Below, in pieces: positions 1 through 50,657 of a stretch of 50,657 bases of DNA (positions are counted from its first letter, which is position 1; the number at the start of each line of letters is the position of its first letter). The notes under the pieces were generated by a model, which saw only the letters and a program-made list of their open reading frames with translations, was not told the DNA's origin and searched no databases. Origin of the DNA: a virus; IMG/VR virus record IMGVR_UViG_3300027741_000095, positions 1 through 50,657 of that record; one strand, 5' to 3'. The position numbers were made by a program, and so were the translations under genes.

Positions 1-267
1 TCTGCTTTCAATAACCTAAAATCTGTTAAGAAAATAAATACTTTAGCAAATAAATCAAAAGCTTTTAAACAAGCATTAGATCTTGCAAAACAGGGTGCAA
101 AGAAGGTAAAGGACGATCTTTTAAAAAGAGGTGCGGAAGCTCTAGAAAGCCCAGACAATCAGCAGATAGCTGGTACTTTGGCTGCAACATATCAAACTTC
201 TACTACAAGTGCAGACGAACTAGAAAAAGTTGGTGATATTGAGGGAACGACAGAAACATTAGGTTAA
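1..267 (+). CDS. 3' end of an unrecognised protein (partial)
   Basis: An open frame runs from the first base of the window to a TAA at 265-267, giving the last 88 residues of a protein whose start lies upstream. The visible part is rich in Lys, Ala and Leu and looks helical (for example KAFKQALDLAKQGAKKVKDD), then turns into a Ser/Thr/Glu-rich tail ending in Leu-Gly. It is followed after about 20 bases by a strong terminator, so it is the last gene of its operon. I do not recognise the family. An amphipathic helical C-terminus next to virion genes could suit a structural or scaffold-type protein, but that is only a guess. Confidence 0.6.
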   Translation, partial: SAFNNLKSVKKINTLANKSKAFKQALDLAKQGAKKVKDDLLKRGAEALESPDNQQIAGTLAATYQTSTTSADELEKVGDIEGTTETLG

Positions 268-290
268 TTTAAAAATATTCAAAATACAAA

Positions 291-316
291 AACCAGGAAT
301 AATCCTGGTTTTTTTT
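291..316 (+). terminator. Rho-independent terminator
   Basis: An 8-bp perfect stem (AACCAGGA pairing with TCCTGGTT) closes a 4-base loop and is followed directly by a run of T. Three A residues before the stem can extend the pairing into the T run. It lies 23 bases after the stop of the partial gene and separates it from the kinase-like gene. Confidence 0.9.
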
Positions 317-334
317 ATGTCCGTGGAATTTTAT

Positions 335-342
335 TACATTTG
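335..342 (+). promoter_or_regulatory. Possible Bacteroidota-type -7 box (TACATTTG)
   Basis: The octamer matches TAnnTTTG, the -7 element known for the primary sigma factor of Bacteroidota, and lies 24 bases before the kinase-like start, just after a terminator. No convincing TTTG -33 element is seen at the usual spacing, so the call rests on one short box and its position. Confidence 0.3.
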
Positions 343-365
343 TAGAATATAAAAAATAAAGACCA

Positions 366-926
366 ATGATCTATGTTTTTGAAGGTTCTCGAAATTCTGG
401 TAAAACCTATCTCTCTACTGAGATCTCTAAGCTTGTTGGGATCCCAAGATTCCAGTTTGATTTTGGCAGCTATTTTAATCTCTTAGGGCTTTCCAGTAAG
501 GACAACAGAGAGGCACATTCGTTTTCAATGGGTAAAGAACTCATGCTTATGCAAATGGCTAAGGATATAAATCTACCCGACTTCATACACGACCGCGGAA
601 TCCTAACTGTTTTAGCCTGGGGAATTTCTGAGAATAGAATATCAAAGTCTGATGCAGCTAAACAAATTCTTTATATTAAAAATTCAGGTTTAATGTCAGG
701 AATTACCGTCCTTTATATAGATGGGGACAATCCAAATAAATCCGATAGAAATAAAGATCAATGGGACTATGCCGATAAATCATCAGCAGAAAGGAAAGCT
801 TTCGAGTTTGTTATTTCTAAATTTAACGAAATAGGTATTGGAAACTTAAAGATCTTTAAAAATACTTTCGATACTAAAACTGTATCAGAACTTAAATCAT
901 TTTTTGAATCAGAATTTACCATTTAA
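366..926 (+). CDS. P-loop nucleotide/nucleoside kinase-like protein
   Basis: This 186-residue protein begins with a beta-strand and a Walker A loop, GSRNSGKT at residues 7-14, as in small P-loop kinases. A DRG motif at residues 76-78 (FIHDRGIL) sits where deoxynucleoside and thymidylate kinases carry a DR/ER substrate-binding motif, and a basic stretch near residues 127-131 (DRNKD) could be the lid. The length suits the dNK/TMPK-like group. Substrate cannot be told from sequence: a nucleoside, a nucleotide or a polynucleotide end are all possible. The next gene, an asparagine synthetase, starts two bases after the stop, so the pair is probably co-transcribed. The start at 366 places the P-loop at the expected distance from the N-terminus. 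Confidence 0.7.
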   Translation: MIYVFEGSRNSGKTYLSTEISKLVGIPRFQFDFGSYFNLLGLSSKDNREAHSFSMGKELMLMQMAKDINLPDFIHDRGILTVLAWGISENRISKSDAAKQILYIKNSGLMSGITVLYIDGDNPNKSDRNKDQWDYADKSSAERKAFEFVISKFNEIGIGNLKIFKNTFDTKTVSELKSFFESEFTI

Positions 927-928
927 TT

Positions 929-2338
929 ATGTGCGGAATACTGCTAACTACTAGGGCCAGCGAAATGCCCGAACTCTTAGATTCTATAGAACATAGAGGA
1001 ATAGAAAAATCAATGGTTGATCTTGATGGTGTTACCCTATGCCACCATAGACTTCCCATCCAGACATTAGATGGTGATGAATGGGCACAGCCTCTAGAAA
1101 TATCAGATGGAATATATTTGATGTTTAATGGTGAGATCTTTAATTATGATCAAACTAAATTTTCATCCGATACTGAGTATCTTTGTAATTTATTCTCTAG
1201 TTATAGAGGTGGAAGCGTGGAGTTCTTTAGTGCTATGTATATTCCTCATATTCAAACTTGGGATGGATTTTGGGCTATAATTATCTACAATTCTAAAACT
1301 GGTGATATTATCGCCTTTACCGATCCTCTTGGTAAGAAGTGCCTTTATAAAAATGAGCTTGGTGAGATTTGCTCAGAGATAAAAGGTCTATTTACAGGTC
1401 AAAGTGATCTTGACCAATCCTATATTAGTTCGGTTAGGAAATGGGGATATAATAAGGATGAAAGAACACCTTATCTAAACATTAAAAGACTTTTACCAAA
1501 TAACATTTATTCCTACAATATAGCGTCTCCACTTTTTAACCACATTTTCCCTAAGTATTATAGAGCTTGGGAAACCCCAATTAAAAGCTTAATAGGAGCT
1601 GATTACGAGGCTCATATGGAATGGCTTTGGGATAAAATGATAGAGAGCGTAAAGTTCCGTCTGGTGTCTAAGAACTATCCAATATCGGTGTTAGTTTCTG
1701 GGGGTCTAGATTCTTCGATCATAGCAGCAATTCTTAAACAGCTTGAATCCAAGGTAACCTGGTTTTCTATAGAAAATGGGGAATCCCAGTATGTTAAAGC
1801 ACTTAGTGAGCATTTAGAGACCCCGATTAACTTTTTAGACTACAATATGGATTCTAGCAAACTGGCAGATATTTATTGTGATTGGAACGAAGGACCTATA
1901 GATCTAGGATCTGTTATACCGCAATACCATTTATTTGAAGCAGTTAAGAAGGAAACAGGATATCGGATAGTTATTAGCGGGGACGGCTCTGATGAGCTCT
2001 TTGGCGGATATTCAAGAATCCACGAATACGACTCCCAGCAGTCTGACATTTTTGAAGAGCTTACCTATTACCACTTGCCTAGACTTGATAAAATGTCTAT
2101 GGCACATACCCTGGAGTTAAGAAATCCATTCCTGAATCTAGAAATAGTTAGATTTGCCTTGCATTTACCTATAGAATGGAGGACAGATAAAAAAATACTT
2201 AAGGACACATTTGGTCCACTTTTACCCGAATCTATATTAAACAGGAAAAAAGAGGCACTTAAAAACCCTGAAATAAAAGAGGATAGAATTAAATATAGAC
2301 AAAAAGCGGTTAATCTCTTTATAGAATCTATTAAATAA
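929..2338 (+). CDS. asnB: Asparagine synthetase, glutamine-hydrolysing (AsnB-like)
   Basis: AsnB enzymes make asparagine from aspartate, ATP and ammonia released from glutamine. The 469-residue product starts MCGI, so Cys2 becomes the N-terminal nucleophile of a class-II glutaminase domain. HRG (22-24), RLPI (41-44), NGEIFN (67-72) and DTE (81-83) fit the glutamine pocket. The synthetase half has the PP-loop SGGLDSS at 257-263 and SGDGSDELFGGY at 350-361, so both active sites look intact. It is about 85 residues shorter than the E. coli enzyme. It follows the kinase-like gene by two bases and ends a short operon. An AsnB-fold enzyme acting on another carboxylate, for example in modification of a peptide or small molecule, is the main alternative. 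Confidence 0.92.
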   Translation: MCGILLTTRASEMPELLDSIEHRGIEKSMVDLDGVTLCHHRLPIQTLDGDEWAQPLEISDGIYLMFNGEIFNYDQTKFSSDTEYLCNLFSSYRGGSVEFFSAMYIPHIQTWDGFWAIIIYNSKTGDIIAFTDPLGKKCLYKNELGEICSEIKGLFTGQSDLDQSYISSVRKWGYNKDERTPYLNIKRLLPNNIYSYNIASPLFNHIFPKYYRAWETPIKSLIGADYEAHMEWLWDKMIESVKFRLVSKNYPISVLVSGGLDSSIIAAILKQLESKVTWFSIENGESQYVKALSEHLETPINFLDYNMDSSKLADIYCDWNEGPIDLGSVIPQYHLFEAVKKETGYRIVISGDGSDELFGGYSRIHEYDSQQSDIFEELTYYHLPRLDKMSMAHTLELRNPFLNLEIVRFALHLPIEWRTDKKILKDTFGPLLPESILNRKKEALKNPEIKEDRIKYRQKAVNLFIESIK

Positions 2339-2359
2339 GAGGAATCCTAAACCTGTTTA

Positions 2360-2371
2360 GATATATATAAG
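2360..2371 (+). promoter_or_regulatory. GATATATA-type promoter candidate
   Basis: GATATATATAAG lies 26 bases ahead of the ATG at 2386 in a 47-base gap. Nearly the same string occurs 25 bases ahead of the ATG at 4251, and the GATATATA core recurs before other operon starts. It resembles the short AT-only late promoters of T4-like phages but is not the T4 consensus. No promoter has been shown here. Confidence 0.4.
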
Positions 2372-2385
2372 AAAAATTTTTTTCA

Positions 2386-3027
2386 ATGTCAAACATTAAA
2401 AAATTAAAAGAATTTCAGATAAATGAGGACTTCAACTTCGGTGGATTTTTCTCAAATCTGTTTTCTGTAATGGGAACTGGATTCAAAGACACAATCAGGA
2501 CAAAAATAACTGCTGCTCTTTTAGAGAAATTGGGTCTTATGGAAGGATCCCTACTTTCTTCATTTGTTCAGAACTTCGTAACAGAAATTCCAATGGGTGA
2601 TATCCCAAAAATACTTTCAGGGGATAATTTAAATTCAACTTATTGGGCTCCTAAACTTGCTGACTCTTTAAGAAGATTCGTAGAACAAAAAGGTATAGAT
2701 ACCGTAGCTGCTTCTATGGGGATTAAGACAACTGGTTTAGCTTTTACTTTTCTAAGAAATATGCTTTTAAGTAAGGAAGGACAGGATAAAATGGTTAAAG
2801 CATTCGAGGAGCTATTAGGAAGCGCTCATATCGGTAAAGAAGCTGTTGAAAATTTAAGCAGTAATGACAAAGAAAAACTTACCAATGCTCTTAGCCAAAG
2901 ACTGGGACAATCATACACTTCAAGCCAGGTATCGCCATCAACAGGAGCATCAAGAGGTGATTCAGGTTCTTCAGATGGAATTTGGGGGGCTTTACAAAGA
3001 ATATGGAATTCAGCAGCTGCAGCATAA
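2386..3027 (+). CDS. Unknown protein with capsid-targeting-like N-terminus
   Basis: I do not recognise the family of this 213-residue protein. Its N-terminus (IKKLKEFQINED) has the pattern F10-Q11-I12-N13-E14, shared at the same positions with the protein at 4701 (FQLKE). This resembles the leader of T4 internal head proteins, which the prohead protease cuts after (Ile/Leu)-x-Glu. The middle is mostly helical with hydrophobic patches (GGFFSNLFSVMG, residues 19-30). The C-terminal 35 residues are Ser/Gly/Gln-rich and end in a short Trp-containing helix (IWGALQRIWNSAAAA). It could be an internal head protein or a small scaffold-type protein. A promoter-like GATATATA lies upstream, and the next gene follows after 15 bases. 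Confidence 0.75.
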   Translation: MSNIKKLKEFQINEDFNFGGFFSNLFSVMGTGFKDTIRTKITAALLEKLGLMEGSLLSSFVQNFVTEIPMGDIPKILSGDNLNSTYWAPKLADSLRRFVEQKGIDTVAASMGIKTTGLAFTFLRNMLLSKEGQDKMVKAFEELLGSAHIGKEAVENLSSNDKEKLTNALSQRLGQSYTSSQVSPSTGASRGDSGSSDGIWGALQRIWNSAAAA

Positions 3028-3042
3028 ATTAATTTTTTTAAT

Positions 3043-3387
3043 ATGAATTTACAAAACGTAGCCCAAAGGGAAATATTAAATTTTGATCAGTTTCTGAACA
3101 AGGTACATGACAATAAATACAAGCCACTTGCACCTTCTAACCAATCGCAAGGTGGGTTAATGAAATCAGGTCTTTCTACCATTAAAAGAGAGCCTGCATA
3201 TGATCATGTTGGATATGCTAATGCTGTTTTTGCAAACACCTCAAACATAAATGTGCCTGGTGTAAGAATAGATAGAAATGAGCAAGGCATATTTAAAGAT
3301 GCTACTAGTTTCGGTACCACCAGCATAATGCACACCACTGAATCCCTAGAATTTTCATCGGATTTAAAAAGATTGGAAGATTTTTAA
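3043..3387 (+). CDS. Unknown small protein
   Basis: A 114-residue protein of unrecognised family, the last gene before a bidirectional terminator. The N-terminal segment REILNFDQFLNK resembles the FQ(I/L)xE leader of its neighbours but has Lys where they have the Glu of the possible cleavage site. The rest is polar, with few hydrophobic stretches and several Asn/Ser/Thr-rich turns, so it may be extended or partly disordered. The start at 3043 follows the previous stop by 15 bases; no Shine-Dalgarno is seen and the leader is T/A-rich. Its place beside the 2386 gene suggests a shared role in the particle, but no function can be assigned. Confidence 0.7.
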   Translation: MNLQNVAQREILNFDQFLNKVHDNKYKPLAPSNQSQGGLMKSGLSTIKREPAYDHVGYANAVFANTSNINVPGVRIDRNEQGIFKDATSFGTTSIMHTTESLEFSSDLKRLEDF

Positions 3388-3408
3388 TATTGATATGCTA
3401 TTAAAAAG

Positions 3409-3433
3409 AAAAGGCCTTTATAGGCCTTTTTTT
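3409..3433. terminator. Bidirectional terminator between convergent genes
   Basis: A 9-bp perfect stem (AAAAGGCCT with AGGCCTTTT) encloses a 4-base loop (TTAT). A T run follows on the plus strand and an A-rich run precedes it, giving a T-rich tail on the minus strand too. It lies between the plus gene ending at 3387 and the minus gene ending at 3432, whose stop codon overlaps the T run. Confidence 0.88.
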
Positions 3434-4169
3434 ATGTGGATTTTTTTGATAGTGTGTCTATGAATTTCTCCTTAGCTAATTTATAAATTTCGGATTCCTC
3501 CTCAAAATTCTCATATATTTCTATAACGTATAAATGTGGGAAATGCTCACCATTTATGCTAAACTCGTTCAGAATCTCGTGATATATGTACTCGTAATTA
3601 AGTGAAAAAAATGGGTTCCTAACGGGAGCTTTTTTTAAGATAAAGACCTCTTTATCGCCATCCTCTGTTTTCATTATTATTTGAGCTCTGAAAAAATAAT
3701 TTAAGATCTTATCAGTTGCCATATTTCTGATTATGAGTATACCAGAGTCATCTTTTCTTATCGGCGGATCAAATTTTGATTGGATCTTGAATATTTTAAT
3801 TTTAGATTCTTCCTCCTTTATCATCTCTAAACAGATTCCTGAGTACCCATAAAGGGTGTCCAAAGAGCTCTTTATGATTGATTCTATGTTCTTTAAATCT
3901 TCATCATTTAAATCCTTTTTTGTGAATTCTTCCATAAATTCATTATCCTCTCTTTTCAAAAGATCAGTAACGGATTTGCTAAATTTTTTAGTTTCTTTAT
4001 AGTCATTCAAGGACTTTATTATCCTTGAGATCTCTTTTGTAATGGTAAAACAGTTGCTATGGTTTAGATCCTTACTTATTGCTTTCAAATAGTCCAATAG
4101 GATATACTCCTTGTGCTCTGGATCCAGTGGATCCTTCAAAAACCATATAGGGCTTAACTTTTTTTTCAT
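3432..4169 (-). CDS. Unknown charged protein on the minus strand
   Basis: A 245-residue protein of unrecognised family, one of only two minus-strand genes in the window. It is rich in Lys, Glu and Ile. The first half is predicted helical by eye (Lys/Glu-rich, residues about 40-115). The second half looks like alternating strands, with a hydrophobic patch around APVRNPFFSLNYEYIYHEIL. There is no signal peptide, membrane segment or known motif. The ATG at 4167-4169 follows an A-rich leader and sits back to back with the plus gene at 4251 across an 81-base spacer holding candidate promoters for both. Being inverted among late genes, it may be expressed at another time. Confidence 0.75.
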   Translation of the reverse strand: MKKKLSPIWFLKDPLDPEHKEYILLDYLKAISKDLNHSNCFTITKEISRIIKSLNDYKETKKFSKSVTDLLKREDNEFMEEFTKKDLNDEDLKNIESIIKSSLDTLYGYSGICLEMIKEEESKIKIFKIQSKFDPPIRKDDSGILIIRNMATDKILNYFFRAQIIMKTEDGDKEVFILKKAPVRNPFFSLNYEYIYHEILNEFSINGEHFPHLYVIEIYENFEEESEIYKLAKEKFIDTLSKKST

Positions 4170-4187
4170 CTCTGGACTTTTTTAAAT

Positions 4188-4203
4188 CTAATGTATATAT
4201 TTG
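4188..4203 (-). promoter_or_regulatory. Possible promoter for the minus-strand gene
   Basis: Read on the minus strand this stretch is CAAATATATACATTAG, with the ATATATA core seen ahead of other units, about 20 bases before the minus ATG. The same bases on the plus strand contain TATATTTG (4196-4203), a match to the Bacteroidota TAnnTTTG -7 box, so the spacer may hold overlapping divergent signals. Confidence 0.3.
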
Positions 4204-4225
4204 TCGCTCATTAGAAGAGCTTAAA

Positions 4226-4237
4226 GATATATACAAG
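4226..4237 (+). promoter_or_regulatory. GATATATA-type promoter candidate
   Basis: GATATATACAAG lies 25 bases before the ATG at 4251, differing by one base from the string at 2360-2371 and at almost the same distance from its start codon. It is in the divergent spacer where a plus-strand promoter is needed. An alternative reading is that the upstream TATATTTG is the -7 box and this lies in the 5' leader. Confidence 0.42.
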
Positions 4238-4250
4238 AAAAGTCTTTTTA

Positions 4251-4694
4251 ATGTCTAGAATTTACGATTACGGAGCATTCACATATGCAAAAAAAGAGGG
4301 TCCTAGGGGTGAATATAGTTTCGGCACCGGGATAGAGTACATTGATATAGATATACACAATAGGCCTAAAGAATATCAGGATATCATAAACTCTAAGGCT
4401 TTTGTTGAATATTCAGTAAACTTAGATATCACAAAAAAAGGAATCTCTGATGTTACTTTCTCAATAAAAAATGTGGAACTTGAATTTAGTGTAGACGATC
4501 ATCCAAATCCAACCAAAGATTTTGATATAGACCTTATACCTGGAAGAACTATAGATATTGGACAAATGCACGTTGAATATAAAGAATATAAAATTCCAAC
4601 ATATCCTTCTAAATTGGAAATTGATATGAACGCGTCTACCGATCCTAAAAAATTCGATGTTACTATCCATTTCGGGAGTGACACTAATTATTAA
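4251..4694 (+). CDS. Unknown beta-rich protein
   Basis: A 147-residue acidic protein of unrecognised family, first gene of a run of small plus-strand genes reaching 7841. Alternating hydrophobic and polar residues through most of the chain (for example FVEYSVNLDITKKG, and VELEFSVDDH near residue 80) suggest a beta-sandwich. There is no signal peptide or membrane segment. It starts after an A/T-rich leader with a GATATATA motif and no Shine-Dalgarno. The next gene begins six bases after the stop, so the two are likely co-translated. A small structural or decoration-type protein would fit the fold and setting, but this is inference. Confidence 0.72.
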   Translation: MSRIYDYGAFTYAKKEGPRGEYSFGTGIEYIDIDIHNRPKEYQDIINSKAFVEYSVNLDITKKGISDVTFSIKNVELEFSVDDHPNPTKDFDIDLIPGRTIDIGQMHVEYKEYKIPTYPSKLEIDMNASTDPKKFDVTIHFGSDTNY

Positions 4695-4700
4695 TTACTA

Positions 4701-5645
4701 ATGTCAGTTAAAAAATTTTTAGATTTTTTTCAACTAAAGGAATCAATAAGTTACGGTTTTAAACACGTAAAGGACTCTGATGATTCTTGTGTTATTTCTG
4801 TTACTGACATCACCAGCAATCCAGACTCTAAAAAAAATAGAGCGATACTGTTTAACAGTACAGGTGGGTCTGCTTTATTGAGTTACGTTAATAAAGCTGG
4901 TGAAGAGCTAGATTCGATAGAAATTCCTCTTAGTATAATTAAAACAAAGAAGGGTGAGAACGGCAAGGTCTCAAGGGTATCTATTAACAAATATAAAAAT
5001 CTAGAGGATCATGATACCACGGAAGATCTTATAGATGATTTTATAGAGGGCTTTGCTAACTATTTAACGGTTAAGAACGGACAAAGAACAGAATCTACTA
5101 GATGTGATATTGAGATTCTTTTGGACCTACTTGGTATTCCCGACGATGTAGATACAATTAAAAGAAAAGATAGAGATTCATGGGAGGCGGTTTTAAAAAA
5201 TAAATCTTTGGTGGATTTAAAGAAAAGAAATAAACATGATTTATTTGGATCTTTCAAGATTTACAAAACAAAGGATTCTACAATACCCTGCTTGCATATA
5301 GATAATAAAGGTGAAAGTAAAAAGACATCCTTTAATTTTGATGACGATCCATCCATGGGGATAGAGGAACCCATAGGTTTATCCGAATTAAAATCTAAAA
5401 ACCCATATTATGATTATCTGATAAACAGATGCACAGGACGCGATACCAAAACGCACAAGGATGGATTTGTTAATTATTTTATAGAAACCCTAAAAAACAA
5501 TCGTTCCAACAACCAGAATAAATCTTCAGATAATCCTATATACAGATCTGAAACTGATGATAGCATCAGGAGGATGAGAAAAGCTCTTTCTACATTTTTA
5601 CCTAACGAGGAGATAGAGAGCATATATTTTAGGAATCAGAATTAA
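4701..5645 (+). CDS. Unknown protein with capsid-targeting-like N-terminus
   Basis: A 314-residue protein of unrecognised family. Its first residues, MSVKKFLDFFQLKES, match the protein at 2386 in having F10-Q11-(Ile/Leu)12-x-E14, a candidate (Ile/Leu)-x-Glu prohead-protease site as in T4 internal proteins. The body mixes predicted strands (residues about 28-95) with charged helices, and Asp and Lys are abundant. A Ser/Asn-rich linker near residues 270-280 leads to a final helix (DDSIRRMRKALSTFL). There is no catalytic motif I can identify. If the leader is processed, this would be packaged in the head. Otherwise the shared leader may be a docking peptide for another virion part. Confidence 0.75.
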   Translation: MSVKKFLDFFQLKESISYGFKHVKDSDDSCVISVTDITSNPDSKKNRAILFNSTGGSALLSYVNKAGEELDSIEIPLSIIKTKKGENGKVSRVSINKYKNLEDHDTTEDLIDDFIEGFANYLTVKNGQRTESTRCDIEILLDLLGIPDDVDTIKRKDRDSWEAVLKNKSLVDLKKRNKHDLFGSFKIYKTKDSTIPCLHIDNKGESKKTSFNFDDDPSMGIEEPIGLSELKSKNPYYDYLINRCTGRDTKTHKDGFVNYFIETLKNNRSNNQNKSSDNPIYRSETDDSIRRMRKALSTFLPNEEIESIYFRNQN

Positions 5646-5684
5646 TCATCGAAACAAAAAGGTCATCGAGTATTACAATTAAAG

Positions 5685-5963
5685 ATGAGCTTTGATTTAG
5701 ACTTCAACTTAGAATACGGGTCTTCAATAATCCTTAAAAAAAAGAAGGGCAATAAGGTTATTGAGTTTTCTAGACACAATGATAAAATACTAGATAATAT
5801 AGTTGAAATGTGGAAGTATGATGGCAAGAAATCAAATAAGGGAAAATCAACATGGCTTATTCTTAAGGATTTGCCTGTTTTTTTAGAAACTTATATGAAC
5901 ACTGGTGAATATGAGTTTATGAACTCTGGAACAAATCACAATAAAAATAATAAAAAACAATAG
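5685..5963 (+). CDS. Small unknown protein
   Basis: A 92-residue basic protein of unrecognised family. The N-terminal part looks like two or three strands (FDLDFNLEYG, SSIILKKKKGNKVIEFSRH), then a helix with a Trp, and the tail is Asn/Lys-rich and probably disordered. The stop TAG at 5961-5963 abuts the next ATG directly, a tight arrangement that points to coupled translation with the following gene. The 39-base gap upstream contains no clear hairpin. No function can be given. Confidence 0.65.
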   Translation: MSFDLDFNLEYGSSIILKKKKGNKVIEFSRHNDKILDNIVEMWKYDGKKSNKGKSTWLILKDLPVFLETYMNTGEYEFMNSGTNHNKNNKKQ

Positions 5964-6602
5964 ATGGGGAACTTATTCAAGTCCCTATTTGGGACAATAA
6001 AAAAAAATAAAAAAATGGAATCTCCTCAGAAAACAATTAAAGAGTATCAAGATCAGTATTCACCTTATGATTTTGAGTGGATAAAGGGTGAAAACGTGCC
6101 TGCTGTAGAAAGATACAAGGGTATTTCAAATAATGGTGATTTCATTTTTATTGACTTCCAAAGTGGGAGAAAAATTAACATTGATCTAGTTGAAGAATAC
6201 ATGCTAATGTTTCCTGCTGCTCCTATAGTAAAAGAACAACCAATTCAACAAAGAGATATTATAAAAGAGTCTGCAGTTACCTCTATAGTTTACGAGGAGA
6301 CTGGTGATCTCAATCCTGAATCTCCGATATATAAGTTGTTAAGAAAGCAGAAAAAGAATATGGTTGAGGTTTCGATTAAGATAAAATTGAATCTTCCTCC
6401 GAAGGATTTATACAATGTTCTTCTTTTATCTTTTGAAGAGGCAGAAAAGGAAATTATTGATTTTGTCTTAGATGGGATAGATATTAATAACATAAAAAAA
6501 TCATTAGCTGATTCTGTTAAAAAATCTTATTATTCTGACTCCGGAAAAAAATCTAAGATTAATGAGGATTCAGAGAAAGAACAAAAAGAAGTAGAAGAAT
6601 AA
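5964..6602 (+). CDS. Unknown protein, charged C-terminus
   Basis: A 212-residue protein of unrecognised family, starting on the base after the previous stop. The first 20 residues are basic and amphipathic (LFKSLFGTIKKNKK). Residues about 35-75 look beta-rich (FEWIKGENVPAVERYKG, then GDFIFIDFQSGRKINIDL). Residues 130-185 are helical with a Leu/Ile core. The last 25 residues are almost wholly Lys/Glu/Asp/Ser and likely disordered. No catalytic motif is visible. The very close packing with 5685 and 6604 suggests one operon, but the neighbours give no clear clue to its role. Confidence 0.7.
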   Translation: MGNLFKSLFGTIKKNKKMESPQKTIKEYQDQYSPYDFEWIKGENVPAVERYKGISNNGDFIFIDFQSGRKINIDLVEEYMLMFPAAPIVKEQPIQQRDIIKESAVTSIVYEETGDLNPESPIYKLLRKQKKNMVEVSIKIKLNLPPKDLYNVLLLSFEEAEKEIIDFVLDGIDINNIKKSLADSVKKSYYSDSGKKSKINEDSEKEQKEVEE

Positions 6603-6603
6603 A

Positions 6604-7194
6604 ATGCAAGAATCAATAAAAGAAAAAGTACTCTATACAGCTCCAAGATTTGATGTAATAGATAGAGATGGATATATTGGATTAAGACCTAAAGATGATT
6701 CTGTTATCATATTACCATATGTTACCGACGAAAACAATCTTCCTATATCAATAGGTGTACTCAGGGAAAGAAATAATTTTAGGGAAGGTGGATATTCTTT
6801 AACCGTAGTTTCTGGAAGGACTGATGATGATGATTCAGGATTTTTGGAAACAGCTAAAAGAGAGCTAAAGGAGGAAACTGGTTTTTCTGTTACTGAAAAT
6901 GACAAATGGTTTTTTCTAGGAACAGTTACTGCTTCAAAGATGGTTGACACAGAGCATCCATGTTTTGCTGTTAATGTTACAGGAATTAAAAGAGGAACAG
7001 CTACTACAGACGGATCTGAGAATGAGAAGCAGTCTGAATTTTTATTTATTCCTTCTAATGATGTAGTTAAAACAAAAGACGTTTTTATACCTGCGCTATT
7101 TCTAAAACTGTTTAAGTATGTTGTCGGCATGGATATGTACAACAGGGACGACTCAGTTTTTGGTAGACCTAGAGGATTTACTGCTGAAATTTAA
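6604..7194 (+). CDS. Nudix hydrolase
   Basis: Nudix enzymes cleave nucleoside diphosphates linked to another group, such as ADP-ribose, NADH, dNTPs or capped RNA. This 196-residue protein has a Nudix box: G71 opens it and the core REL-KEE-TGF is at residues 86-94, matching REUxEExGU, which binds the catalytic metal. The upstream half (GRTDDDDSGFLETAK) is one residue longer than the usual Gx5Ex7 spacing, and the first Glu is replaced by a run of Asp, so metal binding may be altered but is probably kept. A beta-rich segment precedes the box (residues 35-70), as in the fold. The start is one base after the previous stop. The substrate cannot be inferred. Confidence 0.85.
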   Translation: MQESIKEKVLYTAPRFDVIDRDGYIGLRPKDDSVIILPYVTDENNLPISIGVLRERNNFREGGYSLTVVSGRTDDDDSGFLETAKRELKEETGFSVTENDKWFFLGTVTASKMVDTEHPCFAVNVTGIKRGTATTDGSENEKQSEFLFIPSNDVVKTKDVFIPALFLKLFKYVVGMDMYNRDDSVFGRPRGFTAEI

Positions 7195-7206
7195 TTTTGT
7201 AAAAAT

Positions 7207-7506
7207 ATGAGTGGACAAATTTCTAAGAAGGAACAAAGAAGAATATTAAAACAACTTGGAATCAATATTCCCCAAAAGAAAACCATCGATGACATTTCTA
7301 ATAATATAGAGGAGGGAAAAAACAAGCATAGAATGTTTGTTCAGGAGATGAAGAATAGAGAGATTATGAAGAATGTCAATAGGGATGGGGTAAAATTGGA
7401 ATTAGATTCTTTTAAAAATTGGAATCAAGAATCCCCAGAGTATACCAGTTTTAAATCATTTATGATAAAATCAAACTGGGATGAATTGAGCGAAACCGAA
7501 GAATAA
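7207..7506 (+). CDS. Small unknown helical protein
   Basis: A 99-residue, strongly charged protein of unrecognised family. Residues 5-60 look like one or two helices rich in Lys, Glu, Arg and Ile (KKEQRRILKQLGINIPQKK, then a Met/Lys/Glu-rich stretch). The C-terminal third has aromatic residues (FKNWNQ, FKSFMIKSNWDEL) and ends acidic. It lacks any membrane segment. It is 12 bases after the Nudix gene and two bases before the next gene, inside the same operon. A nucleic-acid-binding or assembly-adaptor role would be compatible, but nothing specific can be read from it. Confidence 0.68.
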   Translation: MSGQISKKEQRRILKQLGINIPQKKTIDDISNNIEEGKNKHRMFVQEMKNREIMKNVNRDGVKLELDSFKNWNQESPEYTSFKSFMIKSNWDELSETEE

Positions 7507-7508
7507 AA

Positions 7509-7841
7509 ATGCCCAAAAAGCAAATATTTAACATCTACTTATCTAAAAATTCTCCCAAAGAGTCTAGGAAAAAACCACGCATTAAAAAGCTGGACCCTTA
7601 TATTGTAGACATCTCTAAAATAATAAGGGATCTTGGATACGAAATAGATAATCTAGCAACAGAATCAGAATTTATATTAAACTACACTATTCGTAAGAAA
7701 ATTGTTCAGGGAATATATAGTACGAAGTGTGATAGCATGCTTATTTGCTATAAGAACATAACCCCTGAATTTGAAAGTAATTTGGAGAACTTCTTATCCG
7801 AATTACCAAAAGAGGAAGAGTATGCTATCCACCGACTATAA
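7509..7841 (+). CDS. Small unknown protein before the tail block
   Basis: A 110-residue protein of unrecognised family. A basic N-terminus (SKNSPKESRKKPRIKKLD) precedes an alpha/beta-looking body of about 75 residues (IVDISKIIRDLGYEID, then a strand-turn-strand around VQGIYSTKCDSMLICYKN) and a final acidic helix. It starts two bases after the preceding stop and is the last small gene before the tail/baseplate block, with an 18-base gap. In tailed phages small proteins at this point are often assembly chaperones or neck components, but there is no sequence support for either here. Confidence 0.68.
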   Translation: MPKKQIFNIYLSKNSPKESRKKPRIKKLDPYIVDISKIIRDLGYEIDNLATESEFILNYTIRKKIVQGIYSTKCDSMLICYKNITPEFESNLENFLSELPKEEEYAIHRL

Positions 7842-7859
7842 AAAATAGTGATGGATTAA

Positions 7860-9671
7860 ATGATAGAAGATCTTCTCCGGGAACAGATACTCAAGACTGA
7901 CTCCAATACTTTAATTTCCAAGTATAGCAATATTGGTGCGAATCCCATTAAGAGAGAGACCGCTAAGTCGCTATTCTATGAAGCAGGAAAGAGGAACCCT
8001 GCAAAATATGGTCAATTTCTTTTCTACTCTCTAGGAAGCTACGAGAATGATTTTAAAAACGCTTATTATAGATCAGAATCCGTTTCTTTTAATAAGTCAA
8101 TTTCTTCTATAGCATCAAAGAACCCCTCTGCAGGAATGCTAGTTAAGGAAACGATGTCTAACGAGTCAGTTGCTTCGCAAAACACTGGAAACTTAAGTGG
8201 GATAGTTTCTTCAACTACATATATTGGTAATATTATAGGGGGACTTTCCGCACCCTATTACTGGAAGGATTTTCTTTATTGTAAATACTATGGATCTATT
8301 CCTAATAATTACATGATAACGTTAAGAAGATTCCCAACTCCAGTTTTGGACAATATGTCTATCCCTGCAGCATTAAAAGATAATGAGGCTTATATAACGG
8401 AGGGGGTCGGAAGACCTGTCGCCCAGGCAATAACTTGGTTTGGTGGAAATACTGGAAACTCCCTTTCGGGTATACTCAGTTTTACTACTGGATTAAAATG
8501 GCTTCCAGCAACACAAGAGGAGATAAAAAGGCAAGAGGCATTTTCTAAAGGTCTTTTTACTGGTGATCAGGGTATAGGCCCAATGTCATTTATAGGATCC
8601 ACGTTAGATAAGATTAGTCCACAGGTAAAAAACATCTATGATGCGGGTAGAAGCATAGTTGAGGGTTTGACTATAGCTACTGATCCTAACGAAACAGTAA
8701 CTAAAGCTAGACGAACAAGAGCACTTAGAGATAAATCTAAGGATTTAGGTGGTGTGATGAGTGAATATATTTGGACGTCAGTTGACGTAGTTACAACAAC
8801 ACAGGTAAGAGCCACTGGACTTCCTTTCACCTGGAATGATATCGTTTTGGTCTTTGATTATGATCTAACCTCCGTTGGTGAGGTAAACTCAAAAGCAGCT
8901 ATGCTGGATATTTTAGCAAATCTTCTTTCAATAGGAACAAACTATGGAAATTTCTTAACCCCTGATATTCGATACCAAGCAGACACCCCCGCAATCGCAT
9001 TCCCTGGAGGAGACAGAGGCCTTGAACTGTATTATTCGAATCCCATCAAATGGTTCACAGACTTTGGTAATAAACTTGCCGATGCTACAACAAAAACTTT
9101 AAACGATCCGGAATCAAATGCAGTCGACGATGTAAGAGCAAAACTTTCTAATCTTCTCCTCGAGGGTGGAAACGATCCAGCAAAATTTGTCGATCAAATA
9201 AAGCAATTCGAAAACACACTAGGTACTGCAGCTGGAAGATTGATAAAACTTTCGGTATCAGGGGAGCTTACTGACAATTATAGGGCGCCATTGTCTCTTT
9301 TAACTGGTGCACCAGTGGGAGAATGGCACGTAACTGTTGGTAATCCTTGTAACCCTATTGCTATGATTGGAAATCTTGTTTGCGATGGGGTTAAAATAGA
9401 ATTTACTGAATCGCTTGGACCTGATGATTTTCCAACCGGAGTAAAGGCGACGTTTACGTTAAAGCATGGAAGGGAGAGGGAGAGAGGTGAGATAGAAAGT
9501 ATCTTTAATAGAGGTGACGGTAAACTTTATCAATCTGTATTAAAGACCTCTGCTAATGCACAATCTTTTGCATCAACTGGAGATGTGAACGGAAACGTAT
9601 TATCAGAAGCCACCAAGAATGCTTATTTGGACGGTCAAAGTTGGCAAAAAATTCCTCCGGGTGGGGGTTAA
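7860..9671 (+). CDS. Tail-tube initiator-like baseplate protein (gp48/gp54-type, putative)
   Basis: This 603-residue protein opens the baseplate block. The last 120 residues hold the recognisable part: GEWHVTVGNPCNPIAMIGN (from about residue 488), then SLGPDDFPTG and TFTLKHGRERERGEIESIFN. This looks like the tube-fold domain of proteins that join the tail tube to the baseplate hub, where it would act as a ring for tube polymerisation. The N-terminal 250 residues contain several glycine-rich hydrophobic stretches (GNIIGGLSAPYYWKDF) and aromatic motifs (NYMITLRRFPTPVLDN). The next genes are LysM-like, hub and spike proteins, which supports the call. Assignment to gp48 rather than gp54 or another baseplate protein is inference. 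Confidence 0.6.
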   Translation: MIEDLLREQILKTDSNTLISKYSNIGANPIKRETAKSLFYEAGKRNPAKYGQFLFYSLGSYENDFKNAYYRSESVSFNKSISSIASKNPSAGMLVKETMSNESVASQNTGNLSGIVSSTTYIGNIIGGLSAPYYWKDFLYCKYYGSIPNNYMITLRRFPTPVLDNMSIPAALKDNEAYITEGVGRPVAQAITWFGGNTGNSLSGILSFTTGLKWLPATQEEIKRQEAFSKGLFTGDQGIGPMSFIGSTLDKISPQVKNIYDAGRSIVEGLTIATDPNETVTKARRTRALRDKSKDLGGVMSEYIWTSVDVVTTTQVRATGLPFTWNDIVLVFDYDLTSVGEVNSKAAMLDILANLLSIGTNYGNFLTPDIRYQADTPAIAFPGGDRGLELYYSNPIKWFTDFGNKLADATTKTLNDPESNAVDDVRAKLSNLLLEGGNDPAKFVDQIKQFENTLGTAAGRLIKLSVSGELTDNYRAPLSLLTGAPVGEWHVTVGNPCNPIAMIGNLVCDGVKIEFTESLGPDDFPTGVKATFTLKHGRERERGEIESIFNRGDGKLYQSVLKTSANAQSFASTGDVNGNVLSEATKNAYLDGQSWQKIPPGGG

Positions 9672-9689
9672 TTAATTTAATTTTTTTTT

Positions 9690-10280
9690 ATGGCTTTAGA
9701 GATAGACACGCTTGTTAGAAATAAATCGGTATTTAATCCATCATCTGGATTGACCCTTTGGAATTATGGAATTTGGGATTTAACTAAACCCTCTATTAGC
9801 TTTCAGGGGGTCGGTCCAGATTACAAGGCACTTGCAATAGTTACCGAATATTTCCAAATGAGACCCGATTTAATTGCTACCATTAAAATGGGTAATCAAA
9901 ATCAGATGGGCACCTTGCTTAAATTTAATGCAATAAGTAATCCGTTCTCACTAAATCAGGGACAACTTTTGGCTGTTCCTGATAACAGAACAATTGATGA
10001 TATGTTTAATGCTAGACAGATTTTAAATCAGAAAATGGTATCTAGCGACACAAACACTAATCCAAATCAGGGATTTAGAAAAAATCAGGAGCAAAAAAAG
10101 TTTGAAATTAGCGACGGAAGAAAGAAATTTTTGAACAGCCAGATTAAAAACAATCCACAGATGATGCTACCTCCTAACGTTGCACAGCCAGGTGAATCTC
10201 CAATCGATAAGAAAAATGGATACCTTGTATTAGCTCCTTCCGCAGGTGGAGGTGGATTCAATTTACCAAATAACTCTTAA
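9690..10280 (+). CDS. LysM-like baseplate protein (putative)
   Basis: A 196-residue protein between the tube-like and hub proteins. Residues about 48-100 contain a LysM-like pattern: a helix (ALAIVTEYFQMRPDLIATIK), then TLLKFNAISNPFSLNQGQ and LLAVPD, ending in the Gly-Gln-x-Leu-x-x-Pro turn typical of the module. Small LysM proteins of this type are part of many contractile-tail baseplates (T4 gp53 and P2 gpX relatives), where they bind hub or wedge proteins rather than peptidoglycan. The C-terminal half is Asn/Gln/Pro-rich and ends in a glycine stretch (GGGGFNLPNNS). The domain is judged by eye. Confidence 0.5.
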   Translation: MALEIDTLVRNKSVFNPSSGLTLWNYGIWDLTKPSISFQGVGPDYKALAIVTEYFQMRPDLIATIKMGNQNQMGTLLKFNAISNPFSLNQGQLLAVPDNRTIDDMFNARQILNQKMVSSDTNTNPNQGFRKNQEQKKFEISDGRKKFLNSQIKNNPQMMLPPNVAQPGESPIDKKNGYLVLAPSAGGGGFNLPNNS

Positions 10281-10289
10281 TCCTTAATT

Positions 10290-11849
10290 ATGTCATTAGA
10301 GGATATCCAAATAGTAACTTTAGCTTTAAACAATATCAAATTGGATGAACAGGTCCAAGTAGATAGAAGAAAGAACCCAGACGATCTACAGAAAGAAAGA
10401 GATGATGGATTTGTAGTCGAAAAGAATATAGGTCTTTATGTTCCCTTTATAACCATTAATGGATATAGTGTTACTAAATATTTAAAAAAGTTTGATCTGA
10501 ATCTAGATGGATTTTTGCCCATTGTAAAATTTACTTTCTATGCACTAGAAAGTGTTTTTATTTCTGTGAATTACCCAAAGGATGGTGATATAGCTTCTGT
10601 TTACATGAGATCACCTGGGGATTACTATAAACCATTTAGAATGGATTTTAGTATTCTCTCTGTGAATAGTGAGCCTTCAAGTGTGATGGACCCCAGCGGG
10701 AAAGATGCCGAAGGCAGAGGTAAAAATTTAAAATTCACCATTATGGGTGAATGTAGAATCCCTGGACTCTATACTAATCGAATTAAATCATTTAGAGACG
10801 TTACCTCTTCTGAATGCTTGCTCCAGGTTTCTCAGGATTTAAACTTAGGATTTTCCACAAATGACAGGACCTTAAATGACAAGATGACTTGGATATGTCC
10901 ATCATATTCATATTATGATTTTATACAAGAGGTTTCTTTGCGTGCTTACAAGGACGACGAAAAAAGTTTTTTTGATTGCTGGATAGATTGCTATTATAAT
11001 CTCAATTTTGTTAATCTTGGCTCACAGTTTGATTATGGTGATCCACCTCAGCAAATTGCAGTTTACCTCCCCGGATATGTTGGAGGAGGCTATCAAGCTA
11101 GTAATGAATATGCTGCAACCCCAGATCCTGGACCTGTTCAAGGGCCTTTAGTTTTAACTAATCTTAGTGGGTATGGAACAATTCCTTATTTTATAATTGG
11201 ATATACCTTGACTTCTAGAAGTGGTCTTAACACTAATCAAATGGGATATGTTAATCAGATAGGATTTTATGATGAACACGCGAAAGAAAAAAATCTTTCT
11301 AACAAATACATAAAATATGATATAGAATCACAGACGCCAGAGAAGATTGGAATAGACGCTATTCTTCAGAAAGGTAGAGCTAGAGATAATTCTTATAAGG
11401 AGGAAAAGAGAATAGAATGGCTTGGTGTTTTAAATTCTAAAATTTCACCAAGTGATGGAGTACATCCTAATTTTATTCATGCGAAGTTTCAAAATCTAAT
11501 CAACATAAATGATGCAACTAAAATGACATTAGTTGTTGAATTAGAAAACTATTTTCCTGGAATCTATAGGGGTCAAGTGGTTCCTGTTCAAATTTATGTT
11601 AGTGAAACTGGGCTCAGACAACAGAATGCTGGTAATCAGAGTAATAGAGAAACGAATGACATCCCCTCGCCGGTTCAGGATTTATTTCTTTCTGGTAATT
11701 ATGTTGTTATTGGGGTGAGTGTTTATTGGAGTTATTCGGGTGGAAGAATGAGACAGTCTTTAACTTTGGCCAAGAGGGTTTGGAATGCAAATAGCTCAGG
11801 TGCCCTACCTAAAGCATTTCCAATATCTCCAACGAGGGATTTATTTTAA
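10290..11849 (+). CDS. Baseplate hub protein, gp27-like (putative)
   Basis: A 519-residue protein placed where contractile-tail phages encode the hub. Residues 50-110 look like a hub beta-barrel (VPFITINGYSVTKYLKKF). Residues about 173-192 (SECLLQVSQDLNLGFSTND) match the segment of gp27/gpD/VgrG-type proteins in which a helix precedes a Leu-Gly-Leu/Phe turn. The stretch YDFIQEVSLRAYKDDEKSFF continues the pattern of the second barrel. In this family a trimer adapts the hexameric tube to the trimeric spike. The gp5-like OB protein lies downstream, but the giant repeat gene comes in between, which is unusual. The family call rests on pattern and order. Confidence 0.6.
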   Translation: MSLEDIQIVTLALNNIKLDEQVQVDRRKNPDDLQKERDDGFVVEKNIGLYVPFITINGYSVTKYLKKFDLNLDGFLPIVKFTFYALESVFISVNYPKDGDIASVYMRSPGDYYKPFRMDFSILSVNSEPSSVMDPSGKDAEGRGKNLKFTIMGECRIPGLYTNRIKSFRDVTSSECLLQVSQDLNLGFSTNDRTLNDKMTWICPSYSYYDFIQEVSLRAYKDDEKSFFDCWIDCYYNLNFVNLGSQFDYGDPPQQIAVYLPGYVGGGYQASNEYAATPDPGPVQGPLVLTNLSGYGTIPYFIIGYTLTSRSGLNTNQMGYVNQIGFYDEHAKEKNLSNKYIKYDIESQTPEKIGIDAILQKGRARDNSYKEEKRIEWLGVLNSKISPSDGVHPNFIHAKFQNLININDATKMTLVVELENYFPGIYRGQVVPVQIYVSETGLRQQNAGNQSNRETNDIPSPVQDLFLSGNYVVIGVSVYWSYSGGRMRQSLTLAKRVWNANSSGALPKAFPISPTRDLF

Positions 11850-11855
11850 TATAGG

Positions 11856-11866
11856 GATAAATATAC
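11856..11866 (+). promoter_or_regulatory. Weak promoter-like motif before the repeat gene
   Basis: GATAAATATAC lies 30 bases ahead of the ATG at 11886 in a 36-base gap, the largest gap between 7860 and 18535. It varies from the GATATATA motif and is closer to the T4 late TATAAATA box. It could give the repeat gene its own late transcript. Confidence 0.28.
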
Positions 11867-11885
11867 TAAATTTTTTAAACGTCAA

Positions 11886-14800
11886 ATGTCAGCAACAGAT
11901 AAACAAAGGAGTCTCTTTTTAAAAGGGTTTAAACTTTCTAAACAGGGAAATTATGAGGACCCAACATACCTTGGGTTTAAAGTTGTTTTTGATTTTGGTG
12001 TTTTACCTGTTGATCCTGATGACGGTCTGCCTCCTAGTCCTCTTTTAAAAAAAGAAAACTATTTAACAGGAGCGGATCTTAGTAGTTTTGCTGCCAGAAA
12101 TCCATTCAGCCAGCCAATGTACGAATTTAAAACACCAGGACCTGCTGGAGAAATCTCATTCTACTCAGCAAGCGGATATTTAGCTGACAGAGAGGATGGA
12201 TTTAGAACAGGAGGAAAAAGATCGGATATGCTTCTTCAATTTCAGGAAACGCTGCGAGATCTTGTTGACAACTACCCTTGGTTTTTACAATCGATTACTG
12301 GGCTTGATGCCTTAGCTAAAGTTACCAGAGGTGGATTTCCTGACGATTCCGCTTCTAATTTTAATCCACAAAGAACTGCAGGAAAAGTCCTGGAATTTAA
12401 AACATTAGAATCTTTAAATCTAAGAATAACCGCATTAGCTACTCTATACAATCAAGCCACTTTTGATTATGATAATATGAGAGAGCTGGTACCTAGAAAC
12501 CTCAGAAGATTTATGATGTATATCTTTGTTACGGAGATAAGAAATTTCTTTAAAACTTCTAGACTTATAGGGTCCTCTGCTACACTCAAAACAATAGACA
12601 ACCTATCAACACTTCTTGGCAATGCAAAAAATCCAGGAACTTCTCTTGGAGCGGAGGAAGCTGCAGCAGGACAGAATCAACAGTATGGAGTAGGGGGAGG
12701 AACAAATCCAGCTAATCCATTTAACTCTTTTGTCGGAGGTATTTTAAATACAGCTGGAGTTAATAACGATTTAGCTGCCTTTAAAAATCAACAGGATCAG
12801 TCTGGGATCAAACCCGTTATTGTTTTTGAGTGTAGAAATTGCGAATTTGATTTCAGTGAAAGTACTCCAGTCCAAAATATAATGACACCAGGAACTATCT
12901 CCCCTGATATAGTGACACAGGGATTCAAAATACATGTTGGTCGTGTTAGAATGAGATCGCAGTTTCCTAATATTAGACTAGACGGAAATCCTTTAATACT
13001 TGGGGATAGCTGGGACGGATCAAGATCGTCTGTTCAACAAGCACCAAAAGCACCAAACCCCAAAACCGGACTACAAGGAATACTTGAACTTGGAAAGGAT
13101 CTATTGACAAATTTTATAGGTAACTCTCTAAATGATTTGATCAACGAGGGGGTTTCATCCATTACTAGATCTCTATCTGGTGTAGATCGAACCATTTTAG
13201 GAAATGCCTATAATTTTAATACTGCTTTACTGAATGGAAATAATCTTTCTTTTAATAATGCTCAAAACTTCTTGCAGGGTCTAGGCGGTGGAAACTCAAG
13301 GTTGGCTGGACCACAAGGGGGAGGACTGGGTGGACCTCCTCAAAGAGCATACAATAGTCCAAGTGGTGATGAATATCCAACATCACCCGGTCAAGATCTC
13401 GGAGTTCCTCAAAGAGTTTACCCTACTGTCAGGGATGATGCTTATAGATCTTCTCCAGGGGCAGATCTAGGATTACCAACAAGAGCTTATCTATCACCAG
13501 GTGGAGATGAATATCCAACAGTTCCTGGTCAGGATCTGGGATCACCACAAAGGGTTTATGTAAAACCAACAGGGGATGCATATCCAAACTCACCTGGTTC
13601 AGATTTAGGCCTTCCAACAAGGGCATATCCATCACCTGGCGGTGACGAGTATCCAACAGTTCCTGGACAGGATCTTGGATCACCACAAAGAGTTTATGTA
13701 AAACCGACAGGTGATGTCTATTCAACTTCACCAGGATCAGATTTGGGCCTACCAACAAGAGCTTATCCATCTCCTGGTGGCGACGAGTATCCAACCGTTC
13801 CTGGGCAGGATCTTGGATCTCCCCAAAGGGTTTATCAAACCCCATCAGGCGACGTTTATTCAAACAGTCCAGGTAATGATCTGGGTGTTCCTAGCAGAAT
13901 TTATGGATCCCCAGGTGGTGATGTATATCCAACAGTTCCAGGTAAAGATCTTGGAGCTCCTGAGAGAGTCTATCAAGATCCTCAAGGAGATGTTTATTCA
14001 AACAGTCCAGGAAGAGATCTAGGTCTTCCTGACAGGGCTTATCCTGAAGCTTCTGGTGATGCTTATACCGGAGTTCCTGGAGCTGATCTAGGGATTCCTG
14101 ATAGGATTTATAACAATCCATCTGGTGATGTTTATTCAGCATCTCCAGGACAGGATCTAGGTGTTCCAGATAGAGTTTATCAAGTAGCATCAGGTGATTT
14201 ATATCCAACATCACCAGGAGAAGATTTAGGTGTTCCTGATAGGGTTTATCAAACCCCTTCAGGAGATGTCTATTCCAATTCTCCTGGGAGTGAATTAGGT
14301 CTTCCTAATAGGATATACGAATCTCCAGGTAATCGAGATGCTTATCCGGAGGTACCTGGAGATTCTCTAGGTGTTCCCAATAGAATATACCCGACACCGT
14401 CGGGAGATGTTTATTCAAATTCGCCAGGTAGGGATCTTGGATTACCTAACAGAGAGTACAATTTACCTAATGGTGATGCTTATCAAACCGTTCCTGGCGA
14501 TGATCTTGGAGTTCCTAATAGGGTTTATCCAAATCCTGCTGGTGATGTTTACCAAAATTCTCCTGGCCCTGATTTAGGACTTCCTGGTAGGGTTTATGCA
14601 CCCACTGAGGGAGATGTATACTCTAAAGTTCCTGGAGAAGATCTGGGTGTCCCTGGTAGAGTTTATCCAACCACATCAGGCGATGTTTACTCAAAGTCAC
14701 CAGGCGAAGATCTTGGACTTCCTAATAGAATTTATGGGTCATTGAATGAGGATATGTATTCTAAAGTTCCAGGGGAAGATCTAGGAGCTCCTGATAGAGT

Positions 14801-17800
14801 TTATCAAACTCCTTCTGGAGACGTCTATCCAAATAGCCCAGGGGAAGATCTAGGACTTCCGAATAGGGTTTACAAATCTCCAGAAGGCGATGCATACTAT
14901 AAAGTTCCAGGAGAAGATCTAGGGGTTCCTGATAGAGTTTATCAAGCACCTTCTGGCGATGTTTATCCAAACAGCCCTGGAAGGGATTTGGGGGTTCCTA
15001 ACAGACTATACGGTCAGCCTTCCGGGGATCTTTATACGAAGTCTCCAGGAGAAGATCTAGGGGTTCCTGATAGAGTTTATCAAGCACCTTCTGGCGATGT
15101 TTATCCAAACAGCCCTGGAAGGGATTTGGGGGTTCCTAATAGATTTTACGGATCTCCAAACGGTGATGCATATCCTAAAGTTATTGGTGATGATCTCGGG
15201 GTTCCTGATAGAGTTTATCAAGCACCTTCTGGCGATGTTTATCCAAACAGTCCAGGTAGTGATCTATCACTTCCAAATAGATTCTACGGATCTCCTGGAG
15301 GAGATGTATACCCTAAAGTTCCTGGCGACGATCTTGGTTCTCCTGAGAGAATTTATCCTAAGACTACTGGTGACTCCTATCCAAATAATCCAGGGAATGA
15401 TCTAGGTGTTCCTAATAGATTATATAGCCAGCCCTCTGGAGACGTATACCCTAAAGTTCCTGGCGAAGATCTTGGGGTTCCTGATAGAATTTACCCAAGA
15501 ACATCTGGAGATGTTTATTCAGATAGCCCGGGAAGAGATTTGGGCGTTCCGAATAGACTATATGGTGGACCAGAAGGCGATGCTTATCCTAAAAACCCAG
15601 GTGAAGATTTAGGTGTTCCTGATAGAGTTTACCCGACCACATCCGGTGATGTCTATCCGAACAGTCAAGGAAAGGCCCTTGGTTTGCCTAACAGATTTTA
15701 CGAATCCCCTGATGGCGACGTCTATTCTAAAGTTCCAGGTGATGATCTTGGTGCTCCAAATAGAGTTTATCCAAGAACTCAGGGCGACGTTTATCCTGAT
15801 AGTCAAGGAAAGGCTCTTGGGGTTCCTAACAGATTTTACGAATCACCTTTCGGAGACGAGTACTCTAAATCTCCTGGTAAGGATCTAGGAGTCCCTGGTA
15901 GAATTTATCCGAATATTTTCGGAGATGTGTATCCAAATTCTCCTGGGGATGATTTAGGACTACCCTCTAGAGCGTATCCTTCGTCTACTGGTGATGTTTA
16001 TTCTAAAGTTCCTGGAAATGATCTTGGAGTTCCTGATAGAGTATATGGTAAAACTTCAGGAGATGTTTACCCAGAAAATCCAGGGAAAGACTTAGGACTA
16101 CCATCTAGAACCTATACTCAATCAACAGGGGATGAGTATCCTAGAGTCACTGATAACAATACTGGATCGCCTCTTGAAAGTGTGTATTTCAGAACACCAG
16201 TTGACGTTTACCCAGAAACCCCCGGCAAAAATTTAGGAGTTCCAAATAGAGCATACCCTCCGTCTTCAGGAGACGAGTACCCTAAAGTTCCTGGAAATGA
16301 TCTTGGAGTTCCTGATAGAGTATATCCAGGAACGCCAGGCGATATTTATCCAGAAACCCCAGGTAAAGATTTAGGAAACCCTGATAGGGTTTATAAATCA
16401 CCATATGGAAATGAATATCCTAAATCCAATGTTGATGGTACAATATCTCCAGAAAAAGTATATGATAAAATCTCAGGTGACTTTTATCTAGAAACACCAG
16501 GTAAAGATTTAGGTGTTCCTAGTAGATTTTACGGATCTCCCGGTGGAGATGTATATCCTAAAGTTCCTGGCGATGATCTTGGAGTTCCTGATAGGGTATA
16601 TCCTAAAACTTCTGGCGATGCTTATCCAAATAGAACAGAAAAGGATTTAGAGATCCCGAATAGATTTTATGAAACCCCCGGTATAGACTCATATCCTAAA
16701 GTTCCTGGTGATGATCTCGGTGTTCCTGATAGGGTATATTCTAAAACTTTTGGTGATGTTTATCCAGGATCACCAGGAAATGATCTATCGGTTCCTAATA
16801 GAGTTTATAAATCTCCAGAGGGTTATGAATATCCTAATGTTCCTGGTGATGCTCTTGGAGATCCTAATAGCGTATACCCTAAAACTTTTGGTGATGTTTA
16901 CCCAGAAACCCCGGGTAAAAATTTAGGTGTTCCTAATAGAGTTTATAAATCTCCAGAGGGTGATGAATATCCTAATGTTCCTGGAGAAGATCTAGGATCT
17001 CCTGATAGGGTATATTCTAAAACAACTGGGGATGTTTATCAGGATAGCCCAGGAAAAGATCTAGGATTACCTTCCAGAGCTTATCCCGGAATAAATGAAA
17101 AAGTGTATCCTGAATCGAGAGGAGGAAATTCTGATCCTATTGAAAGCGTGTATTCCAGAACACCAGGAGACGTTTATACAAATATTCCAGGAAAAGATCT
17201 GGGATTACCTGATAGAGCTTATCCAGGAATAAACGAAAGGGCATACCCTAAAAATACAGAAGAAGGTTTTGATAAATTTAAAAGCGTGTATTCCAATATA
17301 CAAAACTCAGATGTATATCCAACACATCCAGGGAAAGATCTCGGAAAAGAGAAGTCTAATTATGGGGCAGGTACAGATTTAAACCAGCAAGAAATTTTTG
17401 GTAGTATTTATAGAAATTCAAATCCAATAATGGATTCAAATACATCCAGTCTCGGAGCGGGAAGCTATGGTTCTACTTACAAGAATGAATACGACAGCAA
17501 TTCACTAAATACCCCTGGTGTTTACGATCAAAAATTATATTCGGATCCAGCTAAGGGATTAGGATCTAATCCGGTATATTCACAGCAGAGACCTGATCTT
17601 GATATGGGCAACCCTTTAAATACTTTTAATAACGAGCCTCCAGGGACAGTGTATCCTCCAACGCCTTCTATCTCTTCATCCAGAGTAAGAGGTGATCTTG
17701 GAAGGGATTATCCGCCAGTATCTGGAGATTTTTTAATGGAACCCCCAATAAATTTAGGGAATCTAAAACCACCTGATAAATATAATATTAGCACAGGAGG

Positions 17801-17831
17801 ACTTAATACTCCTAAATCTAAATTTGAATAA
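11886..17831 (+). CDS. Giant hub-associated protein with 58 tandem 23-residue repeats
   Basis: A 1981-residue protein in three parts. Residues 1-489 are globular; the section around FECRNCEFDFSEST, followed by FKIHVGRVRMRSQFPN (about residues 315-360), resembles a tube/hub-type beta domain, so this part may be a gp54-like baseplate protein. A Gly-rich linker (about 465-485) leads to 58 units of 23 residues (490-1826), built on GDVYPNSPG and DLGVPDRVY. The last 155 residues are decayed repeat-like sequence. Pro, Gly, Asp and Tyr dominate the array; there are no long hydrophobic segments, so it is not a typical tape measure. Its place between hub and spike suggests an attachment to the tail tip. 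A beta-solenoid, an extensible fibre or a disordered tether are all possible. The stop is two bases before the spike gene. Confidence 0.85.
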   Translation: MSATDKQRSLFLKGFKLSKQGNYEDPTYLGFKVVFDFGVLPVDPDDGLPPSPLLKKENYLTGADLSSFAARNPFSQPMYEFKTPGPAGEISFYSASGYLADREDGFRTGGKRSDMLLQFQETLRDLVDNYPWFLQSITGLDALAKVTRGGFPDDSASNFNPQRTAGKVLEFKTLESLNLRITALATLYNQATFDYDNMRELVPRNLRRFMMYIFVTEIRNFFKTSRLIGSSATLKTIDNLSTLLGNAKNPGTSLGAEEAAAGQNQQYGVGGGTNPANPFNSFVGGILNTAGVNNDLAAFKNQQDQSGIKPVIVFECRNCEFDFSESTPVQNIMTPGTISPDIVTQGFKIHVGRVRMRSQFPNIRLDGNPLILGDSWDGSRSSVQQAPKAPNPKTGLQGILELGKDLLTNFIGNSLNDLINEGVSSITRSLSGVDRTILGNAYNFNTALLNGNNLSFNNAQNFLQGLGGGNSRLAGPQGGGLGGPPQRAYNSPSGDEYPTSPGQDLGVPQRVYPTVRDDAYRSSPGADLGLPTRAYLSPGGDEYPTVPGQDLGSPQRVYVKPTGDAYPNSPGSDLGLPTRAYPSPGGDEYPTVPGQDLGSPQRVYVKPTGDVYSTSPGSDLGLPTRAYPSPGGDEYPTVPGQDLGSPQRVYQTPSGDVYSNSPGNDLGVPSRIYGSPGGDVYPTVPGKDLGAPERVYQDPQGDVYSNSPGRDLGLPDRAYPEASGDAYTGVPGADLGIPDRIYNNPSGDVYSASPGQDLGVPDRVYQVASGDLYPTSPGEDLGVPDRVYQTPSGDVYSNSPGSELGLPNRIYESPGNRDAYPEVPGDSLGVPNRIYPTPSGDVYSNSPGRDLGLPNREYNLPNGDAYQTVPGDDLGVPNRVYPNPAGDVYQNSPGPDLGLPGRVYAPTEGDVYSKVPGEDLGVPGRVYPTTSGDVYSKSPGEDLGLPNRIYGSLNEDMYSKVPGEDLGAPDRVYQTPSGDVYPNSPGEDLGLPNRVYKSPEGDAYYKVPGEDLGVPDRVYQAPSGDVYPNSPGRDLGVPNRLYGQPSGDLYTKSPGEDLGVPDRVYQAPSGDVYPNSPGRDLGVPNRFYGSPNGDAYPKVIGDDLGVPDRVYQAPSGDVYPNSPGSDLSLPNRFYGSPGGDVYPKVPGDDLGSPERIYPKTTGDSYPNNPGNDLGVPNRLYSQPSGDVYPKVPGEDLGVPDRIYPRTSGDVYSDSPGRDLGVPNRLYGGPEGDAYPKNPGEDLGVPDRVYPTTSGDVYPNSQGKALGLPNRFYESPDGDVYSKVPGDDLGAPNRVYPRTQGDVYPDSQGKALGVPNRFYESPFGDEYSKSPGKDLGVPGRIYPNIFGDVYPNSPGDDLGLPSRAYPSSTGDVYSKVPGNDLGVPDRVYGKTSGDVYPENPGKDLGLPSRTYTQSTGDEYPRVTDNNTGSPLESVYFRTPVDVYPETPGKNLGVPNRAYPPSSGDEYPKVPGNDLGVPDRVYPGTPGDIYPETPGKDLGNPDRVYKSPYGNEYPKSNVDGTISPEKVYDKISGDFYLETPGKDLGVPSRFYGSPGGDVYPKVPGDDLGVPDRVYPKTSGDAYPNRTEKDLEIPNRFYETPGIDSYPKVPGDDLGVPDRVYSKTFGDVYPGSPGNDLSVPNRVYKSPEGYEYPNVPGDALGDPNSVYPKTFGDVYPETPGKNLGVPNRVYKSPEGDEYPNVPGEDLGSPDRVYSKTTGDVYQDSPGKDLGLPSRAYPGINEKVYPESRGGNSDPIESVYSRTPGDVYTNIPGKDLGLPDRAYPGINERAYPKNTEEGFDKFKSVYSNIQNSDVYPTHPGKDLGKEKSNYGAGTDLNQQEIFGSIYRNSNPIMDSNTSSLGAGSYGSTYKNEYDSNSLNTPGVYDQKLYSDPAKGLGSNPVYSQQRPDLDMGNPLNTFNNEPPGTVYPPTPSISSSRVRGDLGRDYPPVSGDFLMEPPINLGNLKPPDKYNISTGGLNTPKSKFE
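14906..15001 (+). repeat. Exact 96-bp direct repeat, first copy
   Basis: These 96 bases are identical to 15044-15139, an offset of 138 bp (two units). The sequence covers parts of units 23-24 and 25-26, encoding QAPSGDVYPNSPGRDLGVPN in both. Identity at silent positions points to recent duplication or gene conversion rather than protein-level selection alone. Confidence 0.93.
15044..15139 (+). repeat. Exact 96-bp direct repeat, second copy
   Basis: Second copy of the 96-bp repeat. A third, shorter exact match of 53 bases follows at 15198-15250, again 138 bp on (matching 15060-15112), so two successive duplications of a two-unit block can be read here. Confidence 0.93.
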
Positions 17832-17833
17832 AA

Positions 17834-18535
17834 ATGCCAAGTGAAAAAACATACCTGGGTTCAGTTGTAGATAACAAGGACCCGCTTTATGAGGGAAGAG
17901 CCAGAGTGAGAGTCTTCGGAGTTCTTGATGATATTCCTGTTGAAGATCTTCCTTGGGCAGAGCAAATCTCTGGTCTTTCTTTTGGTGGAAATGGCGGAGG
18001 GGGTAACCTTTCTATACCTAGAATTGGAGCTGTGGTTGGTGTACATTTTGAGGAGAATAATTATTATAAAATGAACTATCAATCGATTAAGGAGATCTCT
18101 GATGATCTTTTATCTGAGCTCAAAGATGATAATTCTTATGAGGGTACGCAATCACTTATATACGATTCTGAAGCTCGACCTGGTCCACTTAAAATGATCT
18201 ATACACGTAGGAAGGGATTGGTATTTCAATTAGGGGAGGCAACAATACAACTAGATACTCAAAACGCAAAAGATGGATCTGAAAATCTTAGGATTGTTCT
18301 GAAAATGAACGACGATGAAATCCGCATGGAGAGGAAGAACGGAAAACAAACAGTTATTGTTAATAGCTCTAGCATAGAGCTTGGAGAAAATGCAATCGAG
18401 AGGTTAGTCCTTGGAGATTCTTTTATGAAGCTTTTTAATTCACACACTCATAAAACTGAAACTGGAGAAACTGAATCTCCTTCTCAAAAAATGGAAATAA
18501 TTGCTCACCTTAGTAGAGTTTCCAAATCTAAATAA
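17834..18535 (+). CDS. gp5: Baseplate spike protein with gp5-type OB fold
   Basis: A 233-residue protein starting two bases after the repeat gene. Residues 5-70 show the gp5/gpV/VgrG OB-fold pattern: YLGSVVDNKDPLYEGRARVR, VFGVLDD, LPWAEQ and a Gly-rich turn before IPRIGAVVGVHFEENN. Residues about 130-195 are strand-rich (IQLDTQN, LRIVLKMNDDEIRMERKNG, VIVNSSSIELG) and look like the triple-stranded beta-helix that forms the piercing needle. The motif NSHTHKTETGETESP near residues 200-215 is typical of spike proteins of contractile tails. There is no lysozyme domain between OB fold and needle, unlike T4 gp5, so cell-wall cleavage, if any, must be by another protein. It would trimerise on the hub. 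Confidence 0.85.
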   Translation: MPSEKTYLGSVVDNKDPLYEGRARVRVFGVLDDIPVEDLPWAEQISGLSFGGNGGGGNLSIPRIGAVVGVHFEENNYYKMNYQSIKEISDDLLSELKDDNSYEGTQSLIYDSEARPGPLKMIYTRRKGLVFQLGEATIQLDTQNAKDGSENLRIVLKMNDDEIRMERKNGKQTVIVNSSSIELGENAIERLVLGDSFMKLFNSHTHKTETGETESPSQKMEIIAHLSRVSKSK

Positions 18536-18565
18536 TCTTATTTCACTTAAAGGAACTTAAGATTT

Positions 18566-18576
18566 GATATATACTA
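18566..18576 (+). promoter_or_regulatory. GATATATA-type promoter candidate before the S1 gene
   Basis: GATATATACTA lies 52 bases before the ATG at 18618, in an 82-base gap after the spike gene. A host-type reading is also possible: TTTG at 18563-18566 and TAATTTAT at 18585-18592 partly fit the Bacteroidota -33/-7 pair at 18-base spacing. Either way, this gap is a likely new transcription start. Confidence 0.4.
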
Positions 18577-18617
18577 TAACTAAATAATTTATCACTAAAC
18601 CTTTAAAAACAAAACGA

Positions 18618-19778
18618 ATGAGTTTTAATCTAGCAGAAGATTTCGATTGGACGCTACCAAACAAAAGAGCGGTTAATGCAAAAATTAAAGCCCCAGAGGG
18701 GTCAAGAGTTTATTCCCATGAAAAGTATGCTCAAGATTTGAGCAATTTATACTTTAGTGGGGTTTCTTATGAATTTGATAAAATAGGGAAAGACCTTAAA
18801 GATGGTGAGGTTTATCCATGTAAAATCACAAACATGAACGAGACTGAAGCATTGGCTCAGACTTCGGCAGGCCAGACGATTTATATAGACCTAAGAAAAG
18901 AGAGAAGAGATGCCGCTAAATTAAATTTAGAGGAGATAGACTTTCAAGTTGGAGCGGAATTTAAAGCTAGTGTTAGAAAAGTAGGAAGCAGCTATTTTGG
19001 CTCCGTTATTGATTTCTATATGCATAGTATCAGAGACGAATTCTTTGCACAAATCAAAGAAGGATCTCATGCATACAGAGCTAAAATAGAAAGTATAAAT
19101 AAAGGTGGCTATATCGCAAGCATTTCAGGAATAAAATGTTTCCTTCCTGGATCATTAGCTGCGGCAAACAGAATTACAGATTTTGAGTCTTATATAGGAA
19201 AGGAACTTCCTGTTATGATCGAAGGTTATGTTGACGCAAAAGACATCTTTATTATCTCTTATAAGAAATACTTAAATAAGATCATGGATTCTAAAATACA
19301 GGAGCTTGATCTTACTAAAAAATATAAAGGATTCGTTACAGGAACCAGCGACTTTGGAGTATTCGTAGAATGGGAAGAAGTTTACACTGGTCTAATCCAT
19401 AAAACTGAATTTGAAAATGATTCTAGAGTTACCTCGTTTATACCTGGTGATGAAATAGAATTCTATATCAAAGAGATAAAGGAAAATAACAGATTAACTC
19501 TAACTTTAGAAAAACCACTAGAGAAGAATGTAATCCTACAAGAGCTTGAGACAAAGATAAAAGACGGAGACTGCGAGTCATTTGAGGCTAGAATTAAGCA
19601 CTTAAGAAAAAATGGAATTCTTGTTGAATTAATAGCTCTTGGTCTTATGGCACTAATACCTCAAGATAGAGTCGGTAAGAATAACAGAGGATTCAAACCT
19701 GGTGATTCCCTGACAGTTTCACTTTATGAAGTTGAGGTCAATGCAGGAAAAATATTTGCAGAACCAGTAAATGAGTAA
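18618..19778 (+). CDS. S1-domain RNA-binding protein (ribosomal protein S1-like)
   Basis: A 386-residue protein with several S1 OB-fold modules. The clearest is the third (about 232-302): YKGFVTGTSDFGVFVEW, then TGLIHKTEF and GDEIEFYIKEI, a standard S1 pattern. The second (about 148-217) contains YRAKIESINKGGYIASISG and KCFLPGSLA. The fourth (about 314-384) has FEARIKHLRKNGILVEL and ALIPQDRVG, and a diverged first one lies near 62-100. Ribosomal S1 brings mRNA to the 30S subunit; a phage copy could favour phage messages, a sensible target in a host that rarely uses Shine-Dalgarno pairing. Its length is between a transcription-factor single-S1 protein and full S1. The next gene overlaps its end by eight bases. 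Confidence 0.85.
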   Translation: MSFNLAEDFDWTLPNKRAVNAKIKAPEGSRVYSHEKYAQDLSNLYFSGVSYEFDKIGKDLKDGEVYPCKITNMNETEALAQTSAGQTIYIDLRKERRDAAKLNLEEIDFQVGAEFKASVRKVGSSYFGSVIDFYMHSIRDEFFAQIKEGSHAYRAKIESINKGGYIASISGIKCFLPGSLAAANRITDFESYIGKELPVMIEGYVDAKDIFIISYKKYLNKIMDSKIQELDLTKKYKGFVTGTSDFGVFVEWEEVYTGLIHKTEFENDSRVTSFIPGDEIEFYIKEIKENNRLTLTLEKPLEKNVILQELETKIKDGDCESFEARIKHLRKNGILVELIALGLMALIPQDRVGKNNRGFKPGDSLTVSLYEVEVNAGKIFAEPVNE

Positions 19779-21177
19779 CGAAAGAACCCATTTTGATAAA
19801 TTGTATGCACTCAGTTCCGCCGAAATTGGATTTGAATTTGAGTTCTATACAAATATGCTTAAGGGTAAAGCTTCCGAATCCCTAGGAAAACTTCTAAACA
19901 AAAAAGTTATAGTTTCAGAAAAGTATCACTCTAATATTTCTGTTAGCGGTAGTACTTTTAAACTCGAACCTGATTATTCTGGAGGTGGCAAAATGGTTGA
20001 ATTTATAACCGGGCCACTTCCTTATAATGAGGCTATTCCTATAATGATCAAAACATTAAAGTGGATAGACGAAAACGGGTGGACCAACGATAGATGCGCT
20101 TTTCAGTTTTCAGTTAGCTTTGATAAATCTAGAAGGGATATTAAGGATAGAATGGAAACCTTAGATAGACTTAAATTTATTTTAGGTTTAGATGAAAACA
20201 AGATATACGACAAATTCGGAACAAGGATAAAAAATGTTTATGCTAAATCCATAAAGAGAATAGTTCCTAGAAATCGTTTCGCTATGTTAGAAAATATAAC
20301 TAGCATAGATCCTAAGATGTACAAAATTCCTGATGACAAATACTACGGAGTAAATTTCACTAAACTTTCTAAAGGGTATCTTGAATTTAGATATCTTGGG
20401 AATCGCGATTATCAGAAGAAAATAAAGGAGATAAGAGAGGTTGTTGATTATGTCTTATTATATCTATATGATATTCTTAGCCGTAGAATAAACGGTTACA
20501 CTAAAGATGATTTGGCTAAGTTACAGAATATGATGAAGGATTACACTAAGGTTGTTAAATCCTTTAATAATCCAAACTTCTTCTTTAAAAATTATCCTGA
20601 CTTCCATATATTTATAGATCTTAAGGGATGGGAAGAAAATGTTACTACATATTTCCCGGTAATCAGAGATAAACTATTTGAACTTATTGTTGAGGGAAAC
20701 GTAACCTCTGGTTTTTTCAATTATGACACAACCACGGGCAAATATCAACTTAAAGATTCCAGAAGCAGAGAAGCGGTTTTAATTGACGGAATGGATTTAA
20801 TTCTTTGCGATATTAAAAATGGGATTTTGAAAAATTGCAACATTCATAATTGTGAGATAAAGAAATCCTCTTTAGAAGATTGTAACGTAGTTGGAGGATC
20901 TAAGATCTTCTCAAGCAAAGTTAAATCATCTATAGTAGAATTCACAAACGAATTAAAAGATTGTTTTATAGATTGCGAAAAAAAGAACATCAATTGTAAA
21001 ATAATTGGTGGGGTTTTTAGAGCTGGAACCCTTGGTGAAAATTCTGAGGTTAGCAAAGAAACCTATAAAGTTAAAGGGTGGGATGAAATCAGAAACAATA
21101 GATTCGTAACCGATAGTAGGCTAAAAGATCTTAATGATCAGTTTGCTGTTTCGAGATTCGGAAATATGAATTACTAA
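19771..21177 (+). CDS. Amidoligase-like enzyme with beta-helix-like C-terminus
   Basis: A 468-residue protein whose first 330 residues resemble the putative amidoligase (COOH-NH2 ligase, glutamine-synthetase fold) family. GFEFEFY at residues 20-26 gives the paired Glu of the first metal site. PDYSGGGKMVEFITGPLPY supplies the second Glu region. NDRCAFQFSVSFD occupies the place of the family's Cys-Gly-x-His-x-His strand, but lacks its His. Such enzymes join an amine to a carboxylate using ATP. Residues about 345-430 are a run of short Cys/Asn/Ile/Lys repeats (LKNCNIHNCEIKKSSLEDCN) like a pentapeptide or right-handed beta-helix. The start overlaps the S1 stop (ATGAGTAA), implying coupled translation. 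The missing His makes activity uncertain. Confidence 0.55.
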   Translation: MSNERTHFDKLYALSSAEIGFEFEFYTNMLKGKASESLGKLLNKKVIVSEKYHSNISVSGSTFKLEPDYSGGGKMVEFITGPLPYNEAIPIMIKTLKWIDENGWTNDRCAFQFSVSFDKSRRDIKDRMETLDRLKFILGLDENKIYDKFGTRIKNVYAKSIKRIVPRNRFAMLENITSIDPKMYKIPDDKYYGVNFTKLSKGYLEFRYLGNRDYQKKIKEIREVVDYVLLYLYDILSRRINGYTKDDLAKLQNMMKDYTKVVKSFNNPNFFFKNYPDFHIFIDLKGWEENVTTYFPVIRDKLFELIVEGNVTSGFFNYDTTTGKYQLKDSRSREAVLIDGMDLILCDIKNGILKNCNIHNCEIKKSSLEDCNVVGGSKIFSSKVKSSIVEFTNELKDCFIDCEKKNINCKIIGGVFRAGTLGENSEVSKETYKVKGWDEIRNNRFVTDSRLKDLNDQFAVSRFGNMNY

Positions 21178-21192
21178 AATAACCCTAAGAAA

Positions 21193-21993
21193 ATGATATT
21201 AGATGGTTTAATTCAGGAAATAGAAGACGCGCTATCCTTTAGCTGTGCTCTCCCATATAACCTAAACAAACAAGAGGTTGAAAGAATTATAGGACGTGCT
21301 AAGTCATGGTTTAGAGACAATTACCAGTATGCTGTGGAGGATAGAGTTTTTATTCTTAAAAATGCAATATTTCAACATAAAGAATTTAGAGCAACCAGAC
21401 AAATTAAATTGCCTGAGTCTATCGTGACTGTTTATGATGTAAGGGAAGTTGGAGGATCAGGAATTTCAGGAAATCCGGATAGAGATTTTAGCGACTCTAA
21501 ACTTTTAGGATCTGAACTTTTACTTTCTCCTTTTGTTGGAGATAATCTAGTTTATAGAACGGTAATGTACTCCTATTTTGATTTATCTAGAGCTTACCTT
21601 CTAAATACTTTTGCATTTAAATGGAACAAGAACACAAAGAACTTAACCATCCTGGGTAGGGATCCATCAAGATCTGGTAAGGGTGGAACATCCGCTAATT
21701 CAAATGGACAGCTAGCTCAGGGATTTGGGGTAGGTGGGGTTGACGTAGCAGTTAGATGCTTTGTTGCTATAAATGACGAAGACCTTTTTAAAGATGAATT
21801 GTTTGTTAGATACTGTATAGCTAAATCTAAGATAGCGTTAGCTAATATGCTTTCCGTGTTTAACTATAATCTTCCTGGTGGAATACAAGTAAATTCTGGT
21901 GATATAAAAGCTACGGGTGAAGCGGAGCTTCAGGAGGTTATGGAAATGATTAATGGTGAGAATACACCTAGCTATTTCTTGCAGTGGAATTAA
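21193..21993 (+). CDS. Unknown virion-type protein (neck or connector candidate)
   Basis: A 266-residue protein of unassigned family, ending just before a terminator. The N-terminal 60 residues are helical (LDGLIQEIEDAL, VERIIGRAKSWFRDNY). A beta-rich core follows (IFQHKEFRATRQIKLPESIV), then a Gly/Ser-rich loop near residues 155-180 (RSGKGGTSANSNGQ) and a helical C-terminus (ALANMLSVFNYNLPGG). The helix-beta-helix layout and its place upstream of gp25 would fit a neck, connector or baseplate-edge protein of a contractile tail, but I see no motif that proves it. It starts 15 bases after the amidoligase-like gene. Confidence 0.6.
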   Translation: MILDGLIQEIEDALSFSCALPYNLNKQEVERIIGRAKSWFRDNYQYAVEDRVFILKNAIFQHKEFRATRQIKLPESIVTVYDVREVGGSGISGNPDRDFSDSKLLGSELLLSPFVGDNLVYRTVMYSYFDLSRAYLLNTFAFKWNKNTKNLTILGRDPSRSGKGGTSANSNGQLAQGFGVGGVDVAVRCFVAINDEDLFKDELFVRYCIAKSKIALANMLSVFNYNLPGGIQVNSGDIKATGEAELQEVMEMINGENTPSYFLQWN

Positions 21994-22017
21994 AGAATAC
22001 CGAAAAAATATCCAAAG

Positions 22018-22041
22018 ACCCCGGAATTTCCGGGGTTTTTT
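22018..22041 (+). terminator. Rho-independent terminator
   Basis: A GC-rich 8-bp perfect stem (ACCCCGGA with TCCGGGGT) and a 3-base loop (ATT) are followed by a run of six T. It lies 25 bases after the stop at 21993 and separates that unit from the gp25-gp6 unit. Confidence 0.93.
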
Positions 22042-22067
22042 ATTTGTTGTGGCTCTTATGAAATTGA

Positions 22068-22078
22068 GATATATAATA
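22068..22078 (+). promoter_or_regulatory. GATATATA-type promoter candidate before gp25
   Basis: GATATATAATA lies 30 bases before the ATG at 22098 and directly after a strong terminator, so a promoter is expected here. This is the best-supported example of the recurring motif. Confidence 0.48.
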
Positions 22079-22097
22079 TCAGTATTAGCATTTAAGT

Positions 22098-22469
22098 ATG
22101 AAAGAACTTTACAATAGGGATCCACAAGACCCAAAATATAATCCATATCAGATAGAGACGACAGATCCTGTAGAGATTTGTACTGGCCAATTGAAGATGT
22201 TGCTTCTAACAAACAAAGGTGAAGTGTTAGGAGATCCTAGATTTGGACTAAATCTGGAGGATCTTATCTTTAATCTTAATGTATCAGAATCAGGTCTTAA
22301 GAATGAACTTGATACTTTTTTAACGACCTACATTCCTCTTTTTTCAACACTTGGCGGAAGTTACGATCTCAATTTTTTTCAAGGAACTCAAAGAGACGTA
22401 GCAACTTTAGATTTTATGCTCCCTTCTGATGGAGGATTAAGTCCAACAATAACTTTAAGAATAACATAA
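22098..22469 (+). CDS. gp25: Baseplate wedge protein gp25
   Basis: A 123-residue protein with the gp25/gpW-like signature: residues 36-56 read TNKGEVLGDPRFGLNLEDLIF, where the Gly-Glu and the following Phe-Gly form the conserved sheath-interaction turn. T4 gp25 is 132 residues, so the length fits. It starts sheath polymerisation at the baseplate by adding its strand to the sheath mesh. It heads a new transcription unit (terminator and GATATATA motif upstream) and is followed after eight bases by the gp6-like gene, the standard order in contractile tails. Confidence 0.88.
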   Translation: MKELYNRDPQDPKYNPYQIETTDPVEICTGQLKMLLLTNKGEVLGDPRFGLNLEDLIFNLNVSESGLKNELDTFLTTYIPLFSTLGGSYDLNFFQGTQRDVATLDFMLPSDGGLSPTITLRIT

Positions 22470-22477
22470 TTTAGAAA

Positions 22478-24205
22478 ATGAATATTTTTAAGAAAAATAA
22501 CATCCTGATTAACGGACTCTTAACTGACACCTTTAATTTTCTACAGGATACTTATAACCAGACCGTAAATTTGTTCACAGTTGCTTCTGCATGGGGACAA
22601 ATTTTGTTTGTCGTTCAGAATCTATCGCAAATGATATTATACTTTATCGAGGATTCTATTACGGAGCTAAATATAGAAAATGCTACAAGGGATTATTCAG
22701 TAAGAAGCTTGGCTAGAATTTCTGGATATGATCCGGGAAGATCGACATCGGCTCAGGGTGAAGTTTTTGTTTCCTGGAACACATTACAGTCTGATGTTGG
22801 AGGGGGATGTATCATTCTAAGTAACCACACACAAATAAGATGTCAAGAGAACGGTAGAACTTACTCGCTCGTTCTAGGAGCTCAGAAATTAACAATTCCG
22901 CTTACAGGAGGAACTAATCCAATTAGATGTAAAATAGTTCAGGGTGTATTTAATTCTTTTACAGTTACAGGAACAGGTCTTTCTCTACAGAGCTTTAGTA
23001 TTCCTATACAATCCGCTTCATTTGTAGATCAATTTTATGTTGATGTTTATGTTAATGAGGAAAAATGGAAAAGATACGATTCTCTTTATGACATCCCTCT
23101 AAACAAAAAGGGATATCTCGTCAAGAGTGGAATTCAGGAAGGCATAGATATTTATTTCGGTAATTCTAATTTTGGAATGGTTCCCCAGAAGGGATCTAAA
23201 ATAAGAATAGAATACCTTCAAAATGTAGGAACAGGAGGTAATGTTGCATCCACTAAAGATAATCCAATAAGTTATAAATTCAACCAAACAGGCACAGATC
23301 TTTTTGGTAAAGAAGTGGATCTTGGAAATTATTTAGATATTAAACAAAGTATAGATCCGATGTTTGGAACAAATCCAGACTCTACCAATTTAATAAGACT
23401 GGTTGCTCCTAAAGTTAGTAGATCGTTTGTTTTTGCAAATGCCCAAAATTATGAGATCTTTCTAGATAAACTTGGTATATTTTCTCAAATACAAGCATTC
23501 TCTACTTTTGACGACGATTACTTGGACGATGATAATGTTGTTTATCTTTATTTGATACCTAATATTACACTTAACATCTCGTCTAATCAAGATTATTTCA
23601 GTGTTCCTGTTGAAGATTTTCTATTAACAGAACCACAGAAAAAAATGATAGTTAAACTTATTCAGGATTCAGGATCTATGATAGCTACAACGGTAATACA
23701 AATAGTTGATCCTGTAATATCTAGATATGTTACGAATGTTGTTTTTACTATTTTTGAAGGGTATGATCCAGAATCAGTAAAGAAAGAAATTAGGAAAAGA
23801 ATATCTACGTATATGCTAAATACGACAAGAAGGGATTATATTCCTAAATCCGATTTGATAGCTATAGTTGAATCTATAGATGGTGTCGATTCAGTCAATC
23901 TCTACTTTGTTGGTCAAAAGAACGAGGAGAATCAGTCAAAGATGAAGGATCTTACAAATATATCCGATCAACAAATGTCGCAGTTGTTAGGACTTAATGA
24001 TTTCGGAGATATAGTTATAGGTAGAAATGAGCTTGTAGTTTTAAGAGGTGGTTGGACAGATAGAAACGGTATAACTTATACGGAGGGTATAGTAGAAGGA
24101 AAACCAGGACCATTAAATATGAGTGTATCTTCTACTACTAAGAAAGATTACAGAGCGGAATTAAATGCTAACACCAAGGCTCAAATTACAAAATCTTCTA
24201 ACTAA
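22478..24205 (+). CDS. gp6: Baseplate wedge protein gp6 (baseplate J-like)
   Basis: A 575-residue protein of the baseplate J/gp6 type, which forms the inner ring of the baseplate and triggers its opening. The N-terminal 60 residues are helical and hydrophobic (ILINGLLTDTFNFLQDTYN), the core-bundle part. Residues about 70-85 (YSVRSLARISGYDPGRS) match the conserved segment after it. The C-terminal dimerisation-type domain has VVFTIFEGYDPESVKKEI (about 425-442) and DYIPKSDLIAIVESIDGVDS (about 455-475), the strongest family signature. T4 gp6 is 660 residues. It follows gp25 by eight bases and precedes an unknown and a gp7-like gene, as expected for a wedge operon. Confidence 0.85.
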   Translation: MNIFKKNNILINGLLTDTFNFLQDTYNQTVNLFTVASAWGQILFVVQNLSQMILYFIEDSITELNIENATRDYSVRSLARISGYDPGRSTSAQGEVFVSWNTLQSDVGGGCIILSNHTQIRCQENGRTYSLVLGAQKLTIPLTGGTNPIRCKIVQGVFNSFTVTGTGLSLQSFSIPIQSASFVDQFYVDVYVNEEKWKRYDSLYDIPLNKKGYLVKSGIQEGIDIYFGNSNFGMVPQKGSKIRIEYLQNVGTGGNVASTKDNPISYKFNQTGTDLFGKEVDLGNYLDIKQSIDPMFGTNPDSTNLIRLVAPKVSRSFVFANAQNYEIFLDKLGIFSQIQAFSTFDDDYLDDDNVVYLYLIPNITLNISSNQDYFSVPVEDFLLTEPQKKMIVKLIQDSGSMIATTVIQIVDPVISRYVTNVVFTIFEGYDPESVKKEIRKRISTYMLNTTRRDYIPKSDLIAIVESIDGVDSVNLYFVGQKNEENQSKMKDLTNISDQQMSQLLGLNDFGDIVIGRNELVVLRGGWTDRNGITYTEGIVEGKPGPLNMSVSSTTKKDYRAELNANTKAQITKSSN

Positions 24206-24207
24206 GA

Positions 24208-24741
24208 ATGGCAGAAAAAGAATACTCCCCGTTTTTCCCCGATCCCGATAAAGGGATAAACTATACTCAGGTAGGGATAAAGCCTCAGACATCATCATCA
24301 ACTTTCTATAATTCTAGAGATATTTATGATACACAAGATCTGGCAGAATCTAGAGCCTATAATATAGGATGCTCTGGGTACAGATTAATTTTAGCAAATA
24401 GTAAAGAGTATAAATTTGCACCTTGTTCGGATAGTAAAGATTATCGCAAATTGATGAAAGAACTTCCTAAAATTCCAATGGAAAGGCATTGGTATGAATA
24501 TGATCCAACCCAGAATATTTATGATATAAGGGATAGCGTAAATGATAACGTTCAGGAGGGATTTATCTATAAGGAACAGATTTTAAAAAGAACTCTTTCA
24601 AGTGTAATATACAAAGATCCCATTAAAGAGGGAATACTTCATTACTTTGATATGGTGATATATGGATTAGTAGAAAGTACAAAACAAATTAAAAACTTTT
24701 TTAACTACACAGTTAAAAAAAATAACAGAAGAGTATTTTAA
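24208..24741 (+). CDS. Unknown small baseplate-operon protein
   Basis: A 177-residue protein of unrecognised family, two bases after gp6 and three before the gp7-like gene. It is rich in Tyr, Asp and Lys, with tyrosine-rich N-terminal segments (YSPFFPDPDKGINYTQ, YNSRDIYDTQDLAESRAYN) and a C-terminal helix (ILHYFDMVIYGLVEST) ending in a basic tail (VKKNNRRVF). No signal peptide or catalytic motif is visible. Its fixed place inside the wedge operon suggests a wedge linker or accessory baseplate protein. Confidence 0.65.
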   Translation: MAEKEYSPFFPDPDKGINYTQVGIKPQTSSSTFYNSRDIYDTQDLAESRAYNIGCSGYRLILANSKEYKFAPCSDSKDYRKLMKELPKIPMERHWYEYDPTQNIYDIRDSVNDNVQEGFIYKEQILKRTLSSVIYKDPIKEGILHYFDMVIYGLVESTKQIKNFFNYTVKKNNRRVF

Positions 24742-24744
24742 GAT

Positions 24745-27700
24745 ATGTCTAATTTTTTTTATAGAAGGCTTAACTTTTTTAATAAACACGGGGATCCCCT
24801 GAATTTTGATTATGTTGGCCCGACTGGACCAACCCCACTTGACTCTAAATTCACTTTTAGAAGTTCTTCTGGATCTTCGAGTGTTGGTGAATTTGATGTG
24901 GATCTTCTTGATTCCGATCCAGCATCTTTAACATTTAATCTTAATGATTTAAATGGGTTTAATATATCTGATTGGGCTAAAGAGATTTTTGACTTTCTGT
25001 TAAAAGGAGCGGACGTTTATCTATATGGTAGAATTGCTGGACAACAAGAATTCAAAGGTAAAATATCATCAATTTCAACTAATGTTGGAACGTATACTGT
25101 TAACTTTTATCCTGGGCAAGTTTCAGGTCAGAAGACAATAAGTCAAGGATATCAAGTTTATTTTAAAACATCCTACGAGTACAGACCAGGCGGATATTTT
25201 AAGGGAAGCATTTATTTTGATCCAGTTTCTTCTGGACTCTATGAGAATGAGCAAATTTTTATTGTTCAAGAAATGTATAATCCTTTAGGATCTATTGAAT
25301 ATGGGTTACCGCATACTGGATTCACTGGAGGGACAGGTGGAACCGCCCAGGGAAAATGGAGAACGAGATGGTATAATGACAAATATGGTGAAACTGATGT
25401 ATCTGAGATCATATTCACTTATAAAATAGAGGATAGGTTACCTGGCGGAGAAGGACAGCCAATAATAATAAATTATCCAAATGTAGTTTATCCGATAGAT
25501 GCAATAGCTAGTGATGACTACTACTCTAATGTTGGTGGGTATATCGAGTCATCAAATATCACATCAGAATCATTATCGATAAATGTTGCCCTTAACTCTA
25601 GTGATCTTTATTCTGATATTTATGAGAGAAGACTTGTAGTAGAGGATATAACAGGACCTAGCCCAGTTAAGGTTTTAGAGGTGAATTTCTACGGTGAGAT
25701 TGTAGGGGAAGACGAAAGATTTAACGTTCTTCTTAAAAATCTAGGACGAGCTTTTTACCAGTCAGATTCGATTATTCTTAGAGACCATGACCCGGAGGAA
25801 CCAATGCCAAACTACCTTGAAATAAACCAGAAAAGGAAAGAGCTAATGGTGGCTGGTGAAAGCATATTCCCATATGCAGGTAGTTATAAAGGTCTAGTTA
25901 ATGCCCTTAAGTTCTTTGGTTATCAAGATTTAAGAATAAAGGAGTATTGGCTTAATCTAGAATATGGTAAAACTCAAGTCACATCACCTCTTCAAAGTAA
26001 TCAAGAGTTTCTAGATCAAATAAATGCAGATCAAGAAGCAAATGGATACAGTCAGAACTATAAAATATCTGATCTTATAAATAATGAGAACACTGGAAAG
26101 TATAAGTTAACACAAACGTATGGCCCGGATTCGGACGGAAACTATGTTCTTAATCTTTCCTCGCAGGATACACTACTTCCAAGTAAAACATATAAAAAAA
26201 CTGCTTTATTTGGATTGTATTACGATCTCAACAAAGTGACAGGGAATGATTCAGATTATGGGTATCCTGAAGTTACTGACGCTTTTGCATTTACGCAGGA
26301 GGAAGTTCTGATAAAACTGTTTGCATTAAAAGAGAGGCTCAAAAGAGACTATCTCCCTCTAAATGCTAGAATAGTTGATATTACTGGAGAGGGAGTTTAT
26401 TTTGACATTTATAATACCCGTGTTTGGACTGATACTATGGACAGATCAGAAATAAGTGCTGGGTTTGATTTTCAAATAAAAGCAAATCCTGATTTTGGAT
26501 TTTTAGAGGATCTTAGAAATTTTTCAACTAGACCTTATTCTAATTCTATACAAGCTCCGTCCAATTATTACAATAAGTATGAAATAACAGCTAGCGTTGC
26601 TGGTGGCACCGGCAGTGCTTTATACTTTAAAGGAATTTCAGATTCACTTAATCTTACACCAAATCCAACTTTCTCGGTAACCTCTGGTAAATCCTATGAA
26701 TTCTCTATAGGTACCACTGGATTTGATTTTTATATAACAACAGATCCAACTTTATCCTCTATTGTTGCTCCGACTGGTCTTACCGGAAATGGTGCTATAT
26801 CAGGGGGATCGCCAATGACCTGGTATGTTAATCCTACCCAAACATCGCCTGTTTATTATTTTTCATCGAATAATAAATCTCTACTAAATGGACAGATCAC
26901 AGTTTTACCTTCCACCATATCAGATCTTGGAAATACTGTAGATCCGCTTTCTTCGCAACAAAGATTTTCCCCATCACAGAACTCCTCGATGATTTCTGCA
27001 ATCTCAAATTTTTATGATTTAAAGCAGCAGGGAAAAATAAAGGATCTTGGAGATGGTGCATACAATTACGATTACCCTGTTTACGTTGATCCTGTTACTG
27101 GTCTTCCATATCAGAATCCTATAGGAATGCCAGTAGTTTTAGAACTTATCCCTGATAGATGGACATGGGATGAATTGAATTTTACCTGGACCTCCGTTAT
27201 ACTTCCTATATTTTCAATAGGAACAAGAGTTAATGTAAAATCCCCAAATAGCTCTTATTACGGTCAGAATGGAACTGTAGTTGCGGTTGTTAGTTATCTT
27301 GATGAAACTTATAGCATTAAGCTGGATGGGGGTCCAACAGTAACATTTGACTCGTATTCCCTCTATGCAACATCACAAAAATATGGATTGCTAACCTGGA
27401 CGAATATTGATTTCTCCAACATGGTGGAGATAGAGTGGATCGTAAATAAATCAACAACTCAGAGCGGAAGCCCATATAATTTTATTTTCAGAGGACCAAT
27501 ATCAGACTTCTACCGTTTATCGCATTTTGTTCCTTATACAGGAGAGTACAAAGTTACCTGCAATGTTATAGATGGATTTAATTTTAAAAATACAGTAATA
27601 AAAGATGGGGCAATAAAGGTTAGTCCAAAAACAATTAAAGTCGATGCTTGGACAAGATTCAGAGAAGTTGAAACGTATGACTGGAAAGACACTTACAAAG

Positions 27701-28998
27701 CATGGGAGGAATACAACTCAATTTGGGAATTCCCTGCCGAAGGATCCTCTATAGAGGTTCTTAAAAAATCAATTCCTGAAGAGATCCTTAATTTTTCAAA
27801 TTATGGAAACAAGGCAGAAGAGGGACAGGATGTTTACGTAAAAATAAAAACACAGCCTTCATCTGCTTATAGCAATATTGTTATTACCCAGAATGTTTTG
27901 GGAATACTCGACATTTCTTCGTATCTAATAACTGGTATTCAGTATGGATTTGCTACGGTAACAACAGCATCCACACATAATTTAACTACTGGCGACGTAG
28001 TTTCTATCCAAAATTCAGTTCCACAGATAATGGGGAGATGGAATTGTATTGTTACATCGGACACAACATTTGAGATTCCTATAATTCTTGAACTTGGTTG
28101 GAGCTCTGTGTATACTGCTTCTTCTCCAACTAGACTTACCGTAGACGTTTCCGCCTCTTGGTACCCAAATCAAAAGATGACCTCAGCAGGGAAAATGTCT
28201 ATTTATATAAACGATAGACTTATTGGATCCTCCGAGGCTGGTGATACACTTCACTCAACAGTAAACTCGATAGTTTCCTCCGTTAATTCATTAAGAACCT
28301 ATCCTGACTATTTTGCATCCTGCGATAATCCGACAGCAGATCCGGCAACAATTAAAATTACAGCACCATCTGATCTGGGGGCAAACCAGAATGGATCAAA
28401 AGTATCATTATCTGTTTCTGGCTCGATAATTTTAAATTCCTATGATACTGGAATGACAGGTGGATTGAACGTTGATTCCAAATATGTTTACTGGCCAGAG
28501 TACTCACTGACCTTTCCCAATAAGAATCTTAAGTATTGGGGAACTAAAAGGATTAACTGGAATACGTTTGAAGATAACACGTGGGATAATGGATACGCTC
28601 ACGGTTGGTATGATTTTGAATTTAATAATGATTGGTTAGGAGGGTACGAGCTTCATAATATAAGACCGGGTGATAATATATTATTAAGCACAGCTAATGA
28701 ATCTTATCCATTTCCTACAGGAATAACTATACAGCAAGGGATTGCAGGTTTAAGTATCCAAGAATTAGCAGATCAGTTAAATTCGTCCTCCGACATGTAC
28801 GTTTCTAATTTTTATTATAGACCAATTCCTACTGAATCAGGACCGCTCTCAACGGATACACCGCCTACAAATTTGAGCGTTAATAATTTTTCTATAACAA
28901 ATTCTTCGTACCTTCCTCCTAGTAGTGTTCCTGGGGGTAGTCCTTTATTTAAAGTCTCTTTTGGCTCTACCGGAGGTACCACTAGTATGATAATTTAA
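24745..28998 (+). CDS. Large baseplate wedge protein (gp7-like, putative)
   Basis: A 1417-residue protein following the gp25-gp6 genes, where T4-like phages encode gp7, the long wedge protein that links inner baseplate to the fibre network. About residue 380 it has YKGLVNALKFFGYQDLRIKE, resembling the conserved helix of P2 I/gp7-type wedge proteins, preceded by FPYAGS. About residue 546, TGEGVYFDIYNTRVW is a second conserved-looking block. The rest is a chain of beta domains with Gly/Ser/Thr-rich turns. Trp- and Tyr-rich strands close to residues 1240-1300 (WPEYSLTFPN, GYAHGWYDFEFNNDWLGG) may be a carbohydrate-binding or dimer domain. It is longer than T4 gp7 (1032). Domain boundaries are by eye. 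Confidence 0.62.
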   Translation: MSNFFYRRLNFFNKHGDPLNFDYVGPTGPTPLDSKFTFRSSSGSSSVGEFDVDLLDSDPASLTFNLNDLNGFNISDWAKEIFDFLLKGADVYLYGRIAGQQEFKGKISSISTNVGTYTVNFYPGQVSGQKTISQGYQVYFKTSYEYRPGGYFKGSIYFDPVSSGLYENEQIFIVQEMYNPLGSIEYGLPHTGFTGGTGGTAQGKWRTRWYNDKYGETDVSEIIFTYKIEDRLPGGEGQPIIINYPNVVYPIDAIASDDYYSNVGGYIESSNITSESLSINVALNSSDLYSDIYERRLVVEDITGPSPVKVLEVNFYGEIVGEDERFNVLLKNLGRAFYQSDSIILRDHDPEEPMPNYLEINQKRKELMVAGESIFPYAGSYKGLVNALKFFGYQDLRIKEYWLNLEYGKTQVTSPLQSNQEFLDQINADQEANGYSQNYKISDLINNENTGKYKLTQTYGPDSDGNYVLNLSSQDTLLPSKTYKKTALFGLYYDLNKVTGNDSDYGYPEVTDAFAFTQEEVLIKLFALKERLKRDYLPLNARIVDITGEGVYFDIYNTRVWTDTMDRSEISAGFDFQIKANPDFGFLEDLRNFSTRPYSNSIQAPSNYYNKYEITASVAGGTGSALYFKGISDSLNLTPNPTFSVTSGKSYEFSIGTTGFDFYITTDPTLSSIVAPTGLTGNGAISGGSPMTWYVNPTQTSPVYYFSSNNKSLLNGQITVLPSTISDLGNTVDPLSSQQRFSPSQNSSMISAISNFYDLKQQGKIKDLGDGAYNYDYPVYVDPVTGLPYQNPIGMPVVLELIPDRWTWDELNFTWTSVILPIFSIGTRVNVKSPNSSYYGQNGTVVAVVSYLDETYSIKLDGGPTVTFDSYSLYATSQKYGLLTWTNIDFSNMVEIEWIVNKSTTQSGSPYNFIFRGPISDFYRLSHFVPYTGEYKVTCNVIDGFNFKNTVIKDGAIKVSPKTIKVDAWTRFREVETYDWKDTYKAWEEYNSIWEFPAEGSSIEVLKKSIPEEILNFSNYGNKAEEGQDVYVKIKTQPSSAYSNIVITQNVLGILDISSYLITGIQYGFATVTTASTHNLTTGDVVSIQNSVPQIMGRWNCIVTSDTTFEIPIILELGWSSVYTASSPTRLTVDVSASWYPNQKMTSAGKMSIYINDRLIGSSEAGDTLHSTVNSIVSSVNSLRTYPDYFASCDNPTADPATIKITAPSDLGANQNGSKVSLSVSGSIILNSYDTGMTGGLNVDSKYVYWPEYSLTFPNKNLKYWGTKRINWNTFEDNTWDNGYAHGWYDFEFNNDWLGGYELHNIRPGDNILLSTANESYPFPTGITIQQGIAGLSIQELADQLNSSSDMYVSNFYYRPIPTESGPLSTDTPPTNLSVNNFSITNSSYLPPSSVPGGSPLFKVSFGSTGGTTSMII

Positions 28999-29027
28999 AA
29001 TATATAATTTAAGAAATCTGATTTAAA

Positions 29028-31049
29028 ATGGCATACAATAAAGTTTATATAGTTCAAGGAGATTACATTTACTACTATGACACTACCCCAGGAACTGTGG
29101 TTACTAGAACGTGGAATCTGCCTGGGGGATCACCGTCAACTGGAAGTTCTCCAAACATTACGACAAGATATATTGTAAAGAACCCATCTGGATACGGAGC
29201 AGGATTGACAGCAACAGATTCTATTGGAGCAACCGATACAATTTTTATTCCCTCTTACGTTTCCGTTGTATCTGAAATTGAAAACCTCTCTATAATTACC
29301 CTTACAACAGCAGGTGCTCCTATAGGATCTCCTTCCAATGTTGTCGATATGAGTCAAAATGTAAAATTCCAGGCTACTGGCACAATCAGGAGTTCTGCTA
29401 CAGGGTCTTATTATTATCAGTTTTTAATACCTGGAACTGGTGGAGCTGTGGGATTTACAGGAACATCTAAACAGAACATATCAGTAACAAAAAACATTTT
29501 CGACTGGGGAGATCTAACAGGCTCTGAATCTGGATCGACTTATTCGCCATATACTGCATCAGCTATTCTTACTGTAACGAGCCCGACAGGAAATCTTTAT
29601 AGTGCATCAACCAGTGTCACGTACAACAAAAGTGGGATCACAGACTTTTTAAATCTAGCAGACTATCCAGCTGCAAATAGCACAACGCCACATAAGACGC
29701 AAAGATTTTTATCAGCTGTTGTTGATCCTTATGATTTTGTATCTACAACTAACGTTGGACTGGGCGGAAATGGTCCTATTATATGTGTAAATCTTCTTCA
29801 ACCGGGCGGATCTGGTATGTCAAACCTATCCTTTCATTCTCAGGGAGAACCTATTTATTATTACAGTCCATTTTTCGAATTTAGTTATCCTGGTCTTACC
29901 CCAGGTATGCTTACCGGACAGACGATTTCTTCTGGGTCCATTCTAACTACTTTAGAGCCTTATAGTGGTTCTGGCTTGATCAAATTGACTATATACCAAT
30001 GGAACAATAGCGATTTTGGTTATGATGCAACCGATTTATCAGTATCCCCTTTTAACATTTCAGGACTATCTAGATATTCTGTGGGAAATTACATGTACCC
30101 TGGTGATATTTATAGTAGTGTTTTGGGGTATAAGTTTTATTATGCGGATACTAACAATCAAATTCCGCTTGATCCCTATTATCGGGAAGATAACACCCCG
30201 AATACTAACAGATATTGGTCAAATTATGCAATAACCAATTACATAAATGATACAAGCTTTGCTTGTCTAACATCCAGAGGATATGAATCAACAACTACTC
30301 GTTTAACCCCTGCTGCTACTCTTTTGCTAAATGGTGGTGAGTCGCGACTCGATACAAGTGTTGGATACTACAGTAAACTACCATTCAGAATGGGCGGAGT
30401 TTTACCATCCGGAAAGTGGGCTCAGTCTGATATTATTTTAACTTTTACGTTTTATTTTAACAATTCTCGTAGCTTTACTCCCCAGACAGTAAGAGCAGTT
30501 ACTATTACCATCGGGGCTTCAGGTGCTACTGGAAATTCTTATGATGGAAATTTAATGTATGCTAATAACAGACCGACGAATATGGGTGTACCTCCTCACG
30601 GAGTCACTGGTGGATTTGTTGATATTATTAATTCTAAGCTTGCCACTACAGCTCCAAATGGTTATGGTGTTACCGGAGGGATTAATCTTAAATATTATTT
30701 TGGAGCCACTGCTGCTCCGGAATACCAATGGAGAGAAACCGCTTATGCCTCAACTGTTAGTGCTGAGGAGCCTGCTTGTTGGTATGTTCAAGGCGTGAAA
30801 TTTTCAATCTATGAGGATTATGTATTTAATACTAAAACGGGTAATCCTAACCCATATGGTGTGACCAATGGATTTTATCTTGTTAAAGTTCTTATTACTG
30901 ATAACTCTGCTTCTTGGTTTCCTGGAACAACTGGGCCAAAATACACAGCCGTCGACTGGATGGGGCTAGGGCAAAGCACTATAGCAAATCCTTATCAATA
31001 CACAGTGGGGGGAACTTCTGCCAGAAGAGGATGGTATTTCCCAGGATAA
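29028..31049 (+). CDS. Large beta-rich tail/fibre protein (unassigned)
   Basis: A 673-residue protein rich in Gly, Thr, Ser and Tyr, with no Cys-based or catalytic motif seen. It reads as several beta domains: an N-terminal one (YIVQGDYIYYYDTTPGT), an Ig-like stretch (residues about 80-200, VTSPTGNLYSASTSVTYN) and a C-terminal domain with short Thr-Gly turns (TIGASGATGNSYDGN). No signal peptide is present. It sits between the gp7-like wedge and the beta-propeller protein, so a baseplate-peripheral or short-fibre role is likely. A variant AT-rich motif (AATATATAATTTAAG) lies at 28999-29013. I do not recognise a specific family. Confidence 0.65.
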   Translation: MAYNKVYIVQGDYIYYYDTTPGTVVTRTWNLPGGSPSTGSSPNITTRYIVKNPSGYGAGLTATDSIGATDTIFIPSYVSVVSEIENLSIITLTTAGAPIGSPSNVVDMSQNVKFQATGTIRSSATGSYYYQFLIPGTGGAVGFTGTSKQNISVTKNIFDWGDLTGSESGSTYSPYTASAILTVTSPTGNLYSASTSVTYNKSGITDFLNLADYPAANSTTPHKTQRFLSAVVDPYDFVSTTNVGLGGNGPIICVNLLQPGGSGMSNLSFHSQGEPIYYYSPFFEFSYPGLTPGMLTGQTISSGSILTTLEPYSGSGLIKLTIYQWNNSDFGYDATDLSVSPFNISGLSRYSVGNYMYPGDIYSSVLGYKFYYADTNNQIPLDPYYREDNTPNTNRYWSNYAITNYINDTSFACLTSRGYESTTTRLTPAATLLLNGGESRLDTSVGYYSKLPFRMGGVLPSGKWAQSDIILTFTFYFNNSRSFTPQTVRAVTITIGASGATGNSYDGNLMYANNRPTNMGVPPHGVTGGFVDIINSKLATTAPNGYGVTGGINLKYYFGATAAPEYQWRETAYASTVSAEEPACWYVQGVKFSIYEDYVFNTKTGNPNPYGVTNGFYLVKVLITDNSASWFPGTTGPKYTAVDWMGLGQSTIANPYQYTVGGTSARRGWYFPG

Positions 31050-31075
31050 TTTTCTAATTTAATATATAAAATCGA

Positions 31076-34000
31076 ATGCCAACAGCAAATTTATACATAA
31101 ATCAAATAGACGTAGATAACGAGTTCTATGTTTGGGGTTCTGGACAAGATATAAGAAGATTCAATGGGATGTCCTGGGAATATTACGGATACCAGAATTC
31201 TGCTGTCCCTCAACCAAATGGAAGCCCTTACTATTTAGACACCAGATGTCTTTCCATAGACAATGAAGAGACGCTATGGTGTGGAGTTGCACAAGGGGTG
31301 GAATCTGGATATAATCAGGTTGCTGTTTTCAACATTGACACCAACAATCCTGAAATTGGAAATTCTTGGAAATTTTCAGACTTAGGAACATTTGACGTTC
31401 AACAAGAGATCTCTCTCATATATGCTTGTCCTTTTGGTGATGATATCCTTGCTTTCTGCAGTCCATTAAACGGAACTGGTTTAACCGCTGCTGCATCAAC
31501 ATATAGTAGGATTCAGGGTTCTACAGGCGGAAGACTTTTTTATTATCTGAAGGAAATTGATAGATGGTATGAAGAAGTTGAAGGCTATATATGGCCTCAT
31601 ATTTATGATATTAAAACGAAGGGTGTAGATGGAAAAAGCTATCTCTATTATATTGGAACAAAAGAGGGTTTATATGTTTTTCCTCAAGGAAGTCTTTCTA
31701 CAATCTCTTTAAACGATGGAACTAAAATTATAAAACAAGCCACTGTTTATAACACAAAAACATCAGGCATAATATCTGATACCGTATATTCACTTGACTT
31801 TGATGAAGATGGAAATCTCTGGATAGGTACGGATATAGGTTTATCTTATTTCAATGGGGTCTCTTTTTGGAACTATGGAACGACCGGTCCAGTAACATTA
31901 GTGAAAGCTAGAAAGAATGGTCACGTATTTTATTCTAAGGGAGATGGCGAGCTTAGCCAGGGTACTGGTATTTGGCATTTTAACGGCACTTCACACACTC
32001 AGTTTAATTCTTCTAATTCTTCCTTATCTAGCGACAATGTGCTTGGTATCGAGCTCGTAGGTGATAATATAGGTCAAAATTCTTTTGACGTAAGAGCCGG
32101 TTCTTTATGGGTTCTTGGCTATAACACGCTTGCATCGTTTGAATATGACGTTCCTCACGTTTATGCATCTTCTAAGTATTCAGGAGCCACAGGATGGAAT
32201 TTCGTTTATTATAGCCCAACAGGAGGAGCATCACCTTCACCTATTCCAAAAGTTAACAAATACACTTGGACTTACCCAGAATGGAGGGTTTATCAAAATG
32301 ATGAGCTTGAATATAAGCATCCTGGTTTAGATCCGAGAAATCTTTTTCTAACCACAAAGCTATCTGATATTGCAGATGGTCGTGCGGGAGAACAAGCCTA
32401 TTGGAATAACTACCCAATCCCAACATATGATCAGGATTTACTTATCAATAAAATACAATCTCCAAAATGGATTACTCAGCTTAATCCTAATATCGGGAAT
32501 GATTATGAATTTAAAATAACTTCATCAGCGACCCTTACGATAAATGGATCCAACAGACTGTATATAGGAGGAAAAATAGCTCAAAACAAATCAATTAATT
32601 TTGGATCATATAACGATGGGACTCCTTTAACTATTACCGGGACTAATGGATTTAATATAAATTCTACCGATACTGGCGTTTCTTATACTGGATTTGTAGT
32701 TTCGTATGATGATTGCGGATGTGTTAAATCAAGTATAACATTCAATGGAAGTAGTACTGAAGTAACATCAATAAAACCTTCCCCCGATGGAAATTCTATT
32801 GTTTTAGCAGGAACCTATAATCTGTTAATTGAGAATGGATCGTATGTTTATTCCGGCTTGGCTTCCGCTGTTACTGGATACTCTAATGGACCTAGCGGTG
32901 CTCCCTTGGGGATTACTAATTCAGGTTTAACAGGAGCAACCTCTGGAGCTTATCCCTGGATATATTCTGCAACAGGAGCAACTGGATCTAAATATACTAA
33001 TGGTGCGGTTTCATCATTAACCTATAGATATTCACCCGGCAATTCTGCAACATCAGGGAATTGTGATTTCTTGATTCCGACCGGAGCAACAGCTGGGTCA
33101 TTTGGAAGTGTGTCAACAATATTATTAAATGAAACACAGTATACCAGTGTGTCGGCTTATTCGTATTTAGATAACCTTCCATTCAGATATGCAATGACGA
33201 TCGGAACAGCAGCTTCCCCTAGCTTATATGGATATTATTCTATATTGTCTGGATATAAGGAAATAATTGCAACAAAAACTCGTTTTGTTTTTCAAGTTTC
33301 TTTCCAGTCTGGATCGGGTTCAACATCAATTCCAACCACTTCAGACTTAGTTTTTAATGTCTATACATATTCCAATAAAACTTTTCCTTTAATACCTTCC
33401 CTTTCAAGTTTACTAAGCAATACCGTTTTATCAAGTAAACAAGCACCCGGTGTTTTTGTTGCGGAGGTTGAAAAAGATTTAGGAGAGATAACATCTTTTA
33501 CTGGAATCACCGGCGGATATAATGAATCGATCAGAAAATCGTATAGAGTTATAAATTTCAGATCATTTCCAAGTACCTCTATTTGGTCTGGCTCCTATGA
33601 TAGCTCAAGTGTTACCTGTGATGTTACTGATTACACCGTTAATGTTTTAATCCCCCATTACAATAAACTATCAACGCTAAAAAATCTATGGCTAAGAAAT
33701 AATGATTCTTATAAAAGCCCTGAATATTTAACAGACCTGACATTCGATTGGAGATTTCTTTCTTGTTTAAGCCTAAACAGAGACGATTTTTCCATTAGAT
33801 CAGGTATTAATTCAGCATCCAATCAGGACTTATTTTATAACGATCATACTCTTTCAATCTCTTCGTTAAATACCGGAAGTAGCTTAATAACTGGATATTT
33901 GCCATACATTATTCCGTATGTCCCACCTGCCTTTAATTTTGGCGGTACTGATTTAACAAGCTCTTCTGGATATGAATCACAGCCATATTATATTCTTGTT

Positions 34001-35125
34001 AGCTCAGAGGGGTTTGGTGTAACTGGTGGATTTATAGAAAATGGTCTAACCGCGGGAGCTACTGCAGAGATCTATTCCACTAAAACTGGAACTTCCTATT
34101 ATATAACAACTGCTTTTGGTCCGACTGCATCTTATTTTGGAGCTAATGTTAATAGTTGGTCTGTTGGAACTGGGGGCAATCCTATAAAAAGAGCAATAAC
34201 TGCACAAATAACAGAACAAGCTTCAGTGAGAAGAATATTTTCATTCGATCTTGGTGAGAGCTATAACGGTGCACCATTTTTAAAAGATGCGAGAATTCTT
34301 TCTAATGGTCAATATTTTATGAGTTATTCTAATTTCAATTCCACCAAAACTAAGTATGTAACAAATATAGTTAAAACGGACACTAAAGGAAATATATTAG
34401 ATTCAAACAATTTTGGAACTAGATCTATAGACTTGATTTTTTCAACATCTAAGAGTTCTGATATTTATATGACATCTAGTTCATATGGGACAACTGGAGC
34501 AGGAACTGGTTTCATCTCCCCAATTTATCCAGCATACTTTACACTTAAATCTGAACAATATAAACCTGAACTTGGGATAAACCTTGGAAACATTATATCC
34601 CGCCCGGGCTCGGGAGCGTGGACCTGGTGCGACGTGCACTCGTCCAATAATCATCTAGAAATTCCTCTTATGTCTACTGTTGTTTTTAACAACTATTCTT
34701 CTGACATATATGGTAAGAAGAATAATGTTTGGATTCTTTCAGATTCGCTCACAGGTGAAGAAATACTTAATGTTAAATCTACTCCTTACTTTATATACAC
34801 ATTTACTAAGAGTGGATATTACCAAATATACAATCAGGTTGAGGATTCTTTTGGGAATGTTTACGAAGCATCACTACCTGGATTTATCCAAGTTATTGAT
34901 CATAAAAACAAAAGACCTGATGACAATAATCCTAATTTTGTTGATTCAACTGATTATGGATACCCTGAACCTTCCTTCGTTAGTAGAGATTATGATGTGA
35001 GAAAATTAGAGGATGATCTTATGGTTCAAGAAAAAGAGATTCTCGAGAATAACAGAATTCAATTTGGTGTTGAAGTTGTTATTCCCGATAATCCTGATGC
35101 TACGTTCGATTCTGAACCTGCTTAG
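31076..35125 (+). CDS. Giant tail/fibre protein with Reg_prop-type beta-propeller
   Basis: A 1349-residue protein. Its first 360 residues carry propeller-blade motifs: DEDGNLWIGTDIGLSYFNG near residue 244 is a textbook Reg_prop (two-component regulator propeller) blade, and RRFNGMSWEYYG, ETLWCGVAQG, YYIGTKEGLYVFP and GSLWVLGYNTLASFEY look like other blades. Reg_prop domains occur mainly in Bacteroidota hybrid sensor proteins that bind polysaccharides. Residues 450-1200 are Gly/Ser/Thr-rich beta domains with short Thr-Gly turns; a PKD-like domain may lie near 1230-1285 (YFIYTFTKSGYYQIYNQVED). The C-terminus is acidic and helical. A receptor- or glycan-binding fibre is the best guess. Its stop codon overlaps the stop of the minus-strand PhoH gene by four bases. 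Confidence 0.7.
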   Translation: MPTANLYINQIDVDNEFYVWGSGQDIRRFNGMSWEYYGYQNSAVPQPNGSPYYLDTRCLSIDNEETLWCGVAQGVESGYNQVAVFNIDTNNPEIGNSWKFSDLGTFDVQQEISLIYACPFGDDILAFCSPLNGTGLTAAASTYSRIQGSTGGRLFYYLKEIDRWYEEVEGYIWPHIYDIKTKGVDGKSYLYYIGTKEGLYVFPQGSLSTISLNDGTKIIKQATVYNTKTSGIISDTVYSLDFDEDGNLWIGTDIGLSYFNGVSFWNYGTTGPVTLVKARKNGHVFYSKGDGELSQGTGIWHFNGTSHTQFNSSNSSLSSDNVLGIELVGDNIGQNSFDVRAGSLWVLGYNTLASFEYDVPHVYASSKYSGATGWNFVYYSPTGGASPSPIPKVNKYTWTYPEWRVYQNDELEYKHPGLDPRNLFLTTKLSDIADGRAGEQAYWNNYPIPTYDQDLLINKIQSPKWITQLNPNIGNDYEFKITSSATLTINGSNRLYIGGKIAQNKSINFGSYNDGTPLTITGTNGFNINSTDTGVSYTGFVVSYDDCGCVKSSITFNGSSTEVTSIKPSPDGNSIVLAGTYNLLIENGSYVYSGLASAVTGYSNGPSGAPLGITNSGLTGATSGAYPWIYSATGATGSKYTNGAVSSLTYRYSPGNSATSGNCDFLIPTGATAGSFGSVSTILLNETQYTSVSAYSYLDNLPFRYAMTIGTAASPSLYGYYSILSGYKEIIATKTRFVFQVSFQSGSGSTSIPTTSDLVFNVYTYSNKTFPLIPSLSSLLSNTVLSSKQAPGVFVAEVEKDLGEITSFTGITGGYNESIRKSYRVINFRSFPSTSIWSGSYDSSSVTCDVTDYTVNVLIPHYNKLSTLKNLWLRNNDSYKSPEYLTDLTFDWRFLSCLSLNRDDFSIRSGINSASNQDLFYNDHTLSISSLNTGSSLITGYLPYIIPYVPPAFNFGGTDLTSSSGYESQPYYILVSSEGFGVTGGFIENGLTAGATAEIYSTKTGTSYYITTAFGPTASYFGANVNSWSVGTGGNPIKRAITAQITEQASVRRIFSFDLGESYNGAPFLKDARILSNGQYFMSYSNFNSTKTKYVTNIVKTDTKGNILDSNNFGTRSIDLIFSTSKSSDIYMTSSSYGTTGAGTGFISPIYPAYFTLKSEQYKPELGINLGNIISRPGSGAWTWCDVHSSNNHLEIPLMSTVVFNNYSSDIYGKKNNVWILSDSLTGEEILNVKSTPYFIYTFTKSGYYQIYNQVEDSFGNVYEASLPGFIQVIDHKNKRPDDNNPNFVDSTDYGYPEPSFVSRDYDVRKLEDDLMVQEKEILENNRIQFGVEVVIPDNPDATFDSEPA

Positions 35126-35784
35126 TCGTTTAAAACTTTAAGAATTTCTTCTACTATTGGATCTCTGTGATTTGTTTTAAGAGATATAACAGAAACACCT
35201 TCAACAAAACTTAGTTTTTTTGATAACCAGTCGAATCCGCTTAGCCTTTTGTCTTTTAGATCTATTTGTGAGTTATCACCAACAAAAACCATTTTAGCAC
35301 CTACACAAAGCCTGGTTATAATTAGCTCTAATTGATTTTGAGTGATATTTTGAGATTCGTCTATAACTACACAACAATCAGAGAAATTTCTACCCCTCAT
35401 AAAGCCAATAGGTATAACCTCTATATTTCCTTCTGAGATCTCTTTATCTATTTTTTCTTTATTGTACAGCATGTACATGTTGTCATAGATAGCAGCTGTG
35501 TATGGAGCTAATTTAGCGTCTTTGTCGCCTGGCAGAAATCCAATTTCCTCACCAGCGGTAACTGCAGGCCTGGTAAGTATTATTTTTTTAACATCTTTTT
35601 TAAAGAGTAGATCCAAAGCTATCTGAGCTGCTAGTAGTGATTTACCGCTACCTGCTTGACCCTTTAGAAAGGATACTTTTGATTGCAATATCTTCTCCTT
35701 AGCCGCTTTTTGTTCCTCATTTAAGGTGATATTAAACCTTATTGAATTTTTTGGCTTTTTTGGCTGGTTTTGCATAGGTGACAT
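35122..35784 (-). CDS. phoH: PhoH-like ATPase
   Basis: PhoH proteins are RecA/helicase-like ATPases often found in phages, with RNA-linked roles proposed but not settled. The 220-residue product has Walker A GQAGSGKS at residues 42-49 and the family block IILTRPAVTAGEEIGFLPGD at about 69-88. Walker B VVIDESQN follows near 137-144, then QLELIITRLCVGAKMVFVGD and a final TNHRD. This is a complete PhoH ATPase core with only a short N-terminal extension, so a stand-alone phage PhoH. It is inverted relative to its neighbours and converges tail to tail with the propeller gene. Its ATG follows a 206-base divergent spacer with hairpins. A short motif (GATATATT, minus strand, 35836-35843) may be its promoter. 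Confidence 0.93.
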   Translation of the reverse strand: MSPMQNQPKKPKNSIRFNITLNEEQKAAKEKILQSKVSFLKGQAGSGKSLLAAQIALDLLFKKDVKKIILTRPAVTAGEEIGFLPGDKDAKLAPYTAAIYDNMYMLYNKEKIDKEISEGNIEVIPIGFMRGRNFSDCCVVIDESQNITQNQLELIITRLCVGAKMVFVGDNSQIDLKDKRLSGFDWLSKKLSFVEGVSVISLKTNHRDPIVEEILKVLND

Positions 35785-35850
35785 TATTTTTTTTAGATTT
35801 GTTGACGGATCTCTCTTTTTATAAGAGGAATAAAAAATATATCCTTTTTA

Positions 35851-35865
35851 TTGGAATAATTCCAA
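35851..35865. promoter_or_regulatory. Perfect inverted repeat (TTGGAATAATTCCAA)
   Basis: A 6-bp perfect stem with a 3-base loop and no T run, so not a typical terminator. Its size and place in the divergent spacer would suit a protein-binding operator, but no regulator is known. Confidence 0.35.
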
Positions 35866-35891
35866 AGGTTTGCAGTTAAATTAAAGTCAGT

Positions 35892-35910
35892 GATCTCATT
35901 GTCTGAGATC
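35892..35910. promoter_or_regulatory. Perfect inverted repeat (GATCTCA-N5-TGAGATC)
   Basis: A 7-bp perfect stem with a 5-base loop (TTGTC), not followed by a clear T run. Its right arm is part of a 10-bp direct repeat, TGTCTGAGAT, at 35900-35909 and again at 35941-35950, the latter just before the candidate promoter at 35954. This is a plausible operator region. Confidence 0.4.
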
Positions 35911-35953
35911 TTATCTCTTTGTATTATCATATTTAGGAGTTGTCTGAGATATT

Positions 35954-35964
35954 GATATATATTC
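35954..35964 (+). promoter_or_regulatory. GATATATA-type promoter candidate
   Basis: GATATATATTC lies 37 bases ahead of the ATG at 35991 in a divergent spacer where a plus-strand promoter is needed. The leader after it is almost pure A (AAAACAAAAAA before ATG), as is common for strong Bacteroidota translation starts. Confidence 0.45.
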
Positions 35965-35990
35965 GGATTAAAAAGAAATAAAACAAAAAA

Positions 35991-36899
35991 ATGGCAACAG
36001 TAAACACCACAGAAATTTTAGGATCAGATTCCATCTCCGGATCAAGGATAACCATTAATTCTAATTTTTTAATTTTGCAAAATTGGATCAATGGATACGT
36101 ATCTGTTTTCGGAGTAGATAGCGTTAATGGAATACTCGATCTAACCAACGCCTCAACAGGAAAGGTTTCAGCTAAAATAGGGGCATTTAGCTCTTTATCA
36201 ATCCCAGCATCAGGAACTGTGACCGCCTCTGTCGATTCTGCGGGACAGGCATCTTTTTCCTCTGTAAGCTCAACATCTCTCACCGCTTCTGGTAATGTTA
36301 CCCTCAGCGGAAGTCTTTCAGTAACTTCTGCAGCTACTATGACAGTAGGAGCAACTGCAAGTTTTAACGGTAGTCTTTCTGCTAATGGTGCATTTTATTT
36401 AGGCGTACAAGGTCACGTTATTAGCAGTAATACCACTGTTCGTACAGGTCTAACAGCAGGCTCAGCTTTCCAGGTAAACACTGCAAATATTGGCGGCGGA
36501 GGTTATGTAACCTCTGTGAATTCCCCGTATACAATAACTGGATTGGAAGATGTTATTTATGCTAATTGTCAGGGTCCAACTGGATTCCACCTAAAGGTTG
36601 TTGGTGGTACGGGTGCAACTGCAGCAAGCATAGCTCAGGGAACAAGAATCACTATAGTTAATACTAGTGCTGCTGCTGGTTATATTTGGACAGGTGCTAC
36701 AGGAACTTCCTCTACATACTATACTGGATTTAATAACGTCTCTACCCATGGAGGATTCTCAACAAGCGGAATAACAGTAACTGCAAGTAAAGCTTATAGA
36801 TCATCTATTCAACTTCAATGGGAACCAAGAATAGCAGCAGATCAAACAACTCAAAAAGGATCTTGGGTAGTTTTAGGAGCAACAAACATGACAGTTTAA
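35991..36899 (+). CDS. Fibre/whisker-type protein with short beta repeats
   Basis: A 302-residue protein rich in Ala, Ser, Thr and Gly. Residues about 60-145 are a run of short strands (SLTASGNVTLSGSLSVTSAA, TMTVGATASFNGSLSANGAF), typical of triple-stranded beta-helix or fibre shafts. The C-terminal half is beta-rich with Thr-Gly turns (GPTGFHL, GGTGATAAS, TGATGTSSTYYTG), like a head domain. The N-terminus (GSRITINSNFLILQNWING) has an Asn-x-Asn-Phe pattern seen also near the N-termini of the collagen-like proteins at 48623 and 50429, which may be a shared attachment motif. It opens the final fibre block, 206 bases after phoH. Confidence 0.65.
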   Translation: MATVNTTEILGSDSISGSRITINSNFLILQNWINGYVSVFGVDSVNGILDLTNASTGKVSAKIGAFSSLSIPASGTVTASVDSAGQASFSSVSSTSLTASGNVTLSGSLSVTSAATMTVGATASFNGSLSANGAFYLGVQGHVISSNTTVRTGLTAGSAFQVNTANIGGGGYVTSVNSPYTITGLEDVIYANCQGPTGFHLKVVGGTGATAASIAQGTRITIVNTSAAAGYIWTGATGTSSTYYTGFNNVSTHGGFSTSGITVTASKAYRSSIQLQWEPRIAADQTTQKGSWVVLGATNMTV

Positions 36900-36923
36900 T
36901 CGAAGGAAAAATAAAATAATTTA

Positions 36924-39125
36924 ATGGCAAAAACACCTTTTATAAGACCTCTCCAAGTTCAAGGAGGAACCTTCTATTCTTTTTCTTCTTCCGCCGAGGA
37001 TTTATCTTTTACTTTTAACAACTCGGCAAATAAGTTTAAGTTCTCTAAATTTGCACTTCTTAATATACCAAATATAGATAACACCTATAAGGGGCAGTCA
37101 AATAAAATTAGATTAAATGCACCCGATAGTGCTTTTATTGATTATGTTACTAATGCCAAAAAAATAATTACCGGAGATCCTAATGTTGATTTCTCTCAAA
37201 GCTTCCAAAGTTACTGTTTAAACTTAGAGTCAACCGTTACTGGAAATTCTGGATATGATCCCTCACTAAAAAGTAATATTTCAGAGAGAGTCTTTTTTAA
37301 ATGGCTAAAAGAAATAGGAGCTATTAGATATAGACCTGCAACTTCCGATGAAGTATCTGCTTCATTAGATCAAAGTACCGTTACAATAACTAACGGACTT
37401 CCAGTTACTCAAAAAAGATATGCAGAGGGTGATACAACTGTTGGTACGACAGGATCCTATGGAATTACAGGGGCTAATTATAGCAAAGTTGTTCAGTATA
37501 TAGGAAATCTGGATATAGTAAATAGTGTAAAAAACTCTTCTAATACATATTCAGAGGTTTACGTTTATATTCCAACTAAAGATGGTAATACCCCAACAGT
37601 TTTATTTAAGAATGTTGTTGATAAAAATTACTATTCAAACTATCAATGGACAAATTCTCCTAACAATCCTTTAGATGTTGAGTATCTTTACGGAAGATCC
37701 TATAGTGATATTAATCCTAGCGGTCTTACAACTCTTTCAATATTCGATGATGACGTTTTAGGAGCACCAACATCAACTTTTTTTTACACTGGAACCAATG
37801 GCTCAACACAAACTGGAAATTGGTATACCCCGAGAGACACACCAAACACGTATTTTAGTGATCTAATTTTTACCGATGCATCTAATGACATATTAACTAA
37901 AACCTACAATGGAGCTAGTGGATCTTACGTTAGATCAAGATTAGATTCAATAGGAATAGACTTCGACCCTAATTCATACCAACAGATTTTAGAGAATCCT
38001 AGTATTAGCACTCTTGAAGAATTTAACGCTACCCCAATTGCTAACGATTTTGAGTTTAATTGCGTGCTTGTTTATTACGATGTTTATGATCCAGCTAATA
38101 TAACAGATAGCGCAACGAATCTTTTCGGTGTTCTTTTCTTGGATGATGTTAACAGTACAGGGGGTGAAATTTATATACCTAGACTTAAAAAATATAAACC
38201 AAATCCTGTAACTAAGCTTAACGGTAACTCTTATGGATTTAAAATAAACCTCAGATTTGATACTGACGTTAGCCAAACTGGGGTTGAACAATCTATAAAT
38301 GATTATTCGCCATTCTCGTTGTCCATGTTTATGGATGCTATGAATGTTTTGCAGGAGGCAAGTTCCACTTTAAATAATTCATCATACGATTTTGTTCAGC
38401 TAAGCAACAGAGTCACGAATATTGAGAATATTACACTGAGCTCTTCTACAGCTTTAAATCTCGATAGAAGAATATCAGATCTAGAGCAAACCCTTGCTTC
38501 TAATCAGGCTTTATTTAGAAACACTAGCTCTATAATGCAGCTTATTAATCAAAATTACGATCTCGTAAGATCCATTTTGAATAATCAGACTAACGTTCAG
38601 ATCTCTTATGATCTTGACTTGATCAAGCAGGGATCGGGTATTATAGTTGATAGAAGCGTTAAAAATGAATTGACCCTATATAATGCCAATCAGGATTTCA
38701 CAATAGGCTCTAATAAATCTAAAGGTACCTTTGTCCCTGGGTCCTCTAATATAATCGATCTCTTACCATTTTCTAATTATTTTAAATACGTTAATAACAG
38801 TCAGGTTTTAACCCTTGCTAGCGATTTAACTATCAGAATTAATGACGGAGGTTTAAATCAATGGAAAACTGGTCAAAGATTTAGAATTTCTTTTGGTGAT
38901 AAAATATATCCTGGAGATTTTATAATTAGAATATTGACTAATGCTTTAGGAAATTATCCTTTATCAAATCCTTCTGGTGTACAATATTCAACTTCTATAA
39001 TAACATTAAAAGATTCTGATTTTTCTCTCTTTTCATATTTACCAGTAATAGAGATAGTTTGTATAGATGGAGACAATCTCACTTTCCAGGTTGATCTTTT
39101 AGGAAAAAGTTTAACAAATAATTAA
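36924..39125 (+). CDS. Large structural protein with coiled coil (unassigned)
   Basis: A 733-residue protein of unrecognised family, 24 bases after the whisker-type gene. The N-terminal 460 residues look like beta-rich domains with many Asn/Ser/Asp turns. Residues about 495-545 form a likely trimeric coiled coil (LDRRISDLEQTLASNQAL with heptad Ile/Leu), followed by a beta domain up to the C-terminus (GLNQWKTGQRFRISFGDKI). This head-stalk-domain arrangement suits a trimeric fibre or collar protein. There is no signal peptide or enzyme motif. It could be a fibre segment that joins to the next proteins. Confidence 0.62.
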   Translation: MAKTPFIRPLQVQGGTFYSFSSSAEDLSFTFNNSANKFKFSKFALLNIPNIDNTYKGQSNKIRLNAPDSAFIDYVTNAKKIITGDPNVDFSQSFQSYCLNLESTVTGNSGYDPSLKSNISERVFFKWLKEIGAIRYRPATSDEVSASLDQSTVTITNGLPVTQKRYAEGDTTVGTTGSYGITGANYSKVVQYIGNLDIVNSVKNSSNTYSEVYVYIPTKDGNTPTVLFKNVVDKNYYSNYQWTNSPNNPLDVEYLYGRSYSDINPSGLTTLSIFDDDVLGAPTSTFFYTGTNGSTQTGNWYTPRDTPNTYFSDLIFTDASNDILTKTYNGASGSYVRSRLDSIGIDFDPNSYQQILENPSISTLEEFNATPIANDFEFNCVLVYYDVYDPANITDSATNLFGVLFLDDVNSTGGEIYIPRLKKYKPNPVTKLNGNSYGFKINLRFDTDVSQTGVEQSINDYSPFSLSMFMDAMNVLQEASSTLNNSSYDFVQLSNRVTNIENITLSSSTALNLDRRISDLEQTLASNQALFRNTSSIMQLINQNYDLVRSILNNQTNVQISYDLDLIKQGSGIIVDRSVKNELTLYNANQDFTIGSNKSKGTFVPGSSNIIDLLPFSNYFKYVNNSQVLTLASDLTIRINDGGLNQWKTGQRFRISFGDKIYPGDFIIRILTNALGNYPLSNPSGVQYSTSIITLKDSDFSLFSYLPVIEIVCIDGDNLTFQVDLLGKSLTNN

Positions 39126-39135
39126 TAATTAAGAA

Positions 39136-42100
39136 ATGGCAGGTACACAAAATTCAGTAAGTTCATTAATAGCTCAGTTTTTAAGACTGCAGAAGAATTC
39201 ATTGGAGATATTAAACGGTTTAAACGAAGCCGCAGTTTCCACTAATGCTACTGTATCTATAGAAGTTTTGGATGAAAACGGTTTACCAAAAAATGCAAAC
39301 ATACCTTCGTATGGATATCTAAGAGGTGAAATCCAAAGACTTGATAATAACATAAAAGCCCTTGCAGGCCTAGGTGATAATTCTGCAACAATCAGAAATC
39401 CTGACGGAACATATTCGCAAGTTTATAAAACTGAAACACTTAAAGATCCTGTAGCTCTTTCAAATCTGCCAGTACCTAAAACATTCTACGTAAAGGATAA
39501 TTGGTTCTTTGAAAGTTTTCTAAGTCCTCTTCTTTATATAAATGTTAATGTAACTGATAAAATCCCAGATTCAGAGGATCGAGTTCAGATTAAAAGAATA
39601 ATTGCCAACACTGACACGGTAACTAAACAAAGTTACTTTGATAAAAATCTAAGTGGAAGAAACGATCTTTCACATGATCAATTTATAAATTATCTATCAG
39701 ATGCTGGTATTGATTATTTTGTAGATGAAGATATTATCCAGTTGCCTTTAAGATCAATTAGATTTTTTGGAAATTTTAGTGTTATCTCTTATTATGATGA
39801 TGTCATAACAATGACAGATAAGAACGGTAAAACATTTAAAGAAACAAGAAGAAATTATAAGCTTAATACACTTAAATATACCGATTCACTTTCCGGAGTT
39901 AATGACGGTAGATATCTAGACGTTAATGATAAAATATCAACACCGGGGGGAACACTTTATTTAATAACATCAGTTAACAAGGATCAATCTTCAATACAAG
40001 CTAAACGAATTTCAGGGTATGATCCAATAGCTCTTGGGGCAAATACCCTTTCTATTTCTTCAACCGATTTCGGACCAAGATATATTCAGGTTAATATTGG
40101 GTATAACGAAAGACAAGGGATTTTCTTTAAAACAATAGATGATAATTTTAATATAGTTGGATCTAATTGGTCATCCGGTATTGTTTTCTGGAGTAATAAT
40201 CTGGAGACAAAAGATTCTAACGGAAACGTAGTTTCACTGGAGAGCTATTATCTGTCAGATGTTTCGGATCTGGGTAAAATATTTTTGGGAATGTCTAAGG
40301 AGAAAAAAATCCCTGCGGTTCAAGGGCTTCTCCCCGATACGCCCCAAGTTTCTTCTGATAACTTTAAGGTTGTTCAAATCAATAAACAGGTTACTGACTC
40401 GACATCAGTAAAAACAATAAACGAAAAGCTACAGGCTAAGTCCACTTTAAAAAGCGAGATATCATCTTTAGATGATTCGATTAATAAAGTTAGACTACAA
40501 TTAAATACAGGAATCGGTACTTCTAATCAGTCATCTTCTCAATTAAATACCCAGAACAATGAAATTAATGCAATTCTTGGAGCAAATCTAACACAATCCC
40601 AAAACAGACAGGTTACTAATCCTATTGGGGTTAATGTTAATTCTTTGAGAGCAAGTTTAAATAATTTGATAGAGGAGAGAAGTAAAAAAGTTCAGCTTTA
40701 TTCTTCTATTGTAGCTGACGTGAATTCTCTTACTACGGACGTTCCTCAGCTGTTAGAAACACCAAAGTACAGGGTTAGAGGATTTTGGCCAATCCCTTTA
40801 CCTAGATATAGCTCTCAGACAGGAAATCAGGAGGTGATTCAATTTTCTGTTAGGTATAGATATTTAAGCGATTCAGGTTCAGCTCAGCCTTCTGAGACGA
40901 TAGAATATATGGACACTGACGGTACGCTAAAAACCGGCACTTTTTCGAACTGGATTGAATACAAAACCGACATTAGAAAAAAAGAGTATTTAACCTCTAA
41001 GGGGGTGTATGTTTGGTCTCCAGAAATAACAGCAGATGGGAATGCGCAAAATATAAATCAATTAGATCTTCCTATTACGAAAGGAGAAAGGCTGGAAATT
41101 CAGATTGCTTCAGTCTCTGAAGCTGGCTGGCCAGATAATCCTTTAGTGTCAGATTATTCTACTTCTGTTATAATATCTTTCCCTGATAATCTATCAGTTT
41201 CCGGGGTTTCTGATATAGTAAAGGTGAATAATCAAGATGCTGCAGTCGTTAAAATGCAATCTGATCTTGATGCACAGGGTCTTCCGATTCACCTTTCCCA
41301 ACAGTTTACTTCCGGAGATAAAACATATTTTCATGATACTAGTGGAATAGCTAGTGGATTTTTTACAAGTAATGGTGTGGTGATAAATCTTTTTGAAAAG
41401 CTTACTGATCTGCAAAATCAAATAAATCTAATTAAGTCTAATATAAGTAATGCTAGAGGTGTTCTTGAAGTTTATATAGTTGATTCATCAGGCAATAAGC
41501 TTAAAGTTTCTAAAGGATCTTCGATTAAGCTAAATGCTGGATTTACAAGTGACTTTTTTACCTCACCTTTAAATTATGACGCTGGAAAGATTGCTTCCAT
41601 TACTTATTCTATTCAGCTATACAATTCACAGGCATCCCCGGTTGAGCTAGGATCATCTATTCCTGGTGGGCTTGATACTAGAGCTCCTCTAACAGTCGAG
41701 AATAACTATCCGTCGGGATATGATACCAATCTTAGATACAGTGATGCTCCTATTTCTTTAACATCTGTAACACAGTCTGCTCTTGTTGCTGACGGAAGAT
41801 CTAATACGTTTTTTAGACAACAGCCACCCTATGCATCGGCAAGTTCTTATTCGCAATTTATTTATCAAAGGTATAAAAGTGTTGGATTTGATCAGATCCT
41901 TCTTAATAATTCATCCGCACCACAGAATCTTTCTACGTATTTTAGTAATACCTATTTTACAAGTTATCTCTATGATGCTATAACTCAGACAAATTTTGGG
42001 GTAACAGATAGATATCCGCAAAACGGAACTATAATGACCCCTTACGATCCTCGAAATATTGACCCAACCATATCTGGTGCAACGTCATCTAATATTTGGT

Positions 42101-42786
42101 CTGGTTATTTTTCAGATACCAGTGGCGGATCACCTTTAGGGGGAGGAGCAATTTCAGAGTTTTGTATAGATGTAAGACATCCATATTTAATAGAGGTTGG
42201 AAACCAGAATACTTATAACGGGGATTATCCTACCTTGGTAAAGCCTTATGCAGATCCAACACAAGCAATATCATATGCTCCTTTTAGACACACTCAATGT
42301 TTTTGGGGAGACACTTCATTAAATTACTATTGGGTTCAGAGCTCATACAGATCCCCTGGTGTGTTTCCCACTGATGATCAAACTCCAAGGGCTGATAACA
42401 TGTATTCAGATAAGCTAGGGTTTACCTCAAACGATGAATACTTAATAGGTAAATATTCGTGCGGTGCTTATTTATTCTTGGCTCCGTCTTTAGCAAATAA
42501 AATACAGGTTCCTGGAAACACAAGTCTTTCTTCTACTAATCTTTTTGATGGTGATTCTAATGCGATAAACATTCCTCTTGTTTTTCAATTCAGAACAGTG
42601 GATAAGGCTGGATATATTGGCGGATGGAGAAAAACAGGTAACATCACAAATATAACCTATACTAAAAAAATAGGTATAGATGTAAAAGTACTGAACGAGG
42701 ATCCATTTTCTTTTGATGTACAAGTAACTGGATCATATAAAAACGACACTCTAGTTTCCCCTAATTTTAGTAGTGGGAGAGTGTAA
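39136..42786 (+). CDS. Giant structural/fibre protein (unassigned)
   Basis: A 1216-residue protein of unrecognised family. The N-terminus is helical (SSLIAQFLRLQKNSLEIL). Residues about 425-460 form a charged coiled coil (TINEKLQAKSTLKSEISSLD), and another short one may lie near 755-770 (LFEKLTDLQNQINLIKSN). Between them, residues about 540-690 resemble a fibronectin type III-like domain (YRVRGFWPIPLPRYS, FSVRYRYLSDSG, GERLEIQIASVSEAGWPDN). The C-terminal 300 residues are beta-rich with many Tyr and Ser. Such a chain of domains and coiled coils fits a large tail-fibre or baseplate-peripheral protein. It starts ten bases after the previous stop. Confidence 0.65.
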   Translation: MAGTQNSVSSLIAQFLRLQKNSLEILNGLNEAAVSTNATVSIEVLDENGLPKNANIPSYGYLRGEIQRLDNNIKALAGLGDNSATIRNPDGTYSQVYKTETLKDPVALSNLPVPKTFYVKDNWFFESFLSPLLYINVNVTDKIPDSEDRVQIKRIIANTDTVTKQSYFDKNLSGRNDLSHDQFINYLSDAGIDYFVDEDIIQLPLRSIRFFGNFSVISYYDDVITMTDKNGKTFKETRRNYKLNTLKYTDSLSGVNDGRYLDVNDKISTPGGTLYLITSVNKDQSSIQAKRISGYDPIALGANTLSISSTDFGPRYIQVNIGYNERQGIFFKTIDDNFNIVGSNWSSGIVFWSNNLETKDSNGNVVSLESYYLSDVSDLGKIFLGMSKEKKIPAVQGLLPDTPQVSSDNFKVVQINKQVTDSTSVKTINEKLQAKSTLKSEISSLDDSINKVRLQLNTGIGTSNQSSSQLNTQNNEINAILGANLTQSQNRQVTNPIGVNVNSLRASLNNLIEERSKKVQLYSSIVADVNSLTTDVPQLLETPKYRVRGFWPIPLPRYSSQTGNQEVIQFSVRYRYLSDSGSAQPSETIEYMDTDGTLKTGTFSNWIEYKTDIRKKEYLTSKGVYVWSPEITADGNAQNINQLDLPITKGERLEIQIASVSEAGWPDNPLVSDYSTSVIISFPDNLSVSGVSDIVKVNNQDAAVVKMQSDLDAQGLPIHLSQQFTSGDKTYFHDTSGIASGFFTSNGVVINLFEKLTDLQNQINLIKSNISNARGVLEVYIVDSSGNKLKVSKGSSIKLNAGFTSDFFTSPLNYDAGKIASITYSIQLYNSQASPVELGSSIPGGLDTRAPLTVENNYPSGYDTNLRYSDAPISLTSVTQSALVADGRSNTFFRQQPPYASASSYSQFIYQRYKSVGFDQILLNNSSAPQNLSTYFSNTYFTSYLYDAITQTNFGVTDRYPQNGTIMTPYDPRNIDPTISGATSSNIWSGYFSDTSGGSPLGGGAISEFCIDVRHPYLIEVGNQNTYNGDYPTLVKPYADPTQAISYAPFRHTQCFWGDTSLNYYWVQSSYRSPGVFPTDDQTPRADNMYSDKLGFTSNDEYLIGKYSCGAYLFLAPSLANKIQVPGNTSLSSTNLFDGDSNAINIPLVFQFRTVDKAGYIGGWRKTGNITNITYTKKIGIDVKVLNEDPFSFDVQVTGSYKNDTLVSPNFSSGRV

Positions 42787-42816
42787 ATTAGGTAATAGAT
42801 AAAATCAAAGGATAAT

Positions 42817-45800
42817 ATGTCCCAATCTAAACTTTTTGATTATAATACATCATTCTCAGTAATTAGAACTAATCCTAAAATTTCTGGAAATTTTAAAATT
42901 ACTGTTGATTCTTCCGGAGGTGTTTGGTTTAATTCTATGAATGCTAATCAAACATTAAGTTCATCACGTTTTAAGAGATTTAATATAACAGGTGATAATA
43001 GTTACTCCGTTGATCTATTTAATTATTTTGATAAGGGTACACTTTCTAATAGCATAGTTTTTGATGTTGCTAAATTTACCGACGGTGATAAAAGATCTGC
43101 TGAGAATTTTTCAGGACAATATGATTTTTTCTATTCTAGTGGAGCTTCTTTATTAATTGATGGTAATTATAATGAAGATTTTTCGTACTTCCAGCCTCTT
43201 TGGGTTAAAAATGAAATACCAGATTTTTTTGTTGTGTTTAAAGTTCCTGGACCTTTAAGCTATTCTTACACAGAAAACCAAACTAAAATATCAGAGGGTA
43301 CTTCTTACAAGGTTATCCAAGATTATTCATCGGATGGTGATTTTATTATACAATATGGGATTGATCCATACGGTAATCCAAAGAGTTATAAAAGTGGTGA
43401 TATTTTTAAAGGGGTTTTAAATGTTGATTCGTATTCAATACTAAGTGGAAGTGGAAAAGTTGCTATATTTAATGAGTTAAATAACATCTCACTTGTTGAT
43501 AATATTGATTCGACATTTAGAGAAAAAATTCTTCCGAATTGCAGGGTAATTAAAACATTTGACCTTAGGGAATCAACTAAAATTGGAAAGTATATAAGAT
43601 CTATTTTTAATAATCCAGGGTTTTCCACATCACCATTAGAGATTAACTGGGGAAATGATTCATATAGCTATTTTAAAGGAGTTAGCTATTCAGAAGGGGT
43701 TTTTTCTAAAAAAGGAGAACAGCTAAGTTCGTTTTTATCCTCTTCTAAATCTGATCCAATGATAGATCTAGAAGATTATATCACTTCGGGGTTTTCAAGA
43801 AATGGTTTAATTTGTCCAAATCTTCTTAATCTAGAGTTTCTTTTTAATGATGAAGACTCTGATCTCTATACTATAAATAGGTATTTTGGTCTTTATGTTT
43901 CACGTAATGATGTTTCCGAATTACAGTTAAACGGTAATTTCTTTTTTAAGCACAAAAACGATGCGGGTAATTTAAATCTTCCAAAGCCATCCGTAAATAA
44001 TGTTGGATACTATGACAATAATTTTTCTAATCCAATATCATCTTCTTGCGGGGTTAGACTTTACTACGAGGGTGCCAGCGGATATCTACCAGGATCTGAT
44101 AATGTAAATGTTGAATATTCAGATAAACTTTTTTATTTAACAGATAAGTATGATAATTTTTACAGCTTAAAAAGAATTGAAAAATATTCGGAAGAACTGG
44201 CATCTGGTACTGACATCTCTTGCTATCAATATGGTCCTTATCGTCCAGAAACGGATTCATTTGGAACTACTGGATCTTTCCACTCTAATTCAAGCGGATC
44301 CCTGGTAATACATAACACTAAGACAGATCTTTTGAATTTTACCGGGAGTGATAAAAAAATTGCTACCGTTCCAGGTTCAAATGCTTCTAAAGCAGGAAAC
44401 CCGTATTTTGAAGTTGAGTTTTTGAAGAATTGGGAATTCCCGGAGCATCTTACATTTAAAATATATTGGCCTAATGGGTCTATTAGGGAAGGTGGAAGAA
44501 AATATGATCTTGTTAAATCTGGAGATTTTTCAGCTGTTCTCATTTGGACTGGAGGATCTTATTATTCTAGTGGTACTTCGTACTACTTTAATGCTATCAC
44601 CGGATCTACTACTGAAATAGCATCGGCATTTTCATCCTTAATAAGAAGTGTAGACACCTCAACTTGGGATTCTGCAAATAATTCAGCATCCTCTATTATT
44701 AGATCAAAATTCAGGGGCATACAAACGGATAAATCTTATTCTGTTAGTATCTTTGATAACTATGATGAATTTACTTCAAGATTTAAAGGATCATGGGATA
44801 GTACTTCTTCATACTCACAATCTGATATTGTTCTTTATAATGAGACCTATTATTCAGCTTTAAATAACATAGTAGCGTCTACTAGTCTAAGTCCATCACC
44901 TGATGATGATATTGATAACTGGGAAATCTATTACACCTTTTCAAAATCAGGATATGTTAAAATAAATGGGGCTGATGCTTCTCAGATATTCAAAAATGTT
45001 AATTTTATTGGCGGATCGGATACTAAAGAATGTAGAGTAGTTTTCAGCAACAAGTACTCAAACATAGTTAAACCAGGCTATTTCATAAACAGTTTAACAG
45101 GAACCTCTGAAATTTTAGAAGTGACTAAGTATGTTGACGAACCAATAATTGATCCATTGACTGGTCAAATAACGTCATTTAACAATTTTGATAGCCTCCT
45201 GGTTGCTAATCTTGCTAATCAATTTGCAACAGTTCAGTTAGGATCTGATGGATCGTTTAATGTGTATAGCTCAAATAAAAGCCATATAGGGGTATTTACA
45301 TTCTTTGACGTCAAGGAATTTGATTTTGATTTCTGGAGTTCTGAGTATTCTTATACGCCAACCCCGGAAACATATAAGTATTATCAATTAGAAGTTAATA
45401 GAACTGGTGAGATTAAAGCTAATATACCTTATTTTGTAAAGAGTGGACAGATTCTGTATTCTGGCTCAATTTATAATACAGGAGATTTATTTTATGGTAT
45501 AACAGGATCAACATCTTTTATTAATTCTGCTCCATCTTTGAATTCTTTGCCTGTTGTTTTTCCTGCTCAGTATTCTAACGTCACATATACTGGTAATATG
45601 AATTATTCTAATATTGACTATTATCAGGACTTTAATACGTTTGATGGGTTTATAGGGATTCAAAGTTTAGATCCTACCAGATTAAGTTCTTCCGCCTCTA
45701 AATTGGACGTTTTCAATAACGGTAAATTGAATACCGAATATGAGTATTTGTGGGAAAATTACACTATAGAAAGATCTAACATCTCCAGAATAGTTCCTTA

Positions 45801-48621
45801 TATAAACAAATGGGGCTATTTTAATGGATACGATGCAAGAGGTAATCAATACAGGCTAAATTCAAGCCCAGCTTTCACACCACTTAATTTTTCTCCAAGC
45901 TTAGATAAAATATCTATAGATACTAGATATCTAACAATGGAGTGGTTTTTGTTGGAGCAACCTCCTAGAAACTTCCCCGTAGAAGATATGGGTGATCAAA
46001 AAAGTTATTTGTCAGGTAAAATAGATCTGGATAAAGCTAGAAGTGCAAATCCTGAAGATTCCCTTTATCTTTCTTCTTATTTTACGGTTGAGCCTGGTGA
46101 TTATCCGCAAGAATATGTTAACGAAAAGAATTACACTAAGGAGCTTTTCTCTTCTTTTCAATATAATCCGGCATCTTCTTATTATGAAACAATCTTTAGA
46201 GGAATTAAGGTTGTTCTTAAAAAAAAGGTAGAAAATTATACCAACTCAACTAGTAAATATATTCCTAATTATAGAGGCTATGAAGATTATAAATTTTCAG
46301 CGATATTAAGAATAGTTAATGAGGACGATTCTATAATTCAAGCTCCAGTTTCCTACGAAGTTATTGAGAACGCCCAGCAAAAATTCGTTTTGTTTGTTTG
46401 CAATCTGATAATGAAAGACCAAAGGCTATTTCCTCTAGGATCTATCCAATCTGATGATTATATAATAGATTATACCACTTTATATTCTGCTAAGAATAAA
46501 ACTAGTGTTACCCCACCTACTTTAATTACTACTGGATCAGGAGATGGCTGGACAGGAACTGATTTTTCTAGCGGATATACCCACGAGTATAACTCCTCCG
46601 CTGACCCTTTAATATCCGATGTTTTCTCCGCAGCCACTGGTGCTTTTTATAATCTGGTATACGAAATCTCCGGCGTAACTGCAGGTTCTGTGTCTATAGG
46701 ATTTTGTGGAGTTAATATAGGCTCTGGTATAACAGCATCAGGAAATTCCGTTATAAAAGCTGCAGCAAATTCTGGATTAGAAGTAACCCCAACATTGGAT
46801 TTCACGGGAGCATTCTCTGCATACCTAGAATATCCTATCACTACCGGATCTAAATTTACTTATATTGATGACGTCAAATTGAGCTCTGGGTTAGATCTAT
46901 CACTAGCAGCGGGTAGTTTAGTTGATACGAATACCGGGGTGAATGGGAGAATAAACATAGCTAAAAATAACTCTTACGATACAGATCTAAGGGAAGAGAT
47001 CCATCTTTTTTATGTACAGAATCCAATAGGAGCTACTGCACCAACAATCTTAGCAACTGGAATTGGTAGTTTTAGTGTACCCTCTATTTCTTGCACGTAC
47101 CCTTGGCCTACTGGTATTGGTCCTTCCTATGTCAATTTTGGTCAGGTTTCAGAGGCTCAAAATTATATTTTCAACGTTCCTTTTTCAATATCTTCGCCAG
47201 TAATTGTCCCTGTTGGTTCTAATGTAATATATAAAGATGCACCGGTTTTTCAGGTGGGCGGAGGGGAAAAATATTTTAGCGGAATTCTAAACAGATGCAC
47301 AGCAGCATACATTTCTCAAAAAATAAACAGCAGCTCTAGCTATATCACTTACACTTCTTATTTTTGGAATGATGTAGATTTAAGTACTGATTCTAAAAGT
47401 AATGGATTTGAGATCTATTTTGAACCGCCAACTAAAATAATAAAACCATTAGGTACAAGTTTTTCTAAATCATATACTGGTCCTCAAGATCTTAGGGGTA
47501 CCTCCAAAGTAACAAATTACGTTTTAAATCCGGGTGATGGTAAATATTCTTCCATTTTAGTTAGATACTCTGGATTCTATGAGCCCATTTTTAGAAAGGT
47601 GATTCATTTTAACAAGGACAAGATCGATTCTATTTCAGAAGGAACACACTCCATAGATCTATCATATAGAAATTGCAATTTTGATTCTGGTAAATATTAC
47701 TTTGGGGTTTCCAGAAATCTAAGCTATACCAAGGTTTCATTAGGAAATCCAATTTTGGCTTTATCTAGCTCCATACCAGAAGGACCTGTTTATCCTCTAG
47801 TAGGTCAAACCCCAATAGCAATTAGGGACTTTAATTTATTCTCATCTTCTTGGGATCCTGGATATTATAGGGGTTACACAAGTGCAACAACTTACCTCAA
47901 AATGGCAGGAACCAGATCTATGAAGGAGATAAAAACTTTCTTTGGCTCTAAAATAATGAAGACCCCAGACTCTATATCAGCCCCGAATTACATAACTTTG
48001 GAAATATCAAGAACTTCAGGCTCTACAAGCATATCTTCTTTAAATTCTATAATAAGCGGATTTATAAAACCAATTCAAAACATCACATCTTCAAATTCAG
48101 GGAAAGGCATAGGATCCGTTGGGCCATATCTTTCGGGGGTAGATTTCAATAAATTGGATTTAAGCATATTTCCTGAGAGTGAAATCTTTTGGCAGTATTT
48201 TAAAGACATAAATAAGTTAAAGGGAATCATTAGATTGGATAGAATTTTAAGAAGATTTCTGCTTAATTCTGGAATAAAAAACGTTTTTATTGATAATATA
48301 ATATCAGAGTTCGGAGTAGGGGATCCAAATTCAATAAATGATGATATAAATTCCTATATAGATCTAAACGTTTCTCCAGCATTCCAGGGTGGATCTTTTA
48401 ATCTATACGTAAAGAAAACTGCTAGTCAGGAAAATTTATCATCAATTAAAGAAGCCGTTAGAGGGGATTTGCTTCAGAGTGATTTGATTAATAACGGTTA
48501 TATCTTAGATAATAACTATAGCCTAACTAGTATTAGTAGTTTAGTGTATGAATTTGAGTATCCTCTAGAAAAAAATTACAATTATTCAATCCAATTTGAT
48601 TTAAGTATAATCAAGATATAA
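42817..48621 (+). CDS. Giant virion protein (1934 aa, unassigned)
   Basis: The second longest protein of the window and of unrecognised family. It is beta-rich, with abundant Ser, Tyr, Asn, Asp and aromatic residues. The N-terminus (NPKISGNFKITVDSSGGVWF, then RFNITGDNSYSVDLFNYF) looks like a structural domain, and several aromatic-rich domains follow (WDSTSSYSQSDIVLYNETYY near residue 655 resembles carbohydrate-binding ChtBD3/CBM5-type modules). The C-terminal 250 residues are more helical (INKLKGIIRLDRILRRFLLN). It would suit a long fibre or a baseplate-peripheral assembly that binds surface glycans. A purine-rich AAAGGA at 42808-42813 is one of few Shine-Dalgarno-like sequences here. The next gene starts one base after its stop. 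Confidence 0.65.
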   Translation: MSQSKLFDYNTSFSVIRTNPKISGNFKITVDSSGGVWFNSMNANQTLSSSRFKRFNITGDNSYSVDLFNYFDKGTLSNSIVFDVAKFTDGDKRSAENFSGQYDFFYSSGASLLIDGNYNEDFSYFQPLWVKNEIPDFFVVFKVPGPLSYSYTENQTKISEGTSYKVIQDYSSDGDFIIQYGIDPYGNPKSYKSGDIFKGVLNVDSYSILSGSGKVAIFNELNNISLVDNIDSTFREKILPNCRVIKTFDLRESTKIGKYIRSIFNNPGFSTSPLEINWGNDSYSYFKGVSYSEGVFSKKGEQLSSFLSSSKSDPMIDLEDYITSGFSRNGLICPNLLNLEFLFNDEDSDLYTINRYFGLYVSRNDVSELQLNGNFFFKHKNDAGNLNLPKPSVNNVGYYDNNFSNPISSSCGVRLYYEGASGYLPGSDNVNVEYSDKLFYLTDKYDNFYSLKRIEKYSEELASGTDISCYQYGPYRPETDSFGTTGSFHSNSSGSLVIHNTKTDLLNFTGSDKKIATVPGSNASKAGNPYFEVEFLKNWEFPEHLTFKIYWPNGSIREGGRKYDLVKSGDFSAVLIWTGGSYYSSGTSYYFNAITGSTTEIASAFSSLIRSVDTSTWDSANNSASSIIRSKFRGIQTDKSYSVSIFDNYDEFTSRFKGSWDSTSSYSQSDIVLYNETYYSALNNIVASTSLSPSPDDDIDNWEIYYTFSKSGYVKINGADASQIFKNVNFIGGSDTKECRVVFSNKYSNIVKPGYFINSLTGTSEILEVTKYVDEPIIDPLTGQITSFNNFDSLLVANLANQFATVQLGSDGSFNVYSSNKSHIGVFTFFDVKEFDFDFWSSEYSYTPTPETYKYYQLEVNRTGEIKANIPYFVKSGQILYSGSIYNTGDLFYGITGSTSFINSAPSLNSLPVVFPAQYSNVTYTGNMNYSNIDYYQDFNTFDGFIGIQSLDPTRLSSSASKLDVFNNGKLNTEYEYLWENYTIERSNISRIVPYINKWGYFNGYDARGNQYRLNSSPAFTPLNFSPSLDKISIDTRYLTMEWFLLEQPPRNFPVEDMGDQKSYLSGKIDLDKARSANPEDSLYLSSYFTVEPGDYPQEYVNEKNYTKELFSSFQYNPASSYYETIFRGIKVVLKKKVENYTNSTSKYIPNYRGYEDYKFSAILRIVNEDDSIIQAPVSYEVIENAQQKFVLFVCNLIMKDQRLFPLGSIQSDDYIIDYTTLYSAKNKTSVTPPTLITTGSGDGWTGTDFSSGYTHEYNSSADPLISDVFSAATGAFYNLVYEISGVTAGSVSIGFCGVNIGSGITASGNSVIKAAANSGLEVTPTLDFTGAFSAYLEYPITTGSKFTYIDDVKLSSGLDLSLAAGSLVDTNTGVNGRINIAKNNSYDTDLREEIHLFYVQNPIGATAPTILATGIGSFSVPSISCTYPWPTGIGPSYVNFGQVSEAQNYIFNVPFSISSPVIVPVGSNVIYKDAPVFQVGGGEKYFSGILNRCTAAYISQKINSSSSYITYTSYFWNDVDLSTDSKSNGFEIYFEPPTKIIKPLGTSFSKSYTGPQDLRGTSKVTNYVLNPGDGKYSSILVRYSGFYEPIFRKVIHFNKDKIDSISEGTHSIDLSYRNCNFDSGKYYFGVSRNLSYTKVSLGNPILALSSSIPEGPVYPLVGQTPIAIRDFNLFSSSWDPGYYRGYTSATTYLKMAGTRSMKEIKTFFGSKIMKTPDSISAPNYITLEISRTSGSTSISSLNSIISGFIKPIQNITSSNSGKGIGSVGPYLSGVDFNKLDLSIFPESEIFWQYFKDINKLKGIIRLDRILRRFLLNSGIKNVFIDNIISEFGVGDPNSINDDINSYIDLNVSPAFQGGSFNLYVKKTASQENLSSIKEAVRGDLLQSDLINNGYILDNNYSLTSISSLVYEFEYPLEKNYNYSIQFDLSIIKI

Positions 48622-48622
48622 A

Positions 48623-50407
48623 ATGCCAAAAACGAATATATTAGCTATAAATTATAATGACGATCAGAGCTCTATTATAAATAAGTTAAATAATAATTTT
48701 GATGAAACGTTGGAGCTTCATGGGGGATCTCAGGGAATTCAGGGTGAAACCGGTCCCGCTGGTCCTATAGGTGAGATTGGGCCAAAGGGACAAACAGGAA
48801 ATTCTGGAGTCAGAGGGAGCAAGTGGTTAATCTCATCTTCAGCTCCAATAGGTGGTATTGATAATCCGATTATATTAAGTGACTATTGGGTTAATAGCAA
48901 TGATGGTGAGATTAGCATTTTTACTGATTATGGCTGGACCCCTACTGGATATAATTTAAATTCGACTGGTGAGGTTTTTTCTATAGTGGAAAGTAGGTAT
49001 AGAGATAATGCAAGTCCAGCTTCCGGATTGACCGGATCTTCTCTAATAATAAATCAGATAGATCCTAGCTTATATTCTTTTATTTTTTCAGACAGTAATC
49101 CAGAAGCAGGACCAACAAATCCGGATCTTTCCAAATTTGTGATATCCACTGATTCGTCAGTAAATTCAGGAGCACTTCTTGAGTTTTCTAAAACAAATCT
49201 AGAAACAGGTTCACCTTTAGATTATGGACAGCATCCAGTATTTAAATGGACTTCACCAGGCATTAATAATAGCTCATTGCTATGGGGAATTCCGGGAGGA
49301 TCATTTTCTCTTGGAGCTTCTGGTGGAATTTCTTTCTCTTTTGATTCCTCTACTTTATCCTCAGGAAGAAGCATGTTTATTAATTATGGAGTCGGGGTTA
49401 CTGGAACTTCCGGATTTAATGGGATCTATGCCACTGGAGGTATACAGATAAATTCGTCTAACTTCGTCATCGATTCTAAATTTTTGACTTACAATAAGGG
49501 ATACTACAGTGGACCTAATTATGGAAGCTCACTTCAAATTAGGAATTCTTTTAATCTCAATTACCCTAATTCTGTTTCTGAAATTCCTGTACTAAGAATA
49601 AATGGATTACCTGGATCACTTCTTTCTGTAGAGAGAGAAAATGATTCATTGTCAGCATCTTCCCTCCAGAACTATGCTTTTTCTTTCAAATCTCAAAATG
49701 TAAACAAATCATATCTTGATTCTAGAGGCAAACTTTTGACTGGTGCTTCATATTCGCCTATAATTTTTCCAGGAAATCTCTCAGGAATAACAGCATCTGC
49801 CAGTGGTCCAACGGGAACAAATGAAGTTGTTTCGTGGTATTTATTATCTCAGCCATATACGGAAACACTCACAATCACACAGCAGAATGGGATTCTAGGT
49901 GTAGTTCCGGTTACTAGCGGGAATACTTTAGTTTTTACTCCGAATTTTCCAAATTTAGGAGGAGCTAAAGGATCTTATGTTGGGATTGGATTTTATTCAG
50001 GATCAGGAGGATGGAATGACACATATTCGTCAACAGGGCCTACTGCTAGCAGAAATTTCCTTCTCTCCGGGGAATCTGTTAGCTTTACTGCATATTGTGT
50101 ATCTGATACTTATTCAGGGTATGGCTACCCTTCCAGCCCTTCCAGCTTTTCTGACACTTCAAACTATAATGGGTTTGGCTATATCGGATATGGAGGGACA
50201 TCAGGAACTGTCAATAGAGTAGTTAATCTCCCATTCAAAGCTCAAGCAATGGATTTTACCATTTATAGGCCAGCTACGGGAGGGGGATTTACAGGGGGAA
50301 TTGGTGTTTATTGGAGAGCTTATAGTACTGGAATAACCCCAGGAACAACTAGCACAGTAAATACAGGAGGATCAGGAGGCTTTTTTACTATACCTGATAT
50401 ATATTAA
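48623..50407 (+). CDS. Collagen-like tail-fibre protein
   Basis: A 594-residue protein. An N-terminal segment of about 34 residues (ILAINYNDDQ, INKLNNNFDE) leads to ten Gly-x-y triplets at residues 35-64 (GIQGETGPAGPIGEIGPKG), a short collagen-like triple helix that forces trimerisation. After GVRG comes a Trp (W68) and then beta domains, Ser/Gly/Pro-rich, with a C-terminal Gly/Tyr/Ser-rich domain (GYGYPSSPSSF, GGFTGGIGVYW). Such collagen-stalked fibres are common in phages and usually carry a receptor-binding tip. Residues 1-68 align without a gap to the start of the next gene, so the two are paralogues. It starts one base after the giant gene. Confidence 0.8.
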   Translation: MPKTNILAINYNDDQSSIINKLNNNFDETLELHGGSQGIQGETGPAGPIGEIGPKGQTGNSGVRGSKWLISSSAPIGGIDNPIILSDYWVNSNDGEISIFTDYGWTPTGYNLNSTGEVFSIVESRYRDNASPASGLTGSSLIINQIDPSLYSFIFSDSNPEAGPTNPDLSKFVISTDSSVNSGALLEFSKTNLETGSPLDYGQHPVFKWTSPGINNSSLLWGIPGGSFSLGASGGISFSFDSSTLSSGRSMFINYGVGVTGTSGFNGIYATGGIQINSSNFVIDSKFLTYNKGYYSGPNYGSSLQIRNSFNLNYPNSVSEIPVLRINGLPGSLLSVERENDSLSASSLQNYAFSFKSQNVNKSYLDSRGKLLTGASYSPIIFPGNLSGITASASGPTGTNEVVSWYLLSQPYTETLTITQQNGILGVVPVTSGNTLVFTPNFPNLGGAKGSYVGIGFYSGSGGWNDTYSSTGPTASRNFLLSGESVSFTAYCVSDTYSGYGYPSSPSSFSDTSNYNGFGYIGYGGTSGTVNRVVNLPFKAQAMDFTIYRPATGGGFTGGIGVYWRAYSTGITPGTTSTVNTGGSGGFFTIPDIY

Positions 50408-50428
50408 ACAGTAAACCATTAAACCTAA

Positions 50429-50657
50429 ATGTCAGATCTAAAGATATTAAAAATAGATAGAGGCGATTCTCAAAAAACTCTAATAGATAAGGTAAATTAT
50501 AATTTTTCTAGTATCGTTTCTTTTGGAGGAGGACCTTATGGAAAAACTGGAAAAGCGGGGACTCAGGGGGATCAAGGTGGTATTGGACCAACTGGGTCTT
50601 ATGGAGATCCGGGTGTAAGAGGTCAAACCTGGTTTGTTGGAGCCAACAATCCTACCA
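50429..50657 (+). CDS. Second collagen-like fibre protein (partial, cut by window end)
   Basis: The first 76 residues of a protein that continues past the window. They contain the same layout as the gene before it: ILKIDRGDSQ, then DKVNYNFSS, ten Gly-x-y triplets from G35 to R64, GVRG, and Trp at position 68. Q15, N23, N25, F26, G35, the triplet glycines, GVRG and W68 fall at the same numbers in both. A tandem duplication of the fibre N-terminus is the simple reading. The tip domain lies outside the window, so the receptor-binding part cannot be compared. The start is 21 bases after the previous stop, with an A/T-rich leader. Confidence 0.8.
   Translation, partial: MSDLKILKIDRGDSQKTLIDKVNYNFSSIVSFGGGPYGKTGKAGTQGDQGGIGPTGSYGDPGVRGQTWFVGANNPT

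What the first reader, a model, noticed from the sequence alone, without database searches (positions are those of the whole stretch)
13353..17363. 58 tandem copies of a 23-residue Pro/Gly/Asp/Tyr motif inside a baseplate-hub gene
Directly seen: 58 units (55 of 23 codons, 3 of 24) fill 1337 residues of a 1981-residue protein. Known: hub and spike genes are usually adjacent in contractile tails; here this gene lies between them. Inferred: the N-terminal 489 residues anchor to the tail tip and the array forms a solenoid, an extensible tether or a disordered spacer. As a one-unit-per-coil beta-solenoid at about 0.48 nm per coil it would be near 28 nm long; disordered, it could reach much further. 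I know of no described family with this unit, but could not search. It is the best candidate here for an undescribed component.
Basis: partly seen in the sequence, partly recalled or inferred. Interest (0 to 1): 0.88.

Follow-up and report, generated by a model that had tools for sequence, protein, structure and literature searches.

The report
Baseplate protein with expanded peptide-motif tail
A gene in the tail-tip cluster of large phages, probably of Bacteroidota, encodes a probable tail-tube-like baseplate protein whose floppy C-terminal tail carries a short peptide motif repeated 5 to about 58 times; related phages have one copy, or arrays of unrelated repeats, at the same spot, which suggests a many-sited binding tail of unknown partner.

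Summary
In detail: ORF 11886-17831 (1981 aa) holds 53 strict plus 5 degenerate 23-residue units, and shuffled sequence gives none. The reading is partly right. The gene does lie between a hub-like gene and the gp5-like spike gene, in nearly all relatives. But the N-terminal domain looks by fold like a tail-tube protein (T4 gp19/gp48/gp54 type), which points to a baseplate ring or initiator and not the hub itself. The array is not unique: 64 distinct relatives have the same unit, 5-16 copies in all but two. The window and its nearest relative L002 are extreme expansions (about 58 and 36-45). The array has one origin. A nearby phage group carries a single proto-unit (EDVYPNVPGTDL), and other lineages evolved unrelated 16-20-residue arrays in the same tail. 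Ten unit positions are 89-100% conserved while synonymous codons are saturated, so specific residues are selected, which argues against a passive spacer. AlphaFold gives no fold for the array; no Pfam, PHROG or NCBIfam family covers the protein. No tail gene scales with the array, which argues against a ruler. Best reading: a disordered, multivalent linear-motif tail on a tube-fold baseplate ring protein, partner unknown. New variant of a known kind.

The parts
11886..17831 (+). whole gene, 1981 aa
   Evidence: open frame; identical in the 141-kb contig G001; gp5-like gene directly downstream in 66 of 68 representative loci
11886..13346 (+). N-terminal domain, residues 1-487; core about residues 20-220 and 310-375, probable tail-tube fold
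   Evidence: AF2 mean pLDDT 70.6, core above 90; Foldseek to tail tube and baseplate tube proteins; 73 diverse relatives aligned
13197..13211 (+). LGNAY motif (residues 438-442), version of the family-wide LGN[VI][YFH] motif at the end of the N-terminal domain
   Evidence: sequence; family consensus LGNVYG; only LGN[VIA][YFHN] match in this protein
13347..17216 (+). array, residues 488-1777: 53 strict units of consensus VYPxPxGDVYxxVPGxDLGVPDR plus degenerate slots; two-unit superperiod
17217..17363 (+). two last degenerate units, residues 1778-1826
17364..17681 (+). degenerate tail with spaced VY/VYP motifs, residues 1827-1932
   Evidence: sequence; similar degenerate stretch in relatives
17682..17828 (+). 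conserved C-terminal cap RGDLGRDYPPVSGDF..NLGNLKPPDKYNISTGGLN, residues 1933-1981
   Evidence: present with variation in the array-bearing relatives printed; consensus in A2
10290..11849 (+). 519-aa gene, probable baseplate hub, directly upstream
   Evidence: family member directly upstream in 62 of 70 loci; one member matches a PHROG 'baseplate hub' at 8e-4; weak
17834..18535 (+). 233-aa gp5-like spike gene with an OB domain
   Evidence: phrog_430 E 8e-18; PF04717 below cut-off
7860..9671 (+). 603-aa conserved tail gene, member of the syntenic block
   Evidence: family member about 2 kb upstream in 54 of 70 loci; no family match

Best explanation
The protein is a baseplate component with a tail-tube fold, of the T4 gp48/gp54 kind (a ring between hub and tail tube), carrying a long C-terminal tail. 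The tail is a mostly disordered, multivalent array of one short binding motif (core GDVYPxVPGxDLGxPxRVY), closed by a conserved C-terminal cap. Each motif probably docks weakly and interchangeably on a partner in or near the baseplate, for example as an added strand on a neighbouring ring subunit, like the C-arm known from some tail tubes. Copy number then tunes avidity or reach, not length measurement. Shown: synteny, unit conservation, single origin, variable copy number, a single-copy proto-unit in a nearby clade, a separate tail tube gene. Supported but weak: the tube fold (structure comparison only). Inferred: disorder, the docking mechanism and the partner.
For: N-terminal fold: Foldseek finds, after its own unnamed family, 'Baseplate tail tube protein' (E 1.6e-3, prob 0.99) and many gp19-type tubes; the top PDB hit is the phi-Kp24 inner tube. 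A separate gp19-type tube gene exists in the same genome. Synteny hub-like gene / this / gp5-like in nearly all loci. Units: ten positions at 89-100% conservation while codons at these positions are about as varied as genome-wide, pS 0.63 against pN 0.31. Copy number 5-16 in all but two of 64 distinct relatives. The 23-residue clade is monophyletic, and the large expansion is confined to L001+L002. The proto-unit is present once in L165 and L162 and partly in L196 (p 0.003 each), placed near the array clade. Shorter relatives end in the LG..[VI][YFH] motif, 37 of 64 against 5.3 expected. AF2 does not fold the array. Composition lies on the disordered side of the charge-hydropathy line.
Against: No partner is known and no assay was run. 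PDB fold hits all have E above 0.09 with low TM-scores, and profile comparison with the phage's own tube protein finds nothing. Low pLDDT from 27 sequences in a single chain does not prove disorder; the array could fold as an oligomer. The strict unit length of 23 in one clade is more regular than many linear-motif arrays.
Confidence: 0.5

Rival explanations
1. The array folds, perhaps only as a hexamer or trimer, into a solenoid or filament that extends from the tail tip as a fibre or tether.
For: Strict 23-residue period and strongly conserved Gly, Pro, Tyr, Asp and Leu; two-unit superperiod.
Against: AF2 gives pLDDT about 30-40 and no regular secondary structure over the array. Other clades use different unit lengths (16, 17, 19, 20) at the same place. 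Composition is disorder-like.
Confidence: 0.17
2. The array is a tape measure or part of one: an extended chain in the tube lumen whose copy number sets tail length.
For: Tail-tip location and large variation in copy number; no tape measure was recognised by family search.
Against: Relatives in cultured phages have almost no tail, e.g. PTm1, 401 aa in all. Between the window's phage and G003 the other syntenic tail genes keep length ratios of about 0.85-1.15 while this one is 2.59. The array is not helical.
Confidence: 0.08
3. The array is an exposed adhesive or shielding brush at the tail tip that binds the host surface, its copy number following host variation.
For: Repeat expansion in a tail-tip gene; independent arrays in several lineages.
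Against: Motif residues are kept across distant phages with no sign of diversifying positions, unlike receptor-binding parts; candidate fibre genes lie separately downstream.
Confidence: 0.15
4. Neutral or nearly neutral repeat expansion of a disordered spacer.
For: Very wide copy-number range; tandem arrays arise repeatedly in this tail.
Against: Ten positions stay 89-100% conserved at saturated synonymous divergence; no array-bearing relative falls below 5 units.
Confidence: 0.08

Closest known systems
T4 gp48 and gp54 (baseplate rings on which the gp19 tail tube polymerises; PMC3004832, PMC8718954)
   Same: tail-tube-like fold by structure comparison; encoded in the baseplate cluster next to hub-like and spike genes
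   Different: no detectable sequence similarity; this family carries a disordered C-terminal motif tail or array; ring position not shown
C-arm of the 80-alpha tail tube protein gp53 (PMC8718954)
   Same: C-terminal extension of a tube-fold protein, the proposed docking mode
   Different: one ordered arm, no array; docking is only inferred here
Uncharacterised homologues in Tenacibaculum phages PTm1 and pT24, Flavobacterium phage MaF61 and Chryseobacterium phages MA9V-1 and MA9V-2
   Same: same N-terminal domain; in PTm1 directly upstream of the annotated 'baseplate hub subunit and tail lysozyme'
   Different: about 370-435 aa; no array in the three read (PTm1, MaF61, MA9V-2); PTm1 ends in a single DLGNVYN
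Moraphages (large aquatic phages of probable Bacteroidota hosts, PMC12619734)
   Same: similar size, habitat and predicted host; a DnaK-like gene
   Different: membership was not tested; that paper mentions no disorder in the passages searched and its one 'repeat' mention was not read

Membership tests
T4 gp48/gp54-type baseplate tube initiator | tail-tube fold | tested here: inconclusive
   viral library: Baseplate tail tube protein E 1.6e-3, prob 0.99; PDB hits are tubes but E at least 0.09
T4 gp48/gp54-type baseplate tube initiator | distinct from the major tail tube protein of the same phage | tested here: met
   separate phrog_45 tail tube gene in G001
T4 gp48/gp54-type baseplate tube initiator | encoded beside hub and spike genes | tested here: met
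   62 of 70 and 66 of 68 loci; the hub label itself is weak
T4 gp48/gp54-type baseplate tube initiator | sequence homology to gp48/gp54 or tube families | tested here: not met
   no PHROG, NCBIfam or PDB sequence match; no profile match to the phage's own tube protein
T4 gp48/gp54-type baseplate tube initiator | hexameric ring between hub and tube | not testable with these tools
   no multimer prediction or cryo-EM
Tape measure protein | long, largely helical protein | tested here: not met
   array 15% Pro and 14% Gly, no helix in the model
Tape measure protein | length follows tail length | tested here: inconclusive
   no other tail gene scales with the array; tail lengths unknown
Known protein repeat family (Pfam, NCBIfam, PHROGs) | match to a curated model | tested here: not met
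   no Pfam or NCBIfam match; the PHROG matches in the array are short, weak and of unknown function
NHL/Pizza beta-propeller | about 40-residue propeller blades | tested here: not met
   phmmer E 6e-6 only to designed Pizza proteins; unit is 23 aa, Pro-rich, not folded by AF2; judged a composition match

The most novel reading that the evidence does not exclude
A family of tail-tube-like baseplate proteins in which one C-terminal docking peptide has repeatedly and independently been multiplied into disordered multivalent arrays of different units (23, 16, 17, 19-20 residues; 5 to about 58 copies), a kind of tunable linear-motif scaffold not described in a contractile tail.
Probability: 0.4. 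Interest if true: 0.75.

Novelty: new variant of a known kind. Interest (0 to 1): 0.56.

Why it matters
It would give contractile tails a component type not usually considered: a baseplate ring protein with a selected, copy-number-variable linear-motif tail. The evolutionary series (single motif, short array, about 58 units, plus unrelated arrays in other lineages) makes it directly testable what multiplying one docking motif does to tail assembly or host contact. It also gives a probable place to an unannotated gene family that sits beside the spike gene in many large environmental phages.

Tried and rejected
Pizza/NHL propeller match of the array: designed proteins only, wrong unit length, no fold predicted; rejected as a composition match. 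PHROG hits inside the array: short, unknown function. First AF2 job with 27 close relatives: N-domain poor, replaced by 73 diverse relatives. Repeat consensus against phage records, and the array of L004 against plasmids and 84,980 bacterial and archaeal genomes: no match; the first two use a low-complexity filter and the last a pattern scan with tblastn confirmation, so this is weak evidence of absence, with no sign of host mimicry. Other ORFs of G001, G002 and G003 with the repeat: none. Tape measure search among the genome's ORFs: none identified. Profile comparison of the N-domain with the 603-aa family: no relation. L277 was first miscalled (the wrong ORF was taken) and left out of the later analyses. 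Literature searches for phage tail repeat or proline-rich arrays: nothing.

Full report
OBSERVATION. The ORF 11886-17831 is open for 1981 codons. Two hundred shuffles of the array residues gave no unit. No exact repeat of 100 bp or more lies in the array and the 141-kb contig G001 carries the identical gene, so a mis-assembly is unlikely; whether the two records come from independent samples was not tested. The consensus is VYPxPxGDVYxxVPGxDLGVPDR, with a two-unit superperiod.

RELATIVES. The N-terminal 489 residues find 39 loci in viral contigs at 53-100% identity, and a profile reaches 164 relatives on contigs up to 434 kb. Sixty-four distinct complete proteins parse to 5-16 strict units in all but two: L002 with 36 and the window with 53. 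An earlier HMM count gave 45 for L002 and 58 for the window (that count includes spurious hits). The relatives printed in full also share a degenerate stretch and a conserved C-terminal cap. Distant homologues in cultured phages of Tenacibaculum, Flavobacterium and Chryseobacterium have no array; the PTm1 homologue lies directly upstream of an annotated 'baseplate hub subunit and tail lysozyme' and ends in DLGNVYN. The host of the window's phage is therefore probably a member of the Bacteroidota (inference).

PLACE. Among representative loci clustered at 66% identity, a gp5-like gene follows directly in 66 of 68, a 519-aa hub-like family precedes directly in 62 of 70, and a 603-aa family lies about 2 kb upstream in 54 of 70. 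The hub label rests on one weak PHROG match. The same genome has a separate gp19-type tail tube gene.

N-TERMINAL DOMAIN. With 73 diverse relatives AF2 gives mean pLDDT 70.6 and above 90 over much of the core. Foldseek against viral models finds ten members of the same uncharacterised family, then a 'Baseplate tail tube protein' at E 1.6e-3 and many tail tubes. Against the PDB the leading hits are tail tubes, but with E of 0.09 or more and low TM-scores. Sequence and profile searches find nothing. So the tube fold is probable, not proven. T4 gp48 and gp54 are the natural comparison because they sit between hub and tube and form the platform for tube polymerisation (PMC3004832, PMC8718954).

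ARRAY UNDER SELECTION. Across 54 window units, Y2, G7, D8, Y10, P14, G15, L18, G19, P21 and R23 are 89-100% conserved and D17 85%. Synonymous codons at the ten positions are about as varied as in the rest of the window (somewhat less at P14, P21 and R23); D17 is the exception, with GAT in 45 of 46. Mean pS is 0.63 and pN 0.31. The units are therefore mostly old and their key residues maintained. The unit list was chosen by a profile, so the conservation figures are slightly inflated, but nearly every slot from 488 to 1777 was included. A few recent two-unit duplications exist: exact repeats of 80-99 bp near 14906 and 15044, and most window units are closer to another window unit than to any unit of L002 (37 of 45).

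ORIGIN. In the N-domain tree all 18 array-bearing representatives form one clade (reported node support 0.72), and L001+L002, the two extreme expansions, are sisters (0.98). L165, L162, L196 and L198, placed near the array clade, carry one proto-unit; the match is significant at p 0.003 for the first three (the floor of 300 shuffles) and 0.013 for L198 (57 proteins tested, no correction). Elsewhere in the tree the same tail carries unrelated tandem repeats: 16-residue units in the 1021- and 1212-residue proteins L261 and L265, 17 in L205, 19 in L192, about 20/40 in L193 and L246, 16 in L238 and L241. Many short members end in LG..[VI][YFH], 37 of 64 against 5.3 expected by shuffling. That motif pattern was written after looking at the ends, so the excess is descriptive.

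STRUCTURE OF THE ARRAY. AF2 of a complete 777-aa relative gives pLDDT about 30-40 over the array and no regular secondary structure. The composition is rich in Pro, Gly, Asp and Tyr and falls on the disordered side of the charge-hydropathy boundary. This fits disorder but does not prove it.

RULER TEST. Between the window's phage (G001) and a relative with few units (G003), syntenic tail genes keep length ratios of about 0.85-1.15 while this gene is at 2.59. No tape measure was identified in either genome, so this is an argument, not a proof.

CONCLUSION. Best reading: a tube-fold baseplate ring protein with a disordered multivalent linear-motif tail whose copy number has expanded strongly in one lineage. 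The partner of the motif is unknown. Function is inferred; no experiment bears on it yet.

Noticed in passing
window 18618-19778 (+): 386-aa protein with S1 RNA-binding domains, similar to 30S ribosomal protein S1 but far below the curated cut-offs, inside the baseplate cluster; same length and 62% identical in G003.
   Followed up: partly
window 929-2338 (+): 469-aa asparagine synthase with a glutamine amidotransferase domain, same length in G003.
   Followed up: no
window 35122-35784 (-): PhoH-like ATPase on the opposite strand among tail genes.
   Followed up: no
window 24745-50407 (+): Run of long, Ser/Thr/Asn/Gly-rich genes, probably fibres or other tail parts; the last (48623-50407) has collagen-like and tail fibre matches.
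   Followed up: no
L261 and L265: 1021- and 1212-residue homologues with long arrays of a different 16-residue unit (NADLTGAQPLKDLVPS) in the same tail.
   Followed up: partly
L126 about 6931-8805 (-): DnaK-like gene in the same phage (N-terminus MAKVIGIDLGTTNSCV), a feature reported for moraphages (PMC12619734); membership not tested.
   Followed up: no
L129:10225-12219 (-): Head maturation protease match in a 664-aa protein with a long repetitive helical stretch (YxEYLAENxDxxIxY) after the protease part.
   Followed up: no
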